Positions 1 to 64,000 of a DNA stretch of 64,000 bases are shown here, one piece after another; the stretch's first letter is position 1, and every line of letters begins with the position of its first letter. The translations under genes and the position numbers were made by a program. A model generated the notes under the pieces. The model made no database searches. It was not told the origin of the DNA and saw only the letters and a program-made list of their open reading frames with translations. Location of the stretch: contig OX031070.1 of the NCBI GenBank assembly GCA_943736015.1, positions 20,171,673 through 20,235,672 on the forward strand, given 5' to 3'. The stretch is from Tridacna crocea (lineage: Eukaryota > Mollusca > Bivalvia > Cardiida > Cardiidae).

Positions 1-555
1 TTACCTTCTGCTTGTTTTACAGTTAACATACTCCCGCCATTGATGCCATAATTATTTTATATTTGGAAAAGCAGCTCTTTTTGTATCTTGTTAATTACTG
101 AGCAGTAAAATCACAGTTGATGTTTAAAAGTTATTGTTCCAAGTTATTTATTTAATTCTTTTTTATAGATTAATTAGAAGCTTACACAACTCACTTAAAA
201 ATTAAAAAAGAAACACTTAAAAAAACAAATGGAAATATGTACATAACAATATGTATAACGATTTCTTTCAGAAACAGCTACAAGTGATTGCTCCTTTTCC
301 CTACAATACTTTGAGAAAGATACGTTCAAATGTGATATGGTATTTGTTCAATGAACATATTGGAAGTCGTGCACAATCTTCAGTGCTCACAAGAGCTTTA
401 CAACTGTGATATTTAACAGTTGCGACATGTCTTTCATGAATATTTATAAACAATGACAAGCAATTGCTCTTTTTTCCACCTCGTTTTCAAAAGTTGTTAA
501 CCATGGTGGCAAAGAACATGTTCTTTTACTTTCTATTATGTAGAAGTACCACAGA
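1..555. other. Intergenic stretch, no recognisable feature
   Basis: It is AT-rich with no splice-consistent coding segment and no repeat I could match elsewhere in the window. Confidence 0.6.
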
Positions 556-784
556 TTACCCCTTTACTCCATAGATACTCATTTCTATGTATTGCTTGTA
601 AGAGCCTTTGGAAAACAATGTGGCAAAAGGTGAAATTTTTCGTGACGAGCGATTTCACCTTTTGCCACAATGTTTTCTACACTATTAAAAGGTGTCCTAT
701 ATACATAAGAAATGGCTTCATCCTTGCTGTTATTTAGAGTCAATTAGAGATACCATAGAAATGCCTTGTGTAGTAAAGGGTTAA
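556..784 (+). mobile_element. TTAA MITE, subfamily D
   Basis: Ends are TTAC/CCCTTTACTCC and GTAAAGGGTTAA. The central hairpin is built on GTGGCAAAAGGTGAAATT and its complement. It matches copies at 20833 and 25029. Confidence 0.8.
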
Positions 785-972
785 GAATGCTATTTACCAA
801 TAGATCTGGAATGGTTGGCAAATGTAGGCTAAGCTAACTTTCTGTAAGTATGGAAAAATGATTTCCCCTTTTACATTGTTTTGTGCATTGCTGGTGAAGT
901 TGGAACATCTGACTTTTCTCTGTCAAAGTAATGGGGGAGGAAGTCATTCATTATGTCACATATTGTGACACT

Positions 973-1196
973 TTATCCCATTACCACACAATCCCTACTT
1001 TTGACGCCCCTGAGAAAGAAGCCTTTAGGAAACATTGTGGGGGGAAAGGAGAAAATGCTGGTAACCAGCATTTTCTCCTTTTCCCACAATGTTTTCTACC
1101 CTTTACAAAACAAATTTCAAATTTTCAGTCACTTTTATTTTGTCGTCTGCAAATGCTTTCAAATTGGACATATATTGTCGTTTGGTAATGGGTTAA
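973..1196 (+). mobile_element. TTAA MITE, subfamily A
   Basis: It runs from CCCATTACCACACAATCCC to GGTAATGGGTTAA. The hairpin is intact with small changes in the left arm. Confidence 0.88.
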
Positions 1197-1214
1197 TCTA
1201 CTTTATTCAGGCTA

Positions 1215-1540
1215 AAGCTTAGCCTAAGTGGCTTGGTAGTGTACAGGACTTGAGAGCAATGGGATGCTGGTTTGATCCTTGGCTTGGCCAATTTCTTTCC
1301 AAGGATTGATGATTGTCATTTCAGCAAGATTTATCCTTCTCTCACTGCTGGTTATCGCATGGCTGATGGTTAAGATAAAAAGCAGCCAGAGGGTTAGAAA
1401 GAAAATTGTGTGGAGTACTGAAAAAGAATGTCCAGGGAAGCATTAGTAGGAGCACTGGCTCACAGTATAAGTGAAATAATGTCGAAAATGACTTTAAACA
1501 CCATTCAATGGATATATAGGAAAAAAGCAACAAAATTTTC
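1215..1540 (+). repeat. tRNA-derived SINE, family 3
   Basis: The head has a Pol III A box (TAGCCTAAGTGG) and B box (GGTTTGATCC). The body shares AAAGCAGCCAG, GAATGTC, CAGGGAAGCAT and GAAATAATGT blocks, in order, with 18292-18620. Confidence 0.7.
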
Positions 1541-3041
1541 AATAATATGATAATGGTTTTATTTTCATAGTGTTGGACAACTGTCCTAAAATTATCTTAA
1601 CATTTCAAAAACATAAGTGTTTGAGGAAACTCCTTAGAATTTTGTCACAAAAAAACATGTATAACACAGCTTATGATCAATATATGAGGAAGATTATCAG
1701 CCAACGTCAGTGAATCATCACTTACATAGTATGAACATGCTAGGGCAGTCAGCAGTAAAACAAATGAGCAGATTATCATTTCACAACCTGAGATCTGTAG
1801 GTGTTAACCAGGCATTCTTCTAGCACCTGCACATCTCAAGTGTTTTTATTGGTGTAATTATAGATTCCAAGACTAACTATCTCATTCAGTAAACTTCAAA
1901 TATTGGCTATTCTTACAATTCGCTCTTTGAGGTGAATCAAGATTCACCTAGACAGAATACCGTAGAAAATGAGGAGAGTCCTAAAGTATTATAAATAGTA
2001 GTGTTTTCAACTTGGTTCAGTTCTCTACATATTTGCTTTAAATTGGTTACTGAAAACAACAACAATAAGCATGTTAAAGAATACTAACAAAGTAATGTAC
2101 AGAATTTTCAGTATTATGGTAGATTATTCTTCCAGTCTATTTCAAGTGTCGTTCTGAATAACTCTGTCATTTCTATAGCTAGCCTTTAATGAATTTGAAT
2201 GCAAATGATCGATATACATGTATGTAGGCCCTGACTTATCATACATGTCCTACTTGTTCATCTATTCAACAGCTATAGTGTATGTCAGCAGTCTGCTGTG
2301 AGCACAATATGTAAACATTCCAAAAGGACAACAAGTGTATTACATCTTGTATATATATTTAACAATAGACAGATCAGCAGTGATACACAATACACAAATT
2401 TGAAACATTAAGAAAATATGCGCAATATAACAAGGTATTTAACTTGCTGGTGTAGGGAGGTTTTATATTTGTTTATATGTATTATTATGGTTTCAACAGG
2501 TGGAAACCATTCAAGCAATATTATAAATTAGTTTAAAGATCCTTCAAAAAGATAGTGCCTATTACTAATTTTTTGTACACCTTTCCTCTATCACAGCTTT
2601 TACATAATGACAAAAGTTTGTGCTTGAAACATTTGTTTTTGACCATACATCTGAAGGTTATTTCAAATATTTTGTTCTGCAGAATAACTTTCAACAGATT
2701 TTACTTAACTTTAACTATTGTAGTCTGACAAATACCCCACACTGGATTTGTTTTTATTTGTCTTCAAAGGGCCATTACTCCTGTTATAAAAGACAAGTCA
2801 TCACAAAAATTGCAGGTTCGCTTGTTCCAATGGTAAGGAAGGAGAGGGAGAGACATACAATTTGATTCCAGCATACCCTTCCCTGACTTTGTTGTGGGGT
2901 AGAATAATGATTCCTGCACCATTCAACATTATCACAAAGACAACATTTCCTTTCACGTAACCATTTACTCTAATTCTTCTTCAAATAAAAGATGAAATTA
3001 CATACATAATTCTAAAGGAAGCATACTTAAAAACTGCTTCA
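1541..3041. other. Intergenic stretch 3' of TEKT1
   Basis: I see no coding exon and no MITE here. The sequence is AT-rich and otherwise unremarkable. Confidence 0.55.
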
Positions 3042-3047
3042 TTTATT
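3042..3047 (-). terminator. Putative polyadenylation signal of TEKT1
   Basis: AATAAA on the minus strand, about 45 nt past the tektin-1 stop. The distance is short but plausible; cleavage was not observed. Confidence 0.45.
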
Positions 3048-3092
3048 CAATAATTTTTTTTTTTTTCCAAAAGTTCTAGCAAAAAAGAGGTT

Positions 3093-10284
<7,192 letters not shown>

Positions 10285-10639
10285 TCTGTAAATACAAGGA
10301 ATTCTAGATTACTGAAAGACGCCCTTATCTTCTAACTCTTTGAACAAAACATTCAATTCTGTGAGCATCTTGAGCCCAATGAGTCAACAGCAAAGACATA
10401 TAGTGCAATGCTTGGAAACGGGTGAGTTAAAACAACCTATCAAGTCAACAGAGTTTTTTTGAGAATTTAGCAAAAATGTATAAAAAATCTGTTGATTGAA
10501 AGATTTGCACGAAAATTCGACCCTTTACAAGCAAAAAATTCAATGTTCAAATCCCTAAGGAAGGCAACATTGGAAAAAAAGAAAATGGCAGTGATCCTCT
10601 GTTTTGTACAATGTTTTCAATCCTTTTAAAAACTGTCAT

Positions 10640-10868
10640 TTAACCCATTACCACTCAATCCCTACTTTTGACGCCCTTGAGAAAGAAGCCTTTTGAAAAC
10701 ACTGTAGGAAAAGGAGAAAATGCTGGTAACCAGCATTTTCTCCTTTTCCTACAGTGTTTTCTACCCTTTCCAGAACAAATTTCTATTTTTCAGTCACCTT
10801 TATTTTGTCATCTGCAAATACTTTCAATTTGGACCAGTCCAAAATTTTCTCGTGTGGTAATGAGTTAA
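10640..10868 (+). mobile_element. TTAA MITE, subfamily A
   Basis: TTAACCCATTACCACTCAATC to GGTAATGAGTTAA. The stem reads TGTAGGAAAAGG/CCTTTTCCTACA, a paired change from the usual TGTGGG/CCCACA. Confidence 0.9.
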
Positions 10869-11151
10869 GCCACTTTATATTTGTCATCTACAAAATGATC
10901 TGACTTATAATTACAGTAGTATAGTAGAAGTGTACAGTACGCAGTCAAAAAATAAGTTCATAAAGTTTCTGAAGGCCTGATGCACAATTCTGTGCAAAAG
11001 CTGATAAAGCTTCTAATTGGCCCATTTATGCGTCGTTTTCCCAGTTTAATTTGTAGTCTTTTGATTAAGACTTCCTGTTTCTGTTTCTGACATTTTCACT
11101 ATCCACTATTCTAACATTTTAATCCACTAAAAACAAACGGGTGATCCCTAA

Positions 11152-11380
11152 TTAATCCTTTCCCAAAGAATTCTTGGTTTTTACGGGTCCGGAATAGTAG
11201 CCTTTTAAAAACATTGTGGGAAAAGGAGAAAATGCTGGTAACCAGCATTTTCTCCTTTTCCCATAATGTTTTCTACCCTATCATAGACAGAAATCATCTT
11301 TTCAGCAAGAGTTGAATTGTCATCTGCAAATGCTTTCAATTTGGTCTAGTCCAAAAGTATGCCGTTTGGGAAAGGGTTAA
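11152..11380 (+). mobile_element. TTAA MITE, subfamily C
   Basis: It has GGTTTTTACGGGTCCGGAAT on the left and CCGTTTGGGAAAGGGTTAA on the right, with a full hairpin. Confidence 0.88.
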
Positions 11381-11789
11381 CACAGTCTTCTTCCAGAAGT
11401 AATGACATCCACTCAAGTTTATTTTGGCAACTGTGAGTGTGACGGTTAAATCATATGTAATATGGTTTGCTTTTGTGACAAATACGAATGTACTAAGATC
11501 GTTGCATTAAGAATTACGCTAAAAAGTATGCTAAAAGCTCCAAAATTTAATTCATCATCATCAGATATTAAAAAAAAAAAAACAAGTTGAGATGGATTCA
11601 TAGATCCAAGATCCAGTGAACATTTTATTTCATACGTTTTGGAACTAAATCTTTTATATAAGTTGAAAGAAATTGCATCAGAAAAACAAACCTGTATGAT
11701 TTTTCCCAGTTATATGTTCTATTTCAGATGTGTTGCTATCTAAATAAGGCTTTAATTTTAGCAATAACTCTGTTGTCAGACTCGAGTCT

Positions 11790-12068
11790 CTAAACAATGG
11801 TGGCTTCCGTAGCAACGACGTGAAAGAACCCCGTCTTACACGGCATATGATTGGCTCGTCGGAGGGAAAATGAGACCATTTATAAAGTGTATTTCTATTG
11901 GTTGATTGACTGACGCGACCTCATTTGACATATCACGTGACAAAACAAAAACCAATTTCATCACGGTATTGAGATTGTCGTATCATGTTTAGCCCAACGT
12001 GTGACAGGACGTTATCAATTTGTTTACAAATTTGTGCAATTGTTTAAAAACCCTGAAATTTTGGAATA
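11790..12068. promoter_or_regulatory. Candidate bidirectional promoter between TEKT1 and SLC25A1
   Basis: This stretch is visibly richer in CpG than its surroundings. It has two reversed CCAAT boxes (ATTGG at 11850-11854 and 11897-11901), a TATAAA-like stretch near 11880-11886 and a CACGTG E-box at 11934-11939. At 11809-11816, GTAGCAAC is the reverse of GTTGCTAC, an RFX X-box half-site; RFX factors drive many ciliary genes, which would suit tektin. Transcription start sites are not visible from sequence. Confidence 0.4.
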
Positions 12069-12144
12069 ATGGATAGGCCAGACCGACAACAAGGTGCATT
12101 GCCAAGAAAACAGTTCAAGAACACTTTAAAAGCTATCATAGCAG
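12069..12144 (+). CDS. SLC25A1: SLC25A1 coding exon 1
   Basis: It encodes [19 protein letters not shown] through AIIA plus one base. Donor G|GTAAGT. The Lys/Arg-rich start just ahead of helix 1 is typical. Confidence 0.85.
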
Positions 12145-15100
12145 GTAAGTGTCAATACTTTTAACTACTTAGTAAAACTCGACCAAAACCGGATGAGTAC
12201 CTGTTCGTCTGCTATTTTAGATCATGTTATGACAAAAAAAAAAAATTTATATTGAAATTTACTTTTGGTTAAAAAAAAAAAACTTAACGCGTAGCTGGTA
12301 GTGAACGAAATTCACATCATCTTATAGAAATAGAATAGTTTTCCCAAATTGTTCAATTAGCGTTCCACGAACACATTCACAGCAGACGACGGCAACGTAT
12401 ACCAATCAATTAATTAAGGTTTGATATACCATTGTCACACTTACATTACGATTTAAAATTAAAGCCGACATGTTTATCAACTAAAATTTTACGGGTGAAT
12501 ATGATAAAACACTTACCTGAACATGTTGGTTAATTCTTTACCAAACAACAAAAAATTAGACTGGTCCAAATTGAAAAGATTTGTAGATGACAAATTAAAT
12601 GTAACTGAAATAATGATTTTTGTTTTAGATGAGGAAGCAAACATTGTAGGAAAAGGAGAAAATGCTGGTTACCAGCATTTTCTCCTTTTCCCACAATGTT
12701 TTCAATTTAAGGCTTCTTAATATACAGGGTTGTCAAAAGTCGTGATTGTGTGGTAATGAGTTAATGATTGTTCTTCGAATATACAAGACAAGAGCATCAT
12801 ATGATACTTCATTGAAATAGAGGCTGTTGAGATCATACTGTTTGCTGGTTTTGTTATCATCAGCAAAAGTGGCAGAAAACAGAGGTTTGATTCAGCAAAA
12901 TGGCTACTTTGAAAAGCTTATTTTCAAAAAGGTAAATTCTTTTAGTGCAAAGACCCCATTCCATTAAAACTACAAATTATTCCAAGGCAGAACCTCATTT
13001 AAAGATTGTCATTTAAAGATTGTTATACTTCCATGATGTTTTGCCGTTAATGGGTGTCACAAATGACTAAGTTCTTCATTGGCTCTTAGCTCAGTGCATT
13101 GGATTTCTAATCCATAGCTTTGAGAAGACAAATTGTGAAATTTTATACACCCCCCCCCCCTTTTTCCCTCAACATTTACAAAATGTGCAACAGTATGTAA
13201 AGTGAGTATATGTGTTTTTTATTTAAGTATAATCCCAACCTTACAAAAGTACATGTACATGTAGATTGTTTATAAATACATAAACCCTCTACTCCACAAT
13301 CCCTTATTTTTAACAACCCTTTAGAAGAAGGTAGCCAGCATTTTACCCTTTTCCCACAAAGATTTAAGCTCTTTCATAGACAAATCTTTTCACTTAAGCC
13401 ATAATTGATTTATTGTCTCTATATTTAACCCTTAAACAGATGACAAACTTTAGCTTTGTCCAAATTGAAAGCATTTACAGATGACAACTTCTCCCTGATA
13501 GAGAAGGCTTTTGAAAACATTGAGGGAAAAGGAGAAATGCTGGTTTTCTTCCCCATCCAAAACAAAATCATCCTTTCAATTACATTTAATTTGTCAACTG
13601 TAAATCCTTTCAATTTGGACCAGTCTAATTTTTGTTATTTGGTAAATGGGTTAAAAGGGACTATCATTTTGTCTGGTACAGCATGAAACCTATTTGATGA
13701 GTTATTACATGAGACAATATTTGTTGAAACAGGAAGTGTTCTCTTATCAGCTAATGTAAATCCTGCCTACCTCAACCTCTTATAAATGTACTTTAACAAG
13801 AAAGAGTTTACTTAGATCAAATTGCATGACAATGCAGCCTGATCTGTATGTCCTTGGAAAGTTGTTTTGTGGTACTACAGGAAGTGATCACTTATTAAAT
13901 TCCCATTACAACAAACACAAGTTTAGACTGGACCAAATCAAAACCACTGCAGATGACAAATGAATCAAATTCAGCAAGTACAGTTTTCACCGATAATGTC
14001 TTGGCTTTTTTTGTTTTAGATTTTTTCTACACCTTTATTTTTTGGGGGGGAGGGGGTGTAAGTGATTAGATAATGTCAACAAGGGTGGGACAGAAAGGCA
14101 AATCACCACATCTTCCAACTGTACGTGTCTCAATCAGCAGATACCATCTAAGTGTTTACTCCATACCAAAATGACAAAGTTTTAGACTTTAGTATTGTAA
14201 AACCATTTGAAGCGACAAAAGATATGGCTCAGGTCAGATTTGTCCTGAGAAATAGTTGTTTAAAAAAAACAATGAGGGAAAATGAGCCACTTACAAGCAT
14301 TTTATCCTTTTCCCACAGTAGTTTTGAAACCCATTTTGATCAGGGTCGTGGTAAAATGGGCTTGTTGGGTAAAGTGTTGACTTTGAAAATCTGAGATAAA
14401 AGGGTCCAGCGAAGAAACTAAGTCTCACTAAGTACTCAGAGCTGTTTAAAGAAGGAGTTCACTTAAAATCTCTAAAAGACATTGTTATTTTGCTGTCTGG
14501 TCTCTATATACAACACTTTTTATGAAAGCGACAAACATCATCTTGAGTATTAAGCTAAGCCTTTTCTACCTTTACAAAGAAGACAAACAATACACTAGGA
14601 AGTAGAGCCAGTCTTTTTAACTCTATACTTTACCACAAAATTTTAGACTTGTCAGTAATGAAAACTTTTCGCAGATGAAAAATTTAAAAGTTCTCACATG
14701 ATGGAATTTGTCTTTGGTTAGGTTAGAAAGTGTGGGGAAAGAAGGGAATGCTGTTTATCAGCATTGCCTCTTTTTCTGTCAATGTTTTTTTTTTTCAAAG
14801 GGTTGTTTGTCAAGGTCGTTGAAACTTGTTACTGTTTAATAAAGGGTTAACTCTTTACAATGCAACATGATTCAAGACTTGTTCATTTTCAAAAGCATTA
14901 GCAGACAATAAGTGAACATGAGTGAAGTGATTTACAAGGTAGAAACACGGTAAGGGAGAAAATGCCAGTCTTTTAAAAGAGAACACTAAAAAGGGAGAAA
15001 ACAATCATGATCCATGGTACTTTCACATTTTCCAACAGTGTTTCCCAAGCCTATTGCAGAGTTATAGTATCGGTGGAGTGTGGATCCTTAGCCTTGTATA

Positions 15101-18100
15101 CACTAATTAATTCCTCCAGAATGAGGAGGTAAATGTAAGTCAAGATCAGAGCATGCAACTTGCAGTTTAATCTTTCATCTACTCCACCTGTTTTTTATTC
15201 CTTGATCAATAATTTTTTCAGTATCTTGCTTTTGATAAAATGAATGACAGATTAAGAGTTTATGTTATATTATTATGGCTTTGAATCCCTTAACTCATTA
15301 CCAAATGTTAGGTTTGTCCAAATCGAAAACATTTGCAGATGACAAAATAAAAGTGACTGAAAATTTGAAATTTATTTTGTGAAGGGTAAAAAACATTGTG
15401 GGAAAAGGAGAAAATGCTGGTAACTGGCATTTTCTCCTTTTCCCACAATGTTTTCTAATGGGTTCTTTCTCAGGGGCGTCAAAAGTAGGGATTGTGTGGT
15501 AATTGGTTTAGTGTTTTTCTTTTATTTGAATTTGTTGTTGATTCGCTTGTCTGAAAAAAAAAAACATCCTGAGACACTTAAAATTACTCCTAACCATTAC
15601 TGTCGCTTTTTTAGCAAGAAAATAGTTTGACTTTTTTTTTTTAACCCCTTCCCAAACGACAAACTTTTGGACTAGACCAAATTGAAAGCATTTGCAGACG
15701 ACAATTCAACTCTTGCTGAAAAAGATGATTTCTATCTATGATAGGGTAGAAAACATTGTGGGAAAAGGAGAAAATGCTGGTTACCAGCATTTTCTCCTTT
15801 TCCCACAATGTTTTCAAAAAGGCTACTATTTCAGACCCGTAAAAACCAGGGATTGTTTGGGAAAGGGTTAAACTTAAGAAAAATATCTGTAAATTTTGTA
15901 GACTTGTTCCAAATGGCAATAAAATCTGCAATATCTCCGTTATCTTTCATAAAAGGTAAAGGGTTCAATAATGACCGAATTGCAATCAACCTATCATATT
16001 TCATCAAAACAACTTATGTGACAAATAGTTTTGGTACATGTATCCATGAATGCACAATGCATATTATTACTTCATTGATTACAAAGCACAAATAATTGTT
16101 CTCAACATAGAAAAAAATTATAGGTAGAAATTGTATTTTGTATCTGTGTAAGGGGCAAAACCTTGTTTTTCGCAGCTGTAACCCCTTACCATACACTTCT
16201 ATGTTTTAACAAGTCGGAGGAAGAAAGCGTAGGAAAACAGTGGAAAAAAGGAGAAAATGCAGATGATCAGCATTTTCTTCTTTTTCCACAATGTTTTCAA
16301 CCTTTTCTAAGACAAATTCAAAAAATTGAGCCATTTATAGTGTATTATCAGTCATCTAAGAACATCTTGTATTTGGACGAATCTGAAAAGTCTGTCATTA
16401 GGATAAAGTCCTTTGCATTAATTTTGTAACTGTCCTTGGTTTACATAACAGCCAAAAACAAGTAAATTTGGGATTGAATTTTTTTCTGAAATAGATAAAC
16501 AATATATTATTACTAAGAGGGCCAATCACAACTATTATACACATAGCTAATTTTATGCTCTATGAAAATCACGATTTGACTGTACAAAGCATGCACTCTG
16601 GTCTTAGAGCGAATGTACTGTCTGGTTTGCTGTGTTTCGGTGAAAGCAGTCTTGCAAATGCAATGATTTTAGTTATGACACGTCACTGAAACTAGTAGTT
16701 TTTTGTGCCCTGAGGTTTAAGTTTGTTTTATCTAGGGAACTGCAGTTATGACATAAATAAGTCATTGACTTTAACGCTTTCCCAAACAAGCCCTTGTTTT
16801 TATGTGTCTGCAGTACAAGTCTTTTGAAAACACTGTGGGAAAAGGAGAAATTGCTCATAATGAGCAATTTCTCCTTTTCCCACAGTGTTTTCTACCCATT
16901 TGGAGTACTTTCTGCCATTTTTATTAAATTCAAAATTGTCGTCTGCAAACTCTTTGAGTTTGGAATAGTGTATTTGTCATTTAGGAAAGGGTAAAAATAA
17001 TGTCATGGCATTAATTTTTGAGTATGACTTTACTGTTGCTATTTTTGGTCATGGAATCCTATACATGACTGTGTACTGTGTAACACTATATTTATAAACA
17101 AAATGTTCTGTTTATAAGTTCATGTCTAAAAACTAGGTCAGTGAAAGTGTAATATTTATGTAATTAAGTAAGACATTTTATGCCAGAATTTCTCCGTTTT
17201 GGCACTGATCATGGGTGTTAAAACATGGGATTACAAATTATGACAAATGATTCAAGATGTTTTCTCTTCCTTCAAATTTGTCACCTTCAAGTCACTTTGA
17301 CCGGTTAAGGTCTTGTAGAATAATTCTTGGTTTAACTCTTTACCACAAGACAAAATTTTAGACTGGTTCAAATTGAAAGCATTTGTAGACGACAAAATAA
17401 AGGTGACTGAAAAATTGAAATTTGTTCAGGGAAGGGTAGAAAACACTGTGGGAAAAGGAGAAAATGCTGGTTACCAGCATTTTCTCCTTTTCCTACAGTG
17501 TTTTCAAAAGGCTTCTTTTTCAGGGGCGTCAAAAGTAGGGATTGTGTGGTAAAGGGTTAACCTATACTGATTTTCAGCCAAGTCCTGTACGCAGCCCTAC
17601 TGACTGAGCTACCGGGGCTAGGCACACTTGATAAGGAAGTTTCTAGCTCCTCCGTCCAATATTCAAAGCATATAGAGAGAACAAGACCTACCGTATTAAA
17701 TGTAGTTTAAATCAAAGGAATTGTCATTAGGTAGAAATATAATGTGTTAATGAGAAAATACTGGTTTCCAGTATTTTCTCTTTTTTCCGCAGTGGTTTCA
17801 GGTCTCCTTCACAGTTGTTAACTCTTTGCCTCCTTAGGGCGACTCACTAACCTTTTTGCAGAAAGTGTTGATCACTAATGTACTGCACAAAGCGTGCAGT
17901 CTGATCTTGGATCTAGACTGTCTATTTAGGAGATATTATTCCCCAAAATACTTATAACTGCTAAATTGTGATATTTGAGTTTTTACTATCAAAATGAGAA
18001 TTTCTTTTTAGTTACTGAGCTAGATGAGGGTTAAAACTTGGGATTGTATGTAAGGTCATAAATGATAACGATGAAGGCATTGTTTATATCCCAGCTGACT

Positions 18101-21100
18101 CTGAGGGTCAAAGTCTTCATTTTGCTCTAGATATTGACTCCATCCTCTTACTCCATAATGGAAGAAAAGTTCTGCAGGAAAATATTATCTTATTTGATGT
18201 ATAAGTCTTTATTTAAACAATGTGGAAGGAGTCCAAAAGCAGTGATAACTGCATGTTGTTCAGGAGACTGATTGAGTACGTTGTAATTACTTCTGGCCCT
18301 CACAGTAGCTCAATCAGTAGCAGAACAAGATGTCAAACTAAAAGTTGCTTGTACAAGTCATGGCTCAGTCAAATTCTTTCTGTGTATTAATGATGACCAT
18401 TGTGAGCTGTCTTGTTCCTCTCTCACCTATGAGGGGTGTCTCATCAATAATTATGTAGAAGAAAGGCAGCCAGTTGCTTGGAAAGAATGTCATATGAAGT
18501 GCTGGTTAAAAATTATTCAGGGAAGCATGAAAAGTTGCATGAGCTTTTGAGATATACCTGAAATAATGTAAAAAATGACATTGCAGTGATTGAACACCAA
18601 GCGAATAAGTAACATATAGTGTAACTAGACCTTTTGAAATGACAGAAAAGGATGTAACTTACAGAATATACAGTTATGATATAGGGAGGTATACCTGGTG
18701 TAACTGGTTAACACTTTACCACACAACTAAATATTTAACTGCTCCAAATTGTAAACATTTGCAGACATAATTAATCAAACACAGATAAAAAGATGAGATT
18801 TGAATGATGGGAAAGAAGCCATGTTAGGAAAAGGAGAAATTGCTGTTTAGCATCATCTTGTCTTTTTCCCAAAATGTTTTCAAAAGCTTGTTTTCCTTGG
18901 GTTGATTACAGTTGGGATTGTGTGGTAAATGTTAATTTTTCATCATGGATTTGATGAAATTGGAAGTATATACAGAATTACAAGTCTGAAATGCATGGAG
19001 TTATAAAGTATTGTGGGAAAATAAGAGAAAGCTCATTAAGATTTTCTTTTTTCCCCGTTATTTTTTCTTTTCAGAGCCTCGTGTTCTTTGGCTTGTCTTG
19101 AAAACAGTGTTGTTTGTTAAGGGTTAATGAAGTAGATTAACTATTATCTCCTTTATTGTATGTCAAAGTGTCTTGTTTAACTCTTTACCAAATGACAAAA
19201 TTTAGACAAGTCCAAATTGAAAGCATCTGCAGACGACAAAAAAAAAATGTGAATCCAACATTGAAATTTGATTTGGGGAGGGTAGAAAACATTGTGGAAA
19301 AAGGAGAAAATGCTGGTTACCAGCATTTTCTCCTTTTCTCATGATGTTTTCTCACGATGTTTTCAAAGGCTTTCTTTCTAAGGGTCGTTAAAAGTCGGGA
19401 TTGTGTGGTAAAGAGTTAACCCTTTGCCAGACTGTAAAATTTCAGTATTTGCAGACAACAATTTCAGTGTGGCTCAAGTGGTGCAATTTTTCTTTGATAG
19501 GAGTGGAAAACATTGTAGGAAAAGGAGAAAATGCTGGTTACGAGGGTTGTTTAAAGGTGGCTTTATGTGGTAATAGGTTACGAAACAAAATTTTAACATA
19601 ATGTTTAGCCAGATTTAATTCTCATCATCTGCAAAATGCTTGCGATATGGACAAGTGTAATTTTTTTTGGTGAAGATAAATAACTAAATATCAAATGTTT
19701 CTCACCGCTGGGTATGTTGTAACTGGTATGACCTGTAACATAGTTGATTTTCAAATCCTGTATGTATGTTGTAACTGGTACAAGAATTGATAAAATTTGT
19801 GAATACAGCACCAGTCAGCTTTCTTAACCCTTTCCCTAACGACAAACTTTTGGACTAGACCAAATTGAAAGCATTTGCAGACGACAATTCAACTCTTGCT
19901 GAAAAGATGATTTCTGTCTATATAGGGTAGAAAACACAGTGGGAAAAGGAGAAAATGCTGGTTACCAGCATTTTCACCTTTTTCCACCATGTTTTGAAAA
20001 GGCTTCTATTCCAGACCCATAAAAAACAGGGATTGTTTGGGAAAGGGTTAACAAAGTCATTGTCAACTTTGTGATCAATCAGCTCCATATGTGACTTTCT
20101 CGGTACCAGTTCTAGGAACAAACTTATGGATTTTACAATAAATATTGCCTGCCTCTCTCCATCTTTTATTTCAACACTTCACCAAACTGTAAGGTTTTAT
20201 GCTGAATCATACTGTAAGCATTTAGTGCTCAGCATTTGCAAGCAAAAAATTAAATGTATTGCAAATGTAGATTCCTGTCTTTAGTGGGGTATGAAAAATT
20301 GTGGGACAAGGAAAAAATGCTGGTTAACAGCATGTTCTCCTTATTCAAATGTGTTTTCAGTATCCTTCTTGTTCAAGGTCATGAAACTTGGGATTGTGTG
20401 GAAAATGGTAAACTTTAAAACATTATTTTGTCAAAAATGTGCACTTGTCCAAATTCAAAGCAATAATTATTGCAGACAATTTAGATGTGAGTCAAATGTT
20501 TGAACTTGCCTTTCGTAAGGTATGTAGAAAACAATGTGGGATAAGGAGAAAATGCTGGTTAATAGAATTTTCTCCTTTTTCCACAGTGTTTCCAAAGGTC
20601 CCCTCTCTCTCACTGTCATTAACCAATTCCCAAACAACAAAATTTTAGGCTTGTCCAAATTGAAAGCATTTGCAGACAACAAAATAAAAGTGACTGAAAA
20701 TTTGAGATTTGTTTTGTGAAGGGTAGAAAACATTGTGGGAAAAGGAGAAAATGTTGGTTACCAGCATTTTCTCCTTTTCCCACTATGTTTTCTAAAGGTT
20801 TCTTTCTCAGGTAGGGATTGTGTGGTAATGGGTTAACCCTTTACCCCATAAGGCATTCCTATAGTATTTGTAATTGACCTTAAATAACAGCAAGGATGAA
20901 GCCATTTCATTATGACTGTGTATGTGACACCTTTTGATAGCATAGAAAACATTGTGACAAAAGGTGAAATTGCTCGTCATGAGCAATTTCACCTTTTGTC
21001 ACAATGGTTTCCAAAGGCTCCTATAAGCAGTGCGTCAAAATGAGTATCTATGGAGTAAAGGGTTAAACAAGACAACACATAATTACAGATCCATAATACA

Positions 21101-24100
21101 TACTTATTCTGACAATTGGCTTGCTACAGAGGTAGGATGGTCCTTGGATATATGCAGAAAATTTAATGAAAGCAAGAACTTTTGGCCAATGTTAGCCAGC
21201 ACAGGCTGCCCAGGCTGACCTTGGCTGATACTTTTTAACAGATGCATTAAACCCCCTTTTCACAGAGAAAGGCTAAATGAAATCAACATTCTTGGCACAG
21301 TTTGGACATGTGCATGAAACTTTTCTGTTTGGGAAAAAATCCTAAGGTAAGACTGCAGTATTGTAGATACAGAAGCTAATGTCGAACTAAGTGTTTATCA
21401 TTCAGCGTGTAACATGATTATTTATAATACTGTGTTTTAGGAAAATGGGTTAATTAATACATTACAAAACACATTCAAGTTTTTCTCCAAATAAATGCAC
21501 CACAGCACATGAAACATGATTGGTGAAAGGAGCGTGACTGCTTTGTACAAGAAGTAATATATTTTTCAAAAATGCTTTCAAGGTTAATTTAAAAAAAAAA
21601 AAGGCCTTTGCTTTCATAATTGTAATTGCTACAATTATGCCATAAGTACAAGTAAGTACTCGTGCAATGAATTGACCTTTCTGTAAACGTGAGTTTGGCA
21701 TGCCCCCCTTAATAATGCCTGACAAGCCAACCAGAAAATGGTATTGAATTCAAAGAGAAAGAGCGCTTATTTCAGTTTTATTCTAGCTGATATTTCGCTC
21801 AAGGTTAATTACAAAAAAAATTTTCCCGAACTTTCTTGTCAATTCAAATTGTGTTGGCTGTTTTGATAATTAAATAGACATGATCAAATTATCACATGTC
21901 TATAGAAAATTGTGTCAGACTTTTTTGTTTACATGATACCCATACTGCGTTTTCATTGGCTGATAAGACGTTAGAAGTCCTATCAATCAAAAGCGGCAGA
22001 AAGGTCAATTATAAGTATAATGTTTCAGAAAAGCTTAACCCTTTACCAACTGTCTTATGATTTGATGACCCTGAGGAAGACAGGGTTTAAATACCCCCGC
22101 GCCCCCCGCAAGATTTTCTATACTTCCAGGATAACCAAAATTATGAATTATTATGTCTTCAGAATATACAGACTGTTTGAACTATATTTTTCATTCATTG
22201 CAAGATACTTTAGATCCAAGGTCAGAATGTTTGTTCTCTGCTCACTTGATCTACATGGGGTGTAGATCCATAATCAGATTTTACAACCTGATCCATCTTA
22301 CAAACTTCACCCTTTTCCAAACAATTGAAGGTTTAAATGATGCTGGGGAAGAAGCCTTCTGAAAATATTGTGGGAAAAGGAGAAAATGCTGGTTACCAGC
22401 ATTTTCTCCTTTTCCCACAATATTTTTAAAAGCTTTCTTACTCAGGGGTTGCTTTAACTTGGGATTGTGTGGTAAAGGATTAATGTACAGTGTGGTAAAA
22501 TGACACAAACTCCTTAGAATCACATGTATAGTTGACTTTATGTCTTTGTTTTCCAGGTGGCATCACAGGTGGTATAGAAATATGCATCACGTTTCCTACC
22601 GAATATGTAAAAACCCAGTTACAGCTTGATGAAAGGTCTGGAAAGGCTCGAAGATATACTGGACCAATCAACTGTGCACATGTCACTGTAAAAGACTTTG
22701 GTTTTAGGGGTCTATATAGGGGTCTCTCAGTGTTGTTGTATGGATCTATACCTAAATCAGCTGTCAGGTAGGTCTACTCTTTTAGCTTTAAGTAGAAATC
22801 TCTATTCTCAACAGACATGAAGGTTCTGGCTTGATATAAACAGGTGAAAATGCAAACTGCTGGTTCTTTCCCACAATGTTTTCAATGGCCTTCCTCCTCA
22901 GGGTCATTAAAGGTAGGTATTTAGATTTTTCACATCACACCAAATTAAAGAAAATATATGTAATAGAAATTTATATGAAAAAACAATACAAATCATCAAT
23001 GATTATAAAAATACGAAAATTATTATGGCAGAAGAGCTTAGCTCTCTACCAAACGACGAAATTCTAGACTTATTCCAAATTGAAATCATTTGCAGACAAC
23101 AAAGCAATTAGATGTGATTTTGGAATTGAAATTAGGTTTTTGGGTAGGATGAACATATTTTGGGGAAAGAAGAAAATGCTGGCAACCAATATTGTCAAAA
23201 GTCTTCTGTAGAGTCATGAAAACCCAGGATTGTTTGGTAAAGGAATATGGTTCAGTAATTTAAGATAACACAAGATATTTAAAAAGTGAATCAAATTTTT
23301 AACTTCTCCACACTCAACATCTGAAGGTATCTTTGTTGACAGTGCAGTTAACTCTTTACCACACAATCACAACTTTTAATGATCTTGAGAAAGAAGCCTT
23401 ATGAAAACATTGTGGATAAAGGAGAAAATGCTGGTAACAAGCATTTTCTTCTTTTACCACAATGTTTTTTACCCTTACAAAACCAAATTTCAATTTTTCA
23501 GTCAGATTTATTTTGTCGTTTGCAAATGCTTTCAATTTGGAGCAGTCTATAATTTTGTCATTTGTAAAGAGTTAAAGATTAGAGACTGCAGAATATGTGT
23601 TAAGTTTGCATCTCCATTTCTGTGTCCATAATTCTAACAAATAATTCAACTAAAAACTCTTTCAAAATCAAAATGGAGTGGCCTTCAAATCAAAATTGAG
23701 TGGCTTGATCTACCTAAGAGATACTCATTACATAACTTTAGCATGTAACAAAAAGAATTTCGGGAACATTTTATCATTTCAGTATAGACTATATCTAATC
23801 CCATAAAAAATCTCCAGACTAAATTATTGGTTTCTGTTTGACACTGCACTGAGAAACTGCTTTGGTTTTTGGGAATCAATATAGCAACCCTCTTGATCAA
23901 GCTGACATAATAACTGGTTAAAGGCATGGGATTGGAAACTCTATGGGAGAAAATCAATGTCTTGTTAACCCTTTCCCAAATGACAAATTTTCGACTTTTC
24001 CAAACTCAAAGAGTTTGCAGGCGACAATTTCAAATTTGATAAAAATGGCAGAAAGTTCTCCAGATGTGTAGAAAACACTGTGGGAAAAGGAGAAATTGCT

Positions 24101-27100
24101 CGTTACGAGCAATTTGTCCTTTTCACACAGTGTTTTCTAAAGACTTGTACTGCAGACACGTAAAAACAAGGGCTTGTTTGGGAAAGGGTTAAAGGAGATG
24201 CTAGATTATATCTAGACAGAATTATACCTCCACCACAAACAGAAGCCATTTGAAAGCATTGTGGGAAATGGAGAAAGTGTTAGTAGGTTAATTAGCATTT
24301 TTTCCTTGTCCCTCAATGTTTTTTACAGCATCAGAGATCAGTCACATCATTTGAGCCACAGTAAAACTATCCTTTGCAAAATCTATCAATTTGGACAAGT
24401 CTTTATTTTTGTTTTGTGGTAAAGAGTTACTGGCATCTCTATTTGTACTGATTAATGGGCTGTCTAGCTATTTGTCCTTAGCTTAAAGATTTTGTCAGAA
24501 TGATGTTTTACAGCTAATTGAACAGTACCGGTATTTCAGTCTTTTTTTCAGCAGTATTTCAATTTTGCTTTCAGTAACTAAACTGAGTTCCACAGGGCTT
24601 TTCCCATTGACATTTCAAAATGATCAAGTTTTCCAGCAGAGATTGAACCTGGATCTTCTGCTTATAAATCCAGCTACTGAATCACAATGAAGTTTAGGCT
24701 TGGCCTAAAAGTTAGCAGTTCTAAGATGAGGAAAAATGAAAATGTCCAGATAGTAAAAAATCATTACCTAACAATCCCATGTTTAACACACACGAGAAAA
24801 GGAGAAATTACTTAATCGTTTACTACAGCTTTTAATGACCCTGAGGAAGAGGCCTTTTGAAATCTTTGTGGGAAAAGGAGAAAATGCTGGTGACCAGCAT
24901 TTTCTCCTTTTCCCACAAATTTTTCTACTCTATCAAAGAAAGAATGCATCATTTGAGCCACTGTGAAATTATCATGTACGAATGCTTTCTGTTTGGATAG
25001 GTCTAAAATTCTGCTGTGTGATAAAGGGTTAACCCTTTACTACGTAGATACTCATTTCTACGCATTGCTTGTAGGAGCCTTTGGAAAACATTGTGGCTAA
25101 AGGTGAAATTGCTTGTGACAAGCAATTTCACCTTTTGCAACAATGTTTTCTACACTATCAAAAGGTGTCATATACACATAAGAAACAGCTTCATCCTTGC
25201 TGTTATTAAGGGTCAATTAGAAATACCACAGAGATGCCTTATGGGTATGGGGTAAAGGGTTAAGCAGCCAGCATCTCCATCTCCATTTCTAAGCTTTTAA
25301 AGACAAACTTCAATTGTTTTGACTGCATTCTATTTCATTGGCTGCAGATGCTTCAATTTACTGTACTATTTTCAAAGGTCTCTTTCCTGTGGGTTCATTA
25401 AAACTCGGAATTGTATGGTAAAGTTTTACTAGTCAGAATATCTCACAGAATGCCATACAGGGTTGATATGAGATTGAACTGCATGTTACATGCCATTGTG
25501 TCTGGCATTTACATTTACATTTATCTCTTATACTGCTACAGTTATAGTCATGAACATTTTCTCTTTGGAAAATATCCAAATACACATTTCAGTTTTCCAG
25601 CAATATATCTCAGCAAGCTATCTTACATTGTAGATCCAGCTGTCCATGAAAATACCTAATGTTGCCCTTTGAGTTCAGATAACATTATCCTGTTAATTTT
25701 GCAGATTTGGTGTTTTTGAAGAGCTTAAAAGACATGCTGTTGATTCAAATGGCGTTTTAACACCTTCCAAAAGACTGTTATGTGGATTAGGTATGGAAAA
25801 CAGTATGATTGAAATTGGTTGTGTATGTATGTTTGTGTTACGGTAGATACAAATGAGTTTGTGTCATCCTCAGATACCCCAGGGTCTCCCTATTTGCTAC
25901 GCTACATCGACCCTGGGACAATTGACTAATAAAACTTTGAATCAGCCGCCGAAAATCGATACTAAACGTCATACCGTACAGTACACTCGCCCATCACAAA
26001 ATGATGATAGAACCAATGAAAAGCCAGCATTCGGCCAGCGGTAAAGCGAGCGGCCGAAAATCGATACGAAACGTCATAGCGTACAGTACACTCGCCCATC
26101 ACAAAATGATGATGGAACCAATGAAAAGCCAGCATTCGGCCAGCGGTAAAGCGAAGGAAATTTAACTAATTGTCCCAGGGGTCGATGTAGCGTAGCAAAT
26201 AGGGAACCCGGGGTATCCGAGGATGAGTTTGTGTCATGACCTTGCCTGTTTGTATGTTGTTAGGGGGTGAGAAAAGGGGAAGGAGTTTTTCCATATCTTT
26301 TGTTTGCCTTAACTTTTAGTTCAAACATCATTTTTGAAACTAAAAATCTAATTTGACCAAACTCCACATAAATGATGTTGGCATGGTCCTCTTCAGAACT
26401 TCGTCATAAAATGTAATTACTAAGTGGTAAAATATGTTTGCCATGCTGACAAAATAAAAAACAAATAAATGATAATTCTGTCAGTCTTCTTCTCCAAAAC
26501 AGCGCATAGAATTCCCTAGGCTGCAAGTTGGCATTAATTACCCATTGGTGGATTGTTGATATGATTTTGATCTAGTATACAACATGGCTAATGTGGGCAT
26601 GGTTCATAACAAGCTGCATTTAAGCTTTTAACTGATGAAAGGAAGAAACTGCTCTCTCCATATGACATAGTTTGTTACCATTTATCACACATTTCCTTTA
26701 TTCTTAAATTTGTTATTCTTTTTTTCACTCATATGAAGAAAAATATCATTCAATGAATTGTATTACATTTTTCAACGGTAAATACTTTAGATATAAACAA
26801 GTATACAATTAAATTTTTTCCACACAATCCTGATCTTTAATGACCCTGAGGAAGGACCCTATAGAAAACATTGTGGGAAAAGGAGAAAATGCTGGAAACC
26901 AGCATTTTCTCCTTTTCCCACGACATTTTCTACCCTAACAAAGTCAGAAATCATAATATTAACAAGATTTAATTTGTCGTCTGCAGATGCTTTGAATTTA
27001 GTCCAGTCCAGAAATTTGTCCAATATCGTTTCAGTATCTGTCAAGATTTTAAAAACAACTTACTATTTAGAAGAAGCTGATCCACTTATAAAATGTTTGA

Positions 27101-30100
27101 AACTAAACTGTGAATTTATCTCTATCTATGCAGGTGCTGGTATTGCAGAAGCCATTTTTGCTGTCACACCTATGGAAACAGTAAAAGTAAAATTTATAAA
27201 TGACCAGACATCTGCGAATCCAAGATTTAGAAGTTTTTTTCACGGAGTAGGACAAATTTATAAAAGTGAAGGTAAGCCAGTCAGTTACTGCTGGCAGTTA
27301 GTCAGCTGCTTTTCTCTTTCAAGGGATGAACTAAACCAAATACTACCTAAAGCTACCTTTTTGCAGCAAATCACTTATAAAAATTCTTTGGTTCAAGGAA
27401 AAATTGATCAGTCAGCAATCTGTTCTTATGATACAATGTTTTCTGTGCACAAAATACTAGTAACTTTGTGTTGCAAACTCCTCCATCAGTTTTCCTTCAA
27501 TTATATTGAAACTTTGCACTTTATAATGATCATATATTGAAGATTTTCTAGATGCAATTTCCAAGTGTCAACTCTTCCTGGTTGAGGAATTATCTCCCCT
27601 TGAACTTGATGTTTTTTTTTTTCTGTCAAAGCGTTGGCGGGGGTATTCTCATTCAGTGACATCTCTAGTTTTATCTAGTTTTTTAGGCAGTTGTAAAAAT
27701 ATAAAAAATTTCTTGAAAAGTGATTGTTGCAACATACCATTGTATTTCTCAGCACATGTTATGAACATAGATTCTATGGAGAAGAGCTAGTAAATAATCT
27801 AATTGGCAACAATCAGTGAAGTATTTTACTTTTTTAGGTCTTGGAGGCTTATACCAAGGACTAACACCTACCATTTTAAAACAAGGAACCAATCAGGCTA
27901 TGAGATTTTATGTAGTTGAAACTTGTAAAAATTGGTACAGAGGCGGTGATCCTAACAAATCAATACCAGTCTACATAACTGGTATTTTTGGCGGGTTTGC
28001 AGGGGCTGTTTCTGTATTTGGTAATACACCCATAGACGTTGTGAAAACTAGATTACAGGTAATTGTCTTTTGGAACTTTTTATCAGTTATCAGTAATTAT
28101 TAAGTACAGCGATTTTCTTTCACTTACTATTCTGAGGCTTAGTAATTCTTTCCAAAATGATAAATTCTAGGTTCTACCAAATTCAAATCTTCTGCTGTGG
28201 ATGAATTCAAAGTACCATAGTTACAAATGAATTCAAGTTCTCTGACATGGTAAAACAATATCATAAAGGGAGGCAATGTTAGGTACCAGTATTTTCTCAT
28301 TTTTACACATTGATTTGAAAATCAGTTGCTCTGAGGGTCATCAAAACTCAGAATTATTTAGTGAAGAGTTAACCCATTACCAGACAATCCCTACTTTTGA
28401 CAACCCCGAAAAAGAAGCCCATAGAAAACATTGTGGGAAAAGGAGAAAATGCTGGTAACCAGCATTTTCTCCTTTTCCCACAATGTTTTCTACTGTACAC
28501 AAAACAAATTTCAAATTTTCACTCGCTTTTATATTGTTGTCTGCAAATGCTTTTGATTTGGACAAGCCTAAAATATGGTTATTTGGTAATGAGTTAAGCT
28601 TGCATTCTTACTGACAGAGATACCTGTCTCTGCCAGTGGAAGTGTAAGGGTCAGAACTCCAGCCCAGGAGGTATGGTTTCAGTTCTAATACAGGCCATAC
28701 CGGCTGAAAAACCAGAATGACCTCTCTCCTCACTCTTAGGATATATGAGTAGTGTTAACACCAATCCATCTGTATCAAGCTAATTTTATGGTAAACAATA
28801 TCACATTAATATGGCTTATTCTCTTACTTATACTGTATCAGTAGAAATTTTTGTGATTTCACAAATTTGGAAAATTCACAAATTGTTATATAATAACAAA
28901 TAATGAATCACTTGACTTCGCAAACATTTCAATATGCAAAATGTCTAGAATCTGTAATTCGCAAAATTGTTGTCATTCATATATATCCGTGTAAATTATA
29001 CAGTATTGTAGTCTTAATTATTTACCAAACAGCGAAATTTTAGACTGGTCCAAATTAAAAGCAATTACAGATGAAAAAATAAAAGTGACTGAAAATTTGG
29101 ACTTTGTATTGTGAAGGGTAGAAAACACTGGTTACAAGCATTTTCTCCTTTTCTGACAATTTTCAAAAGGCTTCTTTCTCAGGGTCATTGAAGGTTGGGT
29201 TCATTTGTTAAAACATAGGACTTTTCCCATAATGTATAAACTGAATGTTGAGGCATTTGTTTCGATATAATTTCTATTTTATTCTTCTTTACAGGGCTTA
29301 GACGCTAAGAAATATAAAGGAACACTAGATTGTGCAATAAAAATATGGAAACATGAGGGGCCAAGAGCGTAAGTTGAGCAGCAGCTGCTGTATTTTGTTT
29401 AATTTTAAGTGCACCTAAGCAGAGTGCTGAATTGGAGCTTTTGAAGTGTTCAATGTGTCCATTATGCTTTATCTGTCATGAACATTAACTGTGGTTTCAA
29501 TTTTCTTAACTAGTTTCATTGCATTTTTTCACTTCTATGAGACAAACTTTAAGATTTTTTGTTAAAAACTGCAAGGCCTAGATTGTTGAAATTTTGGATC
29601 CACAGATTTTTTATTACAGTTGTTAAGATTGTGTCAGCAGGACAAGGCTGGACCTCAAGGTTACAGTGTCCTGTGTCAAGGTCACATGTCATGGAGAATT
29701 TCAAAAATCTTCCTGGTTGAAAACCAGATGGTATTTTAAATGCAGCTTTTTCATGTGGCCCATCCTAAACTGTTGGTAAACTATTATGGCCCTGGGGTCA
29801 AAGATTGCCATGCCTTCGTGATCAGATATTTCACAAAAAAAATTTTTTTAGTATGCCTAAGCATGAAGAGCTCAAGGTGAGCTTTGATTGTGCTGTGTCC
29901 AATACTTTTGAAACTTGGTGGAAATGTTTTTCTTGATAATATATCACACAAGTACAAAATCAGGTCTTGCTGGTTTGAAAAGTAGGTTACTAGGACAAAT
30001 CTTAGAAAAACCATGTGTACAGTCTAGAGGCCAGATTTTCATTCAGATAGAAAAATAATTGCAGCAAGAGGCAGAGTGAAATTGTTAACCAGTACCTTTT

Positions 30101-30300
30101 TGTCCCTCTAAGTTTTTCAAAGCTTTCTACCCATGCGTTGTTAAATTGTGCAATCATTTGGTAATGGAATAATGAAATGTCTTTTTTGCAGGTTTTATAA
30201 AGGCACAATGGCAAGAATGAGTCGAGTGTGTCTGGATGTTGCCATCACCTTCATGATCTTTGATTCGTTCATGTCGGCCTTCAACAAAGTTTGGAAATGA
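12069..30300 (+). CDS. SLC25A1: Mitochondrial tricarboxylate (citrate) carrier, complete seven-exon coding region
   Basis: This inner-membrane carrier exchanges mitochondrial citrate for malate, supplying cytosolic acetyl-CoA. Coding exons: 12069-12144, 22557-22767, 25705-25790, 27134-27271, 27838-28058, 29295-29368, 30192-30300. All introns are GT-AG and the joined length is 915 nt, 304 residues; the human protein is 311. The three mitochondrial-carrier signatures PX[DE]XX[KR] are present: PTEYVK at 39-44, PMETVK at 137-142 and PIDVVK at 235-240, one per roughly 100-residue repeat, implying six membrane helices. Citrate-carrier-like blocks include [40 protein letters not shown] and the C-terminal [11 protein letters not shown]. 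There is no long N-terminal presequence, as in the human carrier. Intron 1 is 10.4 kb and mostly MITEs and SINE remnants. The ORF is intact. Confidence 0.94.
12530..12764 (-). mobile_element. TTAA MITE, subfamily A, in SLC25A1 intron 1
   Basis: TTAATTCTTTACCAAACAAC to GGTAATGAGTTAA; the hairpin is intact. Confidence 0.87.
13080..13142 (+). repeat. Decayed tRNA-like SINE head
   Basis: TTAGCTCAGTGCATTGG resembles a Pol III A box with D-arm, followed by an anticodon-like arm. No convincing B box is left. Confidence 0.3.
13425..13654. mobile_element. TTAA MITE chimera with two like ends
   Basis: Both ends are of the right-hand type: GACAAACTTTAGCTTTGTCC on the left, and GGACCAGTCTAATTTTTGTT on the right. 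The hairpin is partly lost. Confidence 0.7.
14617..14850 (-). mobile_element. TTAA MITE, subfamily A, diverged
   Basis: TTAA at 14617 and AAAGGGTTAA at 14847. A weaker copy abuts it and runs to about 15060. Confidence 0.65.
15290..15510 (-). mobile_element. TTAA MITE, subfamily A
   Basis: TTAACTCATTACCAAATG to GGTAATTGGTTTA; the hairpin has a TAACTGG right centre. Its right flank matches that of the copy at 8538. Confidence 0.85.
15641..15871 (-). mobile_element. TTAA MITE, subfamily C
   Basis: TTAACCCCTTCCCAAACGAC to GGGAAAGGGTTAA. It is near-identical in type to 7612-7842 and 19824-20051. Confidence 0.9.
16178..16400 (+). mobile_element. TTAA MITE, subfamily A, diverged
   Basis: It starts GTAACCCCTTACCATACACT. 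The hairpin centre is AGATGATCAG, distinct from the usual sequence but still paired. Confidence 0.65.
16771..16994 (+). mobile_element. TTAA MITE, subfamily B
   Basis: TTAACGCTTTCCCAAACAAG to GGAAAGGGTAA. The stem GAGAAATTGCTCA/TGAGCAATTTCTC is perfect around loop TAA. Confidence 0.87.
17332..17560 (-). mobile_element. TTAA MITE, subfamily A
   Basis: TTAACTCTTTACCACAAGAC to GGTAAAGGGTTAA with the hairpin intact. Confidence 0.9.
17570..17640 (-). repeat. tRNA-derived SINE head fragment
   Basis: On the minus strand GGTAGCTCAGTCAGTAGGGC is a Pol III A-box/D-arm, followed by GTACAGGACTTGG as in the family 3 head. Confidence 0.5.
18292..18620 (+). repeat. tRNA-derived SINE, family 3, diverged
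   Basis: The head is CAGTAGCTCAATCAGTAGCA. The body blocks AAAGGCAGCCAG, AAAGAATGTC, CAGGGAAGCAT and GAAATAATGT match 1215-1540 in order. Confidence 0.6.
18708..18935 (-). mobile_element. TTAA MITE, subfamily A, diverged
   Basis: TTAACACTTTACCACACAAC to GTGGTAAATGTTAA. The hairpin has several mismatches. Confidence 0.7.
19177..19419 (-). mobile_element. TTAA MITE, subfamily A, first of a tandem pair
   Basis: TTAACTCTTTACCAAATGAC to GGTAAAGAGTTAA. The right TTAA is the left TTAA of the next copy. Confidence 0.87.
19416..19578 (-). mobile_element. TTAA MITE, right hairpin arm deleted
   Basis: It shares TTAA with its neighbour. It runs through GAGAAAATGCTGGTTACGAG and then jumps to the outer right part GTGGTAATAGGTTA. 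Confidence 0.75.
19824..20051 (-). mobile_element. TTAA MITE, subfamily C
   Basis: TTAACCCTTTCCCTAACGAC to GGGAAAGGGTTAA. Confidence 0.88.
20172..20622 (-). mobile_element. Two diverged subfamily A MITEs in tandem
   Basis: First copy about 20172-20412 (hairpin AAAAAATGCTGGTTAACAGC), second about 20410-20622 (AGAAAATGCTGGTTAATAG). Ends are degraded. Confidence 0.6.
20619..20836 (-). mobile_element. TTAA MITE, subfamily A
   Basis: TTAACCAATTCCCAAACAAC to GGTAATGGGTTAA. It shares TTAA with the subfamily D copy that follows. Confidence 0.87.
20833..21066 (-). mobile_element. TTAA MITE, subfamily D
   Basis: TTAACCCTTTACCCCATAAG to GAGTAAAGGGTTAA. The stem reads TGTGACAAAAGG/CCTTTTGTCACA, where the copy at 556 has GGC/GCC at the same pairs. 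Confidence 0.88.
21887..22016 (+). repeat. Dispersed repeat shared with 62690-62795
   Basis: AATTGTGTCAGACTTTTTTG, TTACATGAT, TTTCATTGGC, GATAAGAC and GGCAGAAAGGTCAATTAT occur in both places in the same order. Confidence 0.7.
22304..22484. mobile_element. TTAA MITE chimera, almost wholly palindromic
   Basis: Both ends are of the left-hand type (CCTTTTCCAAACAATTG and, inverted, CCTTTACCACACAATCCC), so the whole 180 bp folds on itself. Confidence 0.72.
22557..22767 (+). CDS. SLC25A1: SLC25A1 coding exon 2
   Basis: Residues 26-95: helix 1, signature [25 protein letters not shown]. Acceptor TTTTCCAG, donor AG|GTAGGT. Confidence 0.95.
22907..23020 (+). repeat. Dispersed repeat shared with 55503-55620
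   Basis: Shared ordered blocks include AAAGGTAGGTAT, TTTTCACATC, CACCAAAT, TATATGAAAAAACAATACAA and TCATCAAT. Each copy abuts a broken MITE. Confidence 0.7.
23038..23250 (-). mobile_element. TTAA MITE, subfamily A, decayed
   Basis: Left end TCTCTACCAAACGAC and right end GATTGTTTGGTAAAGG are clear. The right hairpin arm is missing. Confidence 0.6.
23348..23575 (+). mobile_element. TTAA MITE, subfamily A
   Basis: TTAACTCTTTACCACACAATC to TTGTAAAGAGTTAA with a mildly mismatched hairpin. Confidence 0.87.
23965..24192 (-). mobile_element. TTAA MITE, subfamily B
   Basis: TTAACCCTTTCCCAAATGAC to GGGAAAGGGTTAA; loop region GCTCGTTACGAGC. Confidence 0.88.
24228..24429 (+). mobile_element. TTAA MITE, subfamily A, decayed
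   Basis: GAAGCCATTTGAAAGCATTG leads into a broken hairpin and the copy ends GTGGTAAAGAGTTA. Confidence 0.55.
24629..24700 (-). repeat. tRNA-like SINE head
   Basis: On the minus strand GATTCAGTAGCTGG precedes CCAGGTTCAATCTCTGC, a Pol III B box. No clear body was matched. Confidence 0.4.
24812..25032 (+). mobile_element. TTAA MITE, subfamily A
   Basis: TTAATCGTTTACTACAGC to GATAAAGGGTTAA. It shares TTAA with the subfamily D copy that follows. Confidence 0.82.
25029..25263 (+). mobile_element. TTAA MITE, subfamily D
   Basis: TTAACCCTTTACTACGTAG to GTAAAGGGTTAA. The inner stem GCTTGTGACAAGC replaces GCTCG/CGAGC of other D copies with both arms changed together. Confidence 0.88.
25705..25790 (+). 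CDS. SLC25A1: SLC25A1 coding exon 3
   Basis: It encodes [11 protein letters not shown] through LLCGL. Acceptor TTTTGCAG, donor G|GTATGG, 86 nt. Confidence 0.92.
25853..26237. mobile_element. 355-bp inverted-repeat element with 15-bp flanking duplication
   Basis: The 15-bp ATGAGTTTGTGTCAT stands at 25853-25867 and 26223-26237. Between them, 25868-26222 has inverted ends of about 57 bp starting CCTCRGATACCCC, with a few differences. The interior is a 105-bp unit in two near-identical tandem copies (25948-26052 and 26053-26157), beginning GCCGAAAATCGATAC. It lies in SLC25A1 intron 3. Confidence 0.85.
26330..26470 (+). repeat. Fragment of GGCCAGCGAGC-type dispersed repeat
   Basis: GGCATGGTCCTCTTCAGAAC matches the CCATGGTCCTCTTCAGAATT stretch at 63745-63765, with weak similarity on both sides. 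Confidence 0.45.
26805..27020 (+). mobile_element. TTAA MITE, subfamily A, upstream of SLC25A1 exon 4
   Basis: Left end AATTTTTTCCACACAATCC is worn and the right end stops near GTCCAGAAATTTGTCC. The hairpin is intact. Confidence 0.8.
27134..27271 (+). CDS. SLC25A1: SLC25A1 coding exon 4
   Basis: It encodes [20 protein letters not shown] through YKSE, with the second carrier signature. Acceptor ATGCAG, donor G|GTAAGC, 138 nt. Confidence 0.95.
27838..28058 (+). CDS. SLC25A1: SLC25A1 coding exon 5
   Basis: It encodes [17 protein letters not shown] through DVVKTRLQ, with the third signature PIDVVK. Acceptor TTTTTAG, donor CAG|GTAATT. Confidence 0.95.
28139..28372 (-). mobile_element. TTAA MITE, subfamily A, decayed
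   Basis: Left TTAGTAATTCTTTCC, right GTGAAGAGTTAA; little hairpin is left. It shares TTAA with the next copy. Confidence 0.6.
28369..28597 (+). mobile_element. TTAA MITE, subfamily A
   Basis: TTAACCCATTACCAGACAATC to GGTAATGAGTTAA with a perfect hairpin. Confidence 0.9.
29014..29211 (-). mobile_element. TTAA MITE, subfamily A, left hairpin arm deleted
   Basis: TTAATTATTTACCAAACAGC start. GAAAACACTGGTTACAAGC shows loss of the left stem. Confidence 0.75.
29295..29368 (+). CDS. SLC25A1: SLC25A1 coding exon 6
   Basis: It encodes [20 protein letters not shown] through GPR. Acceptor TTTACAG, donor GC|GTAAGT, 74 nt. Confidence 0.93.
29550..29830 (+). repeat. Fragment of GGCCAGCGAGC-type dispersed repeat
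   Basis: AAGGCCTAGA and ATGGCCCTGGGGTCAAAGATT correspond to AAGGCCTAGG and ATAGCCCTGGGGTTAAAATT near 63840-63925. Confidence 0.45.
30192..30300 (+). CDS. SLC25A1: SLC25A1 last coding exon
   Basis: It encodes [19 protein letters not shown] through NKVWK and a TGA stop at 30298-30300. Acceptor TTTTTTGCAG. Confidence 0.95.
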
Positions 30301-30547
30301 GTGAATGCAGCATCTCAACAACATACATGTAGTTGTGAACCCTTGCCCTTCAATATACAGTCAGACATAAGTTGAGCATCACCAAAACTGACCAGCAATA
30401 GCCCATGTGCTTAGACCAGCATTACTCATGCCCACAGTTTCCCATTTCTGGGCTTTGGAAAGTTTTCTCATAGCCATCCTTTCGTTTGGCTCTTAAATCA
30501 GCCTGTTACTTGTCTAATGGGTCTGTGCATAGCCTGAAAATATACCA

Positions 30548-30553
30548 AATAAA
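30548..30553 (+). terminator. Putative polyadenylation signal of SLC25A1
   Basis: AATAAA lies 248 nt past the stop codon, and the stretch between is not obviously repetitive. Confidence 0.5.
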
Positions 30554-30617
30554 AGGTTATCCATTAAAAAAATTATGACTTAATTTGTTCTGGTGATGGT
30601 TAACTTATGCCTGACTG

Positions 30618-30890
30618 TATATATGACCTGCAACATGCAAAAAGCTGCATTCGGACATTCTCATAAAATGTTGTTTCAGATAAGCCTACGGAGTCCTCAC
30701 AGGCTAATCTGCAACAACACTATCTGTCTTTATGTAATGTTCTGTTTTGCGCAAGTCTACTGTAGCACAAAATCTAATATGGTCATAAAGTGCTGTCTTG
30801 GATTAGACTGTGCACTGCGCAGGCTGATCTGAGATGACACTTTACACAAATGTCTGAATGCCTCATTTCATGTGTTGCAGGTCAAATATA
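30618..30890. mobile_element. Foldback MITE with TATATNTGACCTGCAACA ends
   Basis: The left end TATATATGACCTGCAACATG pairs with the right end, which reads TATATTTGACCTGCAACACA inverted. Inner blocks GCATTCGGACATT and CACAGGCTAATCTG are also repeated inverted. Confidence 0.72.
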
Positions 30891-30935
30891 GATACAAAAT
30901 CTTGGCATCATATACCAGTGCAGTTTCTGAACCCA

Positions 30936-31157
30936 TTAACTCTTCACCAAACAATAAAATTTTAGCATTGTCCAAACCCAAAGCATTTGCAGATGACAAA
31001 ATAAAAGTGACTGGAAATTTGTTTTGTGAAGGGTAGAAAACATTGTGGGAAAAGGAGAAAATGCTGGTTACCAGTATTTTCTCCTTTTCCCACAATGTTT
31101 TCTAATGGCTTCTTTCTCAGGGTCGTCAAAAGTAGGAATTGTGTTGTTATGCGTTAA
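30936..31157 (-). mobile_element. TTAA MITE, subfamily A, first of tandem pair
   Basis: TTAACTCTTCACCAAACAAT to TTGTTATGCGTTAA, which is also the start of the next copy. Confidence 0.87.
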
Positions 31158-31382
31158 CTCATTACCACACAACAACATTTTAGGCTTGGCCAAATTGAAA
31201 GCATTTGCAGACGACAAAATAAAAGTGACTGAGAATTTGAAATTCATTTTGTGAAGGGTAGAAAAGACTGTTGGAAAAGCAGAAAATGCTGGTTACCAGC
31301 ATTTTCTCCTTTTCCCACAATGTTTTCTAAAGGCTTCTTTTTCTGGGTCGTCAAAAATAGGGATTGTGTATTAATGGGTTAA
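31154..31382 (-). mobile_element. TTAA MITE, subfamily A, second of tandem pair
   Basis: TTAACTCATTACCACACAAC to ATTAATGGGTTAA. The left arm has GACTGTTGGAAAAGC mismatches. Confidence 0.87.
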
Positions 31383-31554
31383 AAAGTAAATGGAACAGTA
31401 CTTGCTTTGTCAGAGAGTCTGTATTAAGGTCCTGGCTATACAGGCCGTAAATTGCAATATCTTGAGATTTATATCAGACTATATATAAACTCATATCATT
31501 CAGCACTTAAAGGAAAAGTATATTGCAAATGTTTCTTTTATGTTGAGCCAAGCT

Positions 31555-31640
31555 CTGGGAAAAGGGGCCTTAATGCATGTGCGAAAAGTATCGACCCAGG
31601 TCAGCCCGCTCAATCTGTGCAGGCTGACTTAGGCTGGAAT
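31555..31640 (-). repeat. Dispersed repeat fragment (ATGCATTAAGCCCC type)
   Basis: GGGAAAAGGGGCCTTAATGC and GTGCAGGCTGACTTAGGC are the inverse of the 7240-7330 sequence. Confidence 0.6.
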
Positions 31641-31978
31641 AATTTGCTACTGGACAGTTTTCTGCACCTCAAAAAACCAGTGTACCTCACAAATCAGTTG
31701 GTTGTTGTAATACAAAATTATTTTTATGGTTCACTAATGATGTGATTCCTTACGATGCCTTGCTTAGTATCATGTGTCATAGATATGCATGTGGAAGTCT
31801 CCTTTTGTCAGAGCATGGCTCATTGGTATACTTTGTACCAAAGGTTTACAGAATTGGATTGATGCAAAAATTGTACTTGAGGGGTATTGGGTGAAATTGG
31901 TGCAAGTTTATTTAAATATTGTGATCTTTGTGTATGACTTTAAGTCATTGCCAAGGTCATCGTTCATATTATGTTGTG

Positions 31979-32829
31979 TACGAGGGTCGTTCGAATATTA
32001 CCAGGATTAAGTCAATAAATTTTTTATGGGTCATCGTAATGTGACAAAAACCCATTCATCATAAAACAACATGCATTATGTACAGAAGTCCAAACTATTT
32101 CAACAATCGTACAATACATGTTGATTTTACACGCAATCAAACATGCGCAGGCACCAGGAAACAGCGGATGAAACGCTACAATATACGACGTTATCAAAGT
32201 CATGGCAAGGTTATCAGGCAACATAACCTATTCTTTCTCGAAGTACTTGCCCCAATGCCTTATGCATTGTCTGTGACAGCATACCCACTGGCGGTACACA
32301 TTCATCTATCATTGTCCATGTGACCGAATTATTCCCATTCGCCATGATAATTCTTTTGTATGTATTTGTCGGAGTTTCTCCTAGCTGCTGGCTAAATTTG
32401 AATTTGGACCAGATTTTAAGACGGTGAGTTGACACCATCTTTAATGTTCAAAACTTTAACCCAACTGTATTTAAACTTGGTTTTCTAAGGCATTTAACCG
32501 TCAAATGAAAACAAGTTTACTCACAATGTAAGTAGCACTAAATCCTTAGTTTGATTAAATTTAATTACATAATCATTTACGAGAGAAACAATGTGTAGAA
32601 GAGAAGGGCGAGTATAGATACAATATTTTGCACTGCGCCGGGAACACATTCCCCTGACATTTTCGGTGGCAACTGCGAGCACGTTTTATGAAAAAAGTAC
32701 ATGTCTATAAAATAAGCATAGACAAGTGTGGATTGAATCCCGATAGAGAATGATGCAAAATTTAGCATGATTGCTCCACAAATAATTTTTTAAAAGGCAA
32801 AATCCAGATAATTTTTTAACAATCCTCGT
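31979..32829 (-). mobile_element. Mariner-like transposon relic
   Basis: The left terminus TACGAGGGTCGTTCGAATA and the inverted right terminus TACGAGGATTGTTAAAAAA form imperfect inverted repeats starting at TA. On the minus strand, 32438-32300 encodes KFKFSQQLGETPTNTYKRI, followed by GNNSVT. This resembles the N-terminal helix-turn-helix of mariner transposases (KFCxQLGKTPTETY type). The frame is then lost and no catalytic DD(34)D region was seen, so it is a deleted, inactive copy. Confidence 0.7.
32300..32438 (-). pseudogene. Mariner transposase N-terminal fragment
   Basis: Reads LKIWSKFKFSQQLGETPTNT then YKRIIMANGNNSVTWT, similar in pattern to the first DNA-binding helices of mariner transposases. 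What follows does not resemble the linker or catalytic domain. Confidence 0.6.
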
Positions 32830-33424
32830 ATTTGTAGATTTTAACATGCTCTACTTCAGGGTCTGTTTTTGCCATCTACCGTATTCTAAATTCTAAGACT
32901 ACCCATCTGATTGGCTTAGCCAATGAGGTTTGTTAATCTTTAAAAGAAAGATAAGAATTGAGAATAGTTGGTGAATACAACCCCTATTATTTACCATATG
33001 GGCCAAGGGCTTTTTGTGATCATAAATCAGTAAATCTATGTTACTTTTTTTTTCTTATATATTAATTTGTGCAACATAGTATTATGCACTTAATTTAAGA
33101 TGTATAGATTATATTGTGTTTGAAGTTGTATTTAGCTATTAGAAGTATATAAAGACTATAGGGATTTCTATTATTAAGGAATAATTGTACTAGTTAAATA
33201 TTTTGTATTCATCTTCATCTTAAAAATTCATTAGAATGTTTATAAATGAAATGGATATTTTCTGGCACAACGGAAAAAATAGTTATTGACATTTCTAGGT
33301 CATTTCCCAGAATATTGGACTATGTAGATCAAAGATAAGACTCACTGAATAAATGTTTTTTGAAGTCTGACCTTGATACACACTGTATGAAAAGAAACTT
33401 TACCTCAGTTCTGTGCATGAGGCT
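32830..33424. other. Intergenic stretch, nothing recognised
   Basis: It is AT-rich, with no MITE, no coding similarity and no repeated block found. Confidence 0.5.
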
Positions 33425-33645
33425 TTAACCCTTTACCACACAATCCTGAGTTTTACAGATCCAGGTAAATAAGACTTAATGAAAACATTGTGGGAAAAGG
33501 AGAAAATGCTGGTAATTAGCATTTTCTCCTCTTGCCACAACGTTCTTTAAGCTTTAAAGAACAAACCCAATCATTTGGGACACATCTAAATTGTCATAAG
33601 AGATTTTAGACTAGCCTAAAATTTTGTTGTGTGCTAAAGAGTTAA
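33425..33645 (+). mobile_element. TTAA MITE, subfamily A
   Basis: TTAACCCTTTACCACACAATC to TGCTAAAGAGTTAA. Loop region GCTGGTAATTAGC. Confidence 0.85.
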
Positions 33646-33699
33646 TAGTTAGGAATGGTTAGTCAAGGGCTTTTTGTGATATGTTTCGTATGCATTTTT

Positions 33700-33890
33700 C
33701 CATTTTTGAACAATCCCATGTTCTTATGACACTAAGGCAGAAAGCTTTAAAATCATTGTGAGATATGGAGAAAATCTCATTTACCAGCATTTTCATCTTT
33801 TCGCACAATGTTTTCTACCCTATCAGGAATTGTTGTCTAGTTTGAATAACTGATGAATTTGTTTTCTGCACATTCTTTCAGGTTTTAAGA
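33700..33890 (+). mobile_element. Decayed subfamily A MITE
   Basis: AACAATCCCATGTTCTTATG, then a broken hairpin (GGAGAAAATCTCATTTACC). Confidence 0.5.
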
Positions 33891-34284
33891 GTAAAGGCAT
33901 GGTCTATAGCCTTTTTCCAATTTTTTTCGCAATGTAGTTGTAAAGTGCTGTCTTGGATCAGCCAGTGTGGACTTCAAAACTTCGAAAGGCCCCTTTTAGG
34001 GTGTTGCAAGCCATATGAATAAGAAAATGGCCTTTGGAAATGGATGAGCTTGTTTTAGAAACAGCCAAAAGTAACAATAAACTGATGGCTTTTATTTTGG
34101 TAATATATAAACTGACCAATCAAGAACTGTAGGATTTGATCCCATCCAATATACTGTTTTTTTTGAGATGAGGTAGACAACCATTGTTCTGTATAAGCCT
34201 TTGCTGTTTTTGTATGCAATGCTTTTTTATAAGATTCTCCATTTTCTCTTGTGAGGTTTACATTTTCAACCTGTTACATGTATC

Positions 34285-34470
34285 TCAGAACCCTGAATTT
34301 TATCAACCCTTAGGTAGATGAATTTTAAAAACATAATGGGAAACGGTGACAATGCTGGTAACCAGCATATCCTCCTTTTTCCTACGTTGTTTTTTACCCA
34401 TTTTGATATAAATCCTATAATTTCAACTGCATTCAATTTGTCATCATTTAAAAGATTTTTGGAAAATCAA
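34285..34470 (+). mobile_element. Decayed subfamily A MITE
   Basis: ACAATGCTGGTAACCAGCAT marks the hairpin; the outer parts are barely recognisable. Confidence 0.5.
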
Positions 34471-34829
34471 CATTTTATATTTGTATACTAGTATAGTGGT
34501 TTTCTTGTGATTGCGTATTTTTTAACACATAATTTCTAGCATCTCTTATCTCGCCTTAATTATTTTTTATAAAAAAGTTCCATTTTCACAATGGTATGAA
34601 GAACTCTTTGTGTTCAACGTGATGTGTTCAGACATACTTGCTCTGTCTTAAAAGACTGAAAACATATTTGCAGATTACATAGATGAAAAGCAGACTGCAA
34701 ACATGCAAATCTACATCATACCTTTTACATATTTAGTCAAGTTTGTAAGATAAAACAAAGTGACTTTTAGTAGACTGGGTTATCATTTGTTTAAAGAGAT
34801 TGAGTTGATAGATTTTGCACTAGAGGAGT

Positions 34830-35043
34830 TAAATGCTATACAAAGTGCTTTAAAAATGTATGTGCTATAAAAAAGACTATTGGAAAAAGAGAAAATGCTG
34901 GAAACCAGCATTTTCTCCTTTTTTCACAATGTTTTCTACCCTATAAAAGAAAATTTGCACTATTTAAACGATATTGAAATTGTCATCTCCAAATGCTTTC
35001 AAGTTGGATAAAGCTAAAATTTTGTCTTCTGGTAAAAGATTAA
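34830..35043 (+). mobile_element. TTAA MITE, subfamily A, left end missing
   Basis: The hairpin AGAAAATGCTGGAAACCAGC is clear, with a right end CTTCTGGTAAAAGATTAA. Confidence 0.7.
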
Positions 35044-35177
35044 ACATAATAGGGTGATGAAAATACTACGGAAAAATGAAAAAAAAAAAAAAATGAGACA
35101 TTTTGAACTACTAGTATAGGTTAATGTGTATGGAAACTTAGCATAAGAAAAAGATTGTTTGTGTGAGCAATGTGCAC

Positions 35178-35412
35178 TTAACTCTTTACCAAACTACAAA
35201 ATTTTAGACCTGCCTAAATTGAAAGCATTAATTTTGCAAAGGACAAGTAAAACATGACTCAGAAATTAAAATTTGTTTTTGGAAAGGGTAGAAAACTTTG
35301 TGGGAAAAGGAGAAAATGCTGGTAACCAGCATTTTCTCCTTTTCCCACAATGTTTTCAAAAGACTTCTTTCATAGGGGTGTTAAAAGTTGGGATTGTGTG
35401 GTTAGCAATTAA
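35178..35412 (-). mobile_element. TTAA MITE, subfamily A
   Basis: TTAACTCTTTACCAAACTAC to GGTTAGCAATTAA. The hairpin is perfect, but its loop region reads GGTAACC rather than GGTTACC. Confidence 0.86.
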
Positions 35413-35894
35413 GTAACTACAGTAAGACTTAGACAATAAACTATATGAAGAGTAGATTTGGTTAACATCAAGCCTTGGTGTTGTAAGCCTTTGATGGCCA
35501 AGGCCAAATTTAGTTCTTCTGCAAGCAAAAGAGATCAAGACTATAGTGGCAGTGCATGGAAATGCAAGCTCATGTTTCATCAGCACCATACAGAACTTGA
35601 TTATGTATTCTGAAAGTTATCATATCAAAATTACAACTTACCTTTATCCACAATTTCCTCTGGACTTACCTGTTATCCAAATTGTGTGATAATATCATTG
35701 TGTTATATTACCGGTGACATTAAGATGGCCAATAACATTGGTTTAGTATTGTAAAAATGCTGATGTCAGAATTGCAAACATTTTTTTTTTTAAAATCTGC
35801 CATATGTAGGATTTGAAATTGTCAAATACCAAGGCTTTGCACTAGTGGTTTACTCTATCCAAAAGTATTGCTCTATTTTCTACAGAAGTGCATT

Positions 35895-36110
35895 AAGGTC
35901 TACGACCCCCCACAACTCATCTGTAAATATCGTGTAACATTTTCGTAAAGGCTTTCGACCAATCTCGGCAGCTTCTGTCTTTAAATATGGGAGTTTGAGG
36001 CCATAGACTCACTAACTTGTCGGTAAATATGATGTAATGTTTTCGTTAAGGCTATTTGGCAAATTTTGGCAGCTTTCATGTTTTAATATGAGAGTTAGGG
36101 AACTAAGACC
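35895..36110. repeat. Diverged tandem dimer, about 105-bp unit
   Basis: GTAAATATCGTGTAACATTTTC in the first unit and GTAAATATGATGTAATGTTTTC in the second, with further shared blocks GGCAGCTT and TTTAATATG-like sequence. Confidence 0.6.
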
Positions 36111-36229
36111 TTAGGTGGGTAAGCCCAAAATCTGCAGGTGATAGACCTTTGACAACCCAACTAAACTACCCTATAATCTTACTGCAGTGTGGATGTCTGA
36201 ACTTGGTATTATACAGACATTAAAACCTA

Positions 36230-36458
36230 TTAACCCATTACCACATGAGAAAAATTTAGACTGGTCCAAATTGAAAGCATTTGCAGACGACAAAATAAAT
36301 GTGACTGAAAAATTGAAATTTGTTCTGGGAAGGGTAGAAAACACTGTGGGAAAAGGAGAAAATGTTGGTTTCCAGCATTTTCTCCTTTTCCCACAGGGTT
36401 TTCAAAAGGCTTCTTTCTCAGGGGCGTCAAAAGTAGGGATTGTGTGGTAATGGGTTAG
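36230..36458 (-). mobile_element. TTAA MITE, subfamily A
   Basis: TTAACCCATTACCACATGAG to GGTAATGGGTTAG. Confidence 0.88.
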
Positions 36459-36802
36459 TATCATCCAGACTGTTTTCAGATCTTCAAAAGCCTAGTTTAT
36501 GTGACAATGTTGATGAACTGGATGCCCCCATGTTTCCAAAATAATACACCATACAAAGTTAACAATTTGTACATTTAGAAGGTAACATGAAAAAGGCAAC
36601 CACTACTTTACCTACAATACTTCCAACAATGTGCTAATTTCAGTTACAATTGTTGTTTTACCATAAAATATTTGATGTGAATAAAGTGCTATGTGTTCAT
36701 TTGTTATACATATACCGATACTTAAAATATTTATTGTCATGTTTGGGATATACAGTCTAACTTACGCCACTGCAGCCACCAGTATCAAAATTCATCTTTA
36801 AC

Positions 36803-36943
36803 ATTACCAAATCATTTGGTATCGTAAGATTGTGTGAAAAGGAGAAAATGTTGGTTACCAGCATTTTCTCCTTTTCACTCTATATTTTCAAAAGCCTCTT
36901 CCTCACGGTCGCTAAAACTCGGGTTCAAGTGGTAAAGAGTTGA
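36803..36943 (-). mobile_element. Truncated subfamily A MITE
   Basis: The hairpin (GTGAAAAGGAGAAAATGTTG) and the right end AAGTGGTAAAGAGTTGA remain; the left outer part is lost. Confidence 0.65.
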
Positions 36944-37060
36944 GAGGTCTAACCCACTGTTCAAAAATCCATATCAATACCGGAGAGGCTGCTTTACACA
37001 TTTTGGACTGTATGTTCACATATTGCAATAGAAGACTTTGGTATGCAATATATTGTGGCT

Positions 37061-37470
37061 TTATAAGCTCTACTGGCCAAAGGCCAGCAAGTTAATGTCA
37101 TCGCCCTGTGTCTGAGTGTGGCTGCTTGTCCCAGCAGTCACAAGTTGTACACTGGCTTTTACAGTGAAAACTTAAAAAATATTCCAGTTTCTATCATAAA
37201 ACCTAGGGATACCAAATTTTGCATTTATATTTATCTAGTGGACCTCAACTAAGATTGTATAAATAATTGCACAGGGGTCAAAAGTGGCCCACCCCCATAA
37301 ATCATAAATCTAACATGTGGTTAAAGTTTTTTGCTCTTAAAATTAAATCTTAGGACTAACTAATTTGGCACATAGCTCTATCTTGTGGTTTACTCTTACC
37401 AAGATTGAATTATGGCTCTTTGGTCTATTGATGTATGGCCTTGCCATTGGGTCACAAGGTTTTCATAGAC
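37061..37470 (+). repeat. GGCCAGCGAGC-type dispersed repeat
   Basis: GGCCAAAGGCCAGCAAGTTA and CCTAGGGATACCAAATTTTG correspond to GGCAGAAGGCCAGCGAGCTT and CCTAGGGCTACCAAATTTGG at 63584-64000. Confidence 0.6.
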
Positions 37471-37642
37471 TTTTATAGTGAAAAATAGTGAAAACCATAC
37501 AAGTCTTCTTGTTTCAAAGCATTTGGCAAAGAACTGTAACTATATATATATGGTATATATATGGATTGAACTTAGTGGAGCTATACAGGGCCATCATGGC
37601 CCTCTTGCTGTAAGTACTTTCTTACATTGTCTTCCATACAAA

Positions 37643-38142
37643 GCCTTAACTCTATACCAGCTAACAAAATTTTTATAAATTGCCGAGTCGAAAGCATTTG
37701 TATACAACAAAATTTAATGAAATCTGGTTCCAAGTTTGGGATTTACATTTGATAGAGTAAAAACATTGTGGAAAAGAGGAGGGGGGGAACTTGTTACCAG
37801 CATTGTGTCCTTTCCTCACCATGTGTACAAAGGCATTATTCATGAGGATTGGCAGAACACATAATTTTGTGATAGAGGGTAAAGAGCAGGTCCACATCAA
37901 ATGGGGTGCTTGCTCGATCCCTTTACCACACAATCCCAAAAAATTAAAAACCCTAAGAGTGAAGACTTTCGAAAACATTGTGGGTGAAGGAGATATTGCT
38001 GGTAAACAGCAATTCTCCTTTTGCACAGTGTATTCTAACCTTTCAAAAAACAAATTTGAGGTTTTGAATCATATATATTTTGTCATCTACACATGCTTTC
38101 ATGCTGGACTAGCCTTAGATTTTGAAGTCTGGTAAAGAAGTA
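37643..38142. mobile_element. Two decayed MITEs back to back
   Basis: The first is reversed (TTAACTCTATACCAGCTAAC, about 37643-37900). The second, about 37915-38142, is forward (CCCTTTACCACACAATCCC) with hairpin TTGCTGGTAAACAGCAA. Confidence 0.55.
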
Positions 38143-38230
38143 AAGTTTGAAAACTGCAAATCTTAGAAATAGTTATAAGTTCCATAGATAAAGCTATGAT
38201 TGAAACCGATGGATACAATAGGTAACATTA

Positions 38231-38418
38231 TTTACCTTTTACCAAACAATCTTGTATTGAAGGCTTTTTAAAACTTTGTGGGAAATAGCTGTTTCTTCAG
38301 TTTTTCCCACTTTTCCTTTAAGTTTGAATCACGTTATTCATGCTTCACTAAATTTGGCATCTGCAAGTGCTTCTGATATTGACAGGTCTTAAACTTTGAT
38401 CTTGGTGTTAAGAGTTAA
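38231..38418 (+). mobile_element. Decayed subfamily A MITE
   Basis: TTACCTTTTACCAAACAATC to TGTTAAGAGTTAA; the hairpin is mostly lost. Confidence 0.5.
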
Positions 38419-38499
38419 ATCTTAACTACAAAACAAAATTTAGACTTGCCCAACTTTAAACCATTTGCAGACAACAATTAAAACATGGCTCAAAATGAT

Positions 38500-39245
38500 A
38501 AATGAAAGTCACAGTAACGTCCAAAATGAATAAAAAACCCTGTTCATAAAATAAATTTCATTTTTACCATGTAAAAATATGGTGATGATTATGACTCACG
38601 ATATGTAAAGTTGCAGTTTGCAAAAGTTACAGTCTGTGGCAGAAAAAAGAATTTTGAAACTAGAACAAATCTTACCATGCAGCATTATCCATTTGTTTAC
38701 ACAGATGAATGACGACAATTAGCTGACTTCATCATAAATGTCTGCAGTGACATGATAGCAACATAAACACAACATGATCATTCAAAACAAACCCTTCATT
38801 CACTTGATCGTTTTGTTTCCATTCTAAGCTTGAAAAAAGTAAGTTTATCGACATTGCAAACAAAAATGATACACAGGAAGAGTTTACTACATCTATGTAA
38901 GAAAACACGTTCAGAATGAGCAATCTTACTTGTCAATCCCTTGACATAATATTGGAATTGTAAACCATAGTCCTGTGTATTACGTCGTAGCACTAATGAT
39001 GCTATGTTATCATGTGACGTTCTCCAACACCTAGTGTGAATATATAGGAACAATAACAAAGTTTATCTCGATCAATGGGGTCCCTGAAATCGGCGAGCTT
39101 CTCCATGTATTTTCCCACACGTATTTCATGGCAACCATTGCAGTAAATGATACTTGAAAGTTTTCTCCAATCTTATGTGTCTTGTGATGGGTAATCCAAT
39201 ATATTTTTGTGCTAAAAACATTGAAAAATACCTATTTTTTTACTT
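38500..39245. other. Intergenic stretch, nothing recognised
   Basis: No MITE, SINE or coding similarity is visible in this roughly 750-bp interval. Confidence 0.5.
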
Positions 39246-39658
39246 TACCTGGGCTTTAATAAAAGACAGAAAAGGAGAAAATACTAGTATACTGCGATTA
39301 CTCTTTTTCCCTTAAGATATTCTTAAAAGCCTTCCTTACATGTGTTGAAACTCATGATTGTTTGATAAAGGGTTGATCACTTGAAAGTGTAAGGGTCTTG
39401 TTTTGTAAATTTTGTATTTTGGGATTTTCGGATAATATGGTTGTTTTAGTAAAAAATGTTTTCATGTTATTGTTAAGTGACCAATAGTGTATTAATTATA
39501 GAAATACGGAATTTATATATATGTAGATTTAGATGAATTTTGTATTGATAGTAGATTTGCCTGTGAGCCCTGCCCTGTTAAAAAAGGGATCTAATGCATT
39601 TTTGTGATGTGCTATATCAAGCAAGATACCATATAATATTCGACTTGTAAAATTTTGT

Positions 39659-40105
39659 TTAACTCTTTCCCAAACAATCCCTGGTTTTTACGACCCTGAA
39701 ATAGAAGCCTTTTGAAAACATTGCAGGAAAAGGAGAAAATGCTGGTAACCAGCATTTTCTCCTTTTCCCACAATGTTTTCTACCCTTTTAGAAACAAATT
39801 TCAATTTTTGAGTTACTGTTATTTGTTCATCTTTAACCCTTTACCACACAATCCCAACTTTCAACGACCCTGAGAAAAGAGCTTTTTGGGAAAACATTGT
39901 AGGAAAAGGAGAAAATGCTGGTAACCAGCATTTTCTCATTTTCCTAATATTTTCTAGCTTTCCCAAAACAAATTTAATTTATGAGGAGTCATGTTGATTT
40001 TGTCGTCTGCAAATGCTTTCAATTTGGACAAGTCTAAAATTGTGTCGTTTGGTAAAGAGTTAAGTGCCTACAATTTGGACCAGTCCAAATTTTGTAAAGA
40101 GTTAA
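39659..40105 (+). mobile_element. TTAA MITE (outer) split by another MITE
   Basis: The left part is 39659-39832 and the right part 40064-40105 (GTGCCTACAATTTGGACC to GTAAAGAGTTAA). Removing the inner copy and one TTAA restores the expected order and spacing, CATCT-NNAA-GTGC, of the family. Confidence 0.88.
39833..40063 (+). mobile_element. TTAA MITE, subfamily A, nested
   Basis: TTAACCCTTTACCACACAATC to GGTAAAGAGTTAA, inserted within the outer copy at TTAA. Confidence 0.9.
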
Positions 40106-40189
40106 CAACTACATAACTTTGAGGTAGACTAGTCTTTGTCATGCAGAAAATTGACCAATAGTAAAAAGTTTCCATCATGGTCTGCCTGT

Positions 40190-40270
40190 AGGGACTCTGC
40201 AGTGCAACATGTGTCCATACTATTAGCAGATGTATTTAACCCCTTTTGTATAGAGCATGGCTCAGTTATA
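40190..40270 (+). repeat. Dispersed repeat fragment (ATGCATTAAGCCCC type)
   Basis: GATGTATTTAACCCCTTTTG and AGAGCATGGCTCAGTT match the 7240-7330 sequence. Confidence 0.55.
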
Positions 40271-40490
40271 TAATTTACATGCCAATGATGTGATTATAAT
40301 AAGCTTTCATGATTGAAATGGGCGGACATTAAAAAGTCAAATGGTAAAATTGTCTCTTTTATGTTCAGATTGTAGTGTTTTCATAGCATAATCATCTGTA
40401 ATCATGGGAAACTATGTCAGATAGACAGGTATCTCTCAACATTTTTACACATTTATGCCCCTTTCCAACTGAAAACACTTTTTTTTAACT

Positions 40491-40772
40491 AGCCTGCATA
40501 GCTCAGTTGGTAGAGCGTAAGACTCTTGATCATGAGGGTGTGGGTTCGATCCACCTAAAATTACTAATAGTCTTTCGGATGAGACTTTAATTGGAGGTCC
40601 CGTGTGATGGTGCTATACACTGAGCATGTTAAAGAACCAGGAAAACTTAGGATGAGTTTCGTCCTGTATCTGCACTATCCCCCGCAACAACACCAACAGC
40701 CTTTACGAGGCGTCACCCAATTGGGAAGCCTCTGGCGACGATTAATAAAAGCAAAGTCAATCAATCAACCAA
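40491..40772 (+). repeat. tRNA-derived SINE, family 1
   Basis: The head has a Pol III A box TAGCTCAGTTGG (40499-40510) and B box GGTTCGATCC (40543-40552). The body includes GTGCTATACACTGAGCATGT, shared with 48590-48780. The tail is CAATCAATCAACC. The tRNA part does not close an acceptor stem. Confidence 0.8.
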
Positions 40773-41068
40773 AGAATTTCATTGAAACTGCTAGCACCCT
40801 TATGCTGCTAGCAAAAGCCTGTTTATAGTTTGTGCAATTTTTACAACTGTTTTACCAGAATGCCTCGCATACTATTTGATAATATAGGTAAAAGGTTAAG
40901 AGATATATTCTATACAGTTTGTTCGTGAACTGCATTGTCTAAAGAATATTTAAGTTTAATTTTGTGATTGATTTAACCCATTACCAGACAACACAGTTTT
41001 TACCTTGTCTAGATTGAAAGCAGTTGTAGACGACAATTTCAACGTGGCTCAAATGGTGCATTCTTTCT

Positions 41069-41292
41069 TTAACCCTTTACCACACAATCACGATGTTTAA
41101 CGACCCCCAAGAAAGATGCCTTTGTGGGAAAAGGAGAAAATGCTGGTGTCGGACCAGAATTTTCTCCTATTCCCACAGTGTTTTCTATCCTGATGGGTAC
41201 AAATTTCAATTTTTGAGTTACATTTATTTTGTTGTATGCAAGTGCTTTGAATCTGGACCAGTCTAACATTTTGTCATTTGGTAAAGGGTTAA
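41069..41292 (+). mobile_element. TTAA MITE, subfamily A, nested
   Basis: TTAACCCTTTACCACACAATC to GGTAAAGGGTTAA. The hairpin loop is changed to GGTGTCGGACCAG. Confidence 0.87.
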
Positions 41293-41305
41293 CGGGTTAG
41301 AAAAC

Positions 41306-42237
41306 CAAGGTTCGCACAGGCTTGAAAAGTGCTTGAAAATGAGGGGTAGTCTTGAAAAGTCCTTGAAACAGAGTTTTGTCTTGAAAAGTACTGGAAAATT
41401 CATATCTAGCCTTGAAAAGTACTTGAATTTCAGGCTTTTTGCATAACGATTAGTAAATACTACTAAAAATTGCTTTAGCAAGGACAAAACAAGAAAATTG
41501 CATCAAAAAATGGAGTCCAATACATCTACGTCGCTTCCGAGTACGAAAATTCGTAAGACAGTTTTATCAGGTACGAAAGTACAATGGTACGAAACGACTG
41601 TATTTACACCGGTTTCCTGCTTTTAGGTGCTATCCCTACTTTATATCGTAATCGACCGGGGTCTAGTAGTATTGTAAGCATTATCTCCCTTTGCGTGATT
41701 TATCTTTTCGTAAAGTTATTGTCTGCAAGATTTAGTGATTTACTTACGTTTTAATTCCGGATTTCTTGAAACTAAAATAAGGAAATGTGTTTTCCGTAGG
41801 GATTAGTCAAAAAAAAAAACATTAGATCAAGGAAACAAACGATATTCATAAAGCTCTTTGTCGTAGAACTTTGCAGAAAAGAAACCCATATTGCTTGCAT
41901 ATGTGATTTCAAGCGCGCTCCGGTCTTATTCCAAAAGCGAGTTGCATTTAGAAAGTGGAAAGTCCATGACTGGAATGTTTTCAGACTATTTTGTAAAATG
42001 TTCAGTCATAAAAAGGAGTCCGAGTGTAAAAAAGAAAATGAAAGTACAACTACGGCGTCGCCGTCAGGGGCAGAACTGACCATTCCTAATCTCATTGTGT
42101 TTAAGAAAATTAAAGGAAATCTGTCTTTGGCTTAAAAAAGGTAGGTATTATGTTTAAAAAAAAAAGGTCCTTGAAAATGAGTTTTATGTACTTGAAAAGT
42201 CCTTGAATTTAGTCAGCACTTGCCTGTATGAACCCTG
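41306..42237. mobile_element. 932-bp hAT-like non-autonomous element
   Basis: Ends are CAAGGTTCGCACAGGC and, inverted, CAGGGTTCATACAGGC. CTTGAAAAGTNCTTGAA motifs are repeated near both ends. The flanks share GAAAAC, so the duplication is 5-6 bp as seen; hAT would give 8. No intact transposase is present. A short stretch at 41915-42080 can be read as KWKVHDWNVFRLFCKMF, which might be a zinc-finger remnant. Confidence 0.65.
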
Positions 42238-42475
42238 AAAACATTGTGGAAAAGGAGAAAACGCTGGATACCAGCATTTTCTCCATTTCCCACAATTTTT
42301 TCAAAAGGCTTCTTTCTCAGGATCATTTAAAGGCGTCATTCTGTGGTAAAGGGTTAACTTTATGATGTCACCAAGGTCTAGTTTTATTTCTGTTTGCAGC
42401 TGTGGTCCCTATGCCTTCTAAGGTGGCAGGTTTCAACGTCTGAGGAGTGCACATGTCCTGACAGATAAAATAGTT

Positions 42476-42863
42476 CTAACCCATTGCCAAACAGTCTTCT
42501 GTTTAAAGACACTGACAACAAAATCTTTGGACATACCGTAATTTATGTATTAAAGGAGAACATGCTGGTGACCAGCAATTTCTTCTTTCCCTGAACGTTT
42601 TCTATTAACCCTTTTCCAAACCCCAAATTTTGGACTCTTCCAAACCAAAAGCATTTGCAGACAAACATTTTAGATTTTAAGAAAACGGCAGAAAGTTCTC
42701 AAAAAGGGTAGAAAACAATGTGGGATTCCTACAGACACGTAAAAACCAGGGCTTGTTTGGGAAAGGGTTAATACATTCCATTACTTTAGCTCAATTATTT
42801 TGCTGTCTGAAAATGCTTTCAATTTGGAAAAGTCTAGAATTATTTTGAATGGTAAAGAGTCAA
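42476..42863 (+). mobile_element. TTAA MITE, subfamily A (outer), split by a subfamily B copy
   Basis: CTAACCCATTGCCAAACAGTC through ACGTTTTCTA to 42604, resuming at 42772 with TACATTCCATTAC, GTCTGAAAATGCTTTCAATT and ending GGTAAAGAGTCAA. Confidence 0.8.
42605..42771 (-). mobile_element. TTAA MITE, subfamily B, hairpin deleted, nested
   Basis: TTAACCCTTTTCCAAACCCC to GGGAAAGGGTTAA. Both hairpin arms are gone: ACAATGTGGG joins CCTACAGACACG. Confidence 0.85.
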
Positions 42864-43154
42864 ATATGAAATTGCCAGCCATTCTATTAAGACAGACATC
42901 ATGACAAACTGTCAAGACATTGCAAGATGCCTATAAAAAAGAGTTATGGTCTATTGAAAAAAAAAAGACACTTTTTATACTGAATAAATTTTACTAACAT
43001 ATTTTCATAACAATATAACACTTAATTCAGCAAATACAAGTTCATAATATTACATGTGAATGCATAAATTATTTGCTCAGTATGCCTACTGAACTCAAAA
43101 ACTGGTCAAAGAATGAAATTGTTCAGAAGCACATACTAATAATACTCTGTGAAT

Positions 43155-43360
43155 TTAACCCTGTACCAAACAATCCCTAGTTTCTTAGACCCAGAGTAAG
43201 AAGCCTACTGAAACATTGTGGGTAAAGGAGAAGATGCTGATAACCAGCATTTTCTCCTTCTGCCACAATGTTTTCAACTCTTCTAAAATCAAGTTTCAAT
43301 TTCTGTCATCTGAAAATGCTTACATTTTGCACAAGTAAAAGATTTTGTGAAATGAGATGA
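43155..43360 (+). mobile_element. TTAA MITE, subfamily A, diverged
   Basis: TTAACCCTGTACCAAACAATC; the hairpin is GGAGAAGATGCTGATAACC. The right end is worn. Confidence 0.75.
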
Positions 43361-43677
43361 ACAATGATCAAAATTATTTTATTTCATGCTTTCCAGTAGG
43401 ATATTGAGAAATAGCAGTGGAAATATTTTTCGATTTTACACTGGTACAACCAGTGAAAATACCAATTTTCATGTTCTTGTTGCCTAGGTTAATTGCGCAT
43501 GCCTCAAAACCAGATGGCAAATATGACGTCATTTACCTTACATTTCTCACACTTGACATAATATTGTAATGTGTTGCTATGCAGGAGGGGCATGCCACAG
43601 TGAAGAACGGAAAAGAGCTGTACTGAATCTTGATAAAGCTCCTCCTAGAAAGATTTAAAAGCATGAAATAAATAGAA

Positions 43678-43831
43678 TATTTGTTTTTTTCGGTGAAAGA
43701 TTGAAATTTATTTCATCTTGTGAACACCATCAGTAGTATTTTCACTTGTGGCTGCGCCGCTTGGGAAAATATTACAGATGGTGTCCACTCAATGAAATAA
43801 ATTTTGATCTTTCACCGAAAAAAACAAATAT
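43678..43831. mobile_element. Foldback element, 69-bp arms
   Basis: ATATTTGTTTTTTTCGGTGA at 43678 is exactly mirrored by its complement ending at 43831. The arms stay paired over 68-69 bp, with mismatches near AGATTGAAATTT/AGATCAAAATTT, around a loop of about 17 nt rich in GC (GGCTGCGCCGC). Confidence 0.85.
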
Positions 43832-44172
43832 CCTCTATATCATATCTGAGCACTGTTAACCTAGAACTAGGTAGACTTGTCCTATACTAGCTTTATGCAA
43901 ACCAACGTAAGTAAAACCAAAGTCTACCCAGACCTGGGTTAGGCCCTGTTCCACTCTTAGGTAAAACTAAGGGATTTTACCTGTAAATAGTTCAATAAAT
44001 ACAAGAATACATTCATTCAGTGGAAAAAGGCAGACAGTTTTGATTGGAACCCTCTGACCCTCTTTTAGCCAGATTTTAGCAAACACTGACAAAAAAGATC
44101 AAGTATCAGACTGTCTGTTCACTGTAAACTGTCTGCAAATGCAGATGAAGTTTATCTCAGCAGATGATTGGT

Positions 44173-44411
44173 TCAACTCTTTACCAAATGACAAAATTAT
44201 AGACTGGTACAAATTGAAAGCATTTGCAGGTGAAAAAAAAAAAAAAATGTGACTGAAGAATTGAAATTTGTGTTAGGAAGGGCAGAAAATATTGTGGAAA
44301 AGGAGAAAATGCTGGTTACCAGCAATTTCTCCTTTTCCCACAATCTTTTCAAAGGTTTCGTGTTCAGGGTCGTAAAAAGTCAGGATTGTGTGGTAAACCG
44401 TAAAGGGTTAA
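44173..44411 (-). mobile_element. TTAA MITE, subfamily A
   Basis: TCAACTCTTTACCAAATGAC to ACCGTAAAGGGTTAA. Confidence 0.85.
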
Positions 44412-44655
44412 AAAAAATCTATTGCTGTTCATGCTTTGTCAGACTCAAAAACATTTAAAATATTACACTCAATACAAACATCTAAAGGGAGGAAATACTG
44501 GTTTCTTAATATCATCATTGGACATATTGTGGGAAGAGGGGCAACATTTGTTCACAAATTATTACTTTTTTCCAACAATATTTTTTGAAGTTGTCAACTG
44601 AAGAATGTAAAAAAGGTTTGCATGGTAAATAGTAGAAATGCATCACTACTGAGTA

Positions 44656-45003
44656 TTACAACCTTGCATCCAATTTTGGCGCTAGTTTTTTGAATGACTC
44701 TCTTGTTCTGTAGGTTATTGCATGCCCTTCATCAAAGTAGGGATTCAGTTCCTCTCTTACCCGTCCCATCCAGGATGCAACTTTGGGATTAGACATGTAG
44801 ATGTTTTCTTCAAAGATGGGATATAGCTGCATCAATTCACAAGCAGCCATAAGATCAGCCACTGATATTTTATCACCACCAATAAATTGTTTATCCCTAA
44901 GAAAATATTCATCAATGTGTTTGATAACTTGAGGTAGATCATCCTTGAATCTGTCCACTTTCTTCCAGTCTATTGTGGTTTGTTTAGCTATAGGTATAAC
45001 CAG
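44656..45003 (-). CDS. GSTT last coding exon
   Basis: It encodes LVIPIAKQTTIDWKKVDRF through APKLDARL and a TAA stop at 44658-44656. Acceptor is TTGATAG. It is the C-terminal helical domain, including KISVADLMAACEL. Confidence 0.9.
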   Translation of the reverse strand: MVIPIAKQTTIDWKKVDRFKDDLPQVIKHIDEYFLRDKQFIGGDKISVADLMAACELMQLYPIFEENIYMSNPKVASWMGRVREELNPYFDEGHAITYRTRESFKKLAPKLDARL

Positions 45004-48000
45004 CTATCAAATATACAATAGAAAGTTTAACTCTTTACCAAACGACAAAATTTTAGAATTGTCCAAATTGAAAGCATTTGCAGAGGACAAAATAAATGTG
45101 ACTCAAAAATTGAAATTTGTTTCCAGCAGGATAGAAAACATTGTGGAAAAAGGAGAGGATGCTGGTTACCAGCATTGTCTCCTTTTCCCACAATGTTTTC
45201 AAAAGCTTCTTTCTCAGGGTCGTCAAAAGTAGGGATTGTGCGGTAATGGGTTAATTCATTACCAACCGACAAAATTTTAGCCTTGTCCAAATTGAAAGCA
45301 TGTGCAGATGACAAAATAAAAGTGACTAAAATTTTTAAATTTGTTTTGTGAAGTATAGAAAACATTGTGGAAAAAACGAGAAAATGCTGGTTACCAGCAT
45401 TTTCTCCTTTTCCCACAATGTTTTGTAAAGGCTTCTATCTCCAGGGCGTCAAAAGTAGGGATTGTGTGGTAATGGGTTAAATCTTTATCAGACAACAAAA
45501 TCTAAAATTTCCCAACTGAAAGCATTTGTAGACGATAAAGTTAATGTGAAAAAGATGAATTTTGCTTTGAAAAGGTAGAAGACATAGTAGGAAAAAGATA
45601 AAATGTTGGTAACCAGCATTTTCTCCTTTTCATGCAATGTCTTTAGAAGCCTGCTTTTCTTGTTTTATTAAAACACGAGATTGTGTGTTACACGACAAAA
45701 GAGAGGAAAACCTGGATATAGTCTGAAACTGAAACTTTGCATTTGACCTGAGTTGGGGAAAGAGAGAGAGGGGGGAGAGAAAGAGAGAAATAGTGAGAAA
45801 TGAAAATTGTAAGACAGAGAGACAGGTGAAGTATAGTGTAGCAAGTGGATTCTTGACAGACTAAAATAAGATCCTACTTTTACCTCAATTTTAGTACTAG
45901 CATGACAGTGTGCTAGAACTTTTTTCTTCATCACCAAAAGTATACATGAGAAGGAAAAGAAGTATTAGTGGTTTTGATATGAAGTTAAGCAAAAATCAGC
46001 TTTTTTATCTTAAATGGAATAAATATTTCAGTAACTGTCAGAAGACTGAACGATATTTAGAGCTAACTACAGGAATTGTCAAGATAACATACGGACACTG
46101 TCCTACTGGTCTGTCAAATGTGTGAATTTGCTACTCATTTTTCCACCAATCATCAATCAACAATGAGCTAATTAATCAAACTTTCCAAGGTTAACCTGAG
46201 ATGCAACAATCTACGATGAGATTCAAGGAAAATTATGATAAAAGGTTTATCTCTGTATCCAAAAAAACCCAAAACTTTTCCAAAACAACAATGAAAAAAA
46301 ATTCCAATAAAAGTTATATTTGGCTTATAGGATATCTTTCTTTGTAAGTATGGCCAAAATTGTGTGGAAAAAGAAGAACAGCATTTCATTTTCTTTTTCT
46401 TTACTCCAAGCTGCTTCCTGAAATTTGTTAAAATACAGGCCTATTTGGTTATATGTTAAAGAAAACAAATACCTTATGCTGAAAGACCATTGCTGCCTTC
46501 ATTCTTGTATTCAAATGTTGCCAGTGTAAATACTCTTCCACTCTAGCCTGAGCAACAAGGTCAGATTTAGGATACCAATGTTCCGGCAGGTTGAACTTTG
46601 ACACAAGGTACCGCATTATCACAATACTGTGAGGAAAAAGAGACAAAAGTTTTTAAAAGTGCAAATGTTTCAAGCAGAAGACTGTGATGAAAATGGCAAA
46701 GTATGTTAACCTTTAACCAAACTAAAATTAATTCTGAGTGGTGACAGATGTAGGCTGTATAAAGGAGAAATAACTGTTTGTCAAGTAGAAAAAATGTTTT
46801 TAATATGTACCAAAAAATCTAAAAAAGATCATTACTTTTTCTTTCACTTAAATCGAGGGGCATCTCCCATTGCCCCATTTTTTTCCCACAAGTCTGCTTA
46901 TCAGTATTTTAATAGAAGGTTTCAACATTAACAGCAGGGCCTAATCAGTTAACCCTTTACCCATAAGACATTTATGGTATCTTTAATTGACCCTAAATAA
47001 AAGCTATGTACCTAGTTTGGAAGCCATAGGCTGAATGCTTTCAAACGAGACAAGGTTACAGATTTCTCAGTTTTCAGATCTGTAGCTGAAAGAACCTGAG
47101 TTTTCAGTGGAATCAAATTCTTTGAAGAAATTCTGGAGAGGATTACGGCAGGATCATTTCTGCGAAGTTTGGTCAGAGTTAGTGGTCATGTCAGGAAAGA
47201 AGATGTGTGAAAACAAAATTCACTGCCACATGACAGACTCGGGACCATGACACAAAACTTCCTGACTTTCAGCCAGTGGACATAAAAATGAAAAGATCTC
47301 AAAAAGTCCATGCAACAGACTTAGAATTGAACCTGTCTTTTTAACTCAACAGCATACAATACCTTTCTGTTAAAATAAATCCATTATCGTCCAGCACAGG
47401 TACTTTCTGCCATGGGTTCATTTTTGTAAACTCCTCTTTGAAATGTTCACCTAAATGAAGTTGCAAAAAATTAAGATAATCTCTCAAAGAGTAAATGACA
47501 GACAAATAATTTGTTCTCTGAATCTACCTGTGATTTGAAACAATTAAAACTGTGATTGGTATACAAAGGGTTAAATGTAAAGGATAAAAGGCATATATAA
47601 ATATATACATGTATACAGTTAAAATTTGATCTAATTCTCTTGTTGCTGTCTTCACCTCCTGATATGTGATAGTGTCTGAAACAAACAGGAATTATGTATA
47701 CCGGTAGTGGTAAACCAATAGCTGGTTCTGGTAACAAGGTAACTATTTGCACTGAGGTGTGTGTTCAGAGATTTCAGAGATTGAGATAACAGAATTGCTG
47801 ACTAGTTTAACTTTAAAGACCGAGTTTTATTCACAAGAAAAAAAATGCTAGCTTATTCATTGGGTTTGAAAAACTGCATTAGCATTATATAAATGCCTTC
47901 TAATTAAACTCTTTAGTTTAACAAGCATGTATGCTATTGAAATGAATACATCTGTTTTGCTTGATGTTTATCTATTTTCACCATTGTTCGCCTCAAATGC

Positions 48001-49678
48001 AATATATCCTAAGAAGAATATTAGCTATAATACAGGAGAAAGTGCAAGGTATCGGAGAAAGCCAATCATAAGTCACCCCTGGTTCTTTTACTAGTCTCAG
48101 TAATGAGACGCCCCAGTGATCTTTTTCATATTTGGATATTTACTGTACACCGTACCGTCTCCAGTCCATCGGAAATTTTCTGGTAGCAAATATAGAGCGT
48201 TATACCTACTTTCAGTTTTTTCAGTTTTATCTGCATTGCAGTGAAATGCAAATAAATTTTTGTACTAATCATGACAAAAAACAAATTGTTAAACCATTCA
48301 TTACATAAAAAGCTTGTAGAAGTAGTTTACAACATGTTTATCTCGGAAAAATCACGGACGAAATTTTTAATGTTTTCGGGAACGTAAACAGCTCGGGTCA
48401 CTGATGAAATGCACAGTATCTTCTAACGATCAGCGTTTGAATTGAAAATATTTGTATTTCAAATGAAAGAATATTGAATACGCAAGCCACAGGTATGTTT
48501 AAATCTTAGTTTTGTACTATATTTAGGAAATTATAAGAGTTCGAACTTGCGCACAAAATCTGTGCGGAACTTTCAACTGATTTTGTCCGGACTGTCTGTA
48601 CCCAGAGGCGACCAGTTGAAAAGTAACATCGCCTTTGGGAACAGTTATCTGTACTAGTTCTTTTACATGCTCAGTATACAGCACAGTCAGGAGGGATCTA
48701 GGTTTACATCGCATTCAAAAGAAATTTCAGGTTGCCAGCTCCATTCAAAAGTCCTATACTCTACCACTTGAGCTAAAACAATTGTCATTCAATCTCCCCT
48801 ATAAAAGTACTGATGATACATGCTCCTTTTGCTTCATCTGCAGATTCCTCTTTCACCTTATCTACACAATAATTCCTTGATAACTCATTGGCCTGTTGCC
48901 TACTAGACTAGTCTATACAATATACATATTTTTTTTCTACTGGGAAACAAGTTCTGAAAACTTGTAATAATATCTCTGGGTTCTGCTTCCTTGGAACTTA
49001 AAATACTAGTCTCTCTTGATTCTGCTTCCTGGGAACCACATTAATACTGTCGTCGAATGTATGGACCTATGAAATTTCTTAAGGCTGACACCAGCTCCTG
49101 GGTCTCAAACTTGGGATCGTTTGTTTACGAGGCCAATGCTATACGTCTTTACTAATTACACCACACTAGCCTTGAATAACCTTCTGCTATAACTGTGTAT
49201 AGCAAAATTAACTTTGCACATGGTTGCTTTGTGTAATTTGGATAGCATGGTTAACTTTGCACATGGTTGCTTTGTTGTGTAAGTTTGTTTCTCATCCAAG
49301 CAAAAGATGTCCAAAATGTGCACAATCCCTGCATGCATTCTCTGGCGCAGATATATGCTCAACTTCTTTTTGATTCTGCAGACCCTTTCTGCTGTTGCAT
49401 TTCGACTTAATCTGATGGCAAGGCCGCCTGCTTTGATGGATATAAAACACTTGGTAAATTCTGAAAGTGCAAAGACAAACGTGCTAAATTTTAACCTGGA
49501 GTAAAGTAACAGTTTTCGTTGAAAGATGAGGCTGTCATTCAACAAACATGAGTCAGATTGACTTACCTTTTCTTAAAGCAACTGGTTTCGCTTCAAAATT
49601 TATTTTGTTTGCTTTTAGAAAAATGTATACAGCTCTGGACGGTTGCGACATCAAATCGAAATAATATTTCAACGCCAT
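44656..49678 (-). CDS. Theta-class glutathione S-transferase, complete four-exon coding region
   Basis: Cytosolic GSTs conjugate glutathione to electrophiles. Coding exons in transcript order: 49678-49567, 47450-47363, 46626-46473, 45003-44656. Introns are GT-AG and phases join to 702 nt, 233 residues; human GSTT1 is 240. The N-terminus MALKYYFDLMSQPSRAVYIF matches the theta motif, with the catalytic Ser expected at position 11. The glutathione-site segment KVPVLDDNGFILTES (exon 2) carries the cis-Pro and the Glu-Ser pair of the thioredoxin fold. The helical domain follows, with EEYLHWQHLNTR and the ISVADLMAACELMQL helix. An upstream in-frame ATG at 49735 would add 19 unrelated residues, so I chose the ATG at 49678. 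GSTT1 versus GSTT2-like orthology cannot be settled here. It is divergent from the myosin gene. Confidence 0.92.
45027..45254 (-). mobile_element. TTAA MITE, subfamily A, tandem copy 1 of 3
   Basis: TTAACTCTTTACCAAACGAC to GGTAATGGGTTAA. The copy starts 24 bp upstream of the GSTT exon 4 acceptor. Confidence 0.9.
45251..45480 (-). mobile_element. TTAA MITE, subfamily A, tandem copy 2 of 3
   Basis: TTAATTCATTACCAACCGAC to GGTAATGGGTTAA, sharing TTAA on both sides. Confidence 0.9.
45477..45690 (-). mobile_element. TTAA MITE, subfamily A, tandem copy 3 of 3, diverged
   Basis: TTAAATCTTTATCAGACAAC to GAGATTGTGTGTTACAC. Confidence 0.7.
45757..45800. repeat. Purine-rich GA simple repeat
   Basis: GGGGAAAGAGAGAGAGGGGG and following AGAGA units form an almost pure purine tract. 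Confidence 0.75.
46473..46626 (-). CDS. GSTT coding exon 3
   Basis: It encodes SIVIMRYLVSKFNLPEHWYP through MVFQHK. Acceptor CCTCACAG, donor AAG|GTATTT, 154 nt. Confidence 0.93.
46949..47012 (-). mobile_element. Subfamily D MITE end fragment
   Basis: TTAACCCTTTACCCATAAGA and TCTTTAATTGACCCTAAATA match the right end of subfamily D; the rest is missing. Confidence 0.6.
47363..47450 (-). CDS. GSTT coding exon 2
   Basis: It encodes GEHFKEEFTKMNPWQKVPVL through ILTE. Acceptor ATTTAG, donor AG|GTATTG, 88 nt. Confidence 0.92.
48590..48780 (-). repeat. tRNA-derived SINE, family 1
   Basis: On the minus strand the A box is TAGCTCAAGTGGTAGAGT, and the body reads GTGCTGTATACTGAGCATGT then TCGCCTCTGGG, as at 40491-40772. 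The B box is decayed. Confidence 0.7.
48945..49172 (-). repeat. tRNA-derived SINE, family 2
   Basis: On the minus strand GGCCTCGTAAACAAACGATC, GGAGCTGGTGTCA, GGAAGCAGAATCAAGAGAGA and CAGAACTTGTTTC match 61823-62010 in order. The GGAAGCAGAA block is present twice here. Confidence 0.7.
49195..49282. repeat. Short tandem duplication, about 50 bp
   Basis: TTAACTTTGCACATGGTTGC occurs twice, at about 49208 and 49251. Confidence 0.7.
49567..49678 (-). CDS. GSTT coding exon 1
   Basis: Residues 1-37 with the SQPSRAVYIF active-site segment. Donor G|GTAAGT. Confidence 0.92.
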
Positions 49679-49739
49679 TTTGGTTGTTGTTCTTTTCTGT
49701 TGACCAATGACAATCGTTGTTTCATTTTGGATCAATTTG

Positions 49740-51254
49740 GTCTTTCAGACGCTTTGTTTACCTCTCAATACACTAATATAAATGAGCGTTTGACGATCAA
49801 GCGCGATATTTAAAGTTAAACACGAAAAGGTCTGCTTTTTCAAACTATTTTTTTTTCTCTTGTCACTCTTTTATGAAAAACAATCTGATGCAAAGAGATG
49901 AATTAAATAAAGGGCAGAGTGTTTCGGTTGTCTCTTAGTCTTACAAATGACTGAAATTTTGAAAACGCCAAGTAGCAGACGATTTATTTTAAACATTGTG
50001 GCAACAACCATGAATAGAAGAAAATGCAAAATTTTAGCTTGTGGTATCATATTGTACAGGATTCCCGCAGGGATTTGCATTTCAAGCCATTTGCGATAGA
50101 ATTTTTGAGTGTGGCGCAAGAAAATGTCAATTGCCGAAATGACTGGCGCAGATATTCTGTTATTATCGCTAGGATGCTGAACATTTTGATACTGGTCCCC
50201 TTAACCACAATGTGTGGGTGCATGACGGCCAATTATATCAATAATGCTGAAAAAAATAATTGGCAGAAATAAACTATGACAAATCGATGTCATTTACACC
50301 TGGCTATCCAATGATACAGCACATACACTTCCAATATAGCATATTAAACTCCCGACATAATGGCCTATCTCTTACACCCTAAGATCTGCTACTTCCTAAT
50401 CACAAAACTTGTCTGTTAACTTGGGAACAATTGTGAGACTGAAAGTATTGAAGACCAGTGTCCCATATAATTCATGAGTGCTACTTAAGATCAATAGGAA
50501 TATTAAGCACAAGTAAAATTGACGCTTCAGTCATAGTCTATACATACATGTATCAGGGTCTTCTGTACTTTAGCAGACCATAGATACTTATGAATAAGTA
50601 CTTTATTACTACCCTACTTTGGATCTACCACTCTGACAACCCTGCTTATAAAAATATTATTTCAGGTTAAAAGTATATCAAATTGAATTGATAGCAATTA
50701 ATGTGCAGATGTAATTAACAAAATGGCCAAAGTGTGTCCACTAAAGTTCATTCTCCCTAAAAGTAGAAATGAAAAGAAAATTTGATGGCAGACGTACAGT
50801 ACTAATTTTCCATGCAACATGATTGTCGAATTCGGCACACATATTGAAGGTATTTGCAGACCCATGTACAGATATCTGTCCCAAAGAGCAATTCTAGCCT
50901 CTGACTAGTTGCCTCCTAGAACAGAGAGGATCAATTAAAAGCAGTATAAATTTCTGCACAGATATTGTATACTTGTAAACACTTATGGTTTCACAAACTG
51001 AATACAAATGTACCTTTAGTAGAGTTCGAACAAACTTTCCTCTCGCATTTTCCATAATCTTTAATTTTAGTTACAGTTATTTTTTAATTGAAATGCTTAC
51101 TACATGAAATAAACCAGTTTAATTTATCTGTTACTCAAGATGATTACACTCCCCATTGTAGACAAAAAATGGCTACAACAATGAATTTTGTTATTTTTTT
51201 GTACAGATTTACATGTTCTAAACAACTTTTTTATGAGCTTTAGGAAATGAAACG
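49740..51254. other. Divergent intergenic region between GSTT and MYO19
   Basis: It should hold both promoters, but I found no convincing core elements. It is nearly free of MITEs, unlike most of the window. Some CpG occurs near 49750-49815 and 50105-50175. Confidence 0.45.
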
Positions 51255-51477
51255 TTTAACTGTTATCAGATGACGACTTTTTTAGACTGGCCAACTTGAA
51301 AGTATCTACAGACAACAAATCAAGTGTTATAAATAAATGAATTTGCTCTCTGAAGGGTGAATAAAAGCATTGTAGGTAAAGCATAAAATGCTTGTTATAC
51401 TTAATTTTATTTTCAAGCAATGTTTTCAAAATGCTGTTTCCTTTTGGTTGTTAAAACTCTGGATTATGTGGCAAAGA
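51255..51477 (-). mobile_element. Decayed subfamily A MITE upstream of MYO19
   Basis: TTAACTGTTATCAGATGACG start, AGACTGGCCAACTTGAAAG, and a GGATTATGTGGCAAAG right end. The hairpin is barely paired. Confidence 0.6.
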
Positions 51478-51791
51478 AATTTATCTTTGATCATGTGAGT
51501 AACTAAGAATCATTTTTATCAAATTTACTGTGCACTCCGCTGTCTCCAGTCCATTGCAAGTTTTACGGTTGCAAAATGCAGCATTGTAGTGAATTTTTGT
51601 TTTATCAATTGATATTGAAGAGAAATAATACTCTATTTCACACAAAGATGTTGGGAATTTCAAGATCCTGCTCATCAAAGGATTAAAACAAAAAAGATTT
51701 ATATATTGATAAAACAGTATTACATATTTTATAAGTTCTCATCACATTTCTATTCCTTATTCCAGATCTTATAGTAGATTAAAATGCAAAA

Positions 51792-51911
51792 ATGGATCCT
51801 ACACCTGGAATGTTGGTTTATGCTCTGGACAATAAGGCAGCATGGCTTAAAGCTAGTATCAAAGAGGTACTCGATGAAAGGAGATGTATTGTAACCTTTC
51901 AACAGTCTCAG
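51792..51911 (+). CDS. MYO19: MYO19 coding exon 1
   Basis: It encodes 40 residues, [20 protein letters not shown] through QQSQ. Donor CAG|GTATCT. A second ATG at 51784 is out of frame. The start is inferred from lack of upstream coding similarity. Confidence 0.7.
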
Positions 51912-54900
51912 GTATCTATCTTTTTTTATTATACTTTTTTCCCTATGTGTCTGTTGTAAATGCAGTTCAAATTCTGGGTTCAAAGTATAACAGATGGTAG
52001 ATATCCGAATTGCGAAGCCAGAATATGATTAATATCTCATCCAATAAGATAAAATAAAAATCATAAGGGTTTTTTCATCTGTTTTTCCAAGTATGTTCAT
52101 TACAATAAATAATTGCTCCTTTTCTCACAGTTTTCCATATTTTTGAATAACAACTTTTTGTATGTCCTGTGATTAGATTACCATCTGGTAGATCTAAATT
52201 TTGCTTGTATACAAACAGGCCTACAAAAGAATAAAAAAAAAAATTTTTTGTCCTAAAGGTAAAGATGGTATAAGCTTATGTTAGCCTTCACTTAGTCCTT
52301 TATGACAGTTTTTGTAAAAACTCTCTAGTCAACAGAGGTTGAAGTGAAAACTGACAGTGTATTTCTTTGTGCATTTACAGAAAACTGAAGAGTGTTTCTT
52401 ATCAGACTTATTGCCATGTTCAGAACAAACCATATTGGAAATAAACAACTTGACAGAGTTATCTCCAATTAACAAGGCATCAGGCAAGATATTATTGGTT
52501 ACATTTAGTTTCTCCCTTTGACAAAAAATGCAAGGTTTTAATGACTGACAGACAAACTTTTTAAAAAGGTTAGATAAGGAAAAGATTTTGTAACCTGAAT
52601 CTTTCCTTTTCCAACAGTGTTCTACCCAATCAAAGAAAAAACCCATCATCTGAGCAACCGTTAAATTGTCATCTGCAAATGCCTCAGAATAGGCAAGTCT
52701 TTTAACCCTCTCCAAAATAATCCCTGTTTTCTACTATGATGGGAAAGAACGGTTTTGAAAAAACTGTAGGAAAAGTAGAAAAAACTTGTAGACAGCATTT
52801 TTGTACTCTCCCTTAGACCAAAAAGTCATCATTAACATTACAAATGATTTGTCCTTTTTGCACAATGTTTCATATCTAAACAAGGACAATTACTATTAGT
52901 TGATGAACATTTGAGTAGATTTCTATAAATCCTTCAATATGGAAGAGTCCTCAGTCTTGCACTGTGGGAAAGGGTTTAACTCTTTACTACCAAACAAAAT
53001 TTTATACCCATCCAAAGTCAAAGTATTTGAAAGACGACAGTTTCATTGTGGCTGAAATGAAACTTGCCTTTAATTCAGTAGAAAACTTTGGAAATCAGTA
53101 TTTTCTCCTTTTCTCACAAAGTTCTCAAAAGGCTTTTTCACAAGGGTTGTTAAAAGTCAGTATTGCATGGTAAAGATTTAAGAATTTGAATCATGCTTTA
53201 AATTCTTGCACATGTGTATTTTTTTAATAGTTCTAACTTGCCTTGATGAGCGATATGGGGTTGACAAATTTTACACAAATGCTGGAAGTACAGTAGTTGC
53301 TATTAATCCATTCAAAGATGTATCCAACTTATACAGCTGTGATATGGTGTTTGCCTACCATTCAGAAGATCTGGTTTGTAAATTTACTTTTTTGAATGAT
53401 CAAAAATTTCAGTAGCATCATTTTTTGGTCATAGAAAAATGTTGACTGCAAATTCATGATCAGCCAGCCAATTCTGCATTGAATAATTTGATTTTAAACT
53501 GATCTAACTATCTTTTTATACCCCAAGCTTTCTTTACATTCATTCGCTAATAATCTTCTTCTTTAATTTTACTTTTTTACTTTTTGCTTTCACTGTTTGT
53601 CAAAGAAGAAAATTTTGTTTTCAAACTGAAAGCATTTGTAGATGCAAATTTAACATAGTTGAAATAGTGATTTCTTTCTCTAAAAGGGTAGAAAGCATAG
53701 TGGGAAAGGAGAAAAATGCTGGTAACCACCATTTCCTTCTTTTCCTGTACTGTTTTCAAAAGCCGTCTCCTGGAATGTTTGAATCTTAGGATTGTTTAGT
53801 AAAGGATTAAATCTAACTTCAAATTATTTCTAGGAAGAGCCCCATATATATCAGATTGGATGCCAGGCATACAAAAGAATGTGTCAAGAATTGGGCCTTG
53901 TGAACCAAACGATCATAGTGAGTGGTGAAAGTGGATCTGGTAAAGTAAGTGACAGAAATCTTACAATTCTGTCCTTAGTTGGTTACCAAAAAGCTTATTT
54001 TAGATATTTCACGACTCAACCAATTGAAACTAAGGAGACATTTTAACTCTTTACCAAATGACAAAATTTTGGACCACTCCAAATTGAGAGCATTTGCAGA
54101 TGACAAAAGTGACAGAAAATTTGAATTTTGTTTTGTGAAGGGTAGAAAACATTGTGGGAAAAGGAGAAAATGCTGGTTACCAGTATTTCCTCCTTTTTCC
54201 ACAATGTTTTCTAAAGGCTTCATACTGAGGGGGCGTCAAAAGTAGGGATTGTGTGGTAATGGGTTAACTCTTTACCAAATGACAAAATTTTGGACCAGTC
54301 CAAATTGAGAGCATTTGCAGACGCCAAAATAAATGTGACTGAAAATTTGAATTTTGTTTTGTGAAGGGTAGAAAACATTGTGGGAAAAGGAGAAAATGCT
54401 GGTTACCAGCATTTTCTCCTTTTCCCACAATGTTTTCTAAAGGCTTCATACGGAGGGGCGTCAAAAGTAGGGATTGTGTGGTAATGGGTTAACTCTTTAC
54501 CAAATGACAAAATTTTGGACCAGTCCAAATTGAGAGCATTTGCAGACGCCAAAATAAATGTGACTGAAAATTTGAATTTTGTTTTGTGAAGGGTAGAAAA
54601 CATTGTGGGAAAAGGAGAAAATGCTGGTTACCAGCATTTTCTCCTTTTCCCACAATGTTTTCTAAAGGCTTCATACTGAGGGGCGTCAAAAGTAGGGATT
54701 GTGTGGTAATAGGTTAACTCTTTACCAAATGACAAAATTTTGGACCAGTCCAAATTGAGAGCATTTGCAGACGCCAAAATAAACCTGAATCAAAGATGGA
54801 ATTTTGAATTGGAAAGGGTAGAAAACATTGTGGGAAAAGGAGAAAATGCTGGTTACCAGCATTTTCTCCTTTTCCCACAATGCTTTCAAAGGCTTTCTTT

Positions 54901-57900
54901 CTTGGGGTTGTTAAAAGTCGGGACTGTGTGGCAAAGAGTTGAACCACTTACCAAAGTATCAGATAACCTGTATTTTCTGCATGCTACATGTACCAACTCT
55001 TTCAAAGACATTTTTACATCATTTGAGACACATTTAATGTGTTGTTTGATAGTGTTTTGAATTTGGACTCCATTTGTTCATTGGTATTTATAGGAAAATA
55101 TTAGTTTTGAAATGACAAGATGTTTACGGTACCAGCTGCATAGTTATCTTTGAAAATTTTAACCAAAAAAAAATTACGCTACAAATTCATTTATTATTGT
55201 AATCTTTCACTAAACAATCCAAACTTTCAATGACCTAATGAAAAGGACTTCTGAAGACATTGTGGGAAAAAGAGAGCACAGTGGTTACAAGCATTTTCTT
55301 GTTTTCCCATTCTTTCTGCTCTTTTAACCTTTTACCAAGCAATCCCTGGTTTTTACAACCCTCAGATAGAAGCCTTTTGAAAACATTGTGGGAAAAGGAG
55401 AAAATACAGCATTTTCTCCTTTTCTCACAATGTTTTCCTCCCTATCAAAGAAATATTCCACCATTTCAGCCACACTGAAATTAATGTCTGCAAATGCCCT
55501 TAAAGGTGGGTATCTAGAATTTTCACATCCCACCAAATAAAAATATATATATATCACTGAAATGTATATGAAAAAACAATACAAGTCATCAATAATTAAG
55601 AATCATAAAATTACATAAAAACTTTTTTGATGTTATTCCCTTAAAAGGCTACGTAACCTCTTAACCCATTACCACACAATCCCTACTTTTGACACCCCTG
55701 AGAGAGAAGCCTTTTGAAAACATTGTGGGAAAAGGAGAAAATGCTGCTAACCAGCATTTTCTCCTTTTCCCACAATGTTTTCTACCCTTCACAAAACAAA
55801 GTTCAAATTTTCAGTCACTTTTATTTTGTCGTCTGCAAATGCTTTCGATTTGGACAAGCCTAAAATATTGCCGTTTGGTAATGAGTTAAGCTATTTTTAG
55901 ATCTCCCGCAAAAAAAAAAAAAAGCAATGTTGGAATGTAAAGTGACTGGTACGTGACTAATGACTGAAATTCCGTAAAATGAGAAACATGTAATTATTTT
56001 CCATAATGTCTTCTTCGGACGCTATGTTTGAAGCTTTGTCTGTATATTTTTGGTGTGTAAATGAGCGAGTTGCTTATCTAAAAATAGACCATGTTTCCCA
56101 TCGGTATCAAACTGGGCTGTAGTAAATCTCTAATTTCTTATGATGTCGGATGGTTTTCGACTGCTAGGGTGTTATGAACGAAAATTATAAGGCTTTTGGA
56201 GTATAAGGATGATTTTTTTGTATTCTTGTTAAATTTTTGTCCCAAAATCTGAAGGGCCACCTTTAATTTGGACTTGGCTACAATTCTGTCATCTGGTGAA
56301 GGGTTAAAGGCAAGTCCCATTGTTCTGGTCATATTGGCAAATGCTTTCAATTTGCACATATCTGAAATTTTGGTCAAGATTTGAGATAGGAATTTGAAAG
56401 TTTGAAACAGAAGAGGCATCAGTTGATTTGTTGTTGAACCTTTGAATAAGAAAATGATAAATATGAAATGTAATACTAATATTATAGTCAACAATCAGAT
56501 AGAAAACAAGAAAGGACAAGAAGTAATGTAGTCATATCTTTCTTCAGACTGTGTCAGCTAAACATCTTCTGAGGTATATGACAATGATCGCCAATTCCTC
56601 TAGGTAAGTATGATATTAACCCTATAAAAAATCCTGTGTTTTAATGCTTTCAAAAACATTGTTGGAAAAAGAAAAAAAATGCCGGTAACTAGTATTTTCT
56701 GCTTTTCTCACAATGTTTTCCATGCTTCCCAAGACAAATTCCATGATTTTTGAGCTTCATGTGGTTTGCAGATGCTTTTAATATGGATGAGTCTAAGTTT
56801 AATTTTCTGATAAAGTGTAAAGAAATAAATTTGGTTTGCCATTTTTTTCCAAAATATACATTGTAAGATATACATGTATACATTTACAGACAGAAAATAT
56901 GAGATTCCAAATAATGATAGATGAAAATCTCGTCAATTGAACAATTTTTCCATTTCACACAAAGTTTTTCTTTTAATCATCTTCATACCCACAGTGGTAA
57001 AGTGTAGGAATCATCACCTGCAGGCCCCAGGTTCAAGGCTCACAGGATCCCCTGGGCTTTTTGTGGGAGTGTCTTGGGCAAGATCCTTCAGAAGTCTTAG
57101 TTCTGCTGGAATCCAGAAAATAAGTGAATATGCGAGCTGTCACTGATATGGCTGAAAAATTCTTGAAACTGGTGTAAAACACCTTTCAGTCATACCCGCA
57201 TGGTATCATTCCTTTCAGCTTTGATATGGTTTTGAATTTTGATGAAAGTGATCAGCTCAAGTTGTGAATGGTACATATTTTTTCCCTGCAAAAGGCTATT
57301 ACTGTTCTTTCACATTGTTTCTGATATTTTGTCCATAACTCATTTTAATAGTGTACCATTATTTACAGAGATAAAAGCAGTGACAGACACAGTCCCCAGG
57401 GTCAGTGTGTTGAGAGAAGACTTCTGGATTCAAACCCAATACTTGAGGCATTTGGCAATGCTGTGACACAGAGAAACAATAACAGCTCTAGGTTTGGGAA
57501 GTTTATCAAGCTACAGTTTTCAAGGTTAGCATAACCACGGCGGGGAATCACGTGACACAACAACGACAACAATGACCGTTATTTGAAAAAATTCCCCAAC
57601 TTCAGGTAAGAAAATCTTCAATAATTCCGTTAATACGTGACCGATTGGAATTTGGTTTGAAGCAGAGAAGGCGGAAGGACTCCGGGGATTTGCTTGATGT
57701 GTTAGATTTCTTAAACAACACCAGATAAAAAAGTTATTGACGAGCAAACAAATTATCCAGGGTAAAAATTTTGTTTGCTCGTCAATAACTTTTTTATCAG
57801 GTGTTGTTTAAAAAATCTAACACATCAAGCAAATCCCTGGAGTCCCTCCGCCTTCTCTGCTTCAAACCAAATTCCAATCGGTCATTTATTAATGGAATTA

Positions 57901-60900
57901 TTGAAGATTTTCTTACCCGAAGTCGGGGAATTTTTTCAAATAACGGTCATTGTTGTTGTTGTTATGTCACGTGATTCCCCGCCGTGATAACAGCACTATT
58001 AACTCTTTACTAAACAACAAAATTTTTGACTTGTCCAAATTGAAAGCACTTGTAGACGACAAAATAAACGTAACTCAAGAATTGAAATCTATTTCCAGAC
58101 AGGTAGAAAAGATTGTGGGAAAGGAGAAAATGCTGGTCACCAGTATTTTCTTCTTTTCCCACAATGTTTTCAAAAGGCTTCTTTCCCAGGGTCGTTAAAA
58201 GTCGGGATTGTGTGGTAGAGTTAACTTTTATGGAGATATACCTAAACTTTATACAAATTAACATGCTGTGGCAAAAAGGGGTTTAACTCTTTACCAAACG
58301 GCAAAATTTTGGACTAGTCCAAATTGAAAGCATTGGCAGACGACATAATAAATGTGACTGAAAAATTCAAATTTGGTTTGGAAGGGCAGAAAACATTGTG
58401 GGAAAAAGAGAAATTTTCTCCTTTTCCCAGAATGTTTTCTACCCTTCCCAAGGCAAATTTCAATTTTTCCAGACAAATGCAATGTGTCATGGGCGAATGC
58501 TTTCAGTATGAACTAGTCTAAACTTTCTCGTGTGGTAAAGAGTCAATAGCACATAATTCCAAGTTTTGATGACTGAGGAAAAAATAATTAGAAGACATCT
58601 TTAAAAAAATGAGGAAATGATAACCAGCAAGAGTTTCTGCTATATTAGAGAGCTACAGCTTGTTACCAACATCCTATCTGTGATCTGCACTTACATCTAC
58701 TTTCAGTTTGAAACAGTCAAACTGCCGTATAGAAGATATTATATTAAAGTTACTATCATAAAAACAACTTAGTATGCTGAAAAATATTGTGCAAGTCTGT
58801 TTTTCTTCTACTACAAATGTTTCTTCTACTAGAAATGGACAGATGGTTGGAGGACAAATACAAACATATCTGTTAGAAAAAACTAGAGTGGTACATCAGG
58901 CAACTGGAGAATGTAATTTTCATATATTTTACCAGGTTTGTTGGTTAATATTTCACCACCTGTAGGTGACCTTCTTGTTATAGCTGAGAATTTTCAAATT
59001 GTAGCAATTTCTCCTTTTCCTACCTTATTTTTGACATGTATTTAACGTTAGACCATTACCCAGTAGATCGGTAAATATAATTTTTGACAAGGTTCTCCCT
59101 CATATTTACTGAAAACTTGTACAATAAGGCAGAGCATGAACTTTCATAGAATCATACAGGCTAAAATAAGTGTTATCGTTTTCTAATTTTTTTTCAGTTT
59201 CATTGCAACTTGCTCGTGGCAGATGAAATCTTTAATTGCATGTATCTCATCTTGAAAATTGAACAAAACCAGGTTGATTTATTTCTATCCATTTCTAGCC
59301 TTTTTTTATTCATTTGTTTTGTTCAGCTACTCAGAAGTATTCAGGAATCCCCTGACACAAGCCTATACCAGATTATGGAAGAAATAGGATGGGAGGATAT
59401 AAAATGTGTTCCAGAAGTCAAAAGTAGTTATCGGTTTTACTTACTGTATTTAGATGAATTTTGTTTAAAGAGTTTTCGGAATCATTGCATTTCAAAGGCT
59501 ATCTTGTACCTCTTTAGAAGGATCAATCTAGTTTAGACTGCTAAGAATGCACAGTCTGACCACTGATCTACACAACTTGTGTATCTTACAGTCAGTTCAA
59601 AACAACCTTTACAGAACAAATAGCTTAGGCTTGGATCTACAACGTCCAATTTTTTCAAATCTCTTATTTGAAATTGGAGTTACAATTGCTTCTTTTCAAA
59701 CAAAATTTTGAAAACATAGTTTTTGGCAGGGGTTCTTAAAATTCAATAAGCACAGTACTGGTTCCATCTCTTAACCAAGTGCCATATATCAGATCTGTCT
59801 TAACTCTTTACCACACGACAAAATTTTAGACTGGTTCAAATTGAAAGCATTTGCAGACGAAAAACTAAAGGTGACTGCAAAATTGAAATTTGTTCTGGGA
59901 AGGGTAGAAAACACTGTGGAAAAAGGAGAAAATGCTGGTTACCAGCACTTTCTCCTTTTCCCACAGTGTTTTCAAAAGGCTTCTTTCACAGGGGCGTCAA
60001 AAGTAGGGATTGTGTGGTAATGGGTTAATCAAAAGTAGTTGAAGACTGGAAATCATATGTGGCTCAACTGAGATGTTGTCTTTAAAAACACTCAAAAATT
60101 TTGTAAGAAAAGACAAAGATTTTTTTACTGGAATTTTCTTGTTTTCCTTCTATGTTTTCAAAATCTGACTTCATCAGGGTTAGAAATCAGGGGATTGCTT
60201 GGTAAAAAATCTTGCTTAAGGTATAGCAAATGACAGGTATCTCATTCAAACTCTAGAGGCAACCACAGAAGATGATGCAAGGTGTCTTTGATAGCATAAA
60301 AATATTGTAGAAGTAGAAAATCCGGTTTCCAGCATTTTCTGCTTTTCTTACAAAATTTTCAGAGGTTTACTTCCTCAATGTTGTAAAGCATAGAATACTG
60401 TGGTTAAAAAGTGTATTATCTATCTGTAGGTATAGACAACAACAGAAATTTAACTGAAACCTTAGATGCCATGACAGAAATTGGTCTGATACAGGACAAT
60501 CAGGATAACGCTATGAAGGTAGCTCATTTCTTGCTCAACTGTGTCAGAAAAAAAAACATCAAGGTTTTGTCATAGCCCTGTGATAGGCTTGACTGTCATT
60601 GCTGTGCAAACACTTCATCATTTTCTGATGTATTTTTCATTTTACTGATGAGACTTGGGGCTAGATATTAGCAGTCAAAAGGAGTACTGATTTTTTACTT
60701 GTCCTTGTATCTTGTTAGTAGCATACCATGGCCAGGTTACATTTATTAAACAATCTTTTTTTTAATGACCCTTTGGATTGATCTTTTGGAAAAAATTGTG
60801 GAATTTAAAAATGGCCTAAAACACTTTTTGATCACAAATCAAAATGTGAATTTGTTATGGTTTATCTCATACTGCCAGTGGCCTTTATTTTTTACTAGAA

Positions 60901-61297
60901 ATCTCAAAGGTTAGGTATGAAAATGGCTCAACTTTGTAAAACACTTTCCTAAGTTTTGATAACCCTGACAGAAAATGCTTTTGAAAACAATGTGGGAAAA
61001 GGAGAAAATGCTGGTAGTCAGCATTTTCTACTTACTTTCCCGCAAGGTATCCTACTATGTCAAAAATTAATATCAGCAGTTTGGATCACGTTAAGTTTCT
61101 CCTCTTCAGATGCTATCTGTTAAGGTTGATGTATCTAAAATTTTGTGGGTTGATAACAAAAACAATTCATCATAACACAACATATTTACTACCAATTAAT
61201 CTTTTCCTGTTGCAGATTCTTGTAGCAATTTTGTTCCTCTGTAACATGGATTTTACACCATTAGAAGATGAGCTTTGTCAACTGGTCTCAGACAAAG
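51792..61297 (+). CDS. MYO19: Unconventional myosin XIX, N-terminal half of motor domain (runs off right edge)
   Basis: Myosin XIX is an actin motor on the mitochondrial outer membrane. Ten exons are recognisable: 51792-51911, 52381-52483, 53231-53373, 53834-53944, 56548-56603, 57369-57524, 58833-58935, 59327-59423, 60430-60518, 61216-61297. They join in frame to about 353 residues. [16 protein letters not shown] is diagnostic of class XIX, where most myosins read YTY instead of YTNAG. The P-loop GESGSGKT is at 153-160, switch I NNSSRFGK at 215-222, and [13 protein letters not shown] plus FHIFYQ follow. The converter, IQ motifs and tail lie beyond the window. Residues 1-74 include a segment ([20 protein letters not shown]) resembling the myosin SH3-like subdomain. 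Intron 2 uses a GC donor. The junction of exons 8 and 9 is the least certain. Confidence 0.9.
52381..52483 (+). CDS. MYO19: MYO19 coding exon 2, ending at a GC donor
   Basis: It encodes [16 protein letters not shown] through LSPINKAS plus one base. Acceptor TTTACAG. The donor CAG|GCAAGA is the only junction that keeps frame with exon 3. Confidence 0.82.
52520..53180. mobile_element. Cluster of decayed MITEs in MYO19 intron 2
   Basis: Three copies are suggested: about 52525-52705 (ending CAAGTCTTTTAA), 52701-52978 (TTAACCCTCTCCAAAATAAT) and 52976-53180 (TTTAACTCTTTACTACCAAAC). Hairpins are broken. Confidence 0.5.
53231..53373 (+). CDS. MYO19: MYO19 coding exon 3
   Basis: It encodes [19 protein letters not shown] through YHSEDL. 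Acceptor TTTAATAG, donor CTG|GTTTGT, 143 nt. Confidence 0.93.
53575..53808 (-). mobile_element. Decayed subfamily A MITE in MYO19 intron 3
   Basis: Hairpin GGAGAAAAATGCTGGTAACC and right end GATTGTTTAGTAAAGGATTAA are visible. Confidence 0.6.
53834..53944 (+). CDS. MYO19: MYO19 coding exon 4 (P-loop, first part)
   Basis: It encodes [17 protein letters not shown] through SGESGSGK. Donor AAA|GTAAGT falls inside the P-loop, before its Thr. Confidence 0.95.
54043..54942 (-). repeat. Tandem array of four TTAA MITEs in the intron that splits the myosin P-loop
   Basis: Copies are 54043-54267, 54264-54492, 54489-54717 and 54714-54942, each sharing its TTAA with the next. The period is 221-225 bp. 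Copies 2 and 3 look almost identical over their whole length, copy 1 is close, and copy 4 differs from ACCTGAATCAAAG onward. All lie in the same direction. Confidence 0.93.
55190..55330 (+). mobile_element. Decayed subfamily A MITE
   Basis: CACTAAACAATCCAAACTTTC, ACATTGTGGGAAAAAGAGAG; the right part is replaced by the next copy. Confidence 0.55.
55325..55502 (+). mobile_element. TTAA MITE with shortened hairpin, right end lost
   Basis: TTAACCTTTTACCAAGCAATC, stem GGAGAAAATACAGCATTTTCTC; it stops where the 55503 repeat begins. Confidence 0.75.
55503..55620 (+). repeat. Dispersed repeat shared with 22907-23020
   Basis: AAAGGTGGGTATCTAGA, TTTTCACATCCCACCAAAT, TATATGAAAAAACAATACAA and TCATCAAT are common to both copies. 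Confidence 0.7.
55661..55889 (+). mobile_element. TTAA MITE, subfamily A
   Basis: TTAACCCATTACCACACAATC to GGTAATGAGTTAA. It is close to the consensus. Confidence 0.92.
56548..56603 (+). CDS. MYO19: MYO19 coding exon 5
   Basis: It encodes [18 protein letters not shown], supplying the P-loop Thr. Acceptor CTTCAG, donor AG|GTAAGT, 56 nt. Confidence 0.92.
56620..56825 (+). mobile_element. Decayed subfamily A MITE in MYO19 intron 5
   Basis: TTAACCCTATAAAAAATCCTG, a weak hairpin (AAATGCCGGTAACTAGTATT), and an end near GATAAAGTG. Confidence 0.5.
56985..57183 (+). repeat. tRNA-derived SINE, family 4
   Basis: CAGTGGTAAAGTG (A-box-like) and CCAGGTTCAAGGCTC (B box) are followed by a tail GATATGGCTGAAAAATTCTT and GGTGTAAAAC, a pattern I recall from mollusc SINEs. 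Source not verifiable here. Confidence 0.6.
57369..57524 (+). CDS. MYO19: MYO19 coding exon 6 (switch I)
   Basis: It encodes [13 protein letters not shown], then [18 protein letters not shown] and switch [10 protein letters not shown]. Donor AG|GTTAGC. A 451-bp foldback element begins 11 nt into the intron. Confidence 0.94.
57536..57986. mobile_element. 451-bp foldback element with 5-bp target duplication, in MYO19 intron 6
   Basis: Two arms of about 215 bp are inverted copies with few differences, from CACGGCGGGGAATCACGTGA inward to TTATTGACGAGCAAACAAA. The loop is about 15-20 bp. ATAAC flanks it on both sides (57531-57535 and 57987-57991). Confidence 0.92.
57999..58224 (-). mobile_element. 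TTAA MITE, subfamily A
   Basis: TTAACTCTTTACTAAACAAC to GTGGTAGAGTTAA. It begins 12 bp past the foldback. Confidence 0.88.
58283..58546. mobile_element. TTAA MITE chimera with two like ends
   Basis: The left outer arm GGACTAGTCCAAATTGAAAG recurs, inverted, in the right outer arm (CTTTCAGTATGAACTAGTC). The hairpin is shortened to GAGAAATTTTCTC. Confidence 0.7.
58833..58935 (+). CDS. MYO19: MYO19 coding exon 7
   Basis: It encodes [19 protein letters not shown] through FHIFYQ. Acceptor TCTACTAG, donor CAG|GTTTGT, 103 nt. Confidence 0.93.
59327..59423 (+). CDS. MYO19: MYO19 coding exon 8 (probable)
   Basis: It encodes [20 protein letters not shown] through VPEVK plus one base. Acceptor TTGTTCAG continues FYQ as expected. 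The donor A|GTAGTT is chosen because it restores the frame of the next exon; A|GTTATC three bases later would also work. Confidence 0.65.
59800..60028 (-). mobile_element. TTAA MITE, subfamily A
   Basis: TTAACTCTTTACCACACGAC to GGTAATGGGTTAA with a near-perfect hairpin. Confidence 0.9.
60080..60410. mobile_element. Remnants of one or two MITEs
   Basis: GAATTTTCTTGTTTTCCTTC near 60131 and AATCCGGTTTCCAGCATTTT near 60320 look like decayed hairpins; ends are unclear. Confidence 0.4.
60430..60518 (+). CDS. MYO19: MYO19 coding exon 9
   Basis: It encodes [19 protein letters not shown] through QDNAMK, matching the position of human EAMLHLGI. Acceptor TCTGTAG, donor AAG|GTAGCT. Confidence 0.85.
60945..61150 (+). 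mobile_element. Decayed subfamily A MITE upstream of MYO19 exon 10
   Basis: TTTTGAAAACAATGTGGG and GAGAAAATGCTGGTAGTCAG mark the hairpin; the right end TTTTGTGGGTTGATAA is worn. Confidence 0.6.
61216..61297 (+). CDS. MYO19: MYO19 coding exon 10, last seen in window
   Basis: It encodes [20 protein letters not shown] through VSDK plus one base, matching the ILAGLLHLGN helix region of myosins. Acceptor TGTTGCAG, donor G|GTGGGT. No further exon was recognised up to 64000. Confidence 0.9.
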
Positions 61298-61435
61298 GTG
61301 GGTCAGTGGTTATGAAATTTGATTTTGACCTACTTGTCTTTGAATGAGCAATTGTAGAATTCTTATCAGTGAAGTAATAGTTGATCAATAGTTCGATATA
61401 GACCCATTTTGTTGAATTAGCATGGCATAAAAGGT

Positions 61436-61560
61436 TTAATCCTTCACCAAGCAATATCCTGTTTTCACAAAATTTAGGAGGAAAGCTTTCATAAAGATTA
61501 TTGGAAAAAGCAGCATTTTCTCTTTTTCCACAATGTTTCTACTCTCTATGATGTACACTA
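61436..61560 (+). mobile_element. Decayed MITE, left part
   Basis: TTTAATCCTTCACCAAGCAAT and a shortened hairpin ending TTTTTCCACAATGTTTCTAC. Confidence 0.5.
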
Positions 61561-61822
61561 CCTTTTCAAATACAGATTCCATCATTGGAAAAGCAGTTAT
61601 GTTACCCAAAAAGCAGTTGAGCCATGAATAGAGTGTGATAGAATATAATCTTAATCTACATGTTTAATTTATCACACTGCAAAGCCCTGCTTATATAATT
61701 TCCCAAAATTAAATTCTTCATGTCAGTATTTTATCAATTTTGTTGTCAAAGATTTTTTTTTTTTCATAATTCAGACACATTTCAACAGCAGACTCAGTGC
61801 TTAATTGTGCTTCTCAAAAAAT

Positions 61823-62010
61823 TATAGTGGTCAAGAGGTAGAGCGTCGGCCTCGTGACCAAAAGGTCCTGAGTTCAATTCCCGGGAGCGGGTGTCAACTT
61901 TGGGATTTTTCATCGGCCCACACATTCGGCGCGAGTACTGGTGTAGTTCTTAGGAAGCAGAATCGAGAGAGATTAGTATAAGTTGTCAGAACTTGTTTCT
62001 CAATCAATGT
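61823..62010 (+). repeat. tRNA-derived SINE, family 2
   Basis: AGTGGTCAAGAGGTAGAGCG (A box) and GAGTTCAATTCCCGGG (B box) form the head. The body CACACATTCGGCGCGAGTAC and GGAAGCAGAATCGAGAGAGA is shared with 48945-49172. Confidence 0.78.
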
Positions 62011-62383
62011 AAAATAAATATGTTTAAACTAATTAAATTAAACTAAAAACTTTAATGATCACCTTTAATATTATGTGTTTATATTCTGGTTGTCACTACG
62101 TTCATTCTTTCATGAACATTTCCATGATGAACTTTTTCATATCCATACATTTTTAAATGGAGAAATTGTGTAATAATGGACAACTTTTCATTCCTCAAGT
62201 CTTGAGAAAAGTCGCACACTATTTTAAAATATAGGCACCCTTTGCAAATTTTGGGTAAACTGATGTTTAGAGTTGTATATGAGACATGTTCTAGGAAAAA
62301 GGGGCTTAATGCAAAAAGGGTATCAAATCATATCAGCCTTTGAAGTCCATGCAGACTGACATTGTTGAAACCTTTTGCTACCA

Positions 62384-62610
62384 TTAACTCATTACCACAC
62401 AATCCCTACTTTTGATGCCCCTGAGAAAGAAGCCTTTTGAAAACACGGTGGGAAAAGGAGAAAATACTGGTAACCAGCATTTTCTCCATTTCCCACAGTG
62501 TTTTCTACCCTTCCCAGAACAAATTTCAATTTTTACAGTCACCTTTACTTTGTCGTCTGCAAGTGCTTTCAATTTGGACCAGTCTAAAATTTTCTCGTGT
62601 GGTAAAGAGT
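62384..62610 (+). mobile_element. TTAA MITE, subfamily A, right TTAA replaced by poly-C
   Basis: TTAACTCATTACCACACAATC to GTGGTAAAGAGTT, then a run of C and A (62611-62632) in place of AA. Confidence 0.88.
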
Positions 62611-62689
62611 TCCCCCCCCCCCCACCCCCCTTTTGTAAAACAGAATTTATTTTGGTTGTCAAGCCTGACAAGCTACTGACAAGCTAACC

Positions 62690-62795
62690 AGAAATTGTGT
62701 CAGACTTTTTTGTTTACATGATGCTGTTTTTTCATTGGCCGATAAGACTTTGGTAGACCTGTCAATTAATATTGGCAGAAAGGTCAATTATGTGA
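62690..62795 (+). repeat. Dispersed repeat shared with 21887-22016
   Basis: AATTGTGTCAGACTTTTTTG, TTACATGAT, TTTCATTGGC, GATAAGAC and GGCAGAAAGGTCAATTAT occur in order. Confidence 0.7.
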
Positions 62796-62947
62796 TGACT
62801 TGCTTGGTACCACACATGGCATTTGTGAGAGCATGGGTTATATACTCTGTGATTGTATGATTAGATGATCAGTTTCTGGACACTACATTTCCTGAGCTTG
62901 AGGGTAATACATTTTTGTTTGTGTGTTCACTTAACTTTTTTCATTCA

Positions 62948-63175
62948 TTAACCCTTTACCACATAGTGACAACTTTTGACAACCCTGAGACAGAGGCCTT
63001 TTGAAAACATTTTGGGAAAAGGAGAAAATGCTGGTAAACAGCATTTTCTCCTTTTTCCAAAAAGTTTTCTACCTTATAAAAGAAAATTGCACCATTTGAG
63101 CCACTTTGAAATTGTTGTCTTCAGATGCTTTCAATTTAGATAGGTCTAAAATTTTGCCATCTGGTAAAGAGTTAA
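62948..63175 (+). mobile_element. TTAA MITE, subfamily A
   Basis: TTAACCCTTTACCACATAGTG to GGTAAAGAGTTAA; loop region GCTGGTAAACAGC. Confidence 0.88.
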
Positions 63176-63369
63176 CTTCATCAGTGGTTTGTTTTAGACA
63201 CTCTTTGAGCAAGTTGAGCTGTACCTGTTGTCAGTTTAAAGTCTTTCGTGCTTTCATGTTTTATCCACTTGTTATGTTCTCATTCTAACTGGAAGATTGC
63301 TTTTTTTGTAGTAGGGGTTTGTTGCTCATAGACATTCTTTTTAAAACATCCATGGTTCACTGAACTCTT

Positions 63370-63550
63370 AACTAAATAGCACCATGTTTCAATGACCCTG
63401 GCGAAAACTTGCATTTTTTCCATTTCCCAGTGGTTTTTACCTTTTTCATAAAAAATCCTATCTTTTTAATAGCAACATTTATTTTGTTGTCTGTGAGTAA
63501 TTTCTGTTTACAAGACAAATCTAAATTTCTCTATTCTGTAAAGAGTTTTT
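63370..63550 (+). mobile_element. Decayed MITE
   Basis: CTTAACTAAATAGCACCATG start and a CTGTAAAGAGTT end; the hairpin is reduced. Confidence 0.45.
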
Positions 63551-63583
63551 AGAATTTTAACAAAACAGACATTTTTTTTTTTT

Positions 63584-64000
63584 AAGCTCCACTGGCAGAA
63601 GGCCAGCGAGCTTATGTCATGGCCCGGTGTCCATTGTGTGTCTGTGCATGCATGTGTCCGTGCGTGTGTTAACTTTTATTTAATCATCTTCTTCTCTGAA
63701 ACTACTCATCCAATTTTGATGAAACTGCACAGAAATGATCCTTCCATGGTCCTCTTCAGAATTCCTTGAAAGAATTTTATTCCTTCAAAAACTGAAAAAA
63801 TTGAAAAAAAATTAAAAATCTTCTTCTCTGAAACCATAAGGCCTAGGGCTACCAAATTTGGCATGTAGCTTCTTCTAGTGGACCTCTACCAAGTTCCTTC
63901 AAATAATAGCCCTGGGGTTAAAATTGGCCCTGCTGTGGGGGTCACAAGTTTTATATGGGCTTATATAGGGAAAACTTCAAAATTCTTCTGGTACCGAGCC
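63584..64000 (+). repeat. GGCCAGCGAGC-type dispersed repeat, cut by window edge
   Basis: It begins GGCAGAAGGCCAGCGAGC, then a TGTGTCCGTGCGTGTG-like tract and CCAATTTTGATGAAACTGC. Related pieces lie at 26330, 29550 and 37061. Confidence 0.65.

Follow-up and report, generated by a model that had tools for sequence, protein, structure and literature searches.

The elements and their central palindrome

The 64-kb window, by which we mean the whole stretch of Tridacna crocea DNA that was analysed, is packed with TTAA-ended, piggyBac-type MITEs of ~229 bp with a central 71-bp palindrome (Table 1). The palindrome is centred on a single nucleotide, and the MITE arms outside it (hereafter the flanks), of ~105 bp on the left and ~53 bp on the right, diverge among subfamilies. 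The short TIRs begin TTAAC. All six subfamily consensi, at 228–230 bp too short for a transposase, start with TTAAC and end with GTTAA, with variation among individual copies; 16–18 of the first 22 bases match between the two consensus TIRs, and TTAACCC stands at 10 of the 12 consensus ends, the exceptions being the left ends of A1 (TTAACTC) and E (TTAACCT). An exact 31-bp core occurs 183,553 times genome-wide; the exact 29-bp core had no match among viral contigs, in a collection that may omit records of this genome. With TTAA at both ends, TIRs of the CCC/CCY type, short length and high copy number, the elements are, judged by their sequence, non-autonomous piggyBac-type (TTAA) MITEs.

Table 1. 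Individual elements in the window
Feature	Positions	Strand	Remarks
D-subfamily element	556..784	-	hairpin 609-679, TGGC/GCCA; inner right arm damaged; ends from 229-bp D consensus
C-subfamily element	7614..7842	+	hairpin 7719-7789; A-type stem, different flanks
A-subfamily element	10640..10868	-	hairpin 10693-10763, TGTAGG/CCTACA
B-subfamily element	16771..16999	-	hairpin 16824-16894
A-subfamily element	17332..17560	+	hairpin 17437-17507; shares the 10640 copy's change on the right arm but not that on the left
D-subfamily element	20838..21066	+	hairpin 20943-21013, A15/T57 = TGAC/GTCA; ends from consensus length
RR element	22343..22445	not assigned	right-flank type on both sides, palindrome thereby extended
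B-subfamily element	23964..24192	+	hairpin 24069-24139
D-subfamily element	25029..25257	-	hairpin 25082-25152, GCTTG/CAAGC; both changes in D-consensus CpGs
Four A-type elements in tandem	54038..54942	+	spacing 225-226 bp; one TTAA common to neighbours
LL element	58283..58546	not assigned	left-flank type on both halves, palindrome shortened

The A, D and B stems quoted in a preliminary description of this DNA are all present at the hairpins of Table 1, as are its three single-copy paired variants (TGAC/GTCA versus TGGC/GCCA, GCTTG/CAAGC and TGTAGG/CCTACA). Stems with exactly complementary arms, as it described them, do exist, but not in every copy, the 556 copy being one that departs. The hairpins also extend beyond the span first noted (556..25263): 92 hairpin centres lie in the window and another 203 in 29 stretches of 10 kb elsewhere in this genome, and of these 295 we dropped 38 with E > about 1e-6 and seven too near a stretch end. 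Among 250 typed copies (85 not fully classified), two are of the LL and two of the RR kind. Over 103 columns the intact LL copy carries 5 left-only, 16 right-only and 4 shared changes, that is, its halves have diverged unequally.

Matched differences between subfamilies

Among the six consensi, identity is 41–90% in the left flanks, 57–87% in the right flanks and 83–100% in the palindrome stem, in a set biased toward the conserved palindrome by retrieval of the copies through the core, D and B having first been split by their flanks. The consensi differ in matched fashion at five stem column-pairs (10/62, 16/56, 23/49, 28/44 and 33/39) and without a match at three positions, namely column 38 in B, a CpG, and columns 9 and 58 in E, which comprises six copies. 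The A1 and D consensi are separated by four matched stem differences and no unmatched one, an outcome of probability ~3e-7 (hand arithmetic) if four changes per arm were placed randomly. The symmetry includes columns 34/38 and 35/37, in or beside the would-be loop.

In a tree built from the flanks only, which took 189 of the 226 aligned copies, 7 of the 48 changed pairs on branches to at least three copies are matched and 41 are single. On two-copy branches the matched fraction is 0 of 58, and on terminal branches 32 of 748, the remainder being 679 single and 37 unmatched-double changes. The symmetry of the palindrome belongs to the mobile lineages and not to the resident copies, in most of which the arms decay independently.

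The D subfamily provides a view of intermediate states. At columns 15/57, counts oriented by the loop are 4246 for G/C, 3752 for A/C, 817 for G/T and 699 for A/T, so that the unpaired forms (3752 + 817 copies) equal the ancestral pair in abundance. The odds ratio of 0.97 would at face value signify independence, a reading we reject, as A15/C57 gives the same pattern as G/T once the centre base is inverted; the symmetry of a palindrome can in this way mislead loop-oriented counts. When oriented by their flanks, the two local ungapped D copies whose centre reads GTGAC (L015_1987 and L001_1378) are both A15/C57, and the likelihood on 17 local D copies is 0.166 for 76 true G15/T57 copies versus 0.006 for 640. 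True G15/T57 copies are then probably few, with some uncertainty, and A15/T57 is for that reason a probable paired sublineage. The A15/T57 copy noted at 20833 is probably one of its members, the single-arm forms being commoner. The unpaired form in D matches its paired ancestor in frequency, so any selection on symmetry is weak.

Changes within individual copies

The preliminary description took the matched changes as covariation, and covariation is indeed well above chance. In 45 of the 114 ungapped rows (42 of the 45 being distinct), 12 pairs have a change in each arm. Shuffling gives 5.0 such pairs (sd 1.5), with none of 500 shuffles as high, and sliding the partner columns by 1–3 gives 4–6 double-sided pairs. 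Much of this signal lies in a handful of columns diagnostic for subfamilies: among 172 copies of A type, B included, 34 of 66 matched cells derive from 10/62, 28/44 and 33/39.

When 166 A-type copies (A and unassigned, core score > 70, eight B-like copies set aside) are examined, with and without pair 10/62, 606 cells have a change in just one of the arms and 33 are matched, where 18–20 matched cells are expected. Pair 10/62 was excluded from the divergence-class, inner/outer-stem, arm-mismatch and 10640-relative analyses. Matched changes number 8 versus 1.7 expected in the low-divergence class (98 copies), 13 versus 6.0 in the next (42 copies) and 12 versus 10.7 in the old class (26 copies), and the excess at low divergence is best explained by changes already present at insertion. 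By position, the outer stem has 29 matched changes versus 14.1 expected, the inner stem 4 versus 4.4.

The preliminary description also called for a comparison of the arms with each other and with the parent consensus. In 155 copies the arms prove closer to the consensus (mismatch 0.073 left, 0.069 right) than to each other (0.123, versus 0.135 if the arms were independent), which is the reverse of an arm-homogenised quasipalindrome; for 10 of the 155, arm-arm mismatch is smaller than the greater of the two consensus distances. Genome-wide, matched doubles at the inner pair 30/42 (A30/T42 in 139 copies) are only 1.23-fold over a non-partner control and not significant, in a count oriented by the loop but summing both arms, and hence little affected. 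Age mixture by itself raises double changes at non-partner columns, counted genome-wide, 2.39-fold above the independent expectation. Regular copying of one arm onto the other in resident copies is rejected on the evidence of the 606 and 33 cells, the terminal branches, the 0.123 mismatch, pair 30/42 and the divergence classes. Of the alternative originally posed, fold selection or arm copying, the matched changes between subfamilies are supported and regular arm copying in resident copies is not.

Matched stem changes in repeats are not proof of a fold, many being created by age mixture, CpG decay and sublineages. The GCTTG/CAAGC copy at 25029 is a case of CpG decay at two CpGs. The TGTAGG/CCTACA copy at 10640 looks to have arisen stepwise; its flank-relative at 17437 shares the right-arm change and lacks the left-arm one. 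TRF was applied to four loci, and hairpins in tandem satellites have 5–8 unmatched stem pairs each, their changes being mostly unmatched; the satellites amount to about one lineage, and one of them, L021, has a single re-paired position (15/57).

A proposed dyad-symmetric site in source elements

We favour the reading, at a probability of about 0.48, that there is weak selection for dyad symmetry in those source elements that transpose, the palindrome serving transposition as a cis-acting site. Lineages of source elements would spread better with both half-sites matching, and changes fixed in new subfamilies would therefore tend to match on both arms, as is observed at the five column-pairs. 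After insertion a copy would be free of selection and its arms would decay independently, as they do in A-type copies. Single-arm intermediates would still spread, as seen in D, so that matched states would probably arise in two steps. By analogy with piggyBac and piggyBat, the palindrome is perhaps a putative binding site of a dimeric transposase domain that reads it as duplex DNA.

Consistent with this proposal, the stem stays alike while the flanks diverge, matched changes make up a larger share on branches to at least three copies than on two-copy or terminal branches, the matched excess is found in few-change copies and not in old ones, as expected of pre-insertion changes, and the satellites, which copy without transposing, have mostly unmatched hairpins. 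Against it stand the three unmatched consensus positions, the predominance of single changes on the larger branches, the small number of independent fixed events, the commonness of the unpaired D sublineage and the near-single lineage of the satellites. If the palindrome is indeed a needed dyad, the genome would hold a natural mutagenesis experiment on a site read by a TTAA transposase, in a MITE that retains one internal site while nearly all its surroundings change.

Rare arm-to-arm copying in founders, by template switching or fold-back repair, would turn single-arm changes into matched ones in a single event at the founding of a subfamily, without base-by-base selection. The four-for-four matching of A1 and D is what it would yield, the LL and RR copies indicate that one half can give way to an inverted copy of the opposite type, and in yeast the arms of inverted repeats are homogenised, and their spacers inverted, by template switching (PMC8604942, available portion). 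In the present elements, too, the centre base stands out: it is A in 15 of 151 copies, compared with 2.2% A in a set of 20 other T columns. Centre C and G are raised as well as A, which counts against the proposal. Pair 30/42 points to no significant process of this sort in resident copies, the D single-arm sublineage stayed unrepaired through many copies, and the unequally diverged LL halves fit recombination between copies of different age better. We consider such founder copying unlikely. It is equally unlikely that subfamilies were born by re-palindromisation, in which free single-arm drift would be followed by one switch that mirrors the whole arm, sometimes with flank as in LL and RR; if this were true, a mutational process would mimic compensatory evolution with no selection acting on single pairs.

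Less likely again is selection for a folded single strand, whether a DNA cruciform or an RNA hairpin, in place of a duplex dyad. The stems of three sequences fold as DNA at -39.1, -34.1 and -39.1 kcal/mol (z -15.7 to -17.3), but any long palindrome folds that stably, and symmetry through 34/38 and 35/37 is equally expected of a duplex dyad. At the Rfam gathering score the hairpins of the window have no match, which rules out a known structured RNA family; the one match, at 40499-40554, is tRNA-like. The present data do not separate fold selection from selection on a duplex site with dyad symmetry.

The least probable account is that of no constraint, in which a few accidents of subfamily history, together with copies of mixed age, CpG decay and sublineages, mimic covariation, as the preponderance of single changes, the non-partner doubles, the inner stem and the 25029 copy would allow, but against which stand the A1–D differences, the outer-stem excess and a palindrome far better conserved than its flanks.

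Comparison with known systems

The C-terminal cysteine-rich domains of the piggyBac and piggyBat transposases bind palindromes as dimers, and these palindromes, of 19 bp in piggyBac and imperfect in piggyBat, lie inside the transposon ends (PMC7351741, PMC11707139, in the portions available). Palindromic repeats are common to those ends and to the present elements, with dimer binding demonstrated there and only putative here; unlike them, the MITEs have a single 71-bp palindrome in mid-element. Quasipalindrome template switching, as set out in the available part of PMC8604942, would equalise arms and invert the spacer, whereas no regular process of this type is detectable in the resident copies tested here.

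Among the open-licence PMC papers listed, the sole close match found was the CMITE families of Acropora corals, which, in the available portion of PMC2872659, have a TTAA target duplication, piggyBac-kind TIRs of the CC[C/T]T type, tandem arrays and an internal region that is conserved more strongly than the ends and suspected of a role in transposition. CMITEs are about 100 bp long with an internal region of ~75 bp, and ~1600 copies were estimated in A. millepora (PMC2872659). The elements described here differ in their greater length and number and in their perfect central palindrome, and neither a palindrome nor matched arm changes figure in the available portion of the CMITE description. 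Likened by description and not by consensus alignment, the two have in common TTAA, piggyBac-kind TIRs, tandem arrays and a conserved interior, the internal region here too being more conserved between families than the flanks.

Element population and architecture

The window (G000:C15:20171673-20235672) belongs to a 1.05-Gb genome of 31 contigs, of which C1-C18 span 77 to 40 Mb and C19 57 kb, and in which one exact 31-bp MITE core occurs 183,553 times (91,934 + 91,619). Core searches placed 92 hairpin centres within the window. Another 203 come from 29 further stretches of 10 kb each, made up of 27 spaced picks (171 centres in 270 kb) and L025 and L026 beside the window (32 centres). The 295 centres gave 257 strong ones, 250 with room for flanks, whose left flanks were of type A in 172, satellite type X in 23 and D in 18, with 37 unassigned. 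Clustering yielded six groups, each with at least six copies, whose consensi of 228-230 bp have TTAAC...GTTAA ends around a central 71-bp stem; this subfamily set is based on 250 copies out of the very many that one genome contains.

Matched differences between subfamilies

What is seen directly is a common palindrome with matched fixed differences. Identity among the six consensi is 83-100% in the stem, as against 41-90% in the left and 57-87% in the right flank. Stem differences are matched at partner columns 10/62, 16/56, 23/49, 28/44 and 33/39, and unmatched at 38 in B, where B-type stems have a CpG, and at 9 and 58 in E, whose consensus was built from six copies. Between A1 and D four stem pairs differ, and each of them is matched. 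The covariation proposed in the preliminary description is borne out by a formal test of 45 rows (42 distinct), in which 12 pairs changed on both sides against 5.0 in shuffles (0/500 as high) and 94.0% of cells paired against 90.7%; with partners slid off register only 4-6 pairs changed on both sides. Because this sample mixes subfamilies and related copies, it does not date the stem changes.

A tree of 189 copies built from flanks only places them. Stem changes on its terminal branches comprise 679 on one arm only, 32 matched and 37 unmatched doubles; for two-copy branches the figures are 57, 0 and 1. Larger branches have 7 matched changes (10/62, 28/44 and 33/39 twice each, 23/49 once) besides 41 single ones, and pair 16/56 is split by one stray leaf only. 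For deep branches, matching amounts to a tendency rather than a rule. Independent fixed stem events are few.

Decay of resident copies

It is likewise directly observed that the arms of resident copies decay near-independently and that single-arm sublineages spread. Among 166 A-type copies, excluding pair 10/62, 4483 cells were unchanged, 313 + 293 singly changed, 33 matched and 27 unmatched doubles. In divergence-stratified shuffles the expected matched count is 20.0 (sd 4.1) and the unmatched one 23.3, with 2/1000 reaching 33 matched; with each copy's number of changes fixed, 18.1 matched are expected (0/600). Arm-arm mismatch is 0.123 versus 0.135 for independent arms (155 copies), and double changes exceed independence 1.92-fold at partner and 1.30-fold at non-partner columns. 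The small matched excess is thus real. It lies in the outer stem (29 vs 14.1 expected; inner 4 vs 4.4) and in copies with few (8 vs 1.7; 98 copies) or middling (13 vs 6.0; 42) changes, with none in the 26 highly changed, old copies (12 vs 10.7).

The copying of one arm onto the other was offered earlier as an alternative to selection. If a process affected all copies once inserted, its excess should increase with age, which this one does not, and regular copying in residents is not supported; the simplest source of what remains is sublineages not separated here. For inner pair 30/42, a single pair from the stem region where the local sample has no excess either, genome-wide counts are A30 alone 2884, T42 alone 3006 and both 139, and for the non-partner control T48 alone 2506 and A30+T48 94. 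The ratios to independence (2.94 and 2.39) are both inflated because copy ages are mixed, and by our arithmetic the partner excess over this control is 1.23-fold genome-wide, ~1.6 standard errors.

Centre column 36 is unusually variable in A-type copies (T 125, A 15, C 8, G 3 of 151), which may mark a free position or occasional core inversion.

Three single copies had been cited as covariation. In the D copy at 25029 (GCTTG/CAAGC) both changes sit in CpGs: the 17 D copies read CG 14, TA 1, TT 1 and CA 1 at 33/39, and GC 11, GT 3, AC 2 and AT 1 at 34/38. The A copy at 10640 (TGTAGG/CCTACA) is matched, but in its flank-relative at 17437 only the right arm is changed (to T) and the left-arm A is absent, which suggests that the matched state was reached by steps. 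For the D copy at 20833 (TGAC/GTCA), A15 marks a sublineage within D (of 17 copies, six read A/C and one A/T), with CA adjoining the stem in the flank of 7/7 A15 copies versus 3/10 others. Genome-wide, loop-oriented 15/57 reads G/C 4246, A/C 3752, G/T 817 and A/T 699, so that the unpaired forms (4569 together) are commoner than A/T. Since the palindrome is symmetric, a G/T reading could be an A/C copy whose centre is inverted, which holds for both of the ungapped local examples. A/T therefore probably represents a true paired sublineage, numbering some hundreds.

Satellite and rearranged copies

Four of the spaced stretches (L017, L018, L021, L022) are tandem satellite over their whole 10 kb, with periods of 1600-1852 bp and one MITE hairpin, decayed, per unit. 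Period analysis covered these four, so satellites make up at least 4/27 spaced picks and could account for a considerable share of the genome. They serve as a natural control: without transposition their palindromes have drifted apart, with 6 unmatched pairs in the stem of L018, 7 in that of L017, 8 in that of L022 and 5 in that of L021, whose A15 and T57 do pair. All four consensi depart from A1 at six right-arm positions (40, 46, 57, 60, 62, 64) and at no common left-arm position; the common changes are one history, not four.

Flank typing of the 250 copies gave 161 normal L/R, 2 LL, 2 RR and 85 not fully classified. One LL copy has halves that diverged to unequal extents, which is what recombination between elements differing in age should produce. 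The second LL copy, near 13.5 kb, is rearranged in a complex way, and of the RR copies that in L026 is doubtful.

Mechanism and parallels

Source elements would be under selection for palindrome symmetry, with the transposase as the putative reader of the palindrome. Work on piggyBac describes a CRD dimer binding a palindromic 19-bp internal repeat (PMC7351741), and that on piggyBat a left end with three imperfect palindromes, the innermost at bp 107-120 (PMC11707139). The nearest published parallel is the CMITE, for which tandem runs of whole elements are also reported (PMC2872659); here, too, whole MITEs stand in tandem, in one run with one TTAA common to neighbours.

Other features of the window

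Two window frames match tektin in Pfam (E 1.4e-48 and 1.9e-26), with the tektin chain 8snb_8Q the best solved-structure match, and one matches a mitochondrial carrier (E 9e-06); we take the DNA to be that of an animal.

Positions of features in the window
Feature	Positions	Remark
Tandem whole MITEs	54038-54942	~225-bp spacing; TTAA common to neighbours
Tandem whole MITEs	30929-31382	~225-bp spacing
Tandem whole MITEs	45027-45480	~225-bp spacing
LL copy	58283-58546	halves unequally diverged
Tektin exon frame	5219-5626	- strand; runs into MITE end
MITE	5563-5791	inserted directly beside exon
tRNA-like Rfam match	40499-40554	31.6 bits; absent from ARAGORN output
Imperfect palindrome	5885-5974	unlike MITE core
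Imperfect palindrome	43694-43814	unlike MITE core
Imperfect palindrome	57701-57821	unlike MITE core

The three imperfect palindromes are possibly other foldback elements. Elsewhere in the genome, the 10-kb stretch L003, named together with L014, has several long frames similar to an integrase and to a packaging ATPase, as in a large virus-like element, putatively of Maverick/Polinton type.
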